Source: Bacillota bacterium
Lineage (GTDB): Bacteria; Bacillota; Limnochordia; Darwinibacteriales; Darwinibacteriaceae
DNA: 36,514 bases
Assembly (NCBI GenBank): GCA_012521295.1
Contig: JAAYMS010000157.1
Coordinates: forward strand, 1-36,514
Reading direction: 5' to 3'
In this document: positions 1-36,514 of the stretch, in pieces
Position numbering within the stretch: the first letter of the stretch is position 1
Layout of the letters: every line of letters begins with the position of its first letter
Notes under the pieces: generated by a model
The model's input: the letters and a program-made list of their open reading frames with translations, nothing else
Database searches by the model: none
What the model was told of the DNA's origin: nothing
Program-made: the position numbers and the translations under genes

Positions 1-284
1 ACACCTATAAGGAACGCCGGGACCTGGCTGTTGAGCGTCTGCGAGCGCTTGGTTGGGATATCTGCCCTCCAAAAGCAGGCTTCTATCTCTGGGCGGAGGT
101 ACCGCCGAAGTTTGACTCGCTAGGTTTTGCAGAATACGTCTTTGAAAAGACTGCAGTGGTAATTACTCCCGGAACCGGATATGGAGAATACGGGGAAGGA
201 TATTTCCGCATTTCACTGTGCCTGCCAATCACGCGTGTGGCAGAGGCCTTTGATCGTTGGGGACACGCTCAAATACACTATTAA
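1..284 (+). CDS. Class I/II aminotransferase, C-terminal fragment (LL-diaminopimelate aminotransferase-like)
   Basis: Reading from base 3 gives 93 residues up to TAA at 282-284; the 5' part lies outside the window. The fragment shows the C-terminal small-domain pattern of fold-type I PLP aminotransferases: KAGFYLWAEVP near residue 30, VVITPGTGYGEYGEGYFRIS near residue 60, then a short final helix. The Arg in YFRIS is the residue that in this family binds the substrate alpha-carboxylate. The wording is closest to what I remember of DapL or aspartate aminotransferases, but the PLP lysine is not in the window, so the substrate cannot be fixed. A strong terminator follows directly, so this gene ends an upstream transcription unit unrelated to the rest. 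Confidence 0.85.
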   Translation, partial: TYKERRDLAVERLRALGWDICPPKAGFYLWAEVPPKFDSLGFAEYVFEKTAVVITPGTGYGEYGEGYFRISLCLPITRVAEAFDRWGHAQIHY

Positions 285-287
285 TGG

Positions 288-330
288 GGTTTTTCGGGGA
301 GGCCCAGGAGCCTCCCGAAAAACCTTTTTT
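288..330 (+). terminator. Rho-independent terminator after aminotransferase
   Basis: A long stem pairs 288-303 with 310-324 (GGTTTTTCGGG..GAGGC against GCCTCCCGAAAAACC, with one bulged G) around a 6-nt loop. It is followed by a T-run at 325-330 that continues T-rich to about 337. Confidence 0.93.
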
Positions 331-348
331 CTTTTTTGCCTTACCCTA

Positions 349-377
349 TTGACATTCCAAAAATATGCGGTTAGAAT
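349..377 (+). promoter_or_regulatory. Near-consensus sigma-A-type promoter of the regulator-potABCD operon
   Basis: TTGACA at 349-354 and TAGAAT at 372-377 are separated by exactly 17 bp. The expected transcription start is near 384, about 50 nt upstream of the regulator ATG at 434. This is the best promoter match in the window. Confidence 0.85.
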
Positions 378-381
378 ACTC

Positions 382-412
382 TTGTTTAGTAACCCTAAAC
401 CTTTTGTTTAGT
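382..412 (+). promoter_or_regulatory. Probable operator: GTTTAG repeats overlapping the transcription start
   Basis: TTGTTTAGT occurs at 382-390 and again at 404-412, which puts the copies 22 bp apart, about two helical turns. The first copy also forms an inverted repeat: GTTTAG at 384-389 and CTAAAC at 395-400 around 5 bp. The three half-sites lie immediately downstream of the -10 box and before the regulator start. This placement suggests autorepression by the Xre-cupin protein; the assignment is inference. Confidence 0.6.
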
Positions 413-433
413 GGCAAGAAACAGGGGTATGCT

Positions 434-973
434 ATGAAAATCGGAGAGAAAATCAAGAGGTTGCGCATAAAACACAACTTGACGCAGGAAGAATTGGCAG
501 ATCGCTGTGAGCTGACCAAGGGCTTCATATCACAGGTTGAGCGCGAACTAACATCACCGTCGATTGCCACTTTAGTGGACATCCTCGAATCTCTAGGTAC
601 GAACTTGCGAGATTTCTTTAATGACGACATTGAAGAAAAGATTGTTTTTTCGAAGAAAGACGTCTTCGTCAAGACAAACGAGGATCTCGGTTCGGAGATT
701 CATTGGATCATTCCTAACGCACAGAAGAATGTGATGGAACCCATTGTTGTGCAGCTCGAGCCTGGCGGAAAGACAGCAGCAGAAGATCCCCACGACGGCG
801 AGGAGTTTGGATATGTACTCCGGGGGAGCATCCTGCTTCATATAGGTTCCGAAGAGTTTCGGGTTAGGTCCGGCGATTCGTTTTATTTCAAGCCTTCAGC
901 CACACATTACATTTCCAATCCTGGTTCTAACCAGGCAAGGGTGCTCTGGGTAGCCAGTCCACCAAGCTTTTAG
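434..973 (+). CDS. Xre-family HTH plus cupin transcriptional regulator (PuuR-like), putative pot operon regulator
   Basis: The protein has 179 residues. Residues 7-61 form an Xre/Cro helix-turn-helix (LTQEELADRCELTKGFISQV). Residues about 104-175 form a cupin_2 barrel with the HDGEEFGYVLRG signature and a second conserved His at 158. This HTH-cupin layout is the one used by PuuR and many regulators found beside polyamine transport genes. I chose ATG 434 because AGGGGT at 423-428 precedes it and the HTH begins at residue 7; an in-frame ATG at 365 would lie inside the promoter. potA follows after 21 bp in the same direction, so the gene is probably the first cistron of a polyamine uptake operon. 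The cupin may sense a polyamine or a related small molecule (inference). Confidence 0.88.
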   Translation: MKIGEKIKRLRIKHNLTQEELADRCELTKGFISQVERELTSPSIATLVDILESLGTNLRDFFNDDIEEKIVFSKKDVFVKTNEDLGSEIHWIIPNAQKNVMEPIVVQLEPGGKTAAEDPHDGEEFGYVLRGSILLHIGSEEFRVRSGDSFYFKPSATHYISNPGSNQARVLWVASPPSF

Positions 974-994
974 GTAAAAGAAAGGGGGAGCTCA

Positions 995-2044
995 ATGACT
1001 GATCAGCAGTTAGTTCACCTTGTAGGAGTATCAAAAATCTATGACGGAACACCAGCACTAAAAGAAATCGACCTCTATATACGCCGCAACGAGTTTTTGA
1101 CTCTCCTTGGCCCCAGCGGATGTGGCAAAACAACCACTCTCCGTCTGATCGGTGGCTTTGAGCAGCCCACTACGGGCAAGATTCTGTTCGATGGTAGGGA
1201 TATCAGCAGTATCCCACCATATAAGAGACGTGTAAATACCGTCTTTCAGAGGTATGCGTTGTTCTCTCATATGAATGTATTCGAAAACATAGCCTTTGGG
1301 CTGCGCATTAAAAAGATGGATGAAAAAACCATTCGGGCCAAGGTAGGCAAGATGCTGGACTTGGTGAACTTAACTGGCTTCGAGACAAGATCTGTTGACT
1401 CCCTCAGCGGCGGACAGCAGCAGCGGGTGGCGATCGCCCGAGCATTGGTCAACGAACCCGAAGTATTGCTCCTAGACGAGCCGCTTGCAGCTCTTGACCT
1501 TAAGCTGCGCCGGGAAATGCAGCACGAACTGAAAAACATGCAGAAGCAGCTGGGCATCACATTCGTGTTCGTTACCCATGACCAAGAAGAAGCTCTTTCG
1601 ATGTCCGATACCATTGCCGTGATGAAGGATGGTGAAATCCAACAGATCGGTACTCCGGAAGATATCTACAATGAGCCGCGCAATGCCTTTGTAGCAGGAT
1701 TTATCGGTGAAAGCAACATCGTCGATGGAGTCATGCACGAAGACAAGGTGGTAGAGTTTGCTGGCCAGGTTTTTGACTGTGTAGATGGCGGTTTCGGGAA
1801 GATGGAACCCGTCGATGTAGTCATCCGTCCGGAGGATGTCAAGCTTGTGCAGCCAGAAGAAGCGAAGCTTCAGGGTGTGGTCAAATCGGTAACCTTTATC
1901 GGAGTCCACTACGAGATGATTGTGCAGGCGGCCGGCATTGATTGGCTTGTACACAGCACCTTGATGGAGCCTGTCGGAGCTAAAGTGGGTATGTTAGTTG
2001 CTCCAATGGATATCCACATTATGAAGAAGGTGTCGTTCGGATGA
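995..2044 (+). CDS. potA: Spermidine/putrescine ABC transporter ATP-binding protein PotA
   Basis: The 349-residue ATPase powers polyamine import through PotB and PotC. All nucleotide-binding motifs are intact: Walker A GPSGCGKT (39-46), Q-loop VFQ (Q85), signature LSGGQ (137-141), Walker B VLLLDEP (157-163), D-loop ALD and switch His195 in VTHD. The C-terminal ~80 residues form a TOBE-type regulatory domain, as in PotA, MalK and UgpC. Its position before potB, potC and potD supports polyamine specificity. An AAGGGGGAG ribosome site lies before ATG 995. The stop overlaps the potB start as ATGA at 2041-2044, implying coupled translation. It is the only ABC ATPase in the window, although two other permease pairs are present. 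Confidence 0.96.
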
Positions 2045-2865
2045 ATCGCACACGGCCCATGCTTCCGTACATGGTTTGGATGACCATCTTCATTGTGGTT
2101 CCGCTTTTTCTGATTGTGTATTACGCATTTACCAGTACAGAGTTCAATGGTGTCGCCCTTACTCTGGATAATTTCCGCAGAGTGTTTCAGCCGGTGTATA
2201 TGAAAGTGCTCTGGCGTTCGGTCAAGCTAGCGGTTGTCAGCACAGCGGTCTGTCTCTTTGTGGGGTATCCTGCGGCGTTGATTATGGCGGGTAATGCTTT
2301 CAGCCGAAAGAACACGGTGATCATGCTGTTTGTCATCCCCATGTGGATGAACTTCCTGCTGCGGACCTATGCTTGGCTCACCCTCCTAGAACGCAGCGGT
2401 TTTGTGAACCAGTTTCTCGCACGCATTGGGCTGCCAAGCCTTAATATTCTCTATACGGATTCGGCAGTTGTGCTTGGGATGGTGTACAACTTCTTGCCCT
2501 TCATGATTCTGCCCATTTACTCCGTATTGAGCAAGATCGATCGAGGCGTTTTAGAAGCTGCGGCAGACTTAGGGGCTAATAAAGTGGTCACGTTCTTACG
2601 TGTAATCCTGCCTCTGAGCCTGCCCGGAGTCATCTCTGGGATAACGATGGTGTTTATGCCCGCCCTCACCACCTTTGTGATTTCTCGTCTGCTTGGCGGT
2701 GGGCAGTACACCTTGATAGGGAACTTGATCGAGCAGCAGTTCCTTGTAGTTGGTGATTGGGGGTTTGGTTCGGCCATTTCGATGGTGATGATCATTTTGA
2801 TCCTAATCAGTATGGCTGTTATGTCCTTCTTTGAGGATGGAGAGGAGGGGAGAGCCCTGTGGTAA
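2041..2865 (+). CDS. potB: Spermidine/putrescine ABC transporter permease PotB
   Basis: A 274-residue inner-membrane protein with about six transmembrane segments, beginning with one at residues 10-30. The cytoplasmic EAA loop that docks on the ATPase is clear: [20 protein letters not shown] followed by LSLPG. Length and order (potA-potB-potC-potD) match the family. The start codon overlaps the potA stop by 4 nt. The C-terminal end runs over the potC ribosome binding site (AGGAGGGG at 2843-2850) and overlaps potC by 7 nt. Confidence 0.95.
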
Positions 2866-3722
2866 GGTTTCTGCAGCGTACGTACGTCTACCTGATCTTT
2901 GCCTTCCTCTACGCGCCCATTGCGGTATTGATTTCGCTTTCGTTTAATGCAGCGCGTTCTAGAGGATCATGGGGCGGTTTCACCCTCCAGTGGTATGTGG
3001 AGCTTTTCCAAGATCGGGTTATTATGAACTCACTGTATACCACGTTGTTTATAGGTATCACATCAGCCTTGGTTGCCACGATCATTGGGACAGCTGCTGC
3101 AATTGGTATTCACAATTCTCGCGGCTGGCAGAAAAAGCTGGTGATGAATCTGACCTATATTCCGGTGCTCAATCCGGAAATCGTTACCGGCATTTCTCTG
3201 ATGATCCTGTTCGTTTTCGCCAAGCTGCAGTTTGGCTATTTAACTCTGTTGTTGGCGCATATCACCTTTAACATTCCTTACGTAATTCTCAGCGTCCTAC
3301 CCAAGCTTCGACAGCTGGACAAAAACCTCTATGAGGCTGCCCTCGACTTGGGAGCTGAGCCCTGGTATGCGTTCTTGAAAGTAATTCTGCCGGAAATCAT
3401 GCCAGGGGTAATTACAGGCCTCTTACTGGCCTTCACTTTGTCAATTGACGATTTCGTGGTGAGCTTCTTTACCACAGGTTCGGGTGTAGCGACCCTTTCC
3501 ATTACGGTTTACTCTATGGCTAGACGGGGCATCAACCCTAAGCTGAACGCTCTGTCAACTATCATGTTCGTTGCGGTCTTGCTGCTCTTGATTATCGTGA
3601 ATGTGCGGCAGGCTCAAGACGAAAAGAAAGCGAGGAGGCAAAATGACAAAGAGAACACTCTCAGTCTTGTTGGGCGGGCTTCTGCTGCTGACATTGATCC
3701 TGAGTGGATGCAGCAGCAATAA
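2859..3722 (+). CDS. potC: Spermidine/putrescine ABC transporter permease PotC, with an extended C-terminus
   Basis: A 287-residue permease starting at GTG 2859, supported by AGGAGGGG at 2843-2850. It has about six transmembrane helices and an EAA loop, YEAALDLGAEPWYAFLKVIL. PotC proteins known to me are about 255-265 residues and end shortly after the last helix and a basic tail. Here the frame stays open for about 26 more codons, running through the whole signal peptide of potD in a different frame (80-nt overlap, 3643-3722). The last residues (from about NDKENTLSL) have no feature expected of a permease and are probably non-functional sequence dictated by the potD frame. Confidence 0.93.
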   Translation: MVRFLQRTYVYLIFAFLYAPIAVLISLSFNAARSRGSWGGFTLQWYVELFQDRVIMNSLYTTLFIGITSALVATIIGTAAAIGIHNSRGWQKKLVMNLTYIPVLNPEIVTGISLMILFVFAKLQFGYLTLLLAHITFNIPYVILSVLPKLRQLDKNLYEAALDLGAEPWYAFLKVILPEIMPGVITGLLLAFTLSIDDFVVSFFTTGSGVATLSITVYSMARRGINPKLNALSTIMFVAVLLLLIIVNVRQAQDEKKARRQNDKENTLSLVGRASAADIDPEWMQQQ

Positions 3723-4683
3723 AGAGACTCTGTACGTTTACAACTGGGGCGACTATATGGATGAGTCCATAATCGCTGAGTTTGAGAAGGAAACAGGGAT
3801 TAAGGTTGTCTACGATACCTTTGCCACCAATGAGGACATGTATGTCAAGATTAAGTCTGGAGGCAGCTCCTACGATCTGATTTTTCCATCTGACTACATG
3901 ATCACGCGGATGCGGGATGAGGGTATGCTCGAGAAGATCAACCTCGCTAATGTCCCCAACTTCAAATATATTGATGATCGTTTCAAGGGGCAGGATTATG
4001 ATCCCAATAACGAATACTCCATTCCGTATATGTGGGGTACCGTAGGTATTCTGTACAACACCACCATGGTGGATGATCCCGTTGACAGCTGGGATATCCT
4101 CTGGAACCCCAAGTACCGCAAGCAGATTCTGATGCTGGACAGCCAAAGGGATGCCATTGGTGTGGCTCTGATCAAGTTGGGTTATTCTCTCAACAGTACC
4201 GATCCGAAGCAGATCAGTGAAGCAGGCGAATTACTGAAACAGCAGAAACCTTTGGTTTTAGCCTATGCTCTTGACGAGATCAAAGATAAGATGGTATCTG
4301 GGGAAGCGGCCCTTGCATTGGTCTGGTCTGGCGACGCAATTTATGCTATGCAGTCAAATCCAGATCTGGACTATGCCATCCCGAAGGAAGGAACCAACCT
4401 GTGGTTTGACGGGATGGCCATTCCAAAGGGTGCTAAGAATAAGGCAGCAGCCGAGAAGTTCATTGATTTTCTCTGCCGGACCGAGATCGCTTTCCGCAAC
4501 GCTGACTACACTGGGTATGCCACTCCACATGTAGAAGCTCGGAAACTTCTCGATCCAGAAATTCGCAACAACAAGGCTGCTTATCCCGATGATGAAGATC
4601 TGGTAAACGTAGAGGTCTTTGTCAGCCTAGGAGAAGTTCTGAAGGAATACGATCGTGTGTGGACAGAAGTGAAAGCACACTAA
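3643..4683 (+). CDS. potD: Spermidine/putrescine-binding lipoprotein PotD
   Basis: A 346-residue periplasmic binding protein of the PotD/PotF type. Residues 1-23 are a lipoprotein signal with the lipobox LSGC (Cys23). The mature part begins with LYVYNWGDYMDESII and contains SYDLIFPSDYMI and IPYMWGTVGILYN, typical of spermidine/putrescine-binding proteins, and ends in KEYDRVWTEVKAH. I chose ATG 3643 because GAGGAGG at 3632-3638 precedes it and the lipoprotein signal begins there; an in-frame ATG at 3601 would add 14 basic residues inside potC. The whole signal-peptide region overlaps the 3' end of potC. It delivers polyamines to PotBC. Confidence 0.95.
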   Translation: MTKRTLSVLLGGLLLLTLILSGCSSNKETLYVYNWGDYMDESIIAEFEKETGIKVVYDTFATNEDMYVKIKSGGSSYDLIFPSDYMITRMRDEGMLEKINLANVPNFKYIDDRFKGQDYDPNNEYSIPYMWGTVGILYNTTMVDDPVDSWDILWNPKYRKQILMLDSQRDAIGVALIKLGYSLNSTDPKQISEAGELLKQQKPLVLAYALDEIKDKMVSGEAALALVWSGDAIYAMQSNPDLDYAIPKEGTNLWFDGMAIPKGAKNKAAAEKFIDFLCRTEIAFRNADYTGYATPHVEARKLLDPEIRNNKAAYPDDEDLVNVEVFVSLGEVLKEYDRVWTEVKAH

Positions 4684-4699
4684 GTGACAGCCACAAAAT

Positions 4700-4737
4700 A
4701 GAGCCGGGCCTCAACTGAGGTACCCGGCTCTGTTTTT
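4700..4737 (+). terminator. Terminator after potD, between convergent genes
   Basis: The outer stem AGAGCCGGG (4700-4708) pairs with CCCGGCTCT (4723-4731). The inner stem CCTC pairs with GAGG around the loop AACT, with a 2-nt bulge. TTTTT follows at 4733-4737. The stem is 7-8 nt beyond the stop of the converging minus-strand gene and is followed on that strand by ATTTT, so it may work weakly in both directions. Confidence 0.9.
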
Positions 4738-4744
4738 CTAACCT

Positions 4745-7468
4745 CTAGAAGTTGTACGTAAAGGACAGGGTGTAGTAACCAGGAGGTGTGCTGCGAGTCA
4801 GGATAGCGTTTTCGTCGCTGTTGAGCGTAGCTTTACCGTAGCCGAGAGCTAGACTGCCGTTATCTGAAAACTTGTAAGTCGCCTTCAGATGAACGTTGTG
4901 ATCCCAATTGCCCGTCGAGGTCTTCTTTGATAGGCCATACTCACCCAAGAGTGTCAGCTTGGCAATGCCCGTGTAGGTTAGGCGCAGCATATAGCCTGGA
5001 ACCTTCAGGTGCTTGCCGCTCTCGTGGGTCACAATGGTTGTGATCTGGCCGTTCAGGCCTTCAATCAACTTGGCTTTGAGATGAGCGATCAGTTTGCTCT
5101 CTTCGAGTTTATCATATTTGCCTGTATCAAAGTTCTTGGCCCATTTCTGCTCGAACACAGTGTTCAGTGTGACGTCAGATATGATGTTCCAGTCAGCGTA
5201 TACTTTGCCGAACCAGTTCTTGTACGGATACTCTTCATTGTGGTTGTACCACTGGTTGAAGTAGAATCCGCCAGACAGAACATCCTGAATGATGTTGAAG
5301 TTGCCCTGAACATAATAGGTGCCGTAGCCATCGTTGTTATGATCGCTGCGGTCTGTCCAGAGGCCTACTGGTGCGTGGGTAATTCCAGCTTCGAAGTTCT
5401 GGTACGAAGCCTTGGCAAACAGCCCAAGGCCATCTCTCTTGCCTCCGCTGTATGCTGCCTGGCCAGTTACCTTGATATCAAAGGGCAGGGCGGCCGTTAC
5501 AGCTCCACTTACTACATATGGTTGTACCGGGCCATCATCATCTTCATCTGCTGCGCCAGCTTTCTTAATGAATTCTGTGGCAGCGAGGAGCTGTGCCTCC
5601 ACTCCTTCCACGACAGGTACAGGCATCTTTACCGAACCGGCTACCAGAGTGCTGTCCCGGCTCTCGAGTGGAGTGGAGAGCAGCGCATGGGCGGAGCCTT
5701 CGAATACAGGGACACGTACATCTACGCCAGCAGCCTTATCCTTGTAGTAACTGGAGCCTTTGATGATTCCCATCGGATCGCCGAGGTCTGCTCCAGTGCC
5801 ATTCATAAAGATGCGTACACTAGCGTTTTCTACCCGGCCTTTGGCTTCGATTAGGCCAAGATTGAACGAATCCTGAGTCGTCTTGGCTTCCATGACGGCA
5901 GTCCAATCATCGCTGAGGTCATAGGTCAGCTTGATGTCCGCGCCGTAGGCGATTCCGGTTTCCCAAGAGGTATCGGGTTCAGGCATGGGCAGGAGAACGA
6001 TATTGCGGACATTGAAGTCGCCGCCACCCTGGAAGACCAATGCGTTAATCACATCCAAACCGAACTCCACAGCGGTCAGATCAATATCAACAGTTACCCA
6101 GCCATCATCGGTAGAGATCCACTGGCTCCACAGTTCTTTCCAATCCCAGTCTTCGGGCTGGATGATAAACTGTACAACGGTACTCTCGGGAACACTGACT
6201 TCAAATCGTATACCCGTATATCCAGTTAGGTCTAGTGTCCCAGCGGTTGTGTTTGTTCCGAGCTCAAAATGTTTATACGTAACACCCTCGCTGTAGCGAA
6301 GCCTGACCTCATTGTTCCCGAACTCCAAAGTTCCGTTGGCTGGATCATTCATCTTCCAATCGCCCTCTTTGAAGGCTATGGGGGAGTCACCAGTAATCTC
6401 GATCTTCTCGAGTGTTATGTCCACATACGCCTTACCTGAGAGACGCACACGTGCTGGGCCACCAGCAGCGGACGACGCATCTGCCCATGGTGTAGGATAG
6501 ATATTGCGCAGCGACCAATCGCCGCCAGCGGTCTGGAAGCAGAGCGCATTGATATACGACAGATCGTAACCTGTCAGATCAACTTCGATCATGGTCCAGT
6601 CGTCACTGGGTTCTAAATCCTGCCGATGGACTACCTGCCATGCCCAGTCTTTCAGCTGGATGGCCAGCTCTAGTGTGGTAGGTTCAGATACTTTCGCTTC
6701 AAACCGAATGCCAGTGTAACCGGAAAGGTTTACTACCCCAGTGGTGTTTGCACCCATCTGAAGCAGTTTCCAGCCAGTATAGTCTGTGACGTGGACGGTG
6801 TTTTCTTCGAATGTCAGCTTGCCATCGCCCACTCCCATTGCCCAGTCACCGGGGCGGAAAGCGATTGGTGAAGAGCCTCTTGGTGTTTCCTCTTGCACCG
6901 GGGCACCTTCGCCGCCCAGGCGGATGTTGTCAAAGTAAACTGAGCCTTCGGGCATGCCTTCCTCAGTCGGATAGACCAGAATTCCCCAACCCAGCAGGTT
7001 GGCAAGCGGTGGAGTCATGCTGTGTTCCCAGTTGGTTTCGGCACCCTTCCAAGTAGCTTCGGTGAGCGAGAACGTTACGTCAAGCTGTTCACCGGCTGGG
7101 ACGAGCTGTGTTGCTGATTCGTACCAGTCCCAGTTGGGCCCTGTCTGCACATAAATCGCAATCTGAACAGGTACACCGAGTGGGTTGTAAAAATCAAACA
7201 TAAAGGTATCATATCCGGTCCAGTCGGTTTCTCCACGCCAGGACACAAAGCCTTTGCGGTCGGTAGAAATGGCCCGGTGCACCGCACGGGCGGAACGTTC
7301 ACCCTGCGAAGCCCAGTCGGTGCTGTGCACAACATAGCGGAAAGCCTCTTCTCCAGCGAGCGGCTGCTCAGCTTCGAAGTCTACTAGGGTTCTCCCTTGT
7401 GCCGCGGCATATGCGGTGGAAAAGACCAAAGCTAACACCAACAACAACACGATTCGATTGATGCGCAT
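4745..7468 (-). CDS. Outer-membrane-type beta-barrel protein with three N-terminal carbohydrate-binding-like modules
   Basis: A 907-residue secreted protein. Residues 1-24 are a cleavable signal peptide (hydrophobic core, cut near AYAAAQ). Residues about 28-188 form one beta-sandwich-like module ending SVYFDNIRLGG. Residues about 200-362 and 363-496 are two clearly homologous modules, each starting SPIAF..GDW and containing LxGYTGIRFE and a late INAL.FQ. From about 504 to the end the sequence changes to alternating polar/apolar strands separated by loops and finishes YYTLSFTYNF, the pattern of outer-membrane beta-barrels with a terminal Phe. I place the start at ATG 7468, with AAGGGGAGG 6 nt upstream, rather than at an in-frame ATG 33 nt earlier. 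I infer a glycan-binding porin or surface protein; no named family is recognised. No SLH domain is seen. Confidence 0.75.
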   Translation of the reverse strand: MRINRIVLLLVLALVFSTAYAAAQGRTLVDFEAEQPLAGEEAFRYVVHSTDWASQGERSARAVHRAISTDRKGFVSWRGETDWTGYDTFMFDFYNPLGVPVQIAIYVQTGPNWDWYESATQLVPAGEQLDVTFSLTEATWKGAETNWEHSMTPPLANLLGWGILVYPTEEGMPEGSVYFDNIRLGGEGAPVQEETPRGSSPIAFRPGDWAMGVGDGKLTFEENTVHVTDYTGWKLLQMGANTTGVVNLSGYTGIRFEAKVSEPTTLELAIQLKDWAWQVVHRQDLEPSDDWTMIEVDLTGYDLSYINALCFQTAGGDWSLRNIYPTPWADASSAAGGPARVRLSGKAYVDITLEKIEITGDSPIAFKEGDWKMNDPANGTLEFGNNEVRLRYSEGVTYKHFELGTNTTAGTLDLTGYTGIRFEVSVPESTVVQFIIQPEDWDWKELWSQWISTDDGWVTVDIDLTAVEFGLDVINALVFQGGGDFNVRNIVLLPMPEPDTSWETGIAYGADIKLTYDLSDDWTAVMEAKTTQDSFNLGLIEAKGRVENASVRIFMNGTGADLGDPMGIIKGSSYYKDKAAGVDVRVPVFEGSAHALLSTPLESRDSTLVAGSVKMPVPVVEGVEAQLLAATEFIKKAGAADEDDDGPVQPYVVSGAVTAALPFDIKVTGQAAYSGGKRDGLGLFAKASYQNFEAGITHAPVGLWTDRSDHNNDGYGTYYVQGNFNIIQDVLSGGFYFNQWYNHNEEYPYKNWFGKVYADWNIISDVTLNTVFEQKWAKNFDTGKYDKLEESKLIAHLKAKLIEGLNGQITTIVTHESGKHLKVPGYMLRLTYTGIAKLTLLGEYGLSKKTSTGNWDHNVHLKATYKFSDNGSLALGYGKATLNSDENAILTRSTPPGYYTLSFTYNF
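5979..6870 (-). repeat. Two tandem homologous modules within the porin-like protein
   Basis: Protein residues about 200-362 and 363-496 share an order of motifs: SPIAFRPGDW against SPIAFKEGDW, ANTTGVVNLSGYTGIRFE against NTTAGTLDLTGYTGIRFE, IQLKDWAWQ against IQPEDWDWK, VDLTGYDLSYINAL against IDLTAVEFGLDVINAL, and a final LRNI or VRNI. This indicates internal duplication at protein level. The DNA copies have diverged. Confidence 0.8.
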
Positions 7469-7474
7469 GCCTAA

Positions 7475-7483
7475 CCTCCCCTT
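7475..7483 (-). promoter_or_regulatory. Ribosome binding site fixing the porin start
   Basis: On the minus strand AAGGGGAGG is followed after 6 nt by ATG at 7468-7466. The signal peptide starts at that ATG with basic residues MRINR, which decides against the upstream ATG at 7501. Confidence 0.85.
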
Positions 7484-7501
7484 GTTTAATGGTTTAAACA
7501 A
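7482..7501 (-). promoter_or_regulatory. Palindromic operator candidate at the porin transcription start
   Basis: An 8-bp perfect inverted repeat, TTGTTTAA (7482-7489) and TTAAACAA (7494-7501), has a 4-bp centre. It overlaps the expected transcription start of the minus-strand gene. It looks like a LacI-type repressor site, but the cognate regulator is not identified. Confidence 0.5.
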
Positions 7502-7506
7502 TATAC

Positions 7507-7535
7507 AATATACAAATACTAGACAAAATACACAA
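7507..7535 (-). promoter_or_regulatory. Promoter of the porin-like gene
   Basis: Read on the minus strand, TTGTGT (7535-7530) and TATATT (7512-7507) are 17 bp apart. The start of transcription would fall near 7500, about 32 nt before the start codon. Confidence 0.6.
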
Positions 7536-7550
7536 TTCCTTCCATTTGAC

Positions 7551-7556
7551 TATAAT
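7551..7556 (+). promoter_or_regulatory. -10 box candidate for the fucosidase gene
   Basis: A perfect TATAAT lies at 7551-7556 in the divergent intergenic region, 75 nt before the chosen start. No good -35 box is present at 16-18 bp (ATACAC or nearby), so an activator may be needed or the box may be fortuitous. Confidence 0.4.
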
Positions 7557-7630
7557 CTATTAACTGATTCTTGCTGGAAGTCTAAGGCATGATTATGAGA
7601 AGATTAAGGGTGGAAAGGAAGTGGTCTGCT

Positions 7631-8923
7631 ATGATGCAGGATTGGTTTAAGCAGGCGAAGCTAGGCATCTTTATCCATTGGGGAATCTATGCAGTCAAGG
7701 GTGTCGGCGAATCATGGTCATTCTATCATGGTTCGATTTCTTATGAAGACTACATGGCCCAGTGTGAAGGCTTTACTGCCAAGAACTACGATCCCGAGGC
7801 ATGGGCTGAGCTTTTTAAACGGGCAGGCGCACGCTATGCCGTGCTCACAACCAAACATCATGATGGCGTCGCCCTCTGGGATACGAAGCAAAACGATCTC
7901 AGCGTGGTTAAGAAAACACCCGCAGGCAGGGACTTGATCAAGCCCTATGTTGAGGCTCTGCACAAGAATGACCTGAAGGTAGGCCTTTACTACTCGCACC
8001 TTGATTGGTCCCATCCTGATTATGCTACGGTCTATAGGCCTGACGAGCGCGAGAAGCAGGATACTCTTCAGAAAAACCGCTTTACCCATCCATCGGGGCC
8101 CGAAGATCCAGAGGCATGGGAGCGGTTTGTCAAGTTCCATCGTGCACAGTTGGAGGAATTGCTAACTAATTTCGGCCCGGTGGACCTCTTGTGGTTTGAT
8201 GGTGACTGGGAGCGCTCTTCTGAGCAGTGGCGGTTCCCTGAGATGCGCCGTTGGCTCGATGAGAATTATCCTAATACCATCCTAAACTCCCGCATGTGGG
8301 GCTTAGGTGACTATGCCACACCAGAGCAGGGCATTCCGGTTATTCCTCCTAAGGGCCCGTGGGAGTACTGCGTAACTATGAACAATTCCTGGGGTTATCA
8401 GCCGCGGGATATTTACTATAAATCACCTGAGATGATTATCTGGATGTTCTGTGAAACCATCGGCTTAGGCGGGAACATGCTCTTGGATATTGGCCCAATG
8501 GAAGACGGCACTATTCCGCCGGAAGAGGTTGAACGCCTAGAAAAATTGGGTCAGTTTATCAGCGGAAACGAAGAGGCCATCTACCCAACAACGGCTGGGC
8601 TTCCGCGCGGCCACTTCTACGGCCCAACCACTTTAGCTCAAGACAGGAGCACCATTTACCTGTTCCAGTTCGGCAAGCCACAAGGGGAAATCCCTGTGAA
8701 GGGTATCCGCAACAAGGTGAAGCGGGTCAGTGTACTTAAGTCCGGTGCAGAACTAACGCATAAGAAACTCGGCGGAGCTCCTTGGCTCAACATCCCTGGT
8801 ATCTTGTGGATCGATCTTCCGGAGGAACTCTGCGAAGCGCCAGCTACAGTCATCAAACTTGAGCTAGAAGGTGAACTCGACCTATATCGTGAACAAGGCG
8901 CCGTAATTACCGACAATGAGTAA
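7631..8923 (+). CDS. GH29 family alpha-L-fucosidase, cytoplasmic
   Basis: About 430 residues form a GH29 TIM-barrel hydrolase removing alpha-L-fucose with retention of configuration. The family signatures are present: WFKQAKLGIFIHWGIYAV at the N-terminus, TTKHHDG at residues 73-79, and VDLLWFDGDWE with the probable nucleophile Asp190. There is no signal peptide, so it should act on imported oligosaccharides. Start choice: GGAAAGGAAG lies 10-19 nt before ATG 7631, and homologues begin near WF..AK; ATG 7589 would add 14 basic residues and also has a GGAAG upstream, so it remains possible. It is transcribed divergently from the porin-like gene. Two other GH29 genes lie at the far end of the window and are not close copies of this one. 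Confidence 0.9.
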   Translation: MMQDWFKQAKLGIFIHWGIYAVKGVGESWSFYHGSISYEDYMAQCEGFTAKNYDPEAWAELFKRAGARYAVLTTKHHDGVALWDTKQNDLSVVKKTPAGRDLIKPYVEALHKNDLKVGLYYSHLDWSHPDYATVYRPDEREKQDTLQKNRFTHPSGPEDPEAWERFVKFHRAQLEELLTNFGPVDLLWFDGDWERSSEQWRFPEMRRWLDENYPNTILNSRMWGLGDYATPEQGIPVIPPKGPWEYCVTMNNSWGYQPRDIYYKSPEMIIWMFCETIGLGGNMLLDIGPMEDGTIPPEEVERLEKLGQFISGNEEAIYPTTAGLPRGHFYGPTTLAQDRSTIYLFQFGKPQGEIPVKGIRNKVKRVSVLKSGAELTHKKLGGAPWLNIPGILWIDLPEELCEAPATVIKLELEGELDLYREQGAVITDNE

Positions 8924-8937
8924 GAAGCGCAGCAAAA

Positions 8938-8969
8938 AAGGAAGTCTCAACTGGGACTTCCTTATTTCT
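8938..8969. terminator. Bidirectional terminator candidate after the fucosidase
   Basis: AAGGAAGTC (8938-8946) pairs with GACTTCCTT (8955-8963), and inner TC/GG pairs close an AACT loop. On the plus strand it is followed by ATTTCTT. On the minus strand the A-run at 8934-8939 supplies a U-tract, so it can also stop the converging GH18 transcript. Confidence 0.75.
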
Positions 8970-9031
8970 TAAGAGAAACATCTTCCGACAGAAGGGAAAT
9001 AGATAGTCGGGAAGAATGATATATAAGTTGT

Positions 9032-9052
9032 ATGGTAAAAGTAACATACCAT
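9032..9052. promoter_or_regulatory. ATGGTA/TACCAT palindrome of unknown role
   Basis: ATGGTA at 9032-9037 and TACCAT at 9047-9052 form an inverted repeat with a 9-bp spacer, located 16 bp past the GH18 stop. Similar ATGGT...ACCAT half-sites lie before the GntR/LacI-type regulator at 17.08 kb. There is no T-run, so it does not look like a terminator. Confidence 0.35.
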
Positions 9053-9068
9053 TTAAGCCCAAGAAAGC

Positions 9069-10109
9069 TTATTTGGCTTGAAGTGCTTTATAGAGCGTAT
9101 CAAGCAGGGTATGTGTCTCGTCGCAGCTGTATTCCCAGAACATGATCCCTAAAAGGCCTGCTTCTTTTAGGTAAGCACACTTGGCCGCCATAGATTCGGG
9201 ATCATCGTAAGTAATAAAGGTTGAACCATCAAACAGCCACGGTGCTTTGGCGACATCATCCCAGTAGCGAACGAAACCGTTTTTGTTGATGTAGTTGGCT
9301 GCTAGGTCTGTATAGACAGGCCCGTACCCGCCGTTCGCTGGGCTCATCTGATACATACCGTTGTTTACATTGGGTACATCTTTCCACATCCGTGAGTAGA
9401 ATGCAGCTCCAATAACCAGCTTTTCCTTCGGTACCCCGGCTTCAGTGAAAATCCTTACGGTATCTACGACACTGCTGCGATTGAGGTCTCCTACTGGGGT
9501 ATACAGGTTGGAGTGATGGCCAGTAGTATTCTGGAATCCACCCCGCATGTCATAGGTCATGAGCTGCACCCAATCTAGGTATTTCTGGGCTTTATCCATT
9601 TCGGTACCTTCGACAAAGTATTGCCCGGCACCGGCTGCGATTGTGAGATAGTAGTGGCGGCCATCTTTCTGACCCTGCTCATCAAGGGCATTGCGGAGTT
9701 CTTCTAAAAGCAGGGTAAAGGTGTATTTATCCTCAGGGCTAGCACCAATTCCTGCCTGGCCATAGGTGGGATATTCCCAGTCAATATCGATACCGTCCAA
9801 CTTGCGGGCCCGCAGGATTTCTACACTGGTCTGGGCGAATTTCCGGCGTCCTTCAGCAGTAGATGCAGCTTCTGAAAAACCACCCGCACTCCAGCCTCCT
9901 ACCGAAAGGAGGATTTCTAGCTGAGGATTATATTCCCGCAGTTTGGGGAGGAAATCCAAGTTTTGGGTGTTTTCTACGGTGACTGCATCATTCTTCACAT
10001 GGCCAAAGGCAATGTTGATATGAGTCATTTTTCGAGCATCTTCGGGTGTGACCGTCGGCAGTGCCCGTCCGTCTACATACCCGATGAGAAGATGTTTTGT
10101 GTCTGACAA
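9069..10109 (-). CDS. GH18 family chitinase-like glycoside hydrolase, cytoplasmic
   Basis: About 346 residues form a GH18 TIM barrel cutting beta-1,4 linkages next to GlcNAc, as chitinases and some endo-beta-N-acetylglucosaminidases do. The catalytic motif DGIDIDWEYP is complete at residues 105-114 (proton donor Glu112). SVGGW precedes it, and MTYDMRGGF and GIMFWEYSCDE follow, as in chitinase-type members. No signal peptide or binding module is present, so it probably acts on imported oligosaccharides such as chitobiose-core fragments. I prefer a TTG start at 10109 because GAAAGGGTG (10124-10116) sits 6 nt upstream and the fold begins KHLLIGYVDG; the ATG at 10130 has no ribosome site. It is divergent from the CBM9-like gene. 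Confidence 0.88.
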   Translation of the reverse strand: MSDTKHLLIGYVDGRALPTVTPEDARKMTHINIAFGHVKNDAVTVENTQNLDFLPKLREYNPQLEILLSVGGWSAGGFSEAASTAEGRRKFAQTSVEILRARKLDGIDIDWEYPTYGQAGIGASPEDKYTFTLLLEELRNALDEQGQKDGRHYYLTIAAGAGQYFVEGTEMDKAQKYLDWVQLMTYDMRGGFQNTTGHHSNLYTPVGDLNRSSVVDTVRIFTEAGVPKEKLVIGAAFYSRMWKDVPNVNNGMYQMSPANGGYGPVYTDLAANYINKNGFVRYWDDVAKAPWLFDGSTFITYDDPESMAAKCAYLKEAGLLGIMFWEYSCDETHTLLDTLYKALQAK

Positions 10110-10115
10110 AATCAG

Positions 10116-10124
10116 CACCCTTTC
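10116..10124 (-). promoter_or_regulatory. Ribosome binding site supporting a TTG start of the GH18 gene
   Basis: On the minus strand GAAAGGGTG precedes TTG 10109 by 6 nt, while the sequence before ATG 10130 is pyrimidine-rich and offers no site. Confidence 0.6.
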
Positions 10125-10195
10125 TAGCATAGATTCATGGAGTTATTCGGGAGTAAGTTAGTGAATCCTTTTTATTTTGAAGGGGAGGTAAGTAG

Positions 10196-11233
10196 ATGTC
10201 AGCATATCGGAGATGGGGAGTGGTTGAAGAACCCCGGGGAGATTTCAACCCCCGCCACTATATCGCCCAGAGGGCGAAGGGCCCCCTCGAGTTAGATGGC
10301 AGGTTGGATAAAGAGTTCTGGGAACACGCTCCCTGGAGCGAAGACTTCGTCGATATTGAAGGCGATGTGCGCCCGAAACCAGCCAAACGTACTCGAGTGA
10401 AAATGCTCTGGGACGATGAATATCTCTACATTGGTGCTTACTTAGAGGAAGACCAAATCTGGGCAACTCTTACTGAACGTGATTCGGTGATATTCTACGA
10501 CAATGACTTCGAAGTATTCATCGACCCTGATGGAGACACTCATCACTACTATGAATTTGAAATGAACGCTCTCAATACTGTGTGGGATCTGCTGCTCCCC
10601 AAACCTTACCGCGATGGCGGGCCGCCGATCAATGGTTGGGATATCAGCGGGCTCAAGACTGCAGTTCATATTGATGGGGAGCTAAACAACCCCAATGCTG
10701 ATAACAAAGGTTGGAGCCTCGAGATTGCCATGCCTTGGAAGATTCTTCGAGAATGCGCCCCAGAAGGCCGCCCACCTAAAGTGGGAGATATTTGGCGCAT
10801 CAACTTCTCAAGGGTTGAGTGGCAGGTCAAGGTGGAAAATAGCAAGTATGTCAAAGTGATCAACCCCGAAACAGGCCGCCCATATTCAGAAGATAACTGG
10901 GTCTGGTCACCACAGGGGATTATCAATATGCATTATCCTGAAATGTGGGGTTTTTTAGTCTTTGCTGACGGCCCGTATGAGTTTACCTTGAGCAAAGATG
11001 AATTGGTTAAGTGGGAACTTCGCCGGCTGTACTACCGCCAGCGAGCCTATTATACAGCTAACGGCAGGTTCACCAGTGACTTTTCCCTGCTCAAGGGCGA
11101 TGATGAGTGGACTATTGATCCGAAAATTGAAGTAACCACAAGCTTGTTCCAAGCCTCTGTGCTTTCTGAAGATGGTACCTATACCTGGAATATCCGTGAG
11201 GACGGGCTGATCTGGAGGGAGGAAGTGAAGTGA
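10196..11233 (+). CDS. CBM9-like carbohydrate-binding protein
   Basis: The 345-residue protein matches the pattern of carbohydrate-binding family 9-like proteins: GPLELDGRLDKEFWEHAPW near residue 30, VKMLWDDEYLYIGAYLEE near 70, DNDFEVFIDPDGDTHHYYEFEMN near 100, and GWSLEIAMPWKIL near 170. These are the beta-strands of the CBM9/DOMON-type sandwich. No catalytic residues are recognisable and no signal peptide is present, which is unusual for a binding module. A helical tail (VKWELRRLYYRQRAYY) follows after residue 270. AAGGGGAGG lies 7 nt before ATG 10196. The stop overlaps the next start as GTGA, so it is translationally coupled to the transglutaminase-fold gene. It may hold a glycan or glycopeptide for its neighbours (inference). 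Confidence 0.82.
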   Translation: MSAYRRWGVVEEPRGDFNPRHYIAQRAKGPLELDGRLDKEFWEHAPWSEDFVDIEGDVRPKPAKRTRVKMLWDDEYLYIGAYLEEDQIWATLTERDSVIFYDNDFEVFIDPDGDTHHYYEFEMNALNTVWDLLLPKPYRDGGPPINGWDISGLKTAVHIDGELNNPNADNKGWSLEIAMPWKILRECAPEGRPPKVGDIWRINFSRVEWQVKVENSKYVKVINPETGRPYSEDNWVWSPQGIINMHYPEMWGFLVFADGPYEFTLSKDELVKWELRRLYYRQRAYYTANGRFTSDFSLLKGDDEWTIDPKIEVTTSLFQASVLSEDGTYTWNIREDGLIWREEVK

Positions 11234-13839
11234 ATCCATTTGGACTGAGTGATGTTAGCCTAAAGGAAATCGAACGCAACTTTCAGCTGAAAAAAGATCT
11301 GGCCAAGAAGCGCAGCACTCAGATGTTTGATGTTTTCGCTGATTTAACTGATCTTGAGGAAATCACAGCTCTAAAATTCCTCTATGCTTATATGCCATTA
11401 ACAGACTTAGCCGACTATACTGGTGAGCTTTTCCTCAGCCATGTACGCCATGCGCTGAAGGCACGTGAGATGACGCCCTGGGGCAAAAAAGTGTCTGGCA
11501 GTCATTTTCTCCATTTTGTACTGCCTTACCGGATTACCAATGAGACAATCGAAGACTACCGCCCTTATTTTATGGAAGAGCTCTTCGATCGGGTTAAGGG
11601 CCTTTCCATGGCAGATGCTATCTTAGAGATAAACCATTGGACTCATGAAAAGGCTACTTATATAGCTTCGGACCCTCGGACAGCTTCGCCTCTGACGCTG
11701 GTCCGCAATGCAAAAGGCCGCTGTGGTGAAGAGTCTGCGCTGCTTGTTACCGCTCTGCGTAGCTTGTGCATTCCAGCACGGCAGTGCTATACGCCTCGTT
11801 GGGCTCACACCGACAGTAACCATGCCTGGGTAGAGGCCTGGGCCGATGGTGAATGGTACTTCCTTGGTGCCTGCGAACCAGAGCCAAGGCTCAATATGGG
11901 TTGGTTCTCTGGGCCTGCTCGCCGGGCGATGCTCGTGCACACCCGCATCCCAGGTAACATTTACGACGGGCCTGAACTGCAAGTACAGGTACGCGATGAT
12001 CATACAGAGTTAAACCTCTTAAGCAATTATGCTCCTACCCGCGACCTCACCGTAGTGGTTCGCGATGAACAGGGAGATGTAGTAGAAGGAGCTTATGTGG
12101 ACTTTCAGGTCTTCAACTTCGGAATGTTTTCCACCATTGTGCAGCGTATCAGCGATGCGCAGGGTGAAGCAAAGATCACAACCGGCCACGGCGATTTGAT
12201 GATCTTCGCTTTCAATCAAGATGGTTGGGGATACAAATATGTGCCTGCGGATAGTGGCCCTATGGTCGAAGTACGTCTGTCGAAAGAGCAGCCGGAAGAA
12301 GCCTTTGAACTGACCATGACTCCTCCGCCTGAGCTTCCCGATAAAGAAGTCCAGGTCACCGAGGACGAGCGCGAGGCCAACAACGCACGTCTCAAGTACG
12401 AAGATGAAGTCCGCACAGCGTACGAAGACACCTTTGTCAGCGAAGCAGAAGCCCGCGAACTTGCTCGCGAGCTCGGCCTCGACGAAGACGGCACCGTTGA
12501 TGTACTGATAAAAGCTCGGGGTAACAGCCACCGCATTGCCCAATTCCTCAGAGATGCATCTCCGAAGTACGGAGAATGGGCACTGCGTATCCTGCAGGTT
12601 GTATCTGCCAAAGACCTGGGTGATACCACAGCCGAGGTGTTAAGCGATCATCTAGAGCACAGTATGCCCGAAAGAGGGCGCTTCTCTGATGATGATTTTG
12701 CCGCCTATGTTCTGTGCCCCCGGGTTTCACTGGAAGTAATGCGTCCGTACCGGGCCTTCTTCCGCTCCGAGTTCAGTGCTGAGCAGCAGGCTGAGTTCAA
12801 AGCTAACCCTGCCAAGTTAGTCGCTTGGATTAAGGAGAACATCACAGAGGTTGCGGAAGGCCTGTTCAGGGGATTCCCGACTCCTCGTGGTATCTACGAG
12901 CTTGGCTTAGCCGACACTCATGCCCAAGAGATTCTCTTTGTGGCTCTGGCCCGCAGCTTCGGTATCCCGGCTCGGCTTGATCCGATGGATAGAAAGCCGC
13001 AGTACCTTACTGAAGAAGGCTGGGTAGATGCCAAAATCGGCAGTGGTGCCATTGATTCGCAACCTGGCGAAGAGGCACAGGCTCAGGCCGCTATGGTACG
13101 GTTCCGCCGACGGTCAGCCGAAGCGGGTAAACTTGAGTACTATCGCAACTTCACTGTGTCTCGGCTGGAAGGTAATGTGTTCCATACACTACGCTTCCGT
13201 GATCTTGACGAAGCCAGTTTCGATGAAGAGGACTTCAGCGATACCCTGCAAGTAAGGCCAGGTTACTACTGGCTGACAACTGGTAACAGACTTGCAGATG
13301 GTTCGGTACTTGTCCGGGTGCAGCCCTTCCATGTCAGATCAAACGAAACCACAACAGTGGAGCTTGTACTCCGTACTGATGAAAAGGAACAGGCCGTGCT
13401 TGGGACTATGACGGAAGCTGTGTTCCAAGGTTTCGATGATCAGGAAGTTTCGGTTGACACACAGGCGTGGGAGAATGGCATGTTGTTGGCCTGGATCGAA
13501 CCTGATCGGGAACCAACCAAGCACCTCATTCGTGAACTTGGGGAGTTAAAAACCGACTACGAGAAGAAAGCTTTGTCAGTTGTACTGGCATTGGGCGAAG
13601 ATAAGCTCACCGATTCGTTTGACCCGAATTCTTATACAAACCTGCCGCAAGGCGCACTGTTCTGCTTAGACAAAGATTACGCCGCTCTCCAGAATGTAGA
13701 GAAGGCTTTGGGACATGAATTCCCCCGCAGCTACCCAATTGTGCTGGCGGTTAATGCACAAGGAGAAGTCGTTTATTCGTCTACAGGATATCAGATCGGT
13801 ACTGGTGTGCAGGTCCTAGAACATCTCAGAAAGGAATGA
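11230..13839 (+). CDS. Large multidomain transglutaminase-fold protein with peptide:N-glycanase-like core motif
   Basis: 869 residues, no signal peptide. Residues about 150-240 carry a transglutaminase/cysteine-protease-fold core: GRCGEES (Cys165), SNHAWVEAW (His198), WYFLGACEPEP, then GWFSGPARRAMLV. The order GRCGE - HxWxE - ACE - GW resembles the eukaryotic peptide:N-glycanase core as I remember it, but the third catalytic Asp of that core (DACE) is Gly213 here. Residues about 255-350 look like an Ig-like beta domain. Residues about 555-605 repeat a degenerate transglutaminase-like stretch without the Cys (LADTHAQEILFVALARSFG). Residues 740-869 end in a thioredoxin-like segment (YPIVLAVNAQGEVVYSSTGY) without CxxC. 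Start GTG 11230 has GGAGGGAGG 7 nt upstream. It sits between the CBM9-like gene and GH38. De-N-glycosylation or glycopeptide processing is inference. Confidence 0.8.
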   Translation: MNPFGLSDVSLKEIERNFQLKKDLAKKRSTQMFDVFADLTDLEEITALKFLYAYMPLTDLADYTGELFLSHVRHALKAREMTPWGKKVSGSHFLHFVLPYRITNETIEDYRPYFMEELFDRVKGLSMADAILEINHWTHEKATYIASDPRTASPLTLVRNAKGRCGEESALLVTALRSLCIPARQCYTPRWAHTDSNHAWVEAWADGEWYFLGACEPEPRLNMGWFSGPARRAMLVHTRIPGNIYDGPELQVQVRDDHTELNLLSNYAPTRDLTVVVRDEQGDVVEGAYVDFQVFNFGMFSTIVQRISDAQGEAKITTGHGDLMIFAFNQDGWGYKYVPADSGPMVEVRLSKEQPEEAFELTMTPPPELPDKEVQVTEDEREANNARLKYEDEVRTAYEDTFVSEAEARELARELGLDEDGTVDVLIKARGNSHRIAQFLRDASPKYGEWALRILQVVSAKDLGDTTAEVLSDHLEHSMPERGRFSDDDFAAYVLCPRVSLEVMRPYRAFFRSEFSAEQQAEFKANPAKLVAWIKENITEVAEGLFRGFPTPRGIYELGLADTHAQEILFVALARSFGIPARLDPMDRKPQYLTEEGWVDAKIGSGAIDSQPGEEAQAQAAMVRFRRRSAEAGKLEYYRNFTVSRLEGNVFHTLRFRDLDEASFDEEDFSDTLQVRPGYYWLTTGNRLADGSVLVRVQPFHVRSNETTTVELVLRTDEKEQAVLGTMTEAVFQGFDDQEVSVDTQAWENGMLLAWIEPDREPTKHLIRELGELKTDYEKKALSVVLALGEDKLTDSFDPNSYTNLPQGALFCLDKDYAALQNVEKALGHEFPRSYPIVLAVNAQGEVVYSSTGYQIGTGVQVLEHLRKE

Positions 13840-13843
13840 GTCG

Positions 13844-16800
13844 ATGTACTTCACAGTCGAAAAAGCTGATCGATATATCGTTGATCTGCGGCCGTATATC
13901 TACGAAGACAAGGCTAAGATAGAAAGCTTTAAGCACTGGCCCGAGAACATTCAGGGCGCACATACGCCCGAGTTTGATGACAGTCAGTGGGAAGATTTCA
14001 AGGTCGGCGGCGCCTGGGGCGGCCGTGACCAGATTCATTGGTTTAGAACGACCGTGACCATTCCGGAGGAATGGCGTGATGCTAAGGTTGCTTTGTATCT
14101 GGCAGTTGGCGCCGGTGAGACTGGCGGCCTTAGGGGAGCAGAGTCGCTGGCATACATCAACGGCCTGCCGGCCCAGGGGCTAGACGTAAATCACGCAGAA
14201 ATTCTGCTCCTGCCCGAATGGATGGAAGCCGGTGAGTTCCATCTAGCAATTAAAGCTTTCAGCGGCTTACAGAATGAGACTAGATGGTTCTATAAGGCAG
14301 AACTGGTGAAGATTAACGAAGCGGCGGAGGATTTCTACTTCCGTGCCGCAACCGTTCTAGATACCATCCGGATTCTGCCAGAAAGTGACTACGTCCGCAC
14401 CTCCCTCTTGAACCTCTTGAACAGCGCCATTAACACAACTGACTTCCGCCGCCCGCGTTCGCCTGAGTTTTATGCATCAATTGCAAAGGCGAATGAGGAG
14501 CTCAAACAAGGGCTGCGGGAGCTCAAAGATGAGTCTGGTAAGCAGCCGGTTATTACCGCTGTAGGCCATTCTCATATTGACTTGGCTTGGTGGTGGCAGA
14601 TCAAACATACCCGGGAAAAGGGAAGCCGCACGTTCTCTACTGTGAACCATCTGATGGAGCAGTATCCTGAGTATCATTTTCTGGCCAGCCAACCCCAGCT
14701 GTATGAGTTCATCAAGCAGGACTATCCCGAGATCTTCGAGCGGATAAAGCAGCGTGTGAAAGAAGGCAAGTGGGAAGTTACCGGCGGTATGTGGGTTGAG
14801 CCCGACTGCAACGTTCCGTCAGGCGAATCGTTGGTCCGCCAGTTCTTGATGGGCCAGAAGTTCATGGAGGAAGAATTCGGTCTGCGGTCTACCGTTCTCT
14901 GGCTGCCTGACGTTTTTGGATATTCTTGGGCAATGCCTCAGATTATCAAGAAGAGCGGCCACAAGTATTTCATGACCACCAAGATCAGCTGGAGCCAGTA
15001 TAACCGGCCGGCCTATGACACCTTTATGTGGCGGGGCATCGATGGTACTGAAGTCTTGACTCACTTCATTACTACGACTGACTCTCCTAAGCCGCGGTTC
15101 TACACGTACAATGGTATGCTGAACCCTGCTAGTGCTGTCCGCAGCTGGGAGCATTATCAGCAGAAGGATATCAACGATGAACTGCTCTTGGCGTACGGCT
15201 TTGGCGATGGAGGCGGCGGCCCCACCAAGGAAATGATTGAAACAGGCAAGAAGATGCAGGAAATCCCTGGCCTGCCTGAGATTCGCTTCGGCAAGGCTGA
15301 GCCGTTCTTTGCCCGCCTCGAAGAGAAAGTGAAAGACAATCCGAAGCTGCCTATAGTCGATGGTGAGCTCTATCTCGAGTATCATCGCGGCACATATACA
15401 TCTCAGGCTCGCACCAAACGGAACAACCGCCTGAGTGAAATCATGCTTCATGACGTGGAGCTGTTTAACGCTCTCGCCATGAATGAAGTACCGGGCCACG
15501 AGTACCCACAGGATGAAATCAACGAAAACTGGAAGACCGTGCTCCGCAACCAGTTCCATGATATCCTGCCCGGTTCATCTATCGCTGAGGTATATGAAGA
15601 CGCAGATGCGGAATATGCTCAAGTGCTTGGCTCTAGCTGGGAACATCTGCAGACAGCTCTCAACGCTCTAGCAAGCAGGGTCGTGATGGATGGCGAGAAA
15701 ATAGTTGTGTTCAACTCTCTATCTTGGAAGCGCAGCGGAACTGCTATTCTGCCTTGGAGCGATACGTTGGAGGGCAAGGTGTTTGTCGACGATGAAGGTA
15801 AGCAGCTTGAGGCACGCATTGTCGAAACCAGCTCTGGTAAGGTTGTGGAAATTGAAGTACCCAACATCCCAAGCTTTGGGTACAAAGCCTTCCGCATCCA
15901 GAATAAGGATGAAGTGGAGCAGATAGCCGAGCCCACATCTACCAAGACTGTGCGCTTGGATGGACGGACCATTGAGTCGCCATACTACCGCATTGTGCTG
16001 AACGAATCTGGGCAGATCACTTCACTGTTCGATAAAGAAGCTGATCGTGAGGTTCTCCCCAAAGGTATGGCAGCTAACGTGATTGAGGCCTTCGAAGATA
16101 AACCGATGTACTACGATGCCTGGGACATTGACATTTACTATAGAGAAAAGCCTTACTCTGTGCAGCATCCAGTGGAGTGGAATGTACTGGAAAACGGGCC
16201 CAGCCGTGTTGTAATCGCCTTTGAGTGGCCGTTCCTTCAGTCCACCATCAAGCAGAAAATGATCGTCTATGCCGATCGCCGGAGAATCGACTTCAAGACA
16301 GAAATCGATTGGAACGAACATCAAGTTCTGCTCAAAGCCGCATTCCCCGTGGATGTACGCAGTACAAAGGCCACCTACGAAATCCAGTTCGGTAACGTAG
16401 AACGTCCTACACACTGGAATACCAGCTGGGATTATGCTAAGTTCGAGACCTGCGCTCAGAAATGGGTGGACTTGTCGCAGCGTGACTATGGCGTCAGCCT
16501 TCTCAATGACTGCAAGTACGGGCATGACGTGAAAGATAACATCATGCGTATCACTCTGCTCAAGTCTGGTATTGAGCCGGATCCAAACGCAGATCACGGA
16601 CATCATGAGTTCACTTACAGTCTCCTGCCACACAGTGGTGACTGGTACGAGGCCAATACCACACAAGAGGCCTATGAGCTGAACTATCCTCTGCGGGCAG
16701 TTTACGCCGACAGTTCAGCTGGTTCTCTGCCTGAGGAGCACAGCTTCATTAAGGTCAAAGGTGAGGGCGTCATTTTGGAGACTGTGAAGAAGAGTGAAAA

Positions 16801-16996
16801 GGATTCGAGCCTGGTGCTGCGCTTCTACGAGTACGGCAACCGCAGTTCTACCGTGGAAGTCGAGCTGGCTGCAGATCTGTCTTCTGTCGAGGAATGCAAC
16901 CTCATGGAAGAAGAGTGCGAGGCTGTGCCTTTCACAGGACGGACATTTACCTTTGATATCGATCCCTACGAGATCAAGACGTTCAAGATTAGGTGA
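13844..16996 (+). CDS. GH38 family alpha-mannosidase, cytoplasmic
   Basis: A 1050-residue retaining, metal-dependent alpha-mannosidase. The GH38 N-terminal domain starts near residue 235 with AVGHSHIDLAWWW, whose His244 and Asp246 are the expected Zn ligands. The nucleophile is Asp356 in WLPDVFGYSWAMPQI, and NQFHDILPGSSI supplies the late family histidine. The remaining ~450 residues are the mid domain and the C-terminal beta domains. An N-terminal beta domain (1-200) is typical of the bacterial/long form. No signal peptide is present. ATG 13844 follows the previous stop by 4 bp, with AGAAAGGAA overlapping that gene's end. Likely role: stripping alpha-mannose from imported oligosaccharides or N-glycan fragments. 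No frameshift or missing catalytic residue is seen. Confidence 0.94.
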   Translation: MYFTVEKADRYIVDLRPYIYEDKAKIESFKHWPENIQGAHTPEFDDSQWEDFKVGGAWGGRDQIHWFRTTVTIPEEWRDAKVALYLAVGAGETGGLRGAESLAYINGLPAQGLDVNHAEILLLPEWMEAGEFHLAIKAFSGLQNETRWFYKAELVKINEAAEDFYFRAATVLDTIRILPESDYVRTSLLNLLNSAINTTDFRRPRSPEFYASIAKANEELKQGLRELKDESGKQPVITAVGHSHIDLAWWWQIKHTREKGSRTFSTVNHLMEQYPEYHFLASQPQLYEFIKQDYPEIFERIKQRVKEGKWEVTGGMWVEPDCNVPSGESLVRQFLMGQKFMEEEFGLRSTVLWLPDVFGYSWAMPQIIKKSGHKYFMTTKISWSQYNRPAYDTFMWRGIDGTEVLTHFITTTDSPKPRFYTYNGMLNPASAVRSWEHYQQKDINDELLLAYGFGDGGGGPTKEMIETGKKMQEIPGLPEIRFGKAEPFFARLEEKVKDNPKLPIVDGELYLEYHRGTYTSQARTKRNNRLSEIMLHDVELFNALAMNEVPGHEYPQDEINENWKTVLRNQFHDILPGSSIAEVYEDADAEYAQVLGSSWEHLQTALNALASRVVMDGEKIVVFNSLSWKRSGTAILPWSDTLEGKVFVDDEGKQLEARIVETSSGKVVEIEVPNIPSFGYKAFRIQNKDEVEQIAEPTSTKTVRLDGRTIESPYYRIVLNESGQITSLFDKEADREVLPKGMAANVIEAFEDKPMYYDAWDIDIYYREKPYSVQHPVEWNVLENGPSRVVIAFEWPFLQSTIKQKMIVYADRRRIDFKTEIDWNEHQVLLKAAFPVDVRSTKATYEIQFGNVERPTHWNTSWDYAKFETCAQKWVDLSQRDYGVSLLNDCKYGHDVKDNIMRITLLKSGIEPDPNADHGHHEFTYSLLPHSGDWYEANTTQEAYELNYPLRAVYADSSAGSLPEEHSFIKVKGEGVILETVKKSEKDSSLVLRFYEYGNRSSTVEVELAADLSSVEECNLMEEECEAVPFTGRTFTFDIDPYEIKTFKIR

Positions 16997-17126
16997 GTTA
17001 TCAAGTAATTACCTGTTAAAATTGTCGGAACGGGAAAGGGATCTGTAAGGTTTTGTGGAAAACCATAGTAGTGGTATGGTAAAAAGCCCAACCATTTGAG
17101 GGTTTGGTTCGGCAAAGAGGTGAGTC
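16997..17126 (+). promoter_or_regulatory. Intergenic region with promoter and TGGT/ACCA half-sites before the regulator
   Basis: A weak promoter, TTGTGG (17053-17058) and TATGGT (17075-17080) with a 16-bp spacer, is embedded in repeated half-sites: ACCAT at 17062-17066, GGTATGGT at 17073-17080, ACCAT at 17091-17095 and GGTTTGGTT at 17101-17109. The ribosome site AAGAGGTGA follows at 17115-17123. No hairpin terminator is seen after the mannosidase, so read-through is possible. The sites are good candidates for binding by the regulator encoded next. Confidence 0.5.
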
Positions 17127-18266
17127 TTGTTGGCGACTAGAGAGACGGAATTTACTGATCGTAAGATGCTGTACAGACAAACCAAGGATTACATCCTAGA
17201 CAAGATTCAGCAGGGTATATACGGTCCGGGGGAGCTCATTCCCTCGGAACGCGAACTTGCTGAACAGCTAAACATCAGCAGATACACAGTACGCAGAGCA
17301 ATTCAAGAATTGGTGGCCGAAGGGATCCTACACCGCGTTCAGGGTAGTGGTACCTATGTGACCGAACCCACCAACAATGTGCAGCGGAGTGACACATTGG
17401 GGATTGTGATGCCTTTCTCAGATGCCGAGGTGGAAATGCTTCTCTTGAACGGCATGCAGAAAGCACTGCGTGACACCCGTTTTTCCATGACAATTCGTGG
17501 AACGGGCAACAGCGCTGTCCGCGAGTGGGATGAAGTGCAGCGTCTCAAAGAAGAAGGCGTCAGCGGCCTGATTATTATGCCTAGTGAGGAAGAAGATGGC
17601 GGCCGGAGCGCGGTGGCCCTGAAGAGAGAAGGCTTCCCCTTTGTGTTAATCGACCGCAAGGTCCCTGGCTGCGAGACTAACTGCGTCATGTCTGACAACA
17701 TCCAAGGTGGATACCTGAGTGCAAAGTATCTGTACGATCTGGGCCACCGGAAAATCGCATTCGTAAAGCATCGCAGTGACAATACCAGCAGTGCGAAGGA
17801 TCGTTTTCTTGGCTACCGTAAGGCATTCCAAGAAACAGGACTCGGTGACGGTACCCTCTTTGCCTTTGATTATCGTAATGGTGAGGAGGAACTCCAGCAG
17901 TTCCTCCTTTCTGGAGAATATACTGCTTTTATCGCTGTAAACGGCTATGTGGCGGTTGATATTATCAAGGCATGCCGAGCGACTAACTTGGTAATTCCAG
18001 ATGATCTGTCACTTATCAGTTTCGATGATCCCAGTATTCTGCATCATCTGGAGGTTTCGCTGACTACAGTCATTCAACACACTGAAATGATTGGTTATCG
18101 AGCGGTGCGCTTGCTTATCGAGGAGATCAGCAATCAAGAGAAATACGGCAGGGATTATATTAGGAGTTATACACAATGCTACTACCCTGTACGTTTGATC
18201 GAGCGTGAGTCGTGCCGCAGGCTGGATTCAACGGGAATGGAGGTGCAGCATGGGCAGAACCACTAA
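17127..18266 (+). CDS. AraR-type chimeric regulator: GntR winged helix plus LacI-type effector domain
   Basis: 379 residues. Residues about 14-80 form a GntR-type winged helix (IPSERELAEQLNISRYTVRR, then GILHRVQGSGTYV). Residues about 89-365 form a LacI/periplasmic-binding-protein fold (DTLGIVMPFSD, GVSGLIIMPSEEED, LGHRKIAFV, LSLISFDDPSILHHL, LTTVIQHTEMIGYRAV). The same domain combination occurs in Bacillus AraR, a sugar-responsive repressor. The start is TTG at 17127 (or the adjacent TTG 17130) after AAGAGGTGA. The gene overlaps the following binding-protein gene by 17 nt, so it is the first cistron of the transporter operon and probably controls it in response to an imported sugar. The effector cannot be read from sequence. 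Confidence 0.92.
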   Translation: MLATRETEFTDRKMLYRQTKDYILDKIQQGIYGPGELIPSERELAEQLNISRYTVRRAIQELVAEGILHRVQGSGTYVTEPTNNVQRSDTLGIVMPFSDAEVEMLLLNGMQKALRDTRFSMTIRGTGNSAVREWDEVQRLKEEGVSGLIIMPSEEEDGGRSAVALKREGFPFVLIDRKVPGCETNCVMSDNIQGGYLSAKYLYDLGHRKIAFVKHRSDNTSSAKDRFLGYRKAFQETGLGDGTLFAFDYRNGEEELQQFLLSGEYTAFIAVNGYVAVDIIKACRATNLVIPDDLSLISFDDPSILHHLEVSLTTVIQHTEMIGYRAVRLLIEEISNQEKYGRDYIRSYTQCYYPVRLIERESCRRLDSTGMEVQHGQNH

Positions 18267-21222
18267 AATACTACTTGGAACACTATTGCTGTTGATTTTG
18301 CCCTGGGTTGCTTCGGCTTATGCCGCTGATGACGTTAATTTCGCAGATGATATCGCTAGCTTTGAGGCAGTGATTGATTACGGGACTTATCTTGAATCCT
18401 ATCTTGCCCAGGGTGCTGGCCGCCCAAATCGCCAGGTCTACGTGTTTGGAGACCGGTATTCTTCGACCAACATGGATGTGGAGTTGGTCTATTCTGAGGA
18501 GTACAACGGCTATGCTGTATACACGGGCGAGTGGGGCTACATTGAATGGGATGTTTACGTATCAGAACCAGGCCTGTACAACATAGAGCTCGCTTATTAC
18601 CCTGTTGAGGGTAGAGGCACTGCTATTGAGAGATCAATCGAAATAAACGGCGAGCCTCCATTTGAAGGGGCGAGCTATCTTTCTTTCTCTCGGGTTTGGG
18701 GTAGTGCAGAAGATATCCGCATGGATAACCAAGGTAATGAACTGCGTCCTGCTCAAAAGGAGTATCCGATGTGGCGGACCGCAGTTTTGTCTGATTCGAT
18801 GGGCAGCTATGCTGAGCCCTATCTGTTTTATTTCAACGAGGGAAGAAATACTATCCGTTTGGTTTCTCGCAGGGAACCGATGCTCATCCATCACCTACGT
18901 CTTTTCCAGGTGGAGATGCCCCCAACCTACGCGGAGCTTGTAGAACAGTACAAGCAGCGGGGTTATAAAGAAGCTCAAGGGGTCTTCATTAAGCTGCAGG
19001 AACGGGATTCTACTTACCGATCCGAATCTACTTTGGCACCTACGTTTGACCATGGTGACCCGACTTTGGAACCATATGATCCAGTTTTGATGCGCCTCAA
19101 CGCCATTGGCGGGGACAGCTGGAACCAGAGTGGGCAGTGGGTGCGCTGGGACTTTGAGGTACCCCAGTCTGGCCTTTACAAGATCGGCATCAAAGCTAAG
19201 CAGAATCTCTACCGCGGTTCTTTCAGTAACCGCCGTATCTACATTGACGACAAGGTCCTCTTTGAAGAGATGTCTGCGGTGCGTTTCCCGTACTCGTCTG
19301 TTTATGACATGTACGTTCTAGGTGGAGATGAAGACCCATACCTAGTCTACCTAGAAGAAGGCTCCCACAGCATCACCATGGAAGTCGTTTTGGGCGACAT
19401 GGTCGATGTGATCCGGACTGTCGAGCAAAGCGTGTATGATCTTAACTCGATTTACCGTCAGATTGTGATGATTACATCGCCGACGCCGGACCCAATGCGG
19501 ACTTACGAATTACCTAAGCGCATTCCTGGGCTCTTGGACAACATGCTCGTTCAGGCCGACATTGTAGAAGAGGTTGCCGACGCTCTAGAAGCATATACGG
19601 GTCAGAAGGGCGGAGCCACTGTTGTACTCAGAGACCTTTCGCGTCAGCTCCGCACGTTGGTCCAAGATCCCGACTCGATTCCACGGCGTCTGTCGGAGTT
19701 TCGAGACAATCTCGGTTCGTTGGGGACTTGGCTTTTAGACGTGCGCAAACAGCCTTTGGTTGTTGACTACTTGGTGGTCGCTTCACCTGAACAGGAAATG
19801 CCCAATGCATCAGCTTCTTTCGGTCAGCGGATGGGTCATGAAGTAAGAGCACTTGCATCCTCTTATACTCACGACTACACAAAGGTGGGCGACGTTTACG
19901 AAGGTGACGCCGAACCACTAACCGTTTGGATCGGCTGGGGCCGTGACCAAGCGCAGATATTGAAACGGCTGATTGAAAATGACTTTACACCAAAGACCGG
20001 AATTCCGGTAAACCTAGAACTGGTCAGCATGGGAGTACTCCTGCCGGCAACGCTGGCAGGAAGAGGCCCTGACGTGGCAATGGGTGTAAGTACTGCCCAA
20101 CCCATGAACTTTGCATTCCGTGGTGGGGTAGTTGACCTGAGTACAATGCCTGGCTTTGACGAAGTGAAAGAGCGGTTTATGCACAGCGCAATCGTACCGT
20201 TCATGTTCCGAGACAGCGTATATGCTCTTCCAGACCAGCAATCGTTCTTGATGCTGTTCTATCGCGCTGACATTCTGAAAGAGCTGGGGCTTGAAATCCC
20301 TCAAACCTGGGACGACGTGCTGGATATCATTCCTGTACTGCAGAAGCGCAATATGGACTTCGGCTTGCCGTTCTCGGTGCCAGCAAAAGCCATGAGTTCC
20401 TCCATCGGTGACGTCAGCTCGACCATGGGAAGTCTGTCGTCCAGTGGTGGGGTGCTGAACCTCTTAATGTTCATGTACCAGAAGGATCAGGAGCTGTTTA
20501 TTGAAGACGGTATTGCTACCAACCTTGATCATGAGGCAGCTGTAGAAGCCTTTACGCTCTGGACCGAGCTGTACGAACTGTACAAACTGCCGCTCGATTA
20601 CAACGCATCTAACCGTTTCCGGATGGGCGATATGCCTCTGGTTATTGCAAGTTACGGCTTATACAACGAGCTGCAGGTATTCGCACCTGAACTGCGGGGC
20701 AAATGGGGCTTCACATTGGTGCCTGGTACTCTCAAAGAAGATGGTACCATCGACCGTTCTGCACCAGCAGCTGTGGGCCAGACCGGCAGCATGATCATGG
20801 CAGCCTCGGACAAGGTTGAAGAGGGCTGGGAGTTCCTCAAATGGTGGACCAGTACTGAAACTCAGATTGAGTTTGGACGCCAGATTGAAAGTACGCTTGG
20901 CGTTGCTGGTCGCTATGCAACTGCTAATGTAGAGGCACTGGCTGGCCTACCATGGTCGGTAGAAGAGTATCAGAAGCTGATGGCCCAGTGGCAATGGGTG
21001 CGCGGTGTTCCTGAAGTACCAGGTGGCTATATGATCGGACGCTACCTAGACAACGCTTTCAGACAGGTTGTTTACAACAACAAACCCGCACGGGATATTC
21101 TGGTCGACTATAATCGGTTGATCAACGAGGAAATCCAACGCAAGCGGGAAGAGTTCAGCTTACCCACTGAATTCGACGATCTACCTGAAGAATACCGCAA
21201 GCTCTACTGGGTTGAGCAGTGA
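18250..21222 (+). CDS. Multidomain extracellular solute-binding protein with two N-terminal CBM-like modules
   Basis: 990 residues, more than twice the usual size of a sugar-binding protein. Residues 1-25 are a cleavable signal peptide without a lipobox Cys. Two beta-sandwich, CBM6/35-like modules follow (about 60-220 and 255-380), marked by WGYIEWDVYVSEPGLYNIEL and QWVRWDFEVPQSGLYKIGI. A helical linker covers 420-510. The C-terminal ~430 residues are a family 1 binding-protein domain: LLPATLAGRGPDVAMG, PFMFRDSVYALPDQQSFLML and GLEIPQTWDDVLDIIPVLQ. ATG 18250 is preceded by GGAGGTG; a frame opening at 18205 would lack a signal peptide. I infer that the extra modules hold a polymer or long oligosaccharide for the two following permeases. 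Confidence 0.87.
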   Translation: MGRTTKILLGTLLLLILPWVASAYAADDVNFADDIASFEAVIDYGTYLESYLAQGAGRPNRQVYVFGDRYSSTNMDVELVYSEEYNGYAVYTGEWGYIEWDVYVSEPGLYNIELAYYPVEGRGTAIERSIEINGEPPFEGASYLSFSRVWGSAEDIRMDNQGNELRPAQKEYPMWRTAVLSDSMGSYAEPYLFYFNEGRNTIRLVSRREPMLIHHLRLFQVEMPPTYAELVEQYKQRGYKEAQGVFIKLQERDSTYRSESTLAPTFDHGDPTLEPYDPVLMRLNAIGGDSWNQSGQWVRWDFEVPQSGLYKIGIKAKQNLYRGSFSNRRIYIDDKVLFEEMSAVRFPYSSVYDMYVLGGDEDPYLVYLEEGSHSITMEVVLGDMVDVIRTVEQSVYDLNSIYRQIVMITSPTPDPMRTYELPKRIPGLLDNMLVQADIVEEVADALEAYTGQKGGATVVLRDLSRQLRTLVQDPDSIPRRLSEFRDNLGSLGTWLLDVRKQPLVVDYLVVASPEQEMPNASASFGQRMGHEVRALASSYTHDYTKVGDVYEGDAEPLTVWIGWGRDQAQILKRLIENDFTPKTGIPVNLELVSMGVLLPATLAGRGPDVAMGVSTAQPMNFAFRGGVVDLSTMPGFDEVKERFMHSAIVPFMFRDSVYALPDQQSFLMLFYRADILKELGLEIPQTWDDVLDIIPVLQKRNMDFGLPFSVPAKAMSSSIGDVSSTMGSLSSSGGVLNLLMFMYQKDQELFIEDGIATNLDHEAAVEAFTLWTELYELYKLPLDYNASNRFRMGDMPLVIASYGLYNELQVFAPELRGKWGFTLVPGTLKEDGTIDRSAPAAVGQTGSMIMAASDKVEEGWEFLKWWTSTETQIEFGRQIESTLGVAGRYATANVEALAGLPWSVEEYQKLMAQWQWVRGVPEVPGGYMIGRYLDNAFRQVVYNNKPARDILVDYNRLINEEIQRKREEFSLPTEFDDLPEEYRKLYWVEQ

Positions 21223-21233
21223 GGGGGGATATA

Positions 21234-22187
21234 ATGGCGTCTATGCCTGAAAGACAAGTGAGCACTCAGGCCGTTTATCGGCCTGAGAGCAAGCTTGGTC
21301 AATTATGGAAGCGCATCAAGCAAAACAAAGTTTCATACTTCTTCGTTGCACCGTACGGAATTCTGTTTTTCATGTTTACCGTTTTGCCTGTTGCGGTGGC
21401 GATTTACTTGAGTTTCACCCACTACAACATGCTGCAGCCTCCCCGGTGGGTGGGCTGGGAAAACTACCTGCGGCTCCTGCTCGCAGACGATATTTTCCTG
21501 ATAGCGGTCAAGAATACCTTTGTGTTTGCAGTGGTAACGGGGCCTTTGAGCTACCTGGCCAGCTTCGTGTTTGCTTGGTTGATCAATGAGTTGAAGCCAA
21601 GAATTAGGGCTTTCTTGACTCTGCTTCTATATGCTCCGTCTATCTCCGGAAGCTTGTACTTGATCTGGACCATCATGTTTAGTGGAGACTCTTATGGTTT
21701 CATTAACTCCCGTCTCCTTTACCTGGGTATCGTTAAGGAGCCTATACAGTTCCTGACAGACCCAAAGTGGATGATGTCCGTTGTGATCATCGTAGTATTG
21801 TGGATGAGTTTGGGAACCAGTTTCTTAGCTTTCATTGCAGGCCTTCAGGGTATCGACTCGAGCTTGTATGAAGCAGCCGCCGTGGACGGAATCAGAAACC
21901 GCTGGCAGGAACTGTTCTTCATCACGCTGCCTCAAATGAGGGGCTATCTGATGTTCGGTGCCATTATGGCCATTACTAGTTCCTTTGCTGCTGCGGAGCA
22001 GATCATCCCACTGGTCGGTTTCCCCAGTACGGATTACGCAGGACACACAATCGTGGCACACTTGATCGACTATGGTAATGTCCGGTTTGAAATGGGTATG
22101 GCTTCGGCTATTGCGGTTATCTTGTTCTTTACCATGGTCATATCACAGAGGCTTGTGCAGCGCCTGCTTGATAAGATCGGGACCTGA
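21234..22187 (+). CDS. Sugar ABC transporter permease (UgpA/LacF-type), pair 1
   Basis: 317 residues with an N-terminal cytoplasmic stretch and about six transmembrane helices, the first at PYGILFFMFTVLPVAVAIYL. The EAA loop is LYEAAAVDGIRNRWQELFFI followed by TLPQMRG. It belongs to the binding-protein-dependent carbohydrate permeases (MalF/UgpA side). ATG 21234 follows GAGGGGGG by 5-6 nt; the GTG at 21219 overlaps the previous stop and is less well placed. It pairs with the next gene. No ATPase is encoded nearby, so a shared MsmX/UgpC-like ATPase elsewhere is assumed. Confidence 0.93.
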   Translation: MASMPERQVSTQAVYRPESKLGQLWKRIKQNKVSYFFVAPYGILFFMFTVLPVAVAIYLSFTHYNMLQPPRWVGWENYLRLLLADDIFLIAVKNTFVFAVVTGPLSYLASFVFAWLINELKPRIRAFLTLLLYAPSISGSLYLIWTIMFSGDSYGFINSRLLYLGIVKEPIQFLTDPKWMMSVVIIVVLWMSLGTSFLAFIAGLQGIDSSLYEAAAVDGIRNRWQELFFITLPQMRGYLMFGAIMAITSSFAAAEQIIPLVGFPSTDYAGHTIVAHLIDYGNVRFEMGMASAIAVILFFTMVISQRLVQRLLDKIGT

Positions 22188-22199
22188 GGAGGGACAGTC

Positions 22200-23072
22200 G
22201 TGATCAGACGTTTAAGACAAAAATTCTGGACCACCAAACCAACCCGTTCCTTCGGGGGAGACTTGGCCGTTCTCCTCTTCATCGCGGCTGCGGCAGCGTT
22301 TTCGGCTCTGCCTCTGGTATATGCTATTTCTAACGCGTTCAAACCCCTAAACGAGCTGTTTCTCTGGCCGCCGCAGTTCTTCGTGCGGAACCCAACCATG
22401 GCAAACTTCTATGACCTCTTGGTTCTGATGTCCAGTTCGTGGGTTCCATTTTCCCGCTACCTGGTGAACACACTTGTTATCACATTGGGAGGTACAGTTG
22501 GCCACGTTGTTTTGGCATCGCTAGCAGCTTATGCCCTCGCCAAACATGACTTTCCCGGCAGCAAGTGGATGTTTTCAGTAGTCGTTTTGTCGCTGATGTT
22601 CGCAAAGCAGGTTACGGCTATTCCGAACTACCTAATTACTTCAGTTCTCGGTCTAGTTGACACTCATTGGGCAATTATCTTACCTGCTTGGGCCATGAGC
22701 TTGGGGTTGTTTTTGATGAAACAGTTCATCGAAGCCATGATCCCCGATGCGCTGCTCGAATCGGCACGTATCGAGGGTGCCAGCGAATGGACAATTTTCT
22801 GGAAGATCGTTATGCCTAACGTTCGGCCGGGTTGGCTGACCTTGATTATTCTTTCGTTCCAGGCATTGTGGGGCGAAACGGGCGGACAGTTCATTTATAG
22901 TGAGCAGTTGAAGACGCTCCCTTACGCCCTGAGTCAGATTGTTTCCGGAGGTATCGCCCGTGCGGGTGTAGCCGCAGCAGTGGGTGTGATCATGATGATA
23001 CTTCCAATTACAGTATTCGTCATTAACCAAAGCAAAGTCATCGAAACAATGGGTGCTTCCGGTATCAAGTAA
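22200..23072 (+). CDS. Carbohydrate ABC transporter permease (UgpE/MalG-type), pair 1
   Basis: 290 residues, about six transmembrane helices, and an EAA loop ESARIEGASEWTIFWKIVMP followed by NVRPG. The segment YLVNTLVITLGGTVGHVVLA and the fragment YALAKHDFPG are typical of the MalG/UgpE partner permease. GTG 22200 is preceded by GAGGAGGGA and starts 12 bp after the previous stop. It forms the heterodimeric channel with the preceding permease. Confidence 0.93.
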   Translation: MIRRLRQKFWTTKPTRSFGGDLAVLLFIAAAAAFSALPLVYAISNAFKPLNELFLWPPQFFVRNPTMANFYDLLVLMSSSWVPFSRYLVNTLVITLGGTVGHVVLASLAAYALAKHDFPGSKWMFSVVVLSLMFAKQVTAIPNYLITSVLGLVDTHWAIILPAWAMSLGLFLMKQFIEAMIPDALLESARIEGASEWTIFWKIVMPNVRPGWLTLIILSFQALWGETGGQFIYSEQLKTLPYALSQIVSGGIARAGVAAAVGVIMMILPITVFVINQSKVIETMGASGIK

Positions 23073-23095
23073 TCGATGGTGATGGGGGGTTTATT

Positions 23096-25219
23096 GTGAA
23101 ACAGATTCGGTTGAAAATCCTATGGACTGCTGTACTGGTACTGATTGTCCTGGCACAGCCTGTGGCTTTTGCTCAGGACAGCTATACCTACACCGAAGAT
23201 AGGGAAGCCGCCCCTGGCCCAGCGGTATACCGGAATGTGCTCGAGGTGTTCGGTGAGGATCTAGGAATCGGTGCCCTGAAAGAACCGCAGGACTTGTTCG
23301 TCCTCCAGGATAACCTGGTCTACGTGGCAGACACTGGCAATAATCGCATTGTTGTTCTTGACAAATACCTGCGGTTGGTTCGCACCATTTCTACCTTTGA
23401 TAACAACGGTGTAGAAGATCGTTTTGCTTCACCACAGGGCCTATTCGTTGCCGACGATGGCACACTCTACGTGGCGGACTACGGGAAGAATCGGGTAGTA
23501 GTGTTAGACAGCAGCGATCAGCTGATCCGGACCATCGAGAATCCTACAGACCAGGAACTCATTCCGGCGAACTTCCGTTTTCGCCCGAAAAAAGTGGTCG
23601 CAGATCGGGTCGGACGGGTATATGTAATTGCTGAAGGTGTCCTTGAGGGTTTGATGGAGTTTGACGAACAGGGTGTTTTCAGTGGATACATTGGTGCACC
23701 GCCTGTAAGGCCTAGTTTGTGGGAATACTTCTGGCGCCAGATTATGACTGACGCGCAGAAGGAAAGGTCTGTCTTATTTATTCCTACTGAATACAGTAAC
23801 ACTGATATTGACGAAAAAGGTTTTATCTACACAACTGTAGCCGGAGGAGGCACCGAGCGCTCTGCGATCATCCGCCGACTTAACCCAGCGGGTGAAGATG
23901 TGCTGCGCCGCAATGGATTCTTCGATCCGATGGGCGATGTCGATTATATTCTCGCCGGTGAGATTCGGGGCGCTACCATCACAGGCCGCTCCAGCCTTCA
24001 GGATATTGTTGTCTGGAAAAACGGTATCTACTCGGTTGTAGATCTGACTAGAGGCCGTGTCTTCACTTATGATGACAACGGCAACATGCTCTTTGCTTTT
24101 GGGGCTCCTGTCTTTGAGCGGAATGCCTTCCGCACGCCGGCAGCGTTGGAGTACTTGGACGACAAACTGCTTGTCTTGGATCGCCGTCTAAACATGATCA
24201 CGATGCTGGAGCCAACCGATTATGCTCTCTCTATTTTTAGAGCGATTGAGCTGTATCAACAAGGTGATTACGATGGCTCAGCCGACGTGTGGCGTGAGGT
24301 CCTCAAGCAGAATCCCAACCTAGACCTGGCTTACAGCGGTATCGGCCGTGCGCTTCTGCGCCAAGGTGAGTATCGCGGGGCCATGGATTATTACAAGCTG
24401 GGTAGTGATCGTGAAGGATATGCGCAGGCTTTGGCTCTGTACCGTCGTGAATGGATCAATGCCAATTTCTCGTATATCATGACCGGTATTGTAGCAGCAG
24501 CGATCGCCCTTTACGTGATCGGACTGGTACGGCGCCGCCGCCGTGCTCGCATGGGTTATGTAGGTTTGGCTTACACAGTCAGCGAGAACAAGTTCGTCGC
24601 ATACCTGCAGAAACTCAAATATGCGCTGCACGTCATTGTCCGTCCTGGTGATGGTTTCTGGGATCTGAAACATGAAAAACGTGGTGACTTGTGGTCTGCC
24701 ACAACCATTCTGGCGCTGGTTATGCTCACGTTTATTCTGGCGCGGCAGTACACCGGCTTCCCCTTCAACATGGCGGATCCCCGTGAAATGAACATCTACA
24801 TGGAAATCGCCAGCGTGCTAGTACCGTTCTTCTTGTGGTGCGGAGTAAACCTTGCCCTCACCAGCATTATGGACGGAAAGGGTTCGTTTAGAGAAATCTA
24901 TATCACAACAGCATACGCACTTGTGCCAATCATACTCATTCATGCACCACTAATCCTGGTCAGCCGGGTAATCACACTCGACGAGGGTGCGTTCTATTAC
25001 GTGTTCCAGGTGTTCGCAGTGATTTGGGCAGTATTCTTGCTGCTCGTCGGCATGAGTGTCATTCATGACTACCGTTTTGGAAAGAACATCTTTACAAGCG
25101 GGTTAACTGTCGTTGGCATCGGCGTAGTAATCTTCTTGGCACTGCTGTTTGTGAACGTCTTAGCCCAACTTCTTGGTTTCGTCGATACGATTTGGACCGA
25201 AGTAACATTTAGGATATAA
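23096..25219 (+). CDS. NHL-propeller/TPR/Yip1-domain membrane protein in the transporter operon
   Basis: 707 residues. Residues 1-26 are a cleavable signal peptide. Residues about 60-370 form an NHL-type beta-propeller with repeats such as LVYVADTGNNRIVVLDKYLR and LYVADYGKNRVVVLDSSDQ. Residues about 378-435 look like TPR helices (AIELYQQGDYDGSADVWREV, GRALLRQGEYRGAMDYY). A transmembrane helix at 459-478 ends in a very basic RRRRRARMG stretch, followed by a cytoplasmic segment. Residues about 530-695 hold five more hydrophobic segments of Yip1 type. So the propeller and TPR face the periplasm and the Yip1 part lies in the inner membrane. The gene sits between permease pair 1 and the DUF5696-like gene. 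It could be a scaffold or accessory of the transporters; no function is assigned. Confidence 0.8.
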   Translation: MKQIRLKILWTAVLVLIVLAQPVAFAQDSYTYTEDREAAPGPAVYRNVLEVFGEDLGIGALKEPQDLFVLQDNLVYVADTGNNRIVVLDKYLRLVRTISTFDNNGVEDRFASPQGLFVADDGTLYVADYGKNRVVVLDSSDQLIRTIENPTDQELIPANFRFRPKKVVADRVGRVYVIAEGVLEGLMEFDEQGVFSGYIGAPPVRPSLWEYFWRQIMTDAQKERSVLFIPTEYSNTDIDEKGFIYTTVAGGGTERSAIIRRLNPAGEDVLRRNGFFDPMGDVDYILAGEIRGATITGRSSLQDIVVWKNGIYSVVDLTRGRVFTYDDNGNMLFAFGAPVFERNAFRTPAALEYLDDKLLVLDRRLNMITMLEPTDYALSIFRAIELYQQGDYDGSADVWREVLKQNPNLDLAYSGIGRALLRQGEYRGAMDYYKLGSDREGYAQALALYRREWINANFSYIMTGIVAAAIALYVIGLVRRRRRARMGYVGLAYTVSENKFVAYLQKLKYALHVIVRPGDGFWDLKHEKRGDLWSATTILALVMLTFILARQYTGFPFNMADPREMNIYMEIASVLVPFFLWCGVNLALTSIMDGKGSFREIYITTAYALVPIILIHAPLILVSRVITLDEGAFYYVFQVFAVIWAVFLLLVGMSVIHDYRFGKNIFTSGLTVVGIGVVIFLALLFVNVLAQLLGFVDTIWTEVTFRI

Positions 25220-25236
25220 GGGGGTTAGCACGTACG

Positions 25237-27996
25237 ATGAAAAGGCGAAGCTTAATCAGCCTGATCTGCTTGCTACTATTCATATGTCTTCAGTCTTCAG
25301 TCTTGGCAGCTAACCTCCAGGGTTACAGCGTTGTGCAGGAAAATGAATACCTGCGCCTCTACCTCAATGAGGCAACGGCTGAGTTTGCTGTACAAGACAA
25401 GCAGTCGGAGGAAATCTGGTTCGGCGGTCTGCCTGAAGTACGTCAGGAGACTGTAAAGCGGGGGGCAGCCCGAGATGCAATGCGGGGTATGCTGACCCTC
25501 AACTACTACACTCCATCGCGGGAAGCGCGGTCGCTGAACTCTTATGTCGATAGTGTGGTCAACGAAGAGTTCACCATCACTTATATCGATCAAGGAGTAC
25601 GATTTGACTTCATCCTCGGTAAACAGTGGGGTGAGGATGCGTACTATCCAGTTTTTATCAAGAAGGATAAGTTTGAGGCCCTGCTGGAGAAAGTTCAAGA
25701 CAAGTTTGATCGCCAGATCGTTGAAGAAGCATACACCCTGATCGTAGCTGAGGAGCGCGACTACGATCCCTATGCACAGGTGTTTGTGTACGGAATGGAC
25801 CTGCCCGTTGTCATGGGTAATTACGAGATAGTGGTTCTTGCAGGTAAAATCCTCGACCGGTATATCGGGACTAACAACACACCCGTAGAACGCTTGAAGA
25901 ATTACGTTGAGCTCCTTGCCGATACAATTGTGAATCGCCGGTCGGACTACGATCGCCGTGCTTTGATCACGGCTGCAGATATGGCATTCCTTAAGAGTGG
26001 CGAACCCATGTACGTACTGCTGGATGGCACTTACCCTGCCTACTACAAGCCTGAGTTGGCCCGGATTTTCTCGGACCTCGGTTATACTCCAGCAGACGTG
26101 ACAGCAGATCATTCGCAGACCAGCATCGATCCACCCAAACCCAACCCACAGATCTTCAAAGTACCTGTGGAGATCAAACTGGATGGGCCTGATCTGGTGG
26201 TAAATGTCTTAACCAGCGAAATGGAGTATCCAGTTAATGTGGAAACCCAAGATGGCGAACTGGCTACCTATCTGCCCACTTCCATTGATGTGCTGCCTCT
26301 CTTTGGAGCAGCTGACCGTAGTGCTGAAGGCTACATCTTTGTACCGGACCGCAGCGGCGGGCTGATGTATCTCAACAACCAGAAGAAGATCAATCTGCCA
26401 TCGTACTTCGGCGCGGTTTATGGCCCTGACCGTTCGACTGCGCCGCAGCAGGAGAACATTTCTCCGGGGCCGCTTGTCCGGATGCCAGTCTTTGGCCTTA
26501 AGGATGGAGATCGTGCTTGGTTCGCAATCATTGAGGATGGTCAGGCGCTGGCCAACATCTCGGCAGAACTGGCTGGCAAGACCGACTCATTTAACAAGGC
26601 CTATGCGCGCTTTAATCTGACACCTCGCACCACAATTGTCTTGTATGGCGTTGAGACCAGCCAAGACGACCGGATGGTGGATGCATACGCCGTAGAACCA
26701 TACAAGGGCAATATCACTATCCGTTACCAATTCTTGCTGGGTGATCAGGCTGATTACGCAGGTATGGCCAATAAGTACCGTGAGTATTTAGTAGAGCGGC
26801 TCGGGCTTAAAGAGATCGATCCAAACAGCCCAGTCCCTCTCATGGTTGAGCTGATCGGCGGATTCCACGACAAGGAGCCTGTGATGGGTGCGCCGCGGGA
26901 AGTAATTCGGCCCATGACGACATACTCTCAGGCCGTTGAGATTGCACAAGATCTCAAATCGCAAGGTGTTGACAGCCTCAGGCTGCGGTACCTGGGATGG
27001 TCTCGAGGTGGGATCGAACACTATTTCCCCAACAAGATCAGTCTAGAATCAGCTCTAGGTAAAAAGAATGAGCTGCTCAATCTGTTCAATCTCGACGATG
27101 TTGAAGTTTACCTCGATGTGAACTTCATGACCGTCATGCGGGATACAATGTTTGATAGTTTTAGAGCTGGAAAACACGCAGCCCGGTTCCTCAACCGTTC
27201 TGCTGCTAAGCTGTTCAAGTTTAACCAGGCCACCTTCCAGCAGATCAGTACTGAGTACGATTACATCCTTTCACCGCGGTACTTGAGCTGGGTGGTGGAT
27301 GGATTCTTAAAGGATCTTGCGGACTATCCAGGAGCAAACGTTTCGCTGCGAAACATGGGAAGGGTGGTTTACTCTGATTTCCAAGATCGGGCTGACCGGG
27401 CAGTAACTCGCCAGCGTGCTCTCGTATACATCAAGGAGCAGTTCGAACGCTTCGTCTCCGAAGATGTTGATCTGTTAATTGCAGGAGGTAACGACTCGTC
27501 CTTCCCGTATGCCAAACAGATTGTGGAAGCACCAACCGAAGGCAGTCTGATGCTCATTATCGATGAGTCGGTACCGTTCTACCAAATGGTACTGCATGGC
27601 CTCGTTGATTTCTCTGGTCAACCTTTCAATCAAGGTGGAGTCACCAGGGAGAAGCTCCTAAAGACCTTGGAAACCGGGGAAATCCCTTACTTCCGTTGGA
27701 GCTATGCAGACTCTTCAGCCGTTAAGGGCAGCAACTTCGACTATCTCTTGGCTACAACCTACTCCGATACCGTAGATGAGGCCTTAGCCTTATTCGAAGA
27801 AGCCAAGCCTGTATTGGAGAAGGTACGCGGCCAGGCGATTGTAAATCACACAAAGCTGTTGGATGGCGTTTACCGCACCAGTTACGCAAATGGTGTGGAA
27901 GTGATCGTAAACTACAATGACACCGGCATATTTGCCGCAGGACGATATGTACCGGGTCACGGATACGCAGTGTATGAAAGGAGGGCACAGGATTGA
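25237..27996 (+). CDS. DUF5696-like secreted protein (beta domains plus putative TIM barrel)
   Basis: 919 residues with a cleavable signal peptide (1-24, cut near VLAANL). The opening VVQENEYLRLYLNEATAEFAV and IWFGG is what I associate with the DUF5696 family. The N-terminal half is beta-rich. From about residue 505 a barrel-like series appears: PLMVELIGGF, QAVEIAQDLKSQGVDSLRLR, DDVEVYLDVNFMTVM, NVSLRNMGRVVYSDF, VDLLIAGGNDSSFPYAKQIV and GSLMLIIDESVPFYQMVLHG. Possible catalytic acids include the Asp of LIIDESVPF, but I cannot place a nucleophile. AAGGGGG lies 12 nt before ATG 25237, a long spacing. The stop overlaps the next start as TTGA. The position between permease pairs suggests a role in glycan processing outside the cytoplasm; this is inference. 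Confidence 0.75.
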   Translation: MKRRSLISLICLLLFICLQSSVLAANLQGYSVVQENEYLRLYLNEATAEFAVQDKQSEEIWFGGLPEVRQETVKRGAARDAMRGMLTLNYYTPSREARSLNSYVDSVVNEEFTITYIDQGVRFDFILGKQWGEDAYYPVFIKKDKFEALLEKVQDKFDRQIVEEAYTLIVAEERDYDPYAQVFVYGMDLPVVMGNYEIVVLAGKILDRYIGTNNTPVERLKNYVELLADTIVNRRSDYDRRALITAADMAFLKSGEPMYVLLDGTYPAYYKPELARIFSDLGYTPADVTADHSQTSIDPPKPNPQIFKVPVEIKLDGPDLVVNVLTSEMEYPVNVETQDGELATYLPTSIDVLPLFGAADRSAEGYIFVPDRSGGLMYLNNQKKINLPSYFGAVYGPDRSTAPQQENISPGPLVRMPVFGLKDGDRAWFAIIEDGQALANISAELAGKTDSFNKAYARFNLTPRTTIVLYGVETSQDDRMVDAYAVEPYKGNITIRYQFLLGDQADYAGMANKYREYLVERLGLKEIDPNSPVPLMVELIGGFHDKEPVMGAPREVIRPMTTYSQAVEIAQDLKSQGVDSLRLRYLGWSRGGIEHYFPNKISLESALGKKNELLNLFNLDDVEVYLDVNFMTVMRDTMFDSFRAGKHAARFLNRSAAKLFKFNQATFQQISTEYDYILSPRYLSWVVDGFLKDLADYPGANVSLRNMGRVVYSDFQDRADRAVTRQRALVYIKEQFERFVSEDVDLLIAGGNDSSFPYAKQIVEAPTEGSLMLIIDESVPFYQMVLHGLVDFSGQPFNQGGVTREKLLKTLETGEIPYFRWSYADSSAVKGSNFDYLLATTYSDTVDEALALFEEAKPVLEKVRGQAIVNHTKLLDGVYRTSYANGVEVIVNYNDTGIFAAGRYVPGHGYAVYERRAQD

Positions 27997-28889
27997 AGAG
28001 GAAGCGACTAACCCTAACTCAGCAGAGAAGCTTGACTGGCTATCTGTTTACACTGCCTTTCATCATTGGGTTCATCCTGTTCTTTCTCGCTCCGTTTGTC
28101 CAGTCGGTTGTTTTCAGCCTGAATCATCTCCGGATCGTGACAGGCGGGTATGAACTTATCTACAACAACTGGGAAAACTACAAGCATGCGCTCTTTGTCG
28201 ACACAAACTTCCTGCCCACCTTTACGCAGACACTGCTGAACATGCTGTTGGACGTACCAGCCATCGTCTTTTTCAGCTTCTTTGCAGCACTGCTGCTAAA
28301 CCAGAAGTTCAAGGGCCGGCTCCTGGCCCGCTCCATCTTCTTTCTGCCTGTGATTCTCAGTTCGGGAGTAATTGCTGGGCTCGAAGCTAGTGACTACATG
28401 GCCAACATGATGAGGGAAACAGCTAATGTAGCTACTAGTTTCTTATCTGGGCCAGCTCTGACAGAGTTTCTCATGCAGATGAAGATCCCAAGAGAGCTCT
28501 TGATGTACGTTGTCAATGTGGTGGACCGTATTCCGGAGATCATCCGGGCCTCTGGAATTCAAATTCTCATTTTCCTGGCAGGCCTGCAGTCCATCTCCCC
28601 ATCGCTGTACGAAGCTGCTCGGGTCGAAGGAGCCTCTGGATGGCAGACGTTCTGGTTGATTACGATTCCGGTCTTGAGCCCCACCATTTTGGCAAATGTG
28701 GTTTACTCTATCATTGACTCTTTCTTGGCACCCACCAACGATCTGGTCAACTACATTCGAAGCACAGCCTTTGGGGGAGCCGGTTTCGGAATTGGAACAG
28801 CAATGGGAGTAATGTACTTTGCTGCTGTGGCAGTAATTCTAGCCATAGTAGTAGGTATAATTTCCCGCTACGTGGTTTATCAAGATTAA
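27993..28889 (+). CDS. Sugar ABC transporter permease (LplB/UgpA-type), pair 2, with enlarged loop
   Basis: 298 residues starting at TTG 27993, with AAGGAGGG 8-9 nt upstream. It overlaps the DUF5696-like stop by 4 nt. About six transmembrane helices and an EAA loop, LYEAARVEGASGWQTFWLIT followed by IPVLSP. Compared with the pair 1 permease it has an extra stretch of about 55 residues between GVIAGLEASD and IQILIFLAGLQ (residues about 125-185), probably on the periplasmic side. This extra loop may contact the binding protein or the Yip1/DUF5696 neighbours (inference). Confidence 0.92.
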   Translation: MKRKRLTLTQQRSLTGYLFTLPFIIGFILFFLAPFVQSVVFSLNHLRIVTGGYELIYNNWENYKHALFVDTNFLPTFTQTLLNMLLDVPAIVFFSFFAALLLNQKFKGRLLARSIFFLPVILSSGVIAGLEASDYMANMMRETANVATSFLSGPALTEFLMQMKIPRELLMYVVNVVDRIPEIIRASGIQILIFLAGLQSISPSLYEAARVEGASGWQTFWLITIPVLSPTILANVVYSIIDSFLAPTNDLVNYIRSTAFGGAGFGIGTAMGVMYFAAVAVILAIVVGIISRYVVYQD

Positions 28890-28909
28890 TGGAGGGGGGC
28901 AAGTAGCAT

Positions 28910-29842
28910 ATGGCAATTATTGCACGGGAACGGCGCCTTGCTCTTAAGCATAAACTAGGCAACTTTCTGTTCAGCGTTTTTCGCACGGTCCTAATCCTAG
29001 GAATTGCTTACATCATCTTGTATCCTGTTTTGAGCAAGCTCTCCTCGTCGTTCATGTCTCGGCGTGACCTAATCGACCAAACGGTAAAGTATATCCCGAA
29101 GCGGCCGACGCTAGACAACTATCGGTTCGCGATGGAAGTCATGAATTTCGGTAAGACTTTCACCAACTCGCTGGTTCTTTCGGTGGTAGTCGCAACGCTC
29201 CAGCTTGTATCAAGCACGGTAGTAGGGTACGGTCTGGCACGGTTCCGTTTCAAGGGGAGAAATCTCGTTATGGCAGCGGCAATTTTCACTCTGATAGTGC
29301 CGCCCCAGATGATGATGGTTCCCTTGTACCTCAACTGGCGGTTCTTTAACATGTACGGCCTAATTCCGGGTCAAGGCTTCAATCTCTTGAACAGTCCATG
29401 GCCGTTCATTTTGACGGCCCTGACTGGAACTGGTCTGCGGAACGGGTTATTTATTCTTGTGATGCGGCAGTTCTTTGCTGGAATGCCCTCAAGCCTTGAA
29501 GAAGCGGCCTACGTGGATGGAGCTGGGCCTTTGAGGACCTTCGTTCAGATCATGCTGCCTAGTGCAGTCCCATCAATGGTTGTTGTCTTCTTGTTCGGCT
29601 TTGTCTGGCAGTGGAATGACTCGTTCTTAACCACGCTGTATCTAGACAGCAACTTCCTGCCTGTAGCACTGAGCAACATCACTACAAGATTGGCGCAGTA
29701 CTTCGGAAAAACTGACCCGCAGTACTTCTCGCTGATCACCAATGCTGGCAGCATGCTCATGATTGCGCCTCTCTTGGCCATGTATGCTTTACTGCAGCGC
29801 TACTTCGTGGAGAGTATTGAGCGTACTGGTCTGGTTGGCTAA
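28910..29842 (+). CDS. Carbohydrate ABC transporter permease (UgpE/MalG-type), pair 2
   Basis: 310 residues, about six transmembrane helices, and an EAA loop LEEAAYVDGAGPLRTFVQIM followed by LPSAVPS. The segments TNSLVLSVVVATLQLVSSTV and GYGLARFRFKG are typical of MalG-type permeases. GGAGGGGGG lies about 10 nt upstream of ATG 28910. It is the partner of the preceding permease and the last gene of the tightly packed operon that starts with the AraR-type regulator. Confidence 0.93.
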   Translation: MAIIARERRLALKHKLGNFLFSVFRTVLILGIAYIILYPVLSKLSSSFMSRRDLIDQTVKYIPKRPTLDNYRFAMEVMNFGKTFTNSLVLSVVVATLQLVSSTVVGYGLARFRFKGRNLVMAAAIFTLIVPPQMMMVPLYLNWRFFNMYGLIPGQGFNLLNSPWPFILTALTGTGLRNGLFILVMRQFFAGMPSSLEEAAYVDGAGPLRTFVQIMLPSAVPSMVVVFLFGFVWQWNDSFLTTLYLDSNFLPVALSNITTRLAQYFGKTDPQYFSLITNAGSMLMIAPLLAMYALLQRYFVESIERTGLVG

Positions 29843-30113
29843 GACTTACAAGAAATATTTGGCGCGGTGTAATTCGCATGCATTGGAAAACACGCTTGTG
29901 CAAATTTGGTTACGGTTATTGAAGGAAATCAACGTTTCTTGTCGAAACAAATGCATTGGAAAGTTGTTCGGCGTAATTACCATACCTTAGAGCCGAAACT
30001 GGTACGTCACTGGGGGTGAGACAGGAAAGAATTCTATAGAGATGAGTTGTCTGTTGTCGTAGGGGAAACTTGTCGGTTTGTGTCTAAGCAATAAATAAAG
30101 GGAGGCTATTCGG
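29843..30113 (+). promoter_or_regulatory. 271-bp leader before the second binding protein, with repeats and inverted repeats
   Basis: No gene is visible. It contains a 12-bp direct repeat ATGCATTGGAAA (29878-29889 and 29951-29962, 73 bp apart), an inverted repeat GTTTC/GAAAC (29934-29938 and 29944-29948), and a wider pair TTCGGC/GCCGAA (29967-29972 and 29992-29997). The ribosome site AAGGGAGG lies at 30098-30105. I cannot identify a consensus promoter or a known riboswitch. The repeats suggest separate control of the genes that follow. Confidence 0.5.
29878..29962 (+). repeat. Direct repeat ATGCATTGGAAA flanking a GTTTC/GAAAC dyad
   Basis: The two exact 12-bp copies are 73 bp apart (about seven helical turns), and the dyad at 29934-29948 lies between them, next to the second copy. 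The spacing suits a looping regulator or two activator sites. Confidence 0.55.
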
Positions 30114-31388
30114 GTGAAAAGGTTCCAAGTATTAGCGCTTTTACTCGTAGTTGGCTTGATGTTTACCTCGGTTGCAAGTGCACAAAACATTGATTTTGGT
30201 GGCAAGACTGTCACCTTCGTCGGTGGCGTGGATAAGCTTGAGGACCAGCGCAAGAGCGGTCTTGTAGCTCAAGCTGAGGAAATGTTCAACGTTAAGATTG
30301 AAGTTCTCACCGTTCCAGCAGATCAGGCAGTTGAAACCATGGTTACCCGCCTCATCAGTGGTGACTCCGAATACGACGTGTGGGCCATTGACAATGGTGA
30401 CACATTCTATCCACTGCTTGCTTCTGACGCTCTGCTGCCTCTGAACGACGTTCTGGGTGATGAATACTACGCAATGCCTCGTAAGTATGCTAACCCTGCC
30501 GTAGACGCTTTCTCCATTGGCGACAAAGTCTACGTACTTGGCAGCTTCGAAATCCTGCCAAACGGTGCAACCACCTGGTTCGTATTTAACAAAGACATCA
30601 TTGAAGCTGAAGGCCTAGCTGATCCATACGAGCTGTACTTCAACGGCGAATGGAACTGGGATAACTTCCGTGAAATGGCTATCGCTGCTACCAAGGACCT
30701 TGATGGCGACGGCGAGCCAGATCAATACGGTATGGAATATCTCTACACCTGGGCTTACCTCGTAGCATCCAACGGTGTAAACTTCTTCGTGCCTAATGAA
30801 GAAGGCAGACTGATTTACAACTGGAACGACGAAGGTGTTCTCCAGGCTATCGAGTTTGGCCGTCAACTCAACTACATCGACAAGGTTAACACCACTTCTG
30901 GTGGATTCGCAGAAGGCCGGACCCTCTTTGCATTCCAAGCAACCTGGCAGCTCGATGGTCTTCTGACCGCAGACGTCAACTGGGGTCTCCTGCCATTCCC
31001 GAAGGGTCCATCTGCTAAGAACCACTCCATGTACACAGGCTTCATCGGCGGCCTTGGTCTGCCTATGAACTCTGCTCAGCCAAAAGAAATGGCAGCTCTG
31101 CTTGACTTCCTGTTTGCTCCTGCAAACTGGGAAACCTATGCTGAAGACCGCTATGCAGAACTGGTCAACACCTACTGCCCAGATATTCAGTCTGCTCGGA
31201 TCTTCACCGAGTTCCTGCCTATCTATGGCTCTGAAGGCGAAATCCTGAACTACCCACTCACTGCTGAAGAAGTATGGAACGCCTACTCTTCCGCAATGGC
31301 TGGCGAACGCACTCCTGCAGAGGCTATGAACTCTGTAGTGCAAGTAGGTCAATCCTATGTCGACGACCTCTTGGGCTTCACAAAATAA
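30114..31388 (+). CDS. Extracellular sugar-binding protein of ABC transporter, periplasmic
   Basis: 424 residues of normal binding-protein size. Residues 1-23 are a signal peptide ending SVASA-Q without a lipobox, so the product should be soluble in a periplasm. Family 1 features follow: GKTVTFVGGVDKLEDQRKSG, SGDSEYDVWAIDNGDTFYPL, GDKVYVLGSFEILPNGATTW, YFNGEWNWDNFREMAIAATK and DLDGDGEPDQYGMEY. GTG 30114 follows AAGGGAGG by 8 nt. Asn is written almost always AAC, and the codon choice looks more selective than in its neighbours, which suggests high expression. It may be the true partner of permease pair 2, with the downstream stem-loop protecting its mRNA. Confidence 0.92.
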   Translation: MKRFQVLALLLVVGLMFTSVASAQNIDFGGKTVTFVGGVDKLEDQRKSGLVAQAEEMFNVKIEVLTVPADQAVETMVTRLISGDSEYDVWAIDNGDTFYPLLASDALLPLNDVLGDEYYAMPRKYANPAVDAFSIGDKVYVLGSFEILPNGATTWFVFNKDIIEAEGLADPYELYFNGEWNWDNFREMAIAATKDLDGDGEPDQYGMEYLYTWAYLVASNGVNFFVPNEEGRLIYNWNDEGVLQAIEFGRQLNYIDKVNTTSGGFAEGRTLFAFQATWQLDGLLTADVNWGLLPFPKGPSAKNHSMYTGFIGGLGLPMNSAQPKEMAALLDFLFAPANWETYAEDRYAELVNTYCPDIQSARIFTEFLPIYGSEGEILNYPLTAEEVWNAYSSAMAGERTPAEAMNSVVQVGQSYVDDLLGFTK

Positions 31389-31413
31389 TATAGAGTAGAG
31401 TCTTCACACAATA

Positions 31414-31447
31414 TAAACTGGCCCCTCCTCATCGAGGGGCCAGTTTA
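31414..31447 (+). terminator. Strong 14-bp stem-loop after the binding-protein gene, lacking a U-tract
   Basis: The perfect stem 31414-31427 / 31434-31447 (TAAACTGGCCCCTC against GAGGGGCCAGTTTA) encloses a 6-nt loop. What follows is GGCTTAAACATAATTTC, not a T-run. It probably acts as a partial terminator or an mRNA 3'-end stabiliser, letting some transcripts continue into the GH3 and GH29 genes. Confidence 0.75.
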
Positions 31448-31480
31448 GGCTTAAACATAATTTCAGGAGGAATGGATTAG

Positions 31481-34129
31481 GTGGATACTACACCGCGCTA
31501 CAAGGATCCAAACTTGTCTATTGAAGAAAGAGTAGCTGACCTTCTCAGCCGGATGACTCTTGAAGAGAAAGTTCGGCAGATGGACATGTACATAGGAAGG
31601 AACTTCCTCAAACAACCTTTGAAAAACCCTCATCTAGTTACAGATGAAGATGAAATAGATTGGGATGTTGTCGAAGAAACCATTGGCGATCTGGGCCTTG
31701 GTTCGATCCACGACCTCTATGCAACTCCTAAGATTAACAATCAACTGCAGAAGTATGTCATGGAACGTACTCGGTTAGGGATCCCCATCTTGTTTAGTGA
31801 AGAGGGGCTTCATGGCTATGCGCGCCCGGGCAGTACCATTTTCCCACAGAGCATTACCATGGCTTCGACTTGGAACCCGGAGATTGTGGAGAAGGTAGGA
31901 CAAGCATTAGCTGCCGAAACTCGCTCCTTTAACGTTCATGAGATTTTTGGCCCTGTAATTGACCTGGCCCGTGACCCTCGCTGGGGGCGGATGGAGGAGA
32001 CCTATGGTGAAGATACCTACCTTTCTAGCCGTATGGCTGTCGCGATGGTTAAGGGTATGCAGGGTGACGATCTCACATCTGAAACCAGCATCGTGGCAGA
32101 GCCGAAACACTTTGCTGGATACGGCATACCCACAGGTGGGTTGAACTGTGCTCCTGCCCTAATCGGCAAACGTGACCTGTACACCAACCACCTACCAATC
32201 TTCGAGGCAGCCATTAAGGAAGGCGGCGCCTTAAACGTAATGTGCTCCTACAACTCAATTGACGGTATTCCGACCTCTGGTGACTATGAGCTGCTCACCG
32301 AAGTGCTGCGGCACAAGTGGGGCATGAAAGGTTTCGTACGCGCTGATTTAGGAGCATTGGGTAATCTCTATCATTGGCATCGCGTCTGCCCCAGCCGTGA
32401 GGAGGCCATTAAGCAGTCTATCGAGGCGGGCCTCGATATGCAGTATTATGATTACCCCCACGACTTCTTCCAGAATGCACTGATCAAAATGGTGCAGAGT
32501 GGCGAGATGAAGATGGAGACCATCGATCAGGCTGTTAGCCGCATTCTGCGGGTGAAGTTCATGCTTGGCTTGTTTGAGCGTCCCTATGTAGAAGACGAGA
32601 ACAAGTGGAAAACCGTAGTGCGCTGCCCTGAGCATCAAGAGATTGCCTTAGAAGCTGCCCGCCAAGGTCTAGTGCTGCTGAAGAACGACGGAGGACTGCT
32701 GCCTTTAGATAAGAACATCTCTTCGATTGCAGTCATCGGGCCAAGTGCTGATACCCCACGCTTAGGTGGATATTCTTCGAGCCCGTACGGCTTCGAGCCA
32801 GTCACCGTGCTAGAAGGCATCAAGCGCCTTGTATCGGATAGCACTGTGGTACGTCACGTTGTTGGTGTTGAAATTTCGGGAGTTGAGCTGAAGGCAATTC
32901 CAAACCATTGGCTTAAGACTTCCCATGGTGAACCAGGGCTTTTCGGTCAGTATTTCGACAACCCGAACTTCGAAGGCGAGCCTCTTGAACGCGTTGACCG
33001 CCAAATTGATTTTAACTGGATTGCCACTAAGCCCTTCCACCAGCTTGGCAACACACATTACACTGTGCGCTGGACAGGTAAACTTGTCCCCACAGAGAAT
33101 CTGACTGGATTCTTGGGCATCGCCACCTACGACAGCATGCGAGTCTGGATCGATGGCGAACTGATTATCGATGGATGGGGCGATGTTGAGCGGGGCGGCG
33201 CCAAAGTGGAGTTCACCTTTGAAGCTGGTAGAGAATATGACCTGAAGGTTGAATACTGTAAAGATGGCGGCGGTGCACGAGTACTGCTTGGCTGGAGCCA
33301 GCCTATCGATGAGATTGCCGAAGCCGTCGAAGCAGCTCGTCAGTCCGATGTGGCTGTTGTCTGCCTCGGTGACTCGAACGAAACCTGTGGCGAAGGCGTG
33401 GATCGGGTTGAACTCGGACTGCCCGGCAGACAGCTCGAACTCCTGCAGGCTGTATACGAAACCGGCACACCTGTTGTCCTGGTGCTCCAAAACGGCCGCG
33501 CCATGACCCTGACCTGGGAAGCAGAACATGTTCCTGCAATCATTGAAGCATGGTATGGCGGTGAACAGGGTGGCTTAGCTATCGCTGAGGCTATCTTTGG
33601 AGATATCAATCCGGGCGGGCGCCTGCCAGTTTCGTTCCCGAAAGCTGTGGGCCAACTTCCGATTTACTACAACCGTCAGCCTGGCGGCCGCATCACTTAT
33701 GTCGAGATGGATTGGGAACCGCTATTCCCCTTCGGTTACGGGCTGAGTTATACCGAATTCCGTTACAGCAATCTGCAGGTCTCTCCAACTACGATTGAAA
33801 GCAACTATCCGGTCAGAGTCAGCGTAGATGTGACGAATATTGGAGAACGGACAGGAGACGAAGTAGTTCAGCTTTATATCCGTGATCTGTGGAGCTCTGT
33901 TGTACGCCCACACAAAGAACTGAAGCGGTTTAAGAGAGTCACTATTAATCCTGGTGAGACTCAGACAATTACCTTTGAGCTTAATGCTGATGATTTCAAG
34001 CTGTTTAACAGAGAGTACCAATGGGTGGTCGAGCCCGGCGAGTTCGATATTATGGTTGGGCCTCACGCCAATGCTTTAGACCTGCGTGCTCGAATTGAGA
34101 TTACAGAGGGGGTTGTAATTGATGGCTGA
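31481..34129 (+). CDS. GH3 family beta-glycosidase with PA14 insert, cytoplasmic
   Basis: 882 residues. The N-terminal GH3 barrel has ILFSEEGLHGYARPGSTIFP, KHF (209-211) and GFVRADLGAL with probable nucleophile Asp289. The alpha/beta C domain holds DSNETCGEGVDR (Glu634 or Glu638 as acid/base) and LGLPGRQLELLQA. A PA14 module interrupts it at about 485-608 (GLFGQYFDNPNFEGE, SMRVWIDGELIIDGW). A fibronectin-III-like domain closes the protein after PFGYGLSYT. This is the beta-glucosidase/beta-xylosidase-type layout rather than the short NagZ type; the sugar cut is not decided by sequence. There is no signal peptide. GTG 31481 has AGGAGG 10 nt upstream; the nearby ATG 31472 runs into a stop after one codon. 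Confidence 0.93.
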   Translation: MDTTPRYKDPNLSIEERVADLLSRMTLEEKVRQMDMYIGRNFLKQPLKNPHLVTDEDEIDWDVVEETIGDLGLGSIHDLYATPKINNQLQKYVMERTRLGIPILFSEEGLHGYARPGSTIFPQSITMASTWNPEIVEKVGQALAAETRSFNVHEIFGPVIDLARDPRWGRMEETYGEDTYLSSRMAVAMVKGMQGDDLTSETSIVAEPKHFAGYGIPTGGLNCAPALIGKRDLYTNHLPIFEAAIKEGGALNVMCSYNSIDGIPTSGDYELLTEVLRHKWGMKGFVRADLGALGNLYHWHRVCPSREEAIKQSIEAGLDMQYYDYPHDFFQNALIKMVQSGEMKMETIDQAVSRILRVKFMLGLFERPYVEDENKWKTVVRCPEHQEIALEAARQGLVLLKNDGGLLPLDKNISSIAVIGPSADTPRLGGYSSSPYGFEPVTVLEGIKRLVSDSTVVRHVVGVEISGVELKAIPNHWLKTSHGEPGLFGQYFDNPNFEGEPLERVDRQIDFNWIATKPFHQLGNTHYTVRWTGKLVPTENLTGFLGIATYDSMRVWIDGELIIDGWGDVERGGAKVEFTFEAGREYDLKVEYCKDGGGARVLLGWSQPIDEIAEAVEAARQSDVAVVCLGDSNETCGEGVDRVELGLPGRQLELLQAVYETGTPVVLVLQNGRAMTLTWEAEHVPAIIEAWYGGEQGGLAIAEAIFGDINPGGRLPVSFPKAVGQLPIYYNRQPGGRITYVEMDWEPLFPFGYGLSYTEFRYSNLQVSPTTIESNYPVRVSVDVTNIGERTGDEVVQLYIRDLWSSVVRPHKELKRFKRVTINPGETQTITFELNADDFKLFNREYQWVVEPGEFDIMVGPHANALDLRARIEITEGVVIDG

Positions 34130-35477
34130 TAACAATGTTGTAGAACAAGGAGTACACAATTACAGTCAAGAAGAACGCTATGTTCGGCCAGAGGAACCAA
34201 TCCTACAAGAACAGCTCGAGTGGTTCCAGGATCAAAAGCTGGGTCTTATGATCCACTGGGGCCCCTATTCTCAGTTGGGCCTGGTAGAGTCGTGGGCATT
34301 GAGCGATGCGGACGCCGAATGGTCTCGGGTAGGCTATGATTGGGAAAAAGACCCGCAGGAGTTCAAGCGGCAGTACTTCAATCTCAACAAGACCTTTAAC
34401 CCCCTGCGCTTTGAACCTGAAAAGTGGGCTGAGTTGGCCGCTGACTCTGGCTTTAAGTACCTTATTTTCACCACAAAGCACCATGATGGGTTCTGCATGT
34501 GGGATACTAAGCAGACCGATTATAAGGTTACCGGGGCTGACTGCCCCTTCCATATGCACAAGTATGCGGACATCACACGTCACGTATTCGATTCTTTCCG
34601 GGATAAGGGGCTTGCGATTGCAGCCTATTTCTCAAAAGCAGACTGGCATACTCCATATTACTGGGCACCTGGCCACGAAAGATCGAACCCCACTTGGCGA
34701 GGGCCGTCCTATAAACCGGCAGAGTACCCCTGGCTGTGGGAGAAGTTCGTTGACTTCACTCACAAGCAGATCATGGAGCTCATGACCCAATACGGGCGAA
34801 TTGACATCCTGTGGCTCGACGCAGGTTGGGTATGCCCGCAGGCTGGACAGGATATCCGTTTGGGCGAAGTGGTGGAAAAGGCGCGTCAGCACCAACCATG
34901 GCTGTTAGCGGTAGATCGTACTGTTGGGGGGCCCTATGAGAACTACGTCACTCCAGAGCAGACTATCCCCGATCGCCCTCTCCTGATTCCGTGGGAAAGC
35001 TGCATCACAATGGGGACTTCGTTCTCCTTTGGCTACGAAGATGACTACAAGTCCCTTCGTCAGCTGGTGGCTATCTTGGTAGAAGTAGTAGCCAAAGGTG
35101 GCAACTTGGCGCTCAACGTCGGCCCACAGCCCGATGGCAGGTTCCCCAAGGGCGCTATCCGCTGCATGGAGGAACTGGGCGGTTGGCTCAAGACCTATGG
35201 CGAGGCGATCTATGGTACAAGGCCAGCAGCGCCTTACTTCGTTGACAAGTGGGGATTTACGAAGAAAGGCGATACAGTTTATGCAATTCAACTCCTGCCA
35301 GAAAACGCACCAGTCGGTGAGGGCGAGATTGTTATTCCATATACTGAAAGAGTAGCTCGTGTAGAACGGGTTGCCGGCGAAGAGAATATCGAATTCACAC
35401 AGAGTGATGCTGGCATTCACATCAAGATCAGTGGTGAGGAAGGGAACCCTGTCGCTCGGGTATTCCGCCTGAAATAA
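34122..35477 (+). CDS. GH29 family alpha-L-fucosidase, second paralogue
   Basis: 451 residues from ATG 34122 (TTG 34119 is also possible), with AGAGGGGG 9 nt upstream. It overlaps the GH3 stop by 8 nt. GH29 features: WFQDQKLGLMIHWGPYSQLG after a 30-residue extension, IFTTKHHDGFCMWDTKQTDY near residue 120, IDILWLDAGW with probable nucleophile Asp233, and GGNLALNVGPQPDG near residue 330. No signal peptide. It shares only family motifs with the first fucosidase and carries an extra WSRVGYDWEKDPQEFKRQYF insertion, so a different linkage or aglycone is likely. Confidence 0.92.
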   Translation: MADNNVVEQGVHNYSQEERYVRPEEPILQEQLEWFQDQKLGLMIHWGPYSQLGLVESWALSDADAEWSRVGYDWEKDPQEFKRQYFNLNKTFNPLRFEPEKWAELAADSGFKYLIFTTKHHDGFCMWDTKQTDYKVTGADCPFHMHKYADITRHVFDSFRDKGLAIAAYFSKADWHTPYYWAPGHERSNPTWRGPSYKPAEYPWLWEKFVDFTHKQIMELMTQYGRIDILWLDAGWVCPQAGQDIRLGEVVEKARQHQPWLLAVDRTVGGPYENYVTPEQTIPDRPLLIPWESCITMGTSFSFGYEDDYKSLRQLVAILVEVVAKGGNLALNVGPQPDGRFPKGAIRCMEELGGWLKTYGEAIYGTRPAAPYFVDKWGFTKKGDTVYAIQLLPENAPVGEGEIVIPYTERVARVERVAGEENIEFTQSDAGIHIKISGEEGNPVARVFRLK

Positions 35478-35504
35478 TGCGTTCGGGTTCTTGAGGGAGA
35501 AGCT

Positions 35505-36514
35505 ATGATAGACATTAAGGCCGTTGCAGAAATCAGACCAACAGAAAGACAGCTGCAGTGGCAGCAGCTAGAGTTCTATGGGTTTATCCATTTCGGGATA
35601 AACACCTTTACAGATCGGGAATGGGGTTTGGGCAATGAAAGCCCAAGCCTCTTCAACCCGACCGAGCTCGACGCCGAGCAATGGGTAAGAGCGTTTAAGT
35701 CTGCAGGTATGAGAGGCTTGATCCTTACCTGCAAGCATCATGATGGCTTTTGTCTCTGGCCAAGCAAATATACAGACTACAGTGTGAAGAGCAGCCCATG
35801 GCGGGATGGCAGAGGAGACCTTGTTAAGGAAGTGTCGGATGCCTGCCGGAAGTATGGCCTGAAGTTTGGCATCTATCTGTCGCCCTGGGATCGCCATGAG
35901 CCTTCTTACGGCGATTCGGACCGGTACAACGAGTTCTATCTAAATCAACTGGAAGAACTGCTCACGAACTACGGTGAGATCTTCGCTGTCTGGCTTGATG
36001 GAGCTTGCGGTGAAGGCCCCAACGGAAAGCGGCAGGTCTACGATTGGGATGCTTATTATGATTTAGTCCGCCGCCTGCAGCCCAATGCCGTTATTTCAGT
36101 TTGTGGCCCTGATGTGCGCTGGTGCGGCAATGAAGCGGGTCAGACTCGGCCCGAAGAATGGAGCGTTGTTCCTGCAGCCCTTCAAGACGCAGAGCGAGTC
36201 CAAGAAAAGTCGCAGAAGGTCGATGATGGGCAGTTTGGGAAGGAGATCCGATCGCAGGACCTGGACCTAGGCAGCCGAGAGGCAATTCGCGGTGTGAAGG
36301 ACTTAGTGTGGTACCCAGCAGAGGTAAACACCTCAATTCGTCCAGGCTGGTTTTATCACGAAAGTGAAGATGACAAGGTGAAATCCCTTGGCGAACTGCT
36401 GAACATCTACTTCAACTCGGTTGGTGGAAATGCCACATTCTTGTTGAATGTACCGCCTGATAAGCGGGGGCTAATTCACGAGAACGATGCCGCTCGGCTG
36501 AAGGAAATGGGAGA
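35505..36514 (+). CDS. GH29 family alpha-L-fucosidase (subfamily B-like), 3' end outside the window
   Basis: The frame is open from ATG 35505 to the window end (336 codons without stop). GAGGGAGA lies 5 nt upstream and the gap to the previous gene is 27 bp. The N-terminus RPTERQLQWQQLEFYGFIHF and NTFTDREWG, then CKHHDGFCLW, YLSPWDRHEPSYG, and VWLDGACGEG with probable nucleophile Asp165, are typical of the GH29-B group, as is GPDVRWCGNEAGQTRPEEWS with a likely acid/base Glu210. GH29-B enzymes known to me prefer alpha-1,3/1,4-fucosyl branches next to GlcNAc or galactose. No signal peptide. C-terminal modules, if any, lie outside the window. Confidence 0.92.
   Translation, partial: MIDIKAVAEIRPTERQLQWQQLEFYGFIHFGINTFTDREWGLGNESPSLFNPTELDAEQWVRAFKSAGMRGLILTCKHHDGFCLWPSKYTDYSVKSSPWRDGRGDLVKEVSDACRKYGLKFGIYLSPWDRHEPSYGDSDRYNEFYLNQLEELLTNYGEIFAVWLDGACGEGPNGKRQVYDWDAYYDLVRRLQPNAVISVCGPDVRWCGNEAGQTRPEEWSVVPAALQDAERVQEKSQKVDDGQFGKEIRSQDLDLGSREAIRGVKDLVWYPAEVNTSIRPGWFYHESEDDKVKSLGELLNIYFNSVGGNATFLLNVPPDKRGLIHENDAARLKEMG

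Follow-up and report, generated by a model that had tools for sequence, protein, structure and literature searches.

The transglutaminase-fold protein (TG) encoded in the 36,514 nucleotide stretch of DNA analyzed here (the window) is tentatively assigned as a thiol amide hydrolase of N-glycan or glycopeptide catabolism, acting most likely on GlcNAc-Asn. The elements of this assignment differ in strength. The association of the gene with glycan catabolic genes was well supported, and thiol dependent amide hydrolysis is likely, catalysis presumably proceeding without the aspartate of the catalytic triad. The choice of GlcNAc-Asn as the bond that is cut is itself tentative, favored over peptide bonds. 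It is more doubtful that a transglutaminase-fold enzyme with a Cys-His pair and no Asp provides, by cleaving GlcNAc-Asn, a third bacterial route of de-N-glycosylation beside PNGase F and glycosylasparaginase.

Results and discussion

The gene and its active site

The first-pass annotation had described a reading frame with Cys165, His198, Gly213 in place of the triad Asp and Glu216 three residues further on. The frame and every residue that it named were found where it had placed them (Table 1). Cys165 lies in GRCGE and His198 in HAWVE, followed by Trp209, then Gly213-Ala-Cys-Glu216, and by Gly224-Trp225. The proposed membership of the transglutaminase superfamily was also borne out: residues 126-211 matched the Pfam Transglut_core profile (PF01841) with E = 6.1e-21 and 75.2 bits, the curated cut-off being 23 bits, and the Cys and His were present in all 84 aligned members. 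The Pfam score and the family conservation ruled out a chance motif match.

Table 1. Features of TG and of the neighboring genes in the window
Feature	Position	Strand	Remarks
GH29 alpha-L-fucosidase	7589..8923	+	
GH18 protein, 353 aa	9069..10130	-	No signal; best same-length solved match 6inx, an N-acetylglucosaminidase
CBM9-like protein, 345 aa	10196..11233	+	Stop overlaps TG start (GTGA overlap); recurrent partner
TG, transglutaminase-fold protein, 869 aa	11230..13839	+	GTG start; no signal peptide
Catalytic transglutaminase domain, residues 118-245	11581..11964	+	Pfam, family alignment; 72% mean pairwise identity
C165 codon	11722-11724	+	
H198 codon	11821-11823	+	
G213 codon	11866-11868	+	
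E216 codon	11875-11877	+	
W225 codon	11902-11904	+	
Ig-like domain, residues 268-365	12031..12324	+	Homologous to B. fragilis fragment 3e8v
Second, degenerate helical + transglutaminase + beta unit, residues 378-715	12361..13374	+	hhalign
Thioredoxin-like domain, residues 745-869	13462..13836	+	No CxxC; fold match, family alignment
GH38 alpha-mannosidase	13844..16996	+	Starts 4 nt after TG stop; nearest solved relative Ams1 type
GntR-type regulator with sugar-binding domain	17127..18266	+	
ABC importer	18205..23072	+	Large solute-binding protein 18205-21222; permeases 21219-22187 and 22200-23072

Nine residues, Cys165, Glu167, His193, His198, Glu202, Gly213, Cys215, Glu216 and Trp225, were invariant in 84/84 members, so the change of Asp to Gly is a trait of the family and not a peculiarity of the window copy. 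Mean pairwise identity was 0.72 in the catalytic domain compared with 0.30-0.48 in the other regions, a constraint that, at the level of sequence, argues for an active enzyme with a strongly selected site that lacks the triad Asp. Pfam detected no PUB or PAW domain in TG and no match to the PNGase F (PF09112/PF09113) or glycosylasparaginase (PF01112) profiles, and CxxC was absent from the whole 869 residue sequence.

Domain organization and structural model

Profile comparison by hhalign aligned residues 1-368 of TG with residues 369-716 (probability 98.4%, E = 6e-14). TG is accordingly described as a tandem duplication of one active-type and one degenerate transglutaminase copy; the catalytic Cys and His are not retained in the second. 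In the thioredoxin-like domain, Glu761, Pro762 and His765 were invariant in the family, E-P-x-x-H being conserved instead of CxxC. The predicted structure built from 84 sequences (pLDDT 90.8, pTM 0.91) is considered a reliable model and superseded an earlier, poor one built from 8 sequences (pLDDT 68). The best 50 PDB matches to the whole-length fold included 3isr and animal transglutaminases and no PNGase; the thioredoxin-like domain dominated the search, so that the transglutaminase subgroups could not be ranked from it.

Relationship to PNGase

The first-pass annotation had likened the catalytic core to that of eukaryotic PNGase, a likeness to be checked by HMM comparison. When the PDB was searched with the domain profile, the PNGases came only second (E = 0.0024 to 0.019; mouse 0.0024, yeast 0.017) to 3isr, which gave the best match (E = 2.8e-6), and no other chains had E < 0.1. 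Since 3isr outscores them, Png1/NGLY1 were rejected as the closest relatives. Read directly, the alignments place TG with PNGase rather than 3isr at the RCGE and CE positions, and with bacterial transglutaminases in its IPAR motif and in the extended loop that precedes the His. Yeast Png1 requires Cys191, His218 and Asp235 (PMC2791212). TG was not filed as a PNGase, or as a member of the Png1/NGLY1 family, because the aligned Asp is Gly in 84/84 members and the CXXC zinc motifs and the PUB and PAW domains are absent. The PNGase-like core was therefore upheld as regards the fold, the order of the motifs and the place of the PNGases as second solved match, but not as regards the triad Asp, CXXC or the accessory domains.

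Distribution of the family

With each species represented by one genome, the scan yielded at least 579 confirmed relatives. The 80 listed were mostly from Bacteroidota, and also came from Paenibacillus, Cohnella, Bacillus-type and uncultured Firmicutes and two Aminicenantes-type genomes. The gene is single-copy in the window genome and occurred in 8/61 near genomes. Its spread is patchy: 56/198 genomes in Bacteroidales carried it and 2/297 in a random phylum sample, too few carriers for a co-occurrence test, which was made at order level in Bacteroidales. A full-length member in PLSDB was named merely 'transglutaminase domain-containing protein', and the literature search returned nothing linking the family to N-glycans. 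This bacterial family is large, unnamed and uncharacterised. N-termini, read by eye, carried lipoprotein or secretion signals in the Bacteroidota members and no signal in the Firmicutes members, window TG included. The cytoplasmic location proposed earlier thus holds for the Firmicutes branch but not for most members.

Gene context

The GH29, GH18 and GH38 genes reported beside TG were all confirmed at their positions (Table 1). The GTGA overlap and the 4 nucleotide gap suggest that CBM9, TG and GH38 form a single transcription unit. Gene sets resembling the window ABC importer adjoin TG in UBA4996 and in Paenibacillus terrigena. The window also contains other GH29-like genes and a number of ABC systems.

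The recurrent neighbors of TG were CBM9, GH38, GH18, GH29, a GntR-type regulator and ABC importers in Firmicutes, and GH92, CutC, GH29, GH20, GH125, GH31 and MFS transporters in Bacteroidota. GH92 lay within about 10 kb of TG in 8/39 Bacteroidota genomes where about 1.2 were expected (P = 2e-5, kinship ignored); without the one case at the edge of the retrieved segment, 7 loci remained (P = 1.6e-4, kinship ignored). Among 198 Bacteroidales genomes, GH92 was present in 54/56 with TG compared with 73/142 without (Fisher P = 7e-11, kinship ignored), and in the window's own taxonomic family GH38 was present in 8/8 with TG and 3/15 without (P = 3e-4, kinship ignored). Many Bacteroidota TG copies had no adjoining glycosidase. 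The CBM9-like partner and GH38 have export signals in Bacteroidota and none in Firmicutes; they switch compartment together with TG, which supports a shared pathway. As to the N-glycan link that had been drawn, the company of N-glycan-degrading genes crosses phyla and this part stands, while the identity as a PNGase-family enzyme does not.

CutC was named for copper, and its function is doubtful. It was single-copy in 38 of the 39 Bacteroidota genomes and near TG in 14 loci, compared with 0.2 expected; several loci share ancestry, and when the proximity was counted as 8 independent cases P was about 4e-11 (kinship ignored).

A shorter relative of TG in Persicobacter psychrovividus (432 aa, 35% identity over residues 43-233) has kept both Cys and His; a Glu occupies the Gly213 position or the one adjoining it. 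The gene order at this locus is SusD, CutC, PNGase F and TG. GH92 lies downstream on the opposite strand, and both Pfam halves of the PNGase F matched (E = 1e-54 and 1.5e-50). A second Persicobacter strain has SusD, CutC, a PNGase F-like gene and TG, with an insertion-sequence-like gene in between. The locus ties this transglutaminase branch to N-glycans; because PNGase F adjoins TG there, the branch may cut a different amide, or one further down the pathway.

Other enzymes for GlcNAc-Asn cleavage

No PF01112 glycosylasparaginase was found in the window genome, and a motif search of the TG neighbors gave none. PNGase F had no match in the window genome or in five other Firmicutes TG carriers; 21 other genomes or records matched and served as the positive control. 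As the window genome is 95% complete and in 186 contigs, the absence of both enzymes is provisional. With neither found, TG is the sole candidate seen for GlcNAc-Asn cleavage in that genome. Persicobacter and about ten Bacteroidota genomes also gave a strong PNGase F match, so the GlcNAc-Asn amide may already be served in these organisms.

Proposed function and alternatives

In eukaryotes the cytosolic route consists of PNGase followed by a GH38 mannosidase, and the bacterial pattern recalls it. In Firmicutes the ABC importer would bring in small N-glycans or short glycopeptides, which would be trimmed in the cytoplasm by the GH29 fucosidase and the GH38 mannosidase; the CBM9-like protein would be a further partner of TG. 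Cys165, activated by His198, would then attack an amide, the likeliest being the GlcNAc-Asn bond in glycosyl-asparagine or in small glycopeptides, and GH18 would clear chitobiose. Glu216 and Trp225 would be placed in the sugar site as the equivalents of the CE glutamate and GW tryptophan of Png1, which we take to contact chitobiose. The same enzyme set would act outside the cytoplasm in Bacteroidota.

Several observations weigh against this explanation, 1) every member has Gly in place of the triad Asp that yeast Png1 requires (PMC2791212), 2) the nearest solved sequence is the uncharacterised bacterial transglutaminase 3isr, and 3) many Bacteroidota copies have no neighboring glycosidase, and PNGase F is present in some of the genomes.

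TG could instead act on the peptide part of imported glycopeptides, shortening it as a cysteine peptidase or peptide amidase and leaving the sugar-Asn bond to another enzyme. Transglutaminase folds do include peptidases, the depositors file 3isr as a putative cysteine protease, and a second, different amide reaction would fit the PNGase F gene beside the Persicobacter relative. However, the motif set of TG (GRCGE, HxWxE, xxCE, GW) is nearer to PNGase than to 3isr (GVCRD, HACFE, no CE), and a peptidase is considered rather unlikely. The amide might also be a sugar N-acyl group, a modified-sugar amide or one in a non-N-glycan such as a fucose- or mannose-rich polysaccharide, given that GH38, GH92, GH29, GH3 and GH18 are not confined to N-glycans, that the GH18 neighbor resembles chitin enzymes and that the window holds several ABC systems and extra GH29-like genes. 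The GH92 and GH125 neighbors and the Persicobacter SusD-PNGase F locus nevertheless indicate N-glycans, which makes such a substrate unlikely.

The loss of the triad Asp in 84/84 members, the degenerate second copy and the thioredoxin-like domain without CxxC would be in keeping with a non-enzymatic scaffold derived from a transglutaminase that binds glycans or glycopeptides, like Rad4/XPC. Against a scaffold, the Cys and His are invariant and the catalytic domain is under the strongest constraint in the protein, so this reading is improbable. Formation of isopeptide cross-links by a true transglutaminase is suggested by the animal enzymes among the best 50 PDB fold matches and is very improbable, for the Firmicutes members have no export signal and the gene lies inside a sugar import and breakdown set.

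If hydrolysis of GlcNAc-Asn by TG is correct, it would supply the missing amide-cleaving step in N-glycan-importing Firmicutes. The family, which has hundreds of members in gut Bacteroidota and carries no annotation beyond 'transglutaminase domain-containing protein', would gain a function. Such an enzyme would further show how the transglutaminase fold works without Asp, and might serve as a new reagent for deglycosylation. Because CutC so regularly accompanies these genes, a role of that protein in glycoprotein sugar breakdown is directly testable.

Comparison with known systems

TG shares with Png1/NGLY1 the transglutaminase fold and the order GRCGE, HxWxE, CE, GW, and the window protein also shares the absence of a signal peptide and the tie to mannosidase-type N-glycan degradation. 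It differs in having Gly for the triad Asp, in lacking the CXXC zinc motifs, PUB and PAW, and in its duplicated architecture, the extended loop ahead of the His, and the Ig-like and thioredoxin-like domains. The best solved match at the domain level, 3isr (a putative cysteine protease of Cytophaga hutchinsonii with Transglut_core), which was also among the fold matches, has an intact Asp, no GRCGE or CE and another domain arrangement, and is itself uncharacterised. The Ig-like domain of TG matches 3e8v, a Bacteroides fragilis 'possible transglutaminase-family protein' (profile E = 2e-29). Only this fragment, the Ig-like domain, was solved and its record reports no function; the match suggests that its parent protein belongs to the TG family.

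Glycosylasparaginase (PF01112), absent from the window genome, is a possible functional analog of TG at the GlcNAc-Asn step and has an unrelated fold. The PNGase F family (PF09112/PF09113), found in the Persicobacter locus of the shorter TG relative, acts on the GlcNAc-Asn amide; its fold is likewise unrelated to that of TG and its active site uses acidic residues, not a thiol.

Genes recurring beside the transglutaminase family

CutC, single-copy per genome, was found next to the transglutaminase gene far more often than expected by chance. It is also present in a PNGase F locus of Persicobacter (L089), and this arrangement suggests a role for CutC in glycoprotein sugar catabolism. The CBM9-like protein, which carried a signal in Bacteroidota and lacked it in Firmicutes, is possibly a partner that binds glycan ends.

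Features of the window and of loci (L numbers) around other transglutaminase family members
Feature	Location	Strand	Remark
918 aa protein	window 4745-7501	(-)	mannanase-type galactose-binding domain
CBM9-like protein	window 10196-11233		repeated neighbour of transglutaminase gene
Thioredoxin-like domain	window 13462-13836		E-P-x-x-H in place of CxxC
Solute-binding protein	window 18205-21222		recognised domain from near residue 584
NHL/TPR/Yip1 membrane protein	window 23096-25219
DUF5696 protein	window 25237-27996
CutC (PF03932)	L020, L021, L026, L029, L042, L043, L047, L061, L064, L065, L082, L083, L087, L088		near transglutaminase gene
CutC (PF03932)	L089:5642-6409		in Persicobacter PNGase F locus
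Shorter transglutaminase relative	L089:7728-9026		Glu at or next to Gly213 position
Shorter transglutaminase relative	L091:9671-11011		Glu at or next to Gly213 position

A gene similar to that of the solute-binding protein adjoins the family in other Firmicutes (neighbour cluster 28), and in both Paenibacillus and Cohnella the NHL/TPR/Yip1 and DUF5696 proteins recur alongside the same ABC importers. The long N-terminal part of the solute-binding protein had no assigned domain, and the listed start of its gene, which gives a 62-nt overlap with the regulator gene, may be too early. The 918 aa protein, with a single recognised domain and no relative among solved structures, is possibly an unclassified glycoside hydrolase.

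Among the transglutaminase proteins themselves, the two Glu-bearing shorter relatives could represent an intermediate stage in the loss of the triad Asp, and the E-P-x-x-H motif was invariant in the thioredoxin-like domain, where CxxC would stand.

Follow-up and report, generated by a model that had tools for sequence, protein, structure and literature searches.

The SusCD systems of Bacteroidota couple a surface glycan-binding protein to a transporter, and many paralogous copies lie beside different hydrolases. Among ABC importers, the cello-oligosaccharide importer Athe_0595-0598 of Anaerocellum bescii is driven by MsmK, a documented shared ATPase (PMC12838199). The Yip1-family proteins of eukaryotes are multi-span membrane proteins linked to trafficking (PMC6682643), and the GH129-type enzymes ZgGH129 and NagBb have a catalytic Asp in common (D486/D435) while differing in the second residue (PMC5698469). 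The gene cassette analyzed here brings a Yip1 domain and a protein with a GH129-like fold together with two pairs of ABC permeases.

The window, by which we mean the whole stretch of 36,514 nucleotides from a Bacillota bacterium (contig JAAYMS010000157.1), carries eight tightly packed plus-strand open reading frames between positions 17127 and 29842 (Table 1). The first-pass annotation had described eight genes in one direction, with two permease pairs flanking the NHL-TPR-Yip1 and DUF5696 genes and no ATPase. ORF calls and Pfam agree with it in coordinates, strand and spacing, with intergenic distances in gene order of -17 (with ATG 18250), -4, +12, +23, +17, -4 and +20; BPD_transp_1 is found four times, the families agree, and no ATPase lies in 17127-29842. 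Absent from its gene list was the second solute-binding protein (SBP2), which begins 271 bp downstream of permease 4 on the same strand and thereby makes this a cassette of nine genes. The ORF of the giant SBP opens at 18205; the ATG at 18250 is the likelier start. Promoter and terminator scans came out close to the shuffled expectation.

Table 1. Genes of the cassette and its glycoside hydrolase neighbors (positions in the window)
Feature	Position	Strand	Basis and remarks
GH38 alpha-mannosidase, neighbor	13844..16996	+	GH38 N and C domains (Pfam)
GntR-LacI type regulator	17127..18266	+	Pfam GntR 80 bits, Peripla_BP_3 93 bits; GntR HTH and sugar-binding domain
Giant SBP, ~990 aa	18250..21222	+	SBP_bac_1 at ORF residues 584-887
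Permease 1, MalF-like	21219..22187	+	BPD_transp_1; EAA loop EAAAVDG
Permease 2, MalG-like	22200..23072	+	BPD_transp_1; EAA loop ESARIEG
NHL propeller, TPR, membrane anchor and Yip1 domain, secreted	23096..25219	+	Pfam Yip1 58 bits, NHL, TPR
DUF5696 protein, signal peptide, GH129/GH101-like fold	25237..27996	+	PF18952 579 bits
Permease 3, MalF-like	27993..28889	+	BPD_transp_1; EAA loop EAARVEGA
Permease 4, MalG-like	28910..29842	+	BPD_transp_1; EAA loop EAAYVDGA
SBP2, second solute-binding protein	30114..31388	+	SBP_bac_1 67 bits; 3' of permease 4 in many relatives
GH3 enzyme with PA14 domain, neighbor	31481..34129	+	Pfam
Two GH29 alpha-L-fucosidases, neighbors; second cut by window end	34119..36512	+	Pfam

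By Pfam, the surroundings of the cassette consist of GH29, GH18 and GH38 upstream and GH3 and two GH29 downstream. The GH38 gene is likely to belong to the same catabolic cluster, and the GH29, GH18, GH38 and GH3 neighbors together suggest that the substrate of the window copy is N-glycan-like and contains fucose and mannose. A CBM9-like protein (10196-11233) is followed by an 869-aa transglutaminase-core protein (11230-13839) that lies between the genes for GH18 and GH38, and on the minus strand at 4745-7501 a 918-aa protein has a mannanase galactose-binding-like domain as its sole Pfam match. Positions 365-4683 hold a separate complete importer of another type, with an HTH-cupin regulator, an ATPase with a TOBE domain, two permeases and an SBP. 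This ATPase (995-2044) sits with its own permeases and SBP by Pfam, and it looks like a part of that importer, distinct from the cassette.

In a survey of 300 genomes across the phylum, the window genome included, each family was searched separately. DUF5696 was over the cutoff in 26/300 genomes and the propeller-Yip1 protein in 27/300, with 26 common to both (Fisher p about 1e-36), and the two genes were adjacent wherever both partners were listed. The giant SBP (~1000 aa), sought separately, was present in all 26 DUF5696 genomes; three further genomes gave a strong match near a contig end, and in five others the match was only to an ordinary-sized SBP. Co-occurrence in 26/26 genomes rules out chance adjacency, and the gene neighborhood check proposed in the first-pass annotation, on Yip1 and DUF5696 genes together with these permeases, thus came out near-perfect, with the order fixed in the loci. 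Weak DUF5696 matches in other genomes, one of them GH13 neopullulanase-like by sequence and one branching-enzyme-like, were treated as distant barrel relatives and not as members. Two related proteins of ~660 aa (L107:1302-3290 and L108:1153-3144) also show weak similarity to the DUF5696 barrel.

Gene order was compared in 86 loci, 80 from the genome_contigs set and six from the window genome. The 80 were found with a DUF5696 query and are therefore no measure of DUF5696 frequency, which the 300-genome survey gauges without this bias. Where the locus left room, Yip1 stood before DUF5696 in 81/81, permease 3 after DUF5696 in 78/78 and permease 4 after permease 3 in 76/76. The loci span Paenibacillaceae, Perspicuibacillus, Lachnospiraceae, Oscillospiraceae, Halanaerobiales and uncultured Bacillota, and the closest relatives by DUF5696 are Bacillota MAGs. 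Copy numbers of Yip1 and DUF5696 are one-to-one, with 9 and 9 in Paenibacillus sp. LHD-38 and 2 and 2 in three others. The co-inheritance of Yip1, DUF5696 and the giant SBP and their fixed order indicate one functional system, and it is well supported that Yip1, DUF5696 and the importers belong to a single system of glycan uptake; co-inheritance speaks for functional linkage, not contact. Mantel tests between the components were all high, which species descent alone could yield, and the own-genome paralogues were nearly equidistant and gave no signal.

The source genome assembly (2.3 Mb, 186 contigs, 94.8% complete) contains about seven cassette copies, most of them beside different glycoside hydrolases. 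Its seven Yip1 genes share their contigs with seven DUF5696 genes. There is one more DUF5696 match, a fragment with which contig 53 begins, and this may be the missing part of the copy that is truncated on contig 141. The hydrolase neighbors of five diverged cassettes are GH10; GH26 with CBM35; GH43 and GH2; GH43 and an arabinofuranosidase-like protein; and GH38, GH29 and GH3. Mean identity among these five was 65% for permease 1 and 64% for permease 2, 57% for the SBP domain of the giant SBP (51% for the whole protein), 50% for permease 4, 49% for permease 3, 44% for Yip1, 35% for DUF5696 and 31% for SBP2. Because the identities differ in this way and the hydrolase neighbors vary between copies, we suggest that the giant SBP and permeases 1-2 form a constant arm, whose ligand or partner would be common to the copies, and that SBP2, DUF5696 and permeases 3-4 form an arm adapted to the substrate. 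The first-pass annotation had treated both permease pairs alike, and here the data suggest a different picture, with one conserved and one variable arm. A recent duplication of one pair into the other was ruled out, as profiles separate pairs 1-2 and 3-4 in the loci. Two contigs, G000 contig 91 (L019/L105; 23410 bp) and G000 contig 128 (L020/L106; 23409 bp), can be aligned over their whole length with 81% DNA identity. Both carry a complete cassette and a GH26-CBM35 gene, and they represent either a diverged duplication or two co-binned populations. A large cassette expansion is seen in the 3.0-Mb genome of L034 (G306), with ~20 DUF5696 matches, some of them fragments, and ~10 giant-SBP matches.

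Of the 65 loci with room, 51 had permeases 1-2 immediately before the propeller gene and three had them at another place in the cluster; in the other 11 they were missing from the stretch retrieved, so this arm can be encoded away from the other genes. In genomes with the arm apart, DUF5696 outnumbers the giant SBP by 8 to 4, 10 to 4 and about 11 to 6 (approximate counts that include contig fragments); in other genomes the two are equal (2 and 2). Such separate encoding and unequal numbers would fit two ordinary importers and two unrelated accessory proteins that are co-expressed for the same nutrient and share no machine. We find this quite improbable in view of the exceptionless co-occurrence at genome level, an order fixed across distant lineages and the one-to-one Yip1 and DUF5696 numbers. 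To our knowledge, ordinary CUT1 operons lack an obligate gene set of this kind, which also counts against mere co-expression.

A CUT1-type importer set, that is, an SBP_bac_1 protein and two BPD_transp_1 permeases with EAA loops, is present twice in the cassette, and the loop was recognized by eye in all four permeases. Each pair has a candidate binding protein, the giant SBP for permeases 1 and 2 and SBP2 for permeases 3 and 4. The giant SBP consists of a signal peptide, two N-terminal beta-rich regions, a helical stretch and the SBP_bac_1 domain; the best solved relative of this domain is Lin1841 (5ysb, E 3.5e-16), and the N-terminal half gave no family match in Pfam. The genome has one MalK/MsmX-type ATPase (OB_MalK), on contig 36 and away from any cassette. 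A dedicated linked ATPase was ruled out, as LSGGQ-type ATPases occur in few of the 80 loci and in none of them inside the cassette. Because sharing is documented for A. bescii MsmK (PMC12838199), it is likely by analogy that the single MalK/MsmX-type ATPase encoded elsewhere drives both permease pairs. The suggestion in the first-pass annotation of a shared MsmX/UgpC ATPase thus fits the gene content, with the sharing itself likely only. Next to the MsmX-like ATPase, a 501-aa protein on the minus strand (L104:334-1839) was outer-membrane-barrel-like by eye; the host may be diderm, in which case the outward parts of the cassette would be in a periplasm.

In the propeller-TPR-Yip1 protein, the Yip1 domain (PF04893) scored 58 bits against a cutoff of 28.6, the model reached a pLDDT of 86.4, and the propeller matches NHL structures. 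After the signal peptide there are six hydrophobic segments, one at 460-478 and five in the Yip1 part. A single gene encodes the propeller-TPR and Yip1 parts in the window lineage, and in many Paenibacillaceae and Lachnospiraceae they are divided between two neighboring genes (fused in 42 loci, split in 32), which supports the view that they work together. The signal peptide suggests that the propeller and TPRs face outside, anchored by the Yip1 domain. Such an architecture, with a large outward-facing domain attached to several membrane spans, would suit a receptor, and the Yip1 family is multi-span and trafficking-linked in eukaryotes (PMC6682643). Even so, it is very improbable that this protein and DUF5696 act as a glycan sensor or permease assembly factor outside the uptake path, since Pfam recognized no signaling domain in the propeller-TPR-Yip1 protein and the first gene of the window copy codes for a soluble regulator of the GntR-LacI type that has a sugar-binding domain itself.

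The DUF5696 protein was modelled with a mean pLDDT of 91.8 from 58 aligned sequences. The best Foldseek matches in the PDB were ZgGH129 (5opq, E 2e-31) and NagBb (5wzn, E 5e-26), followed by GH101 and GH36, and the sequence profile independently matched ZgGH129 (1e-10) and NagBb (5e-5). A single-sequence search against structures gave nothing meaningful, hmmscan of the window protein to E 0.1 returned DUF5696 only and no Pfam GH129 (PF11308), and a PF11308 search of the 300 genomes gave no match, with controls equally blank, so that it carries no weight. DUF5696 probably descends from GH129/GH101-like alpha-glycosidases. The catalytic position could be mapped indirectly, through the modelled strands and a very weak alignment to a GH13-type enzyme (the profile alignments stop before beta4), and on this mapping position 705 after beta4 is R in 25/58 sequences and in the window (R705), position 706 is D in 27/58, T in 12 and N in 5 (window N706), and position 749 at the end of beta5 is D or E in 21/58 (window A749). 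Conserved in the family are G587-W588, D714, R725, N752, D776, P780-F781 and E812, with D714, D776 and E812 each >90% conserved over the 58 sequences and D714 or E812 lost in some own-genome paralogues.

The lack of conserved acids after beta4 and beta5 favors a glycan-binding role, and DUF5696 is probably a binder that has lost catalysis in at least many of its members. About half of the sequences keep an Asp at 706, and some members could therefore be enzymes. In a stronger version of this, DUF5696 would belong to a new GH129-related family as an active exo-glycosidase and trim oligosaccharides extracellularly ahead of their import, with Yip1 only as a tether and the rest an ordinary importer pair. 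The fold with its deep match to two active enzymes and the three highly conserved acids are in line with such an enzyme, as is the Asp at 706, and unusual machinery would be possible because the catalytic residues already differ between both solved GH129-type enzymes (PMC5698469). We regard it as unlikely, given the residues at 705, 706 and 749 of the window copy, the paralogues without D714 or E812 and the dedicated hydrolases of many kinds that are already encoded beside the cassettes.

On balance, we lean towards the cassette being a single functional system that captures oligosaccharides at the surface and imports them, in which the components have the following roles. In this model, whose physical complex, topology, loss of catalysis, arm roles, SBP-permease pairing and substrate we infer, permeases 1+2, paired with the giant SBP, and permeases 3+4, paired with SBP2, would form two heterodimeric ABC transporters; having no ATPase of their own, both would be powered by the single MalK/MsmX-type ATPase encoded elsewhere. 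The propeller-TPR-Yip1 protein would be a membrane-anchored platform whose outward propeller and TPRs hold the secreted DUF5696 near the permeases, and DUF5696, derived from a glycoside hydrolase, would bind and present glycan chains and not cut them, at least in the window copy. The giant SBP/permease 1-2 arm would stay constant, and the SBP2/DUF5696/permease 3-4 arm would be adapted to the substrate. Of the single envelope-spanning glycan machine proposed in the first-pass annotation, the functional linkage stands and the glycan link is strong through the differing hydrolase neighbors; a physical complex is a step of the model, and the topology as predicted involves a single membrane with its outer side.

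The cassette is carried by about 9% of the genomes sampled in the phylum (26/300), and in some the copy number is around ten or higher; Paenibacillus and gut Lachnospiraceae are among its hosts. The name DUF5696 was absent from the 5.39 million open papers searched (subscription papers and preprints were outside the scope), the open papers searched held nothing relevant on Yip1 with ABC transporters, solute-binding proteins, carbohydrates or polysaccharides, and Yip1 goes unmentioned in the regulon paper on C. bescii. The cassette is thus undescribed in the open papers searched, and an earlier description elsewhere is possible. If the model is true, it would give two orphan protein families a testable function, partly explain the uptake of hemicelluloses and other complex glycans by these bacteria and provide an annotation marker for polysaccharide gene clusters.

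Compared with known systems, the cassette resembles Athe_0595-0598 (PMC12838199) in its SBP_bac_1 protein, heterodimeric BPD_transp_1 permeases with EAA loops, lack of a linked ATPase and GH neighbors. It differs from CUT1 importers of this type in its two permease pairs, the obligate propeller-TPR-Yip1 and DUF5696 proteins and a binding protein of ~1000 aa with a long extra N-terminal half. The PF04893 multi-span membrane domain is shared with the Yip1 (YIPF) family, but here it occurs in a bacterial glycan setting, either in one protein with a secreted NHL propeller and TPRs or encoded next to such a protein. DUF5696 is like the GH129/GH101 enzymes (NagBb, ZgGH129/DagB and EngBF) in having a beta-sandwich, a TIM barrel and a C-terminal beta domain, but has only ~12-15% identity to them, lacks conserved acids after beta4 and beta5 on the indirect mapping and is always encoded with permeases. 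It is possible, and we propose it tentatively, that the cassette is a widespread and undescribed multi-subunit glycan uptake machine of Bacillota and a functional counterpart of SusCD, in which a Yip1-anchored propeller scaffold and a GH-derived binder would feed two ABC permeases, with one constant arm serving several substrate-specific arms and a single ATPase powering them all. No match to the TonB-dependent porin (SusC) or SusD lipoprotein families was found by Pfam among the window proteins scanned. The possible analogy to SusCD is functional, in a surface glycan binder joined to a transporter, multiple copies and varied hydrolase neighbors, whereas the transporter itself is built from ABC permeases in the cassette and is a TonB-dependent porin in SusCD.
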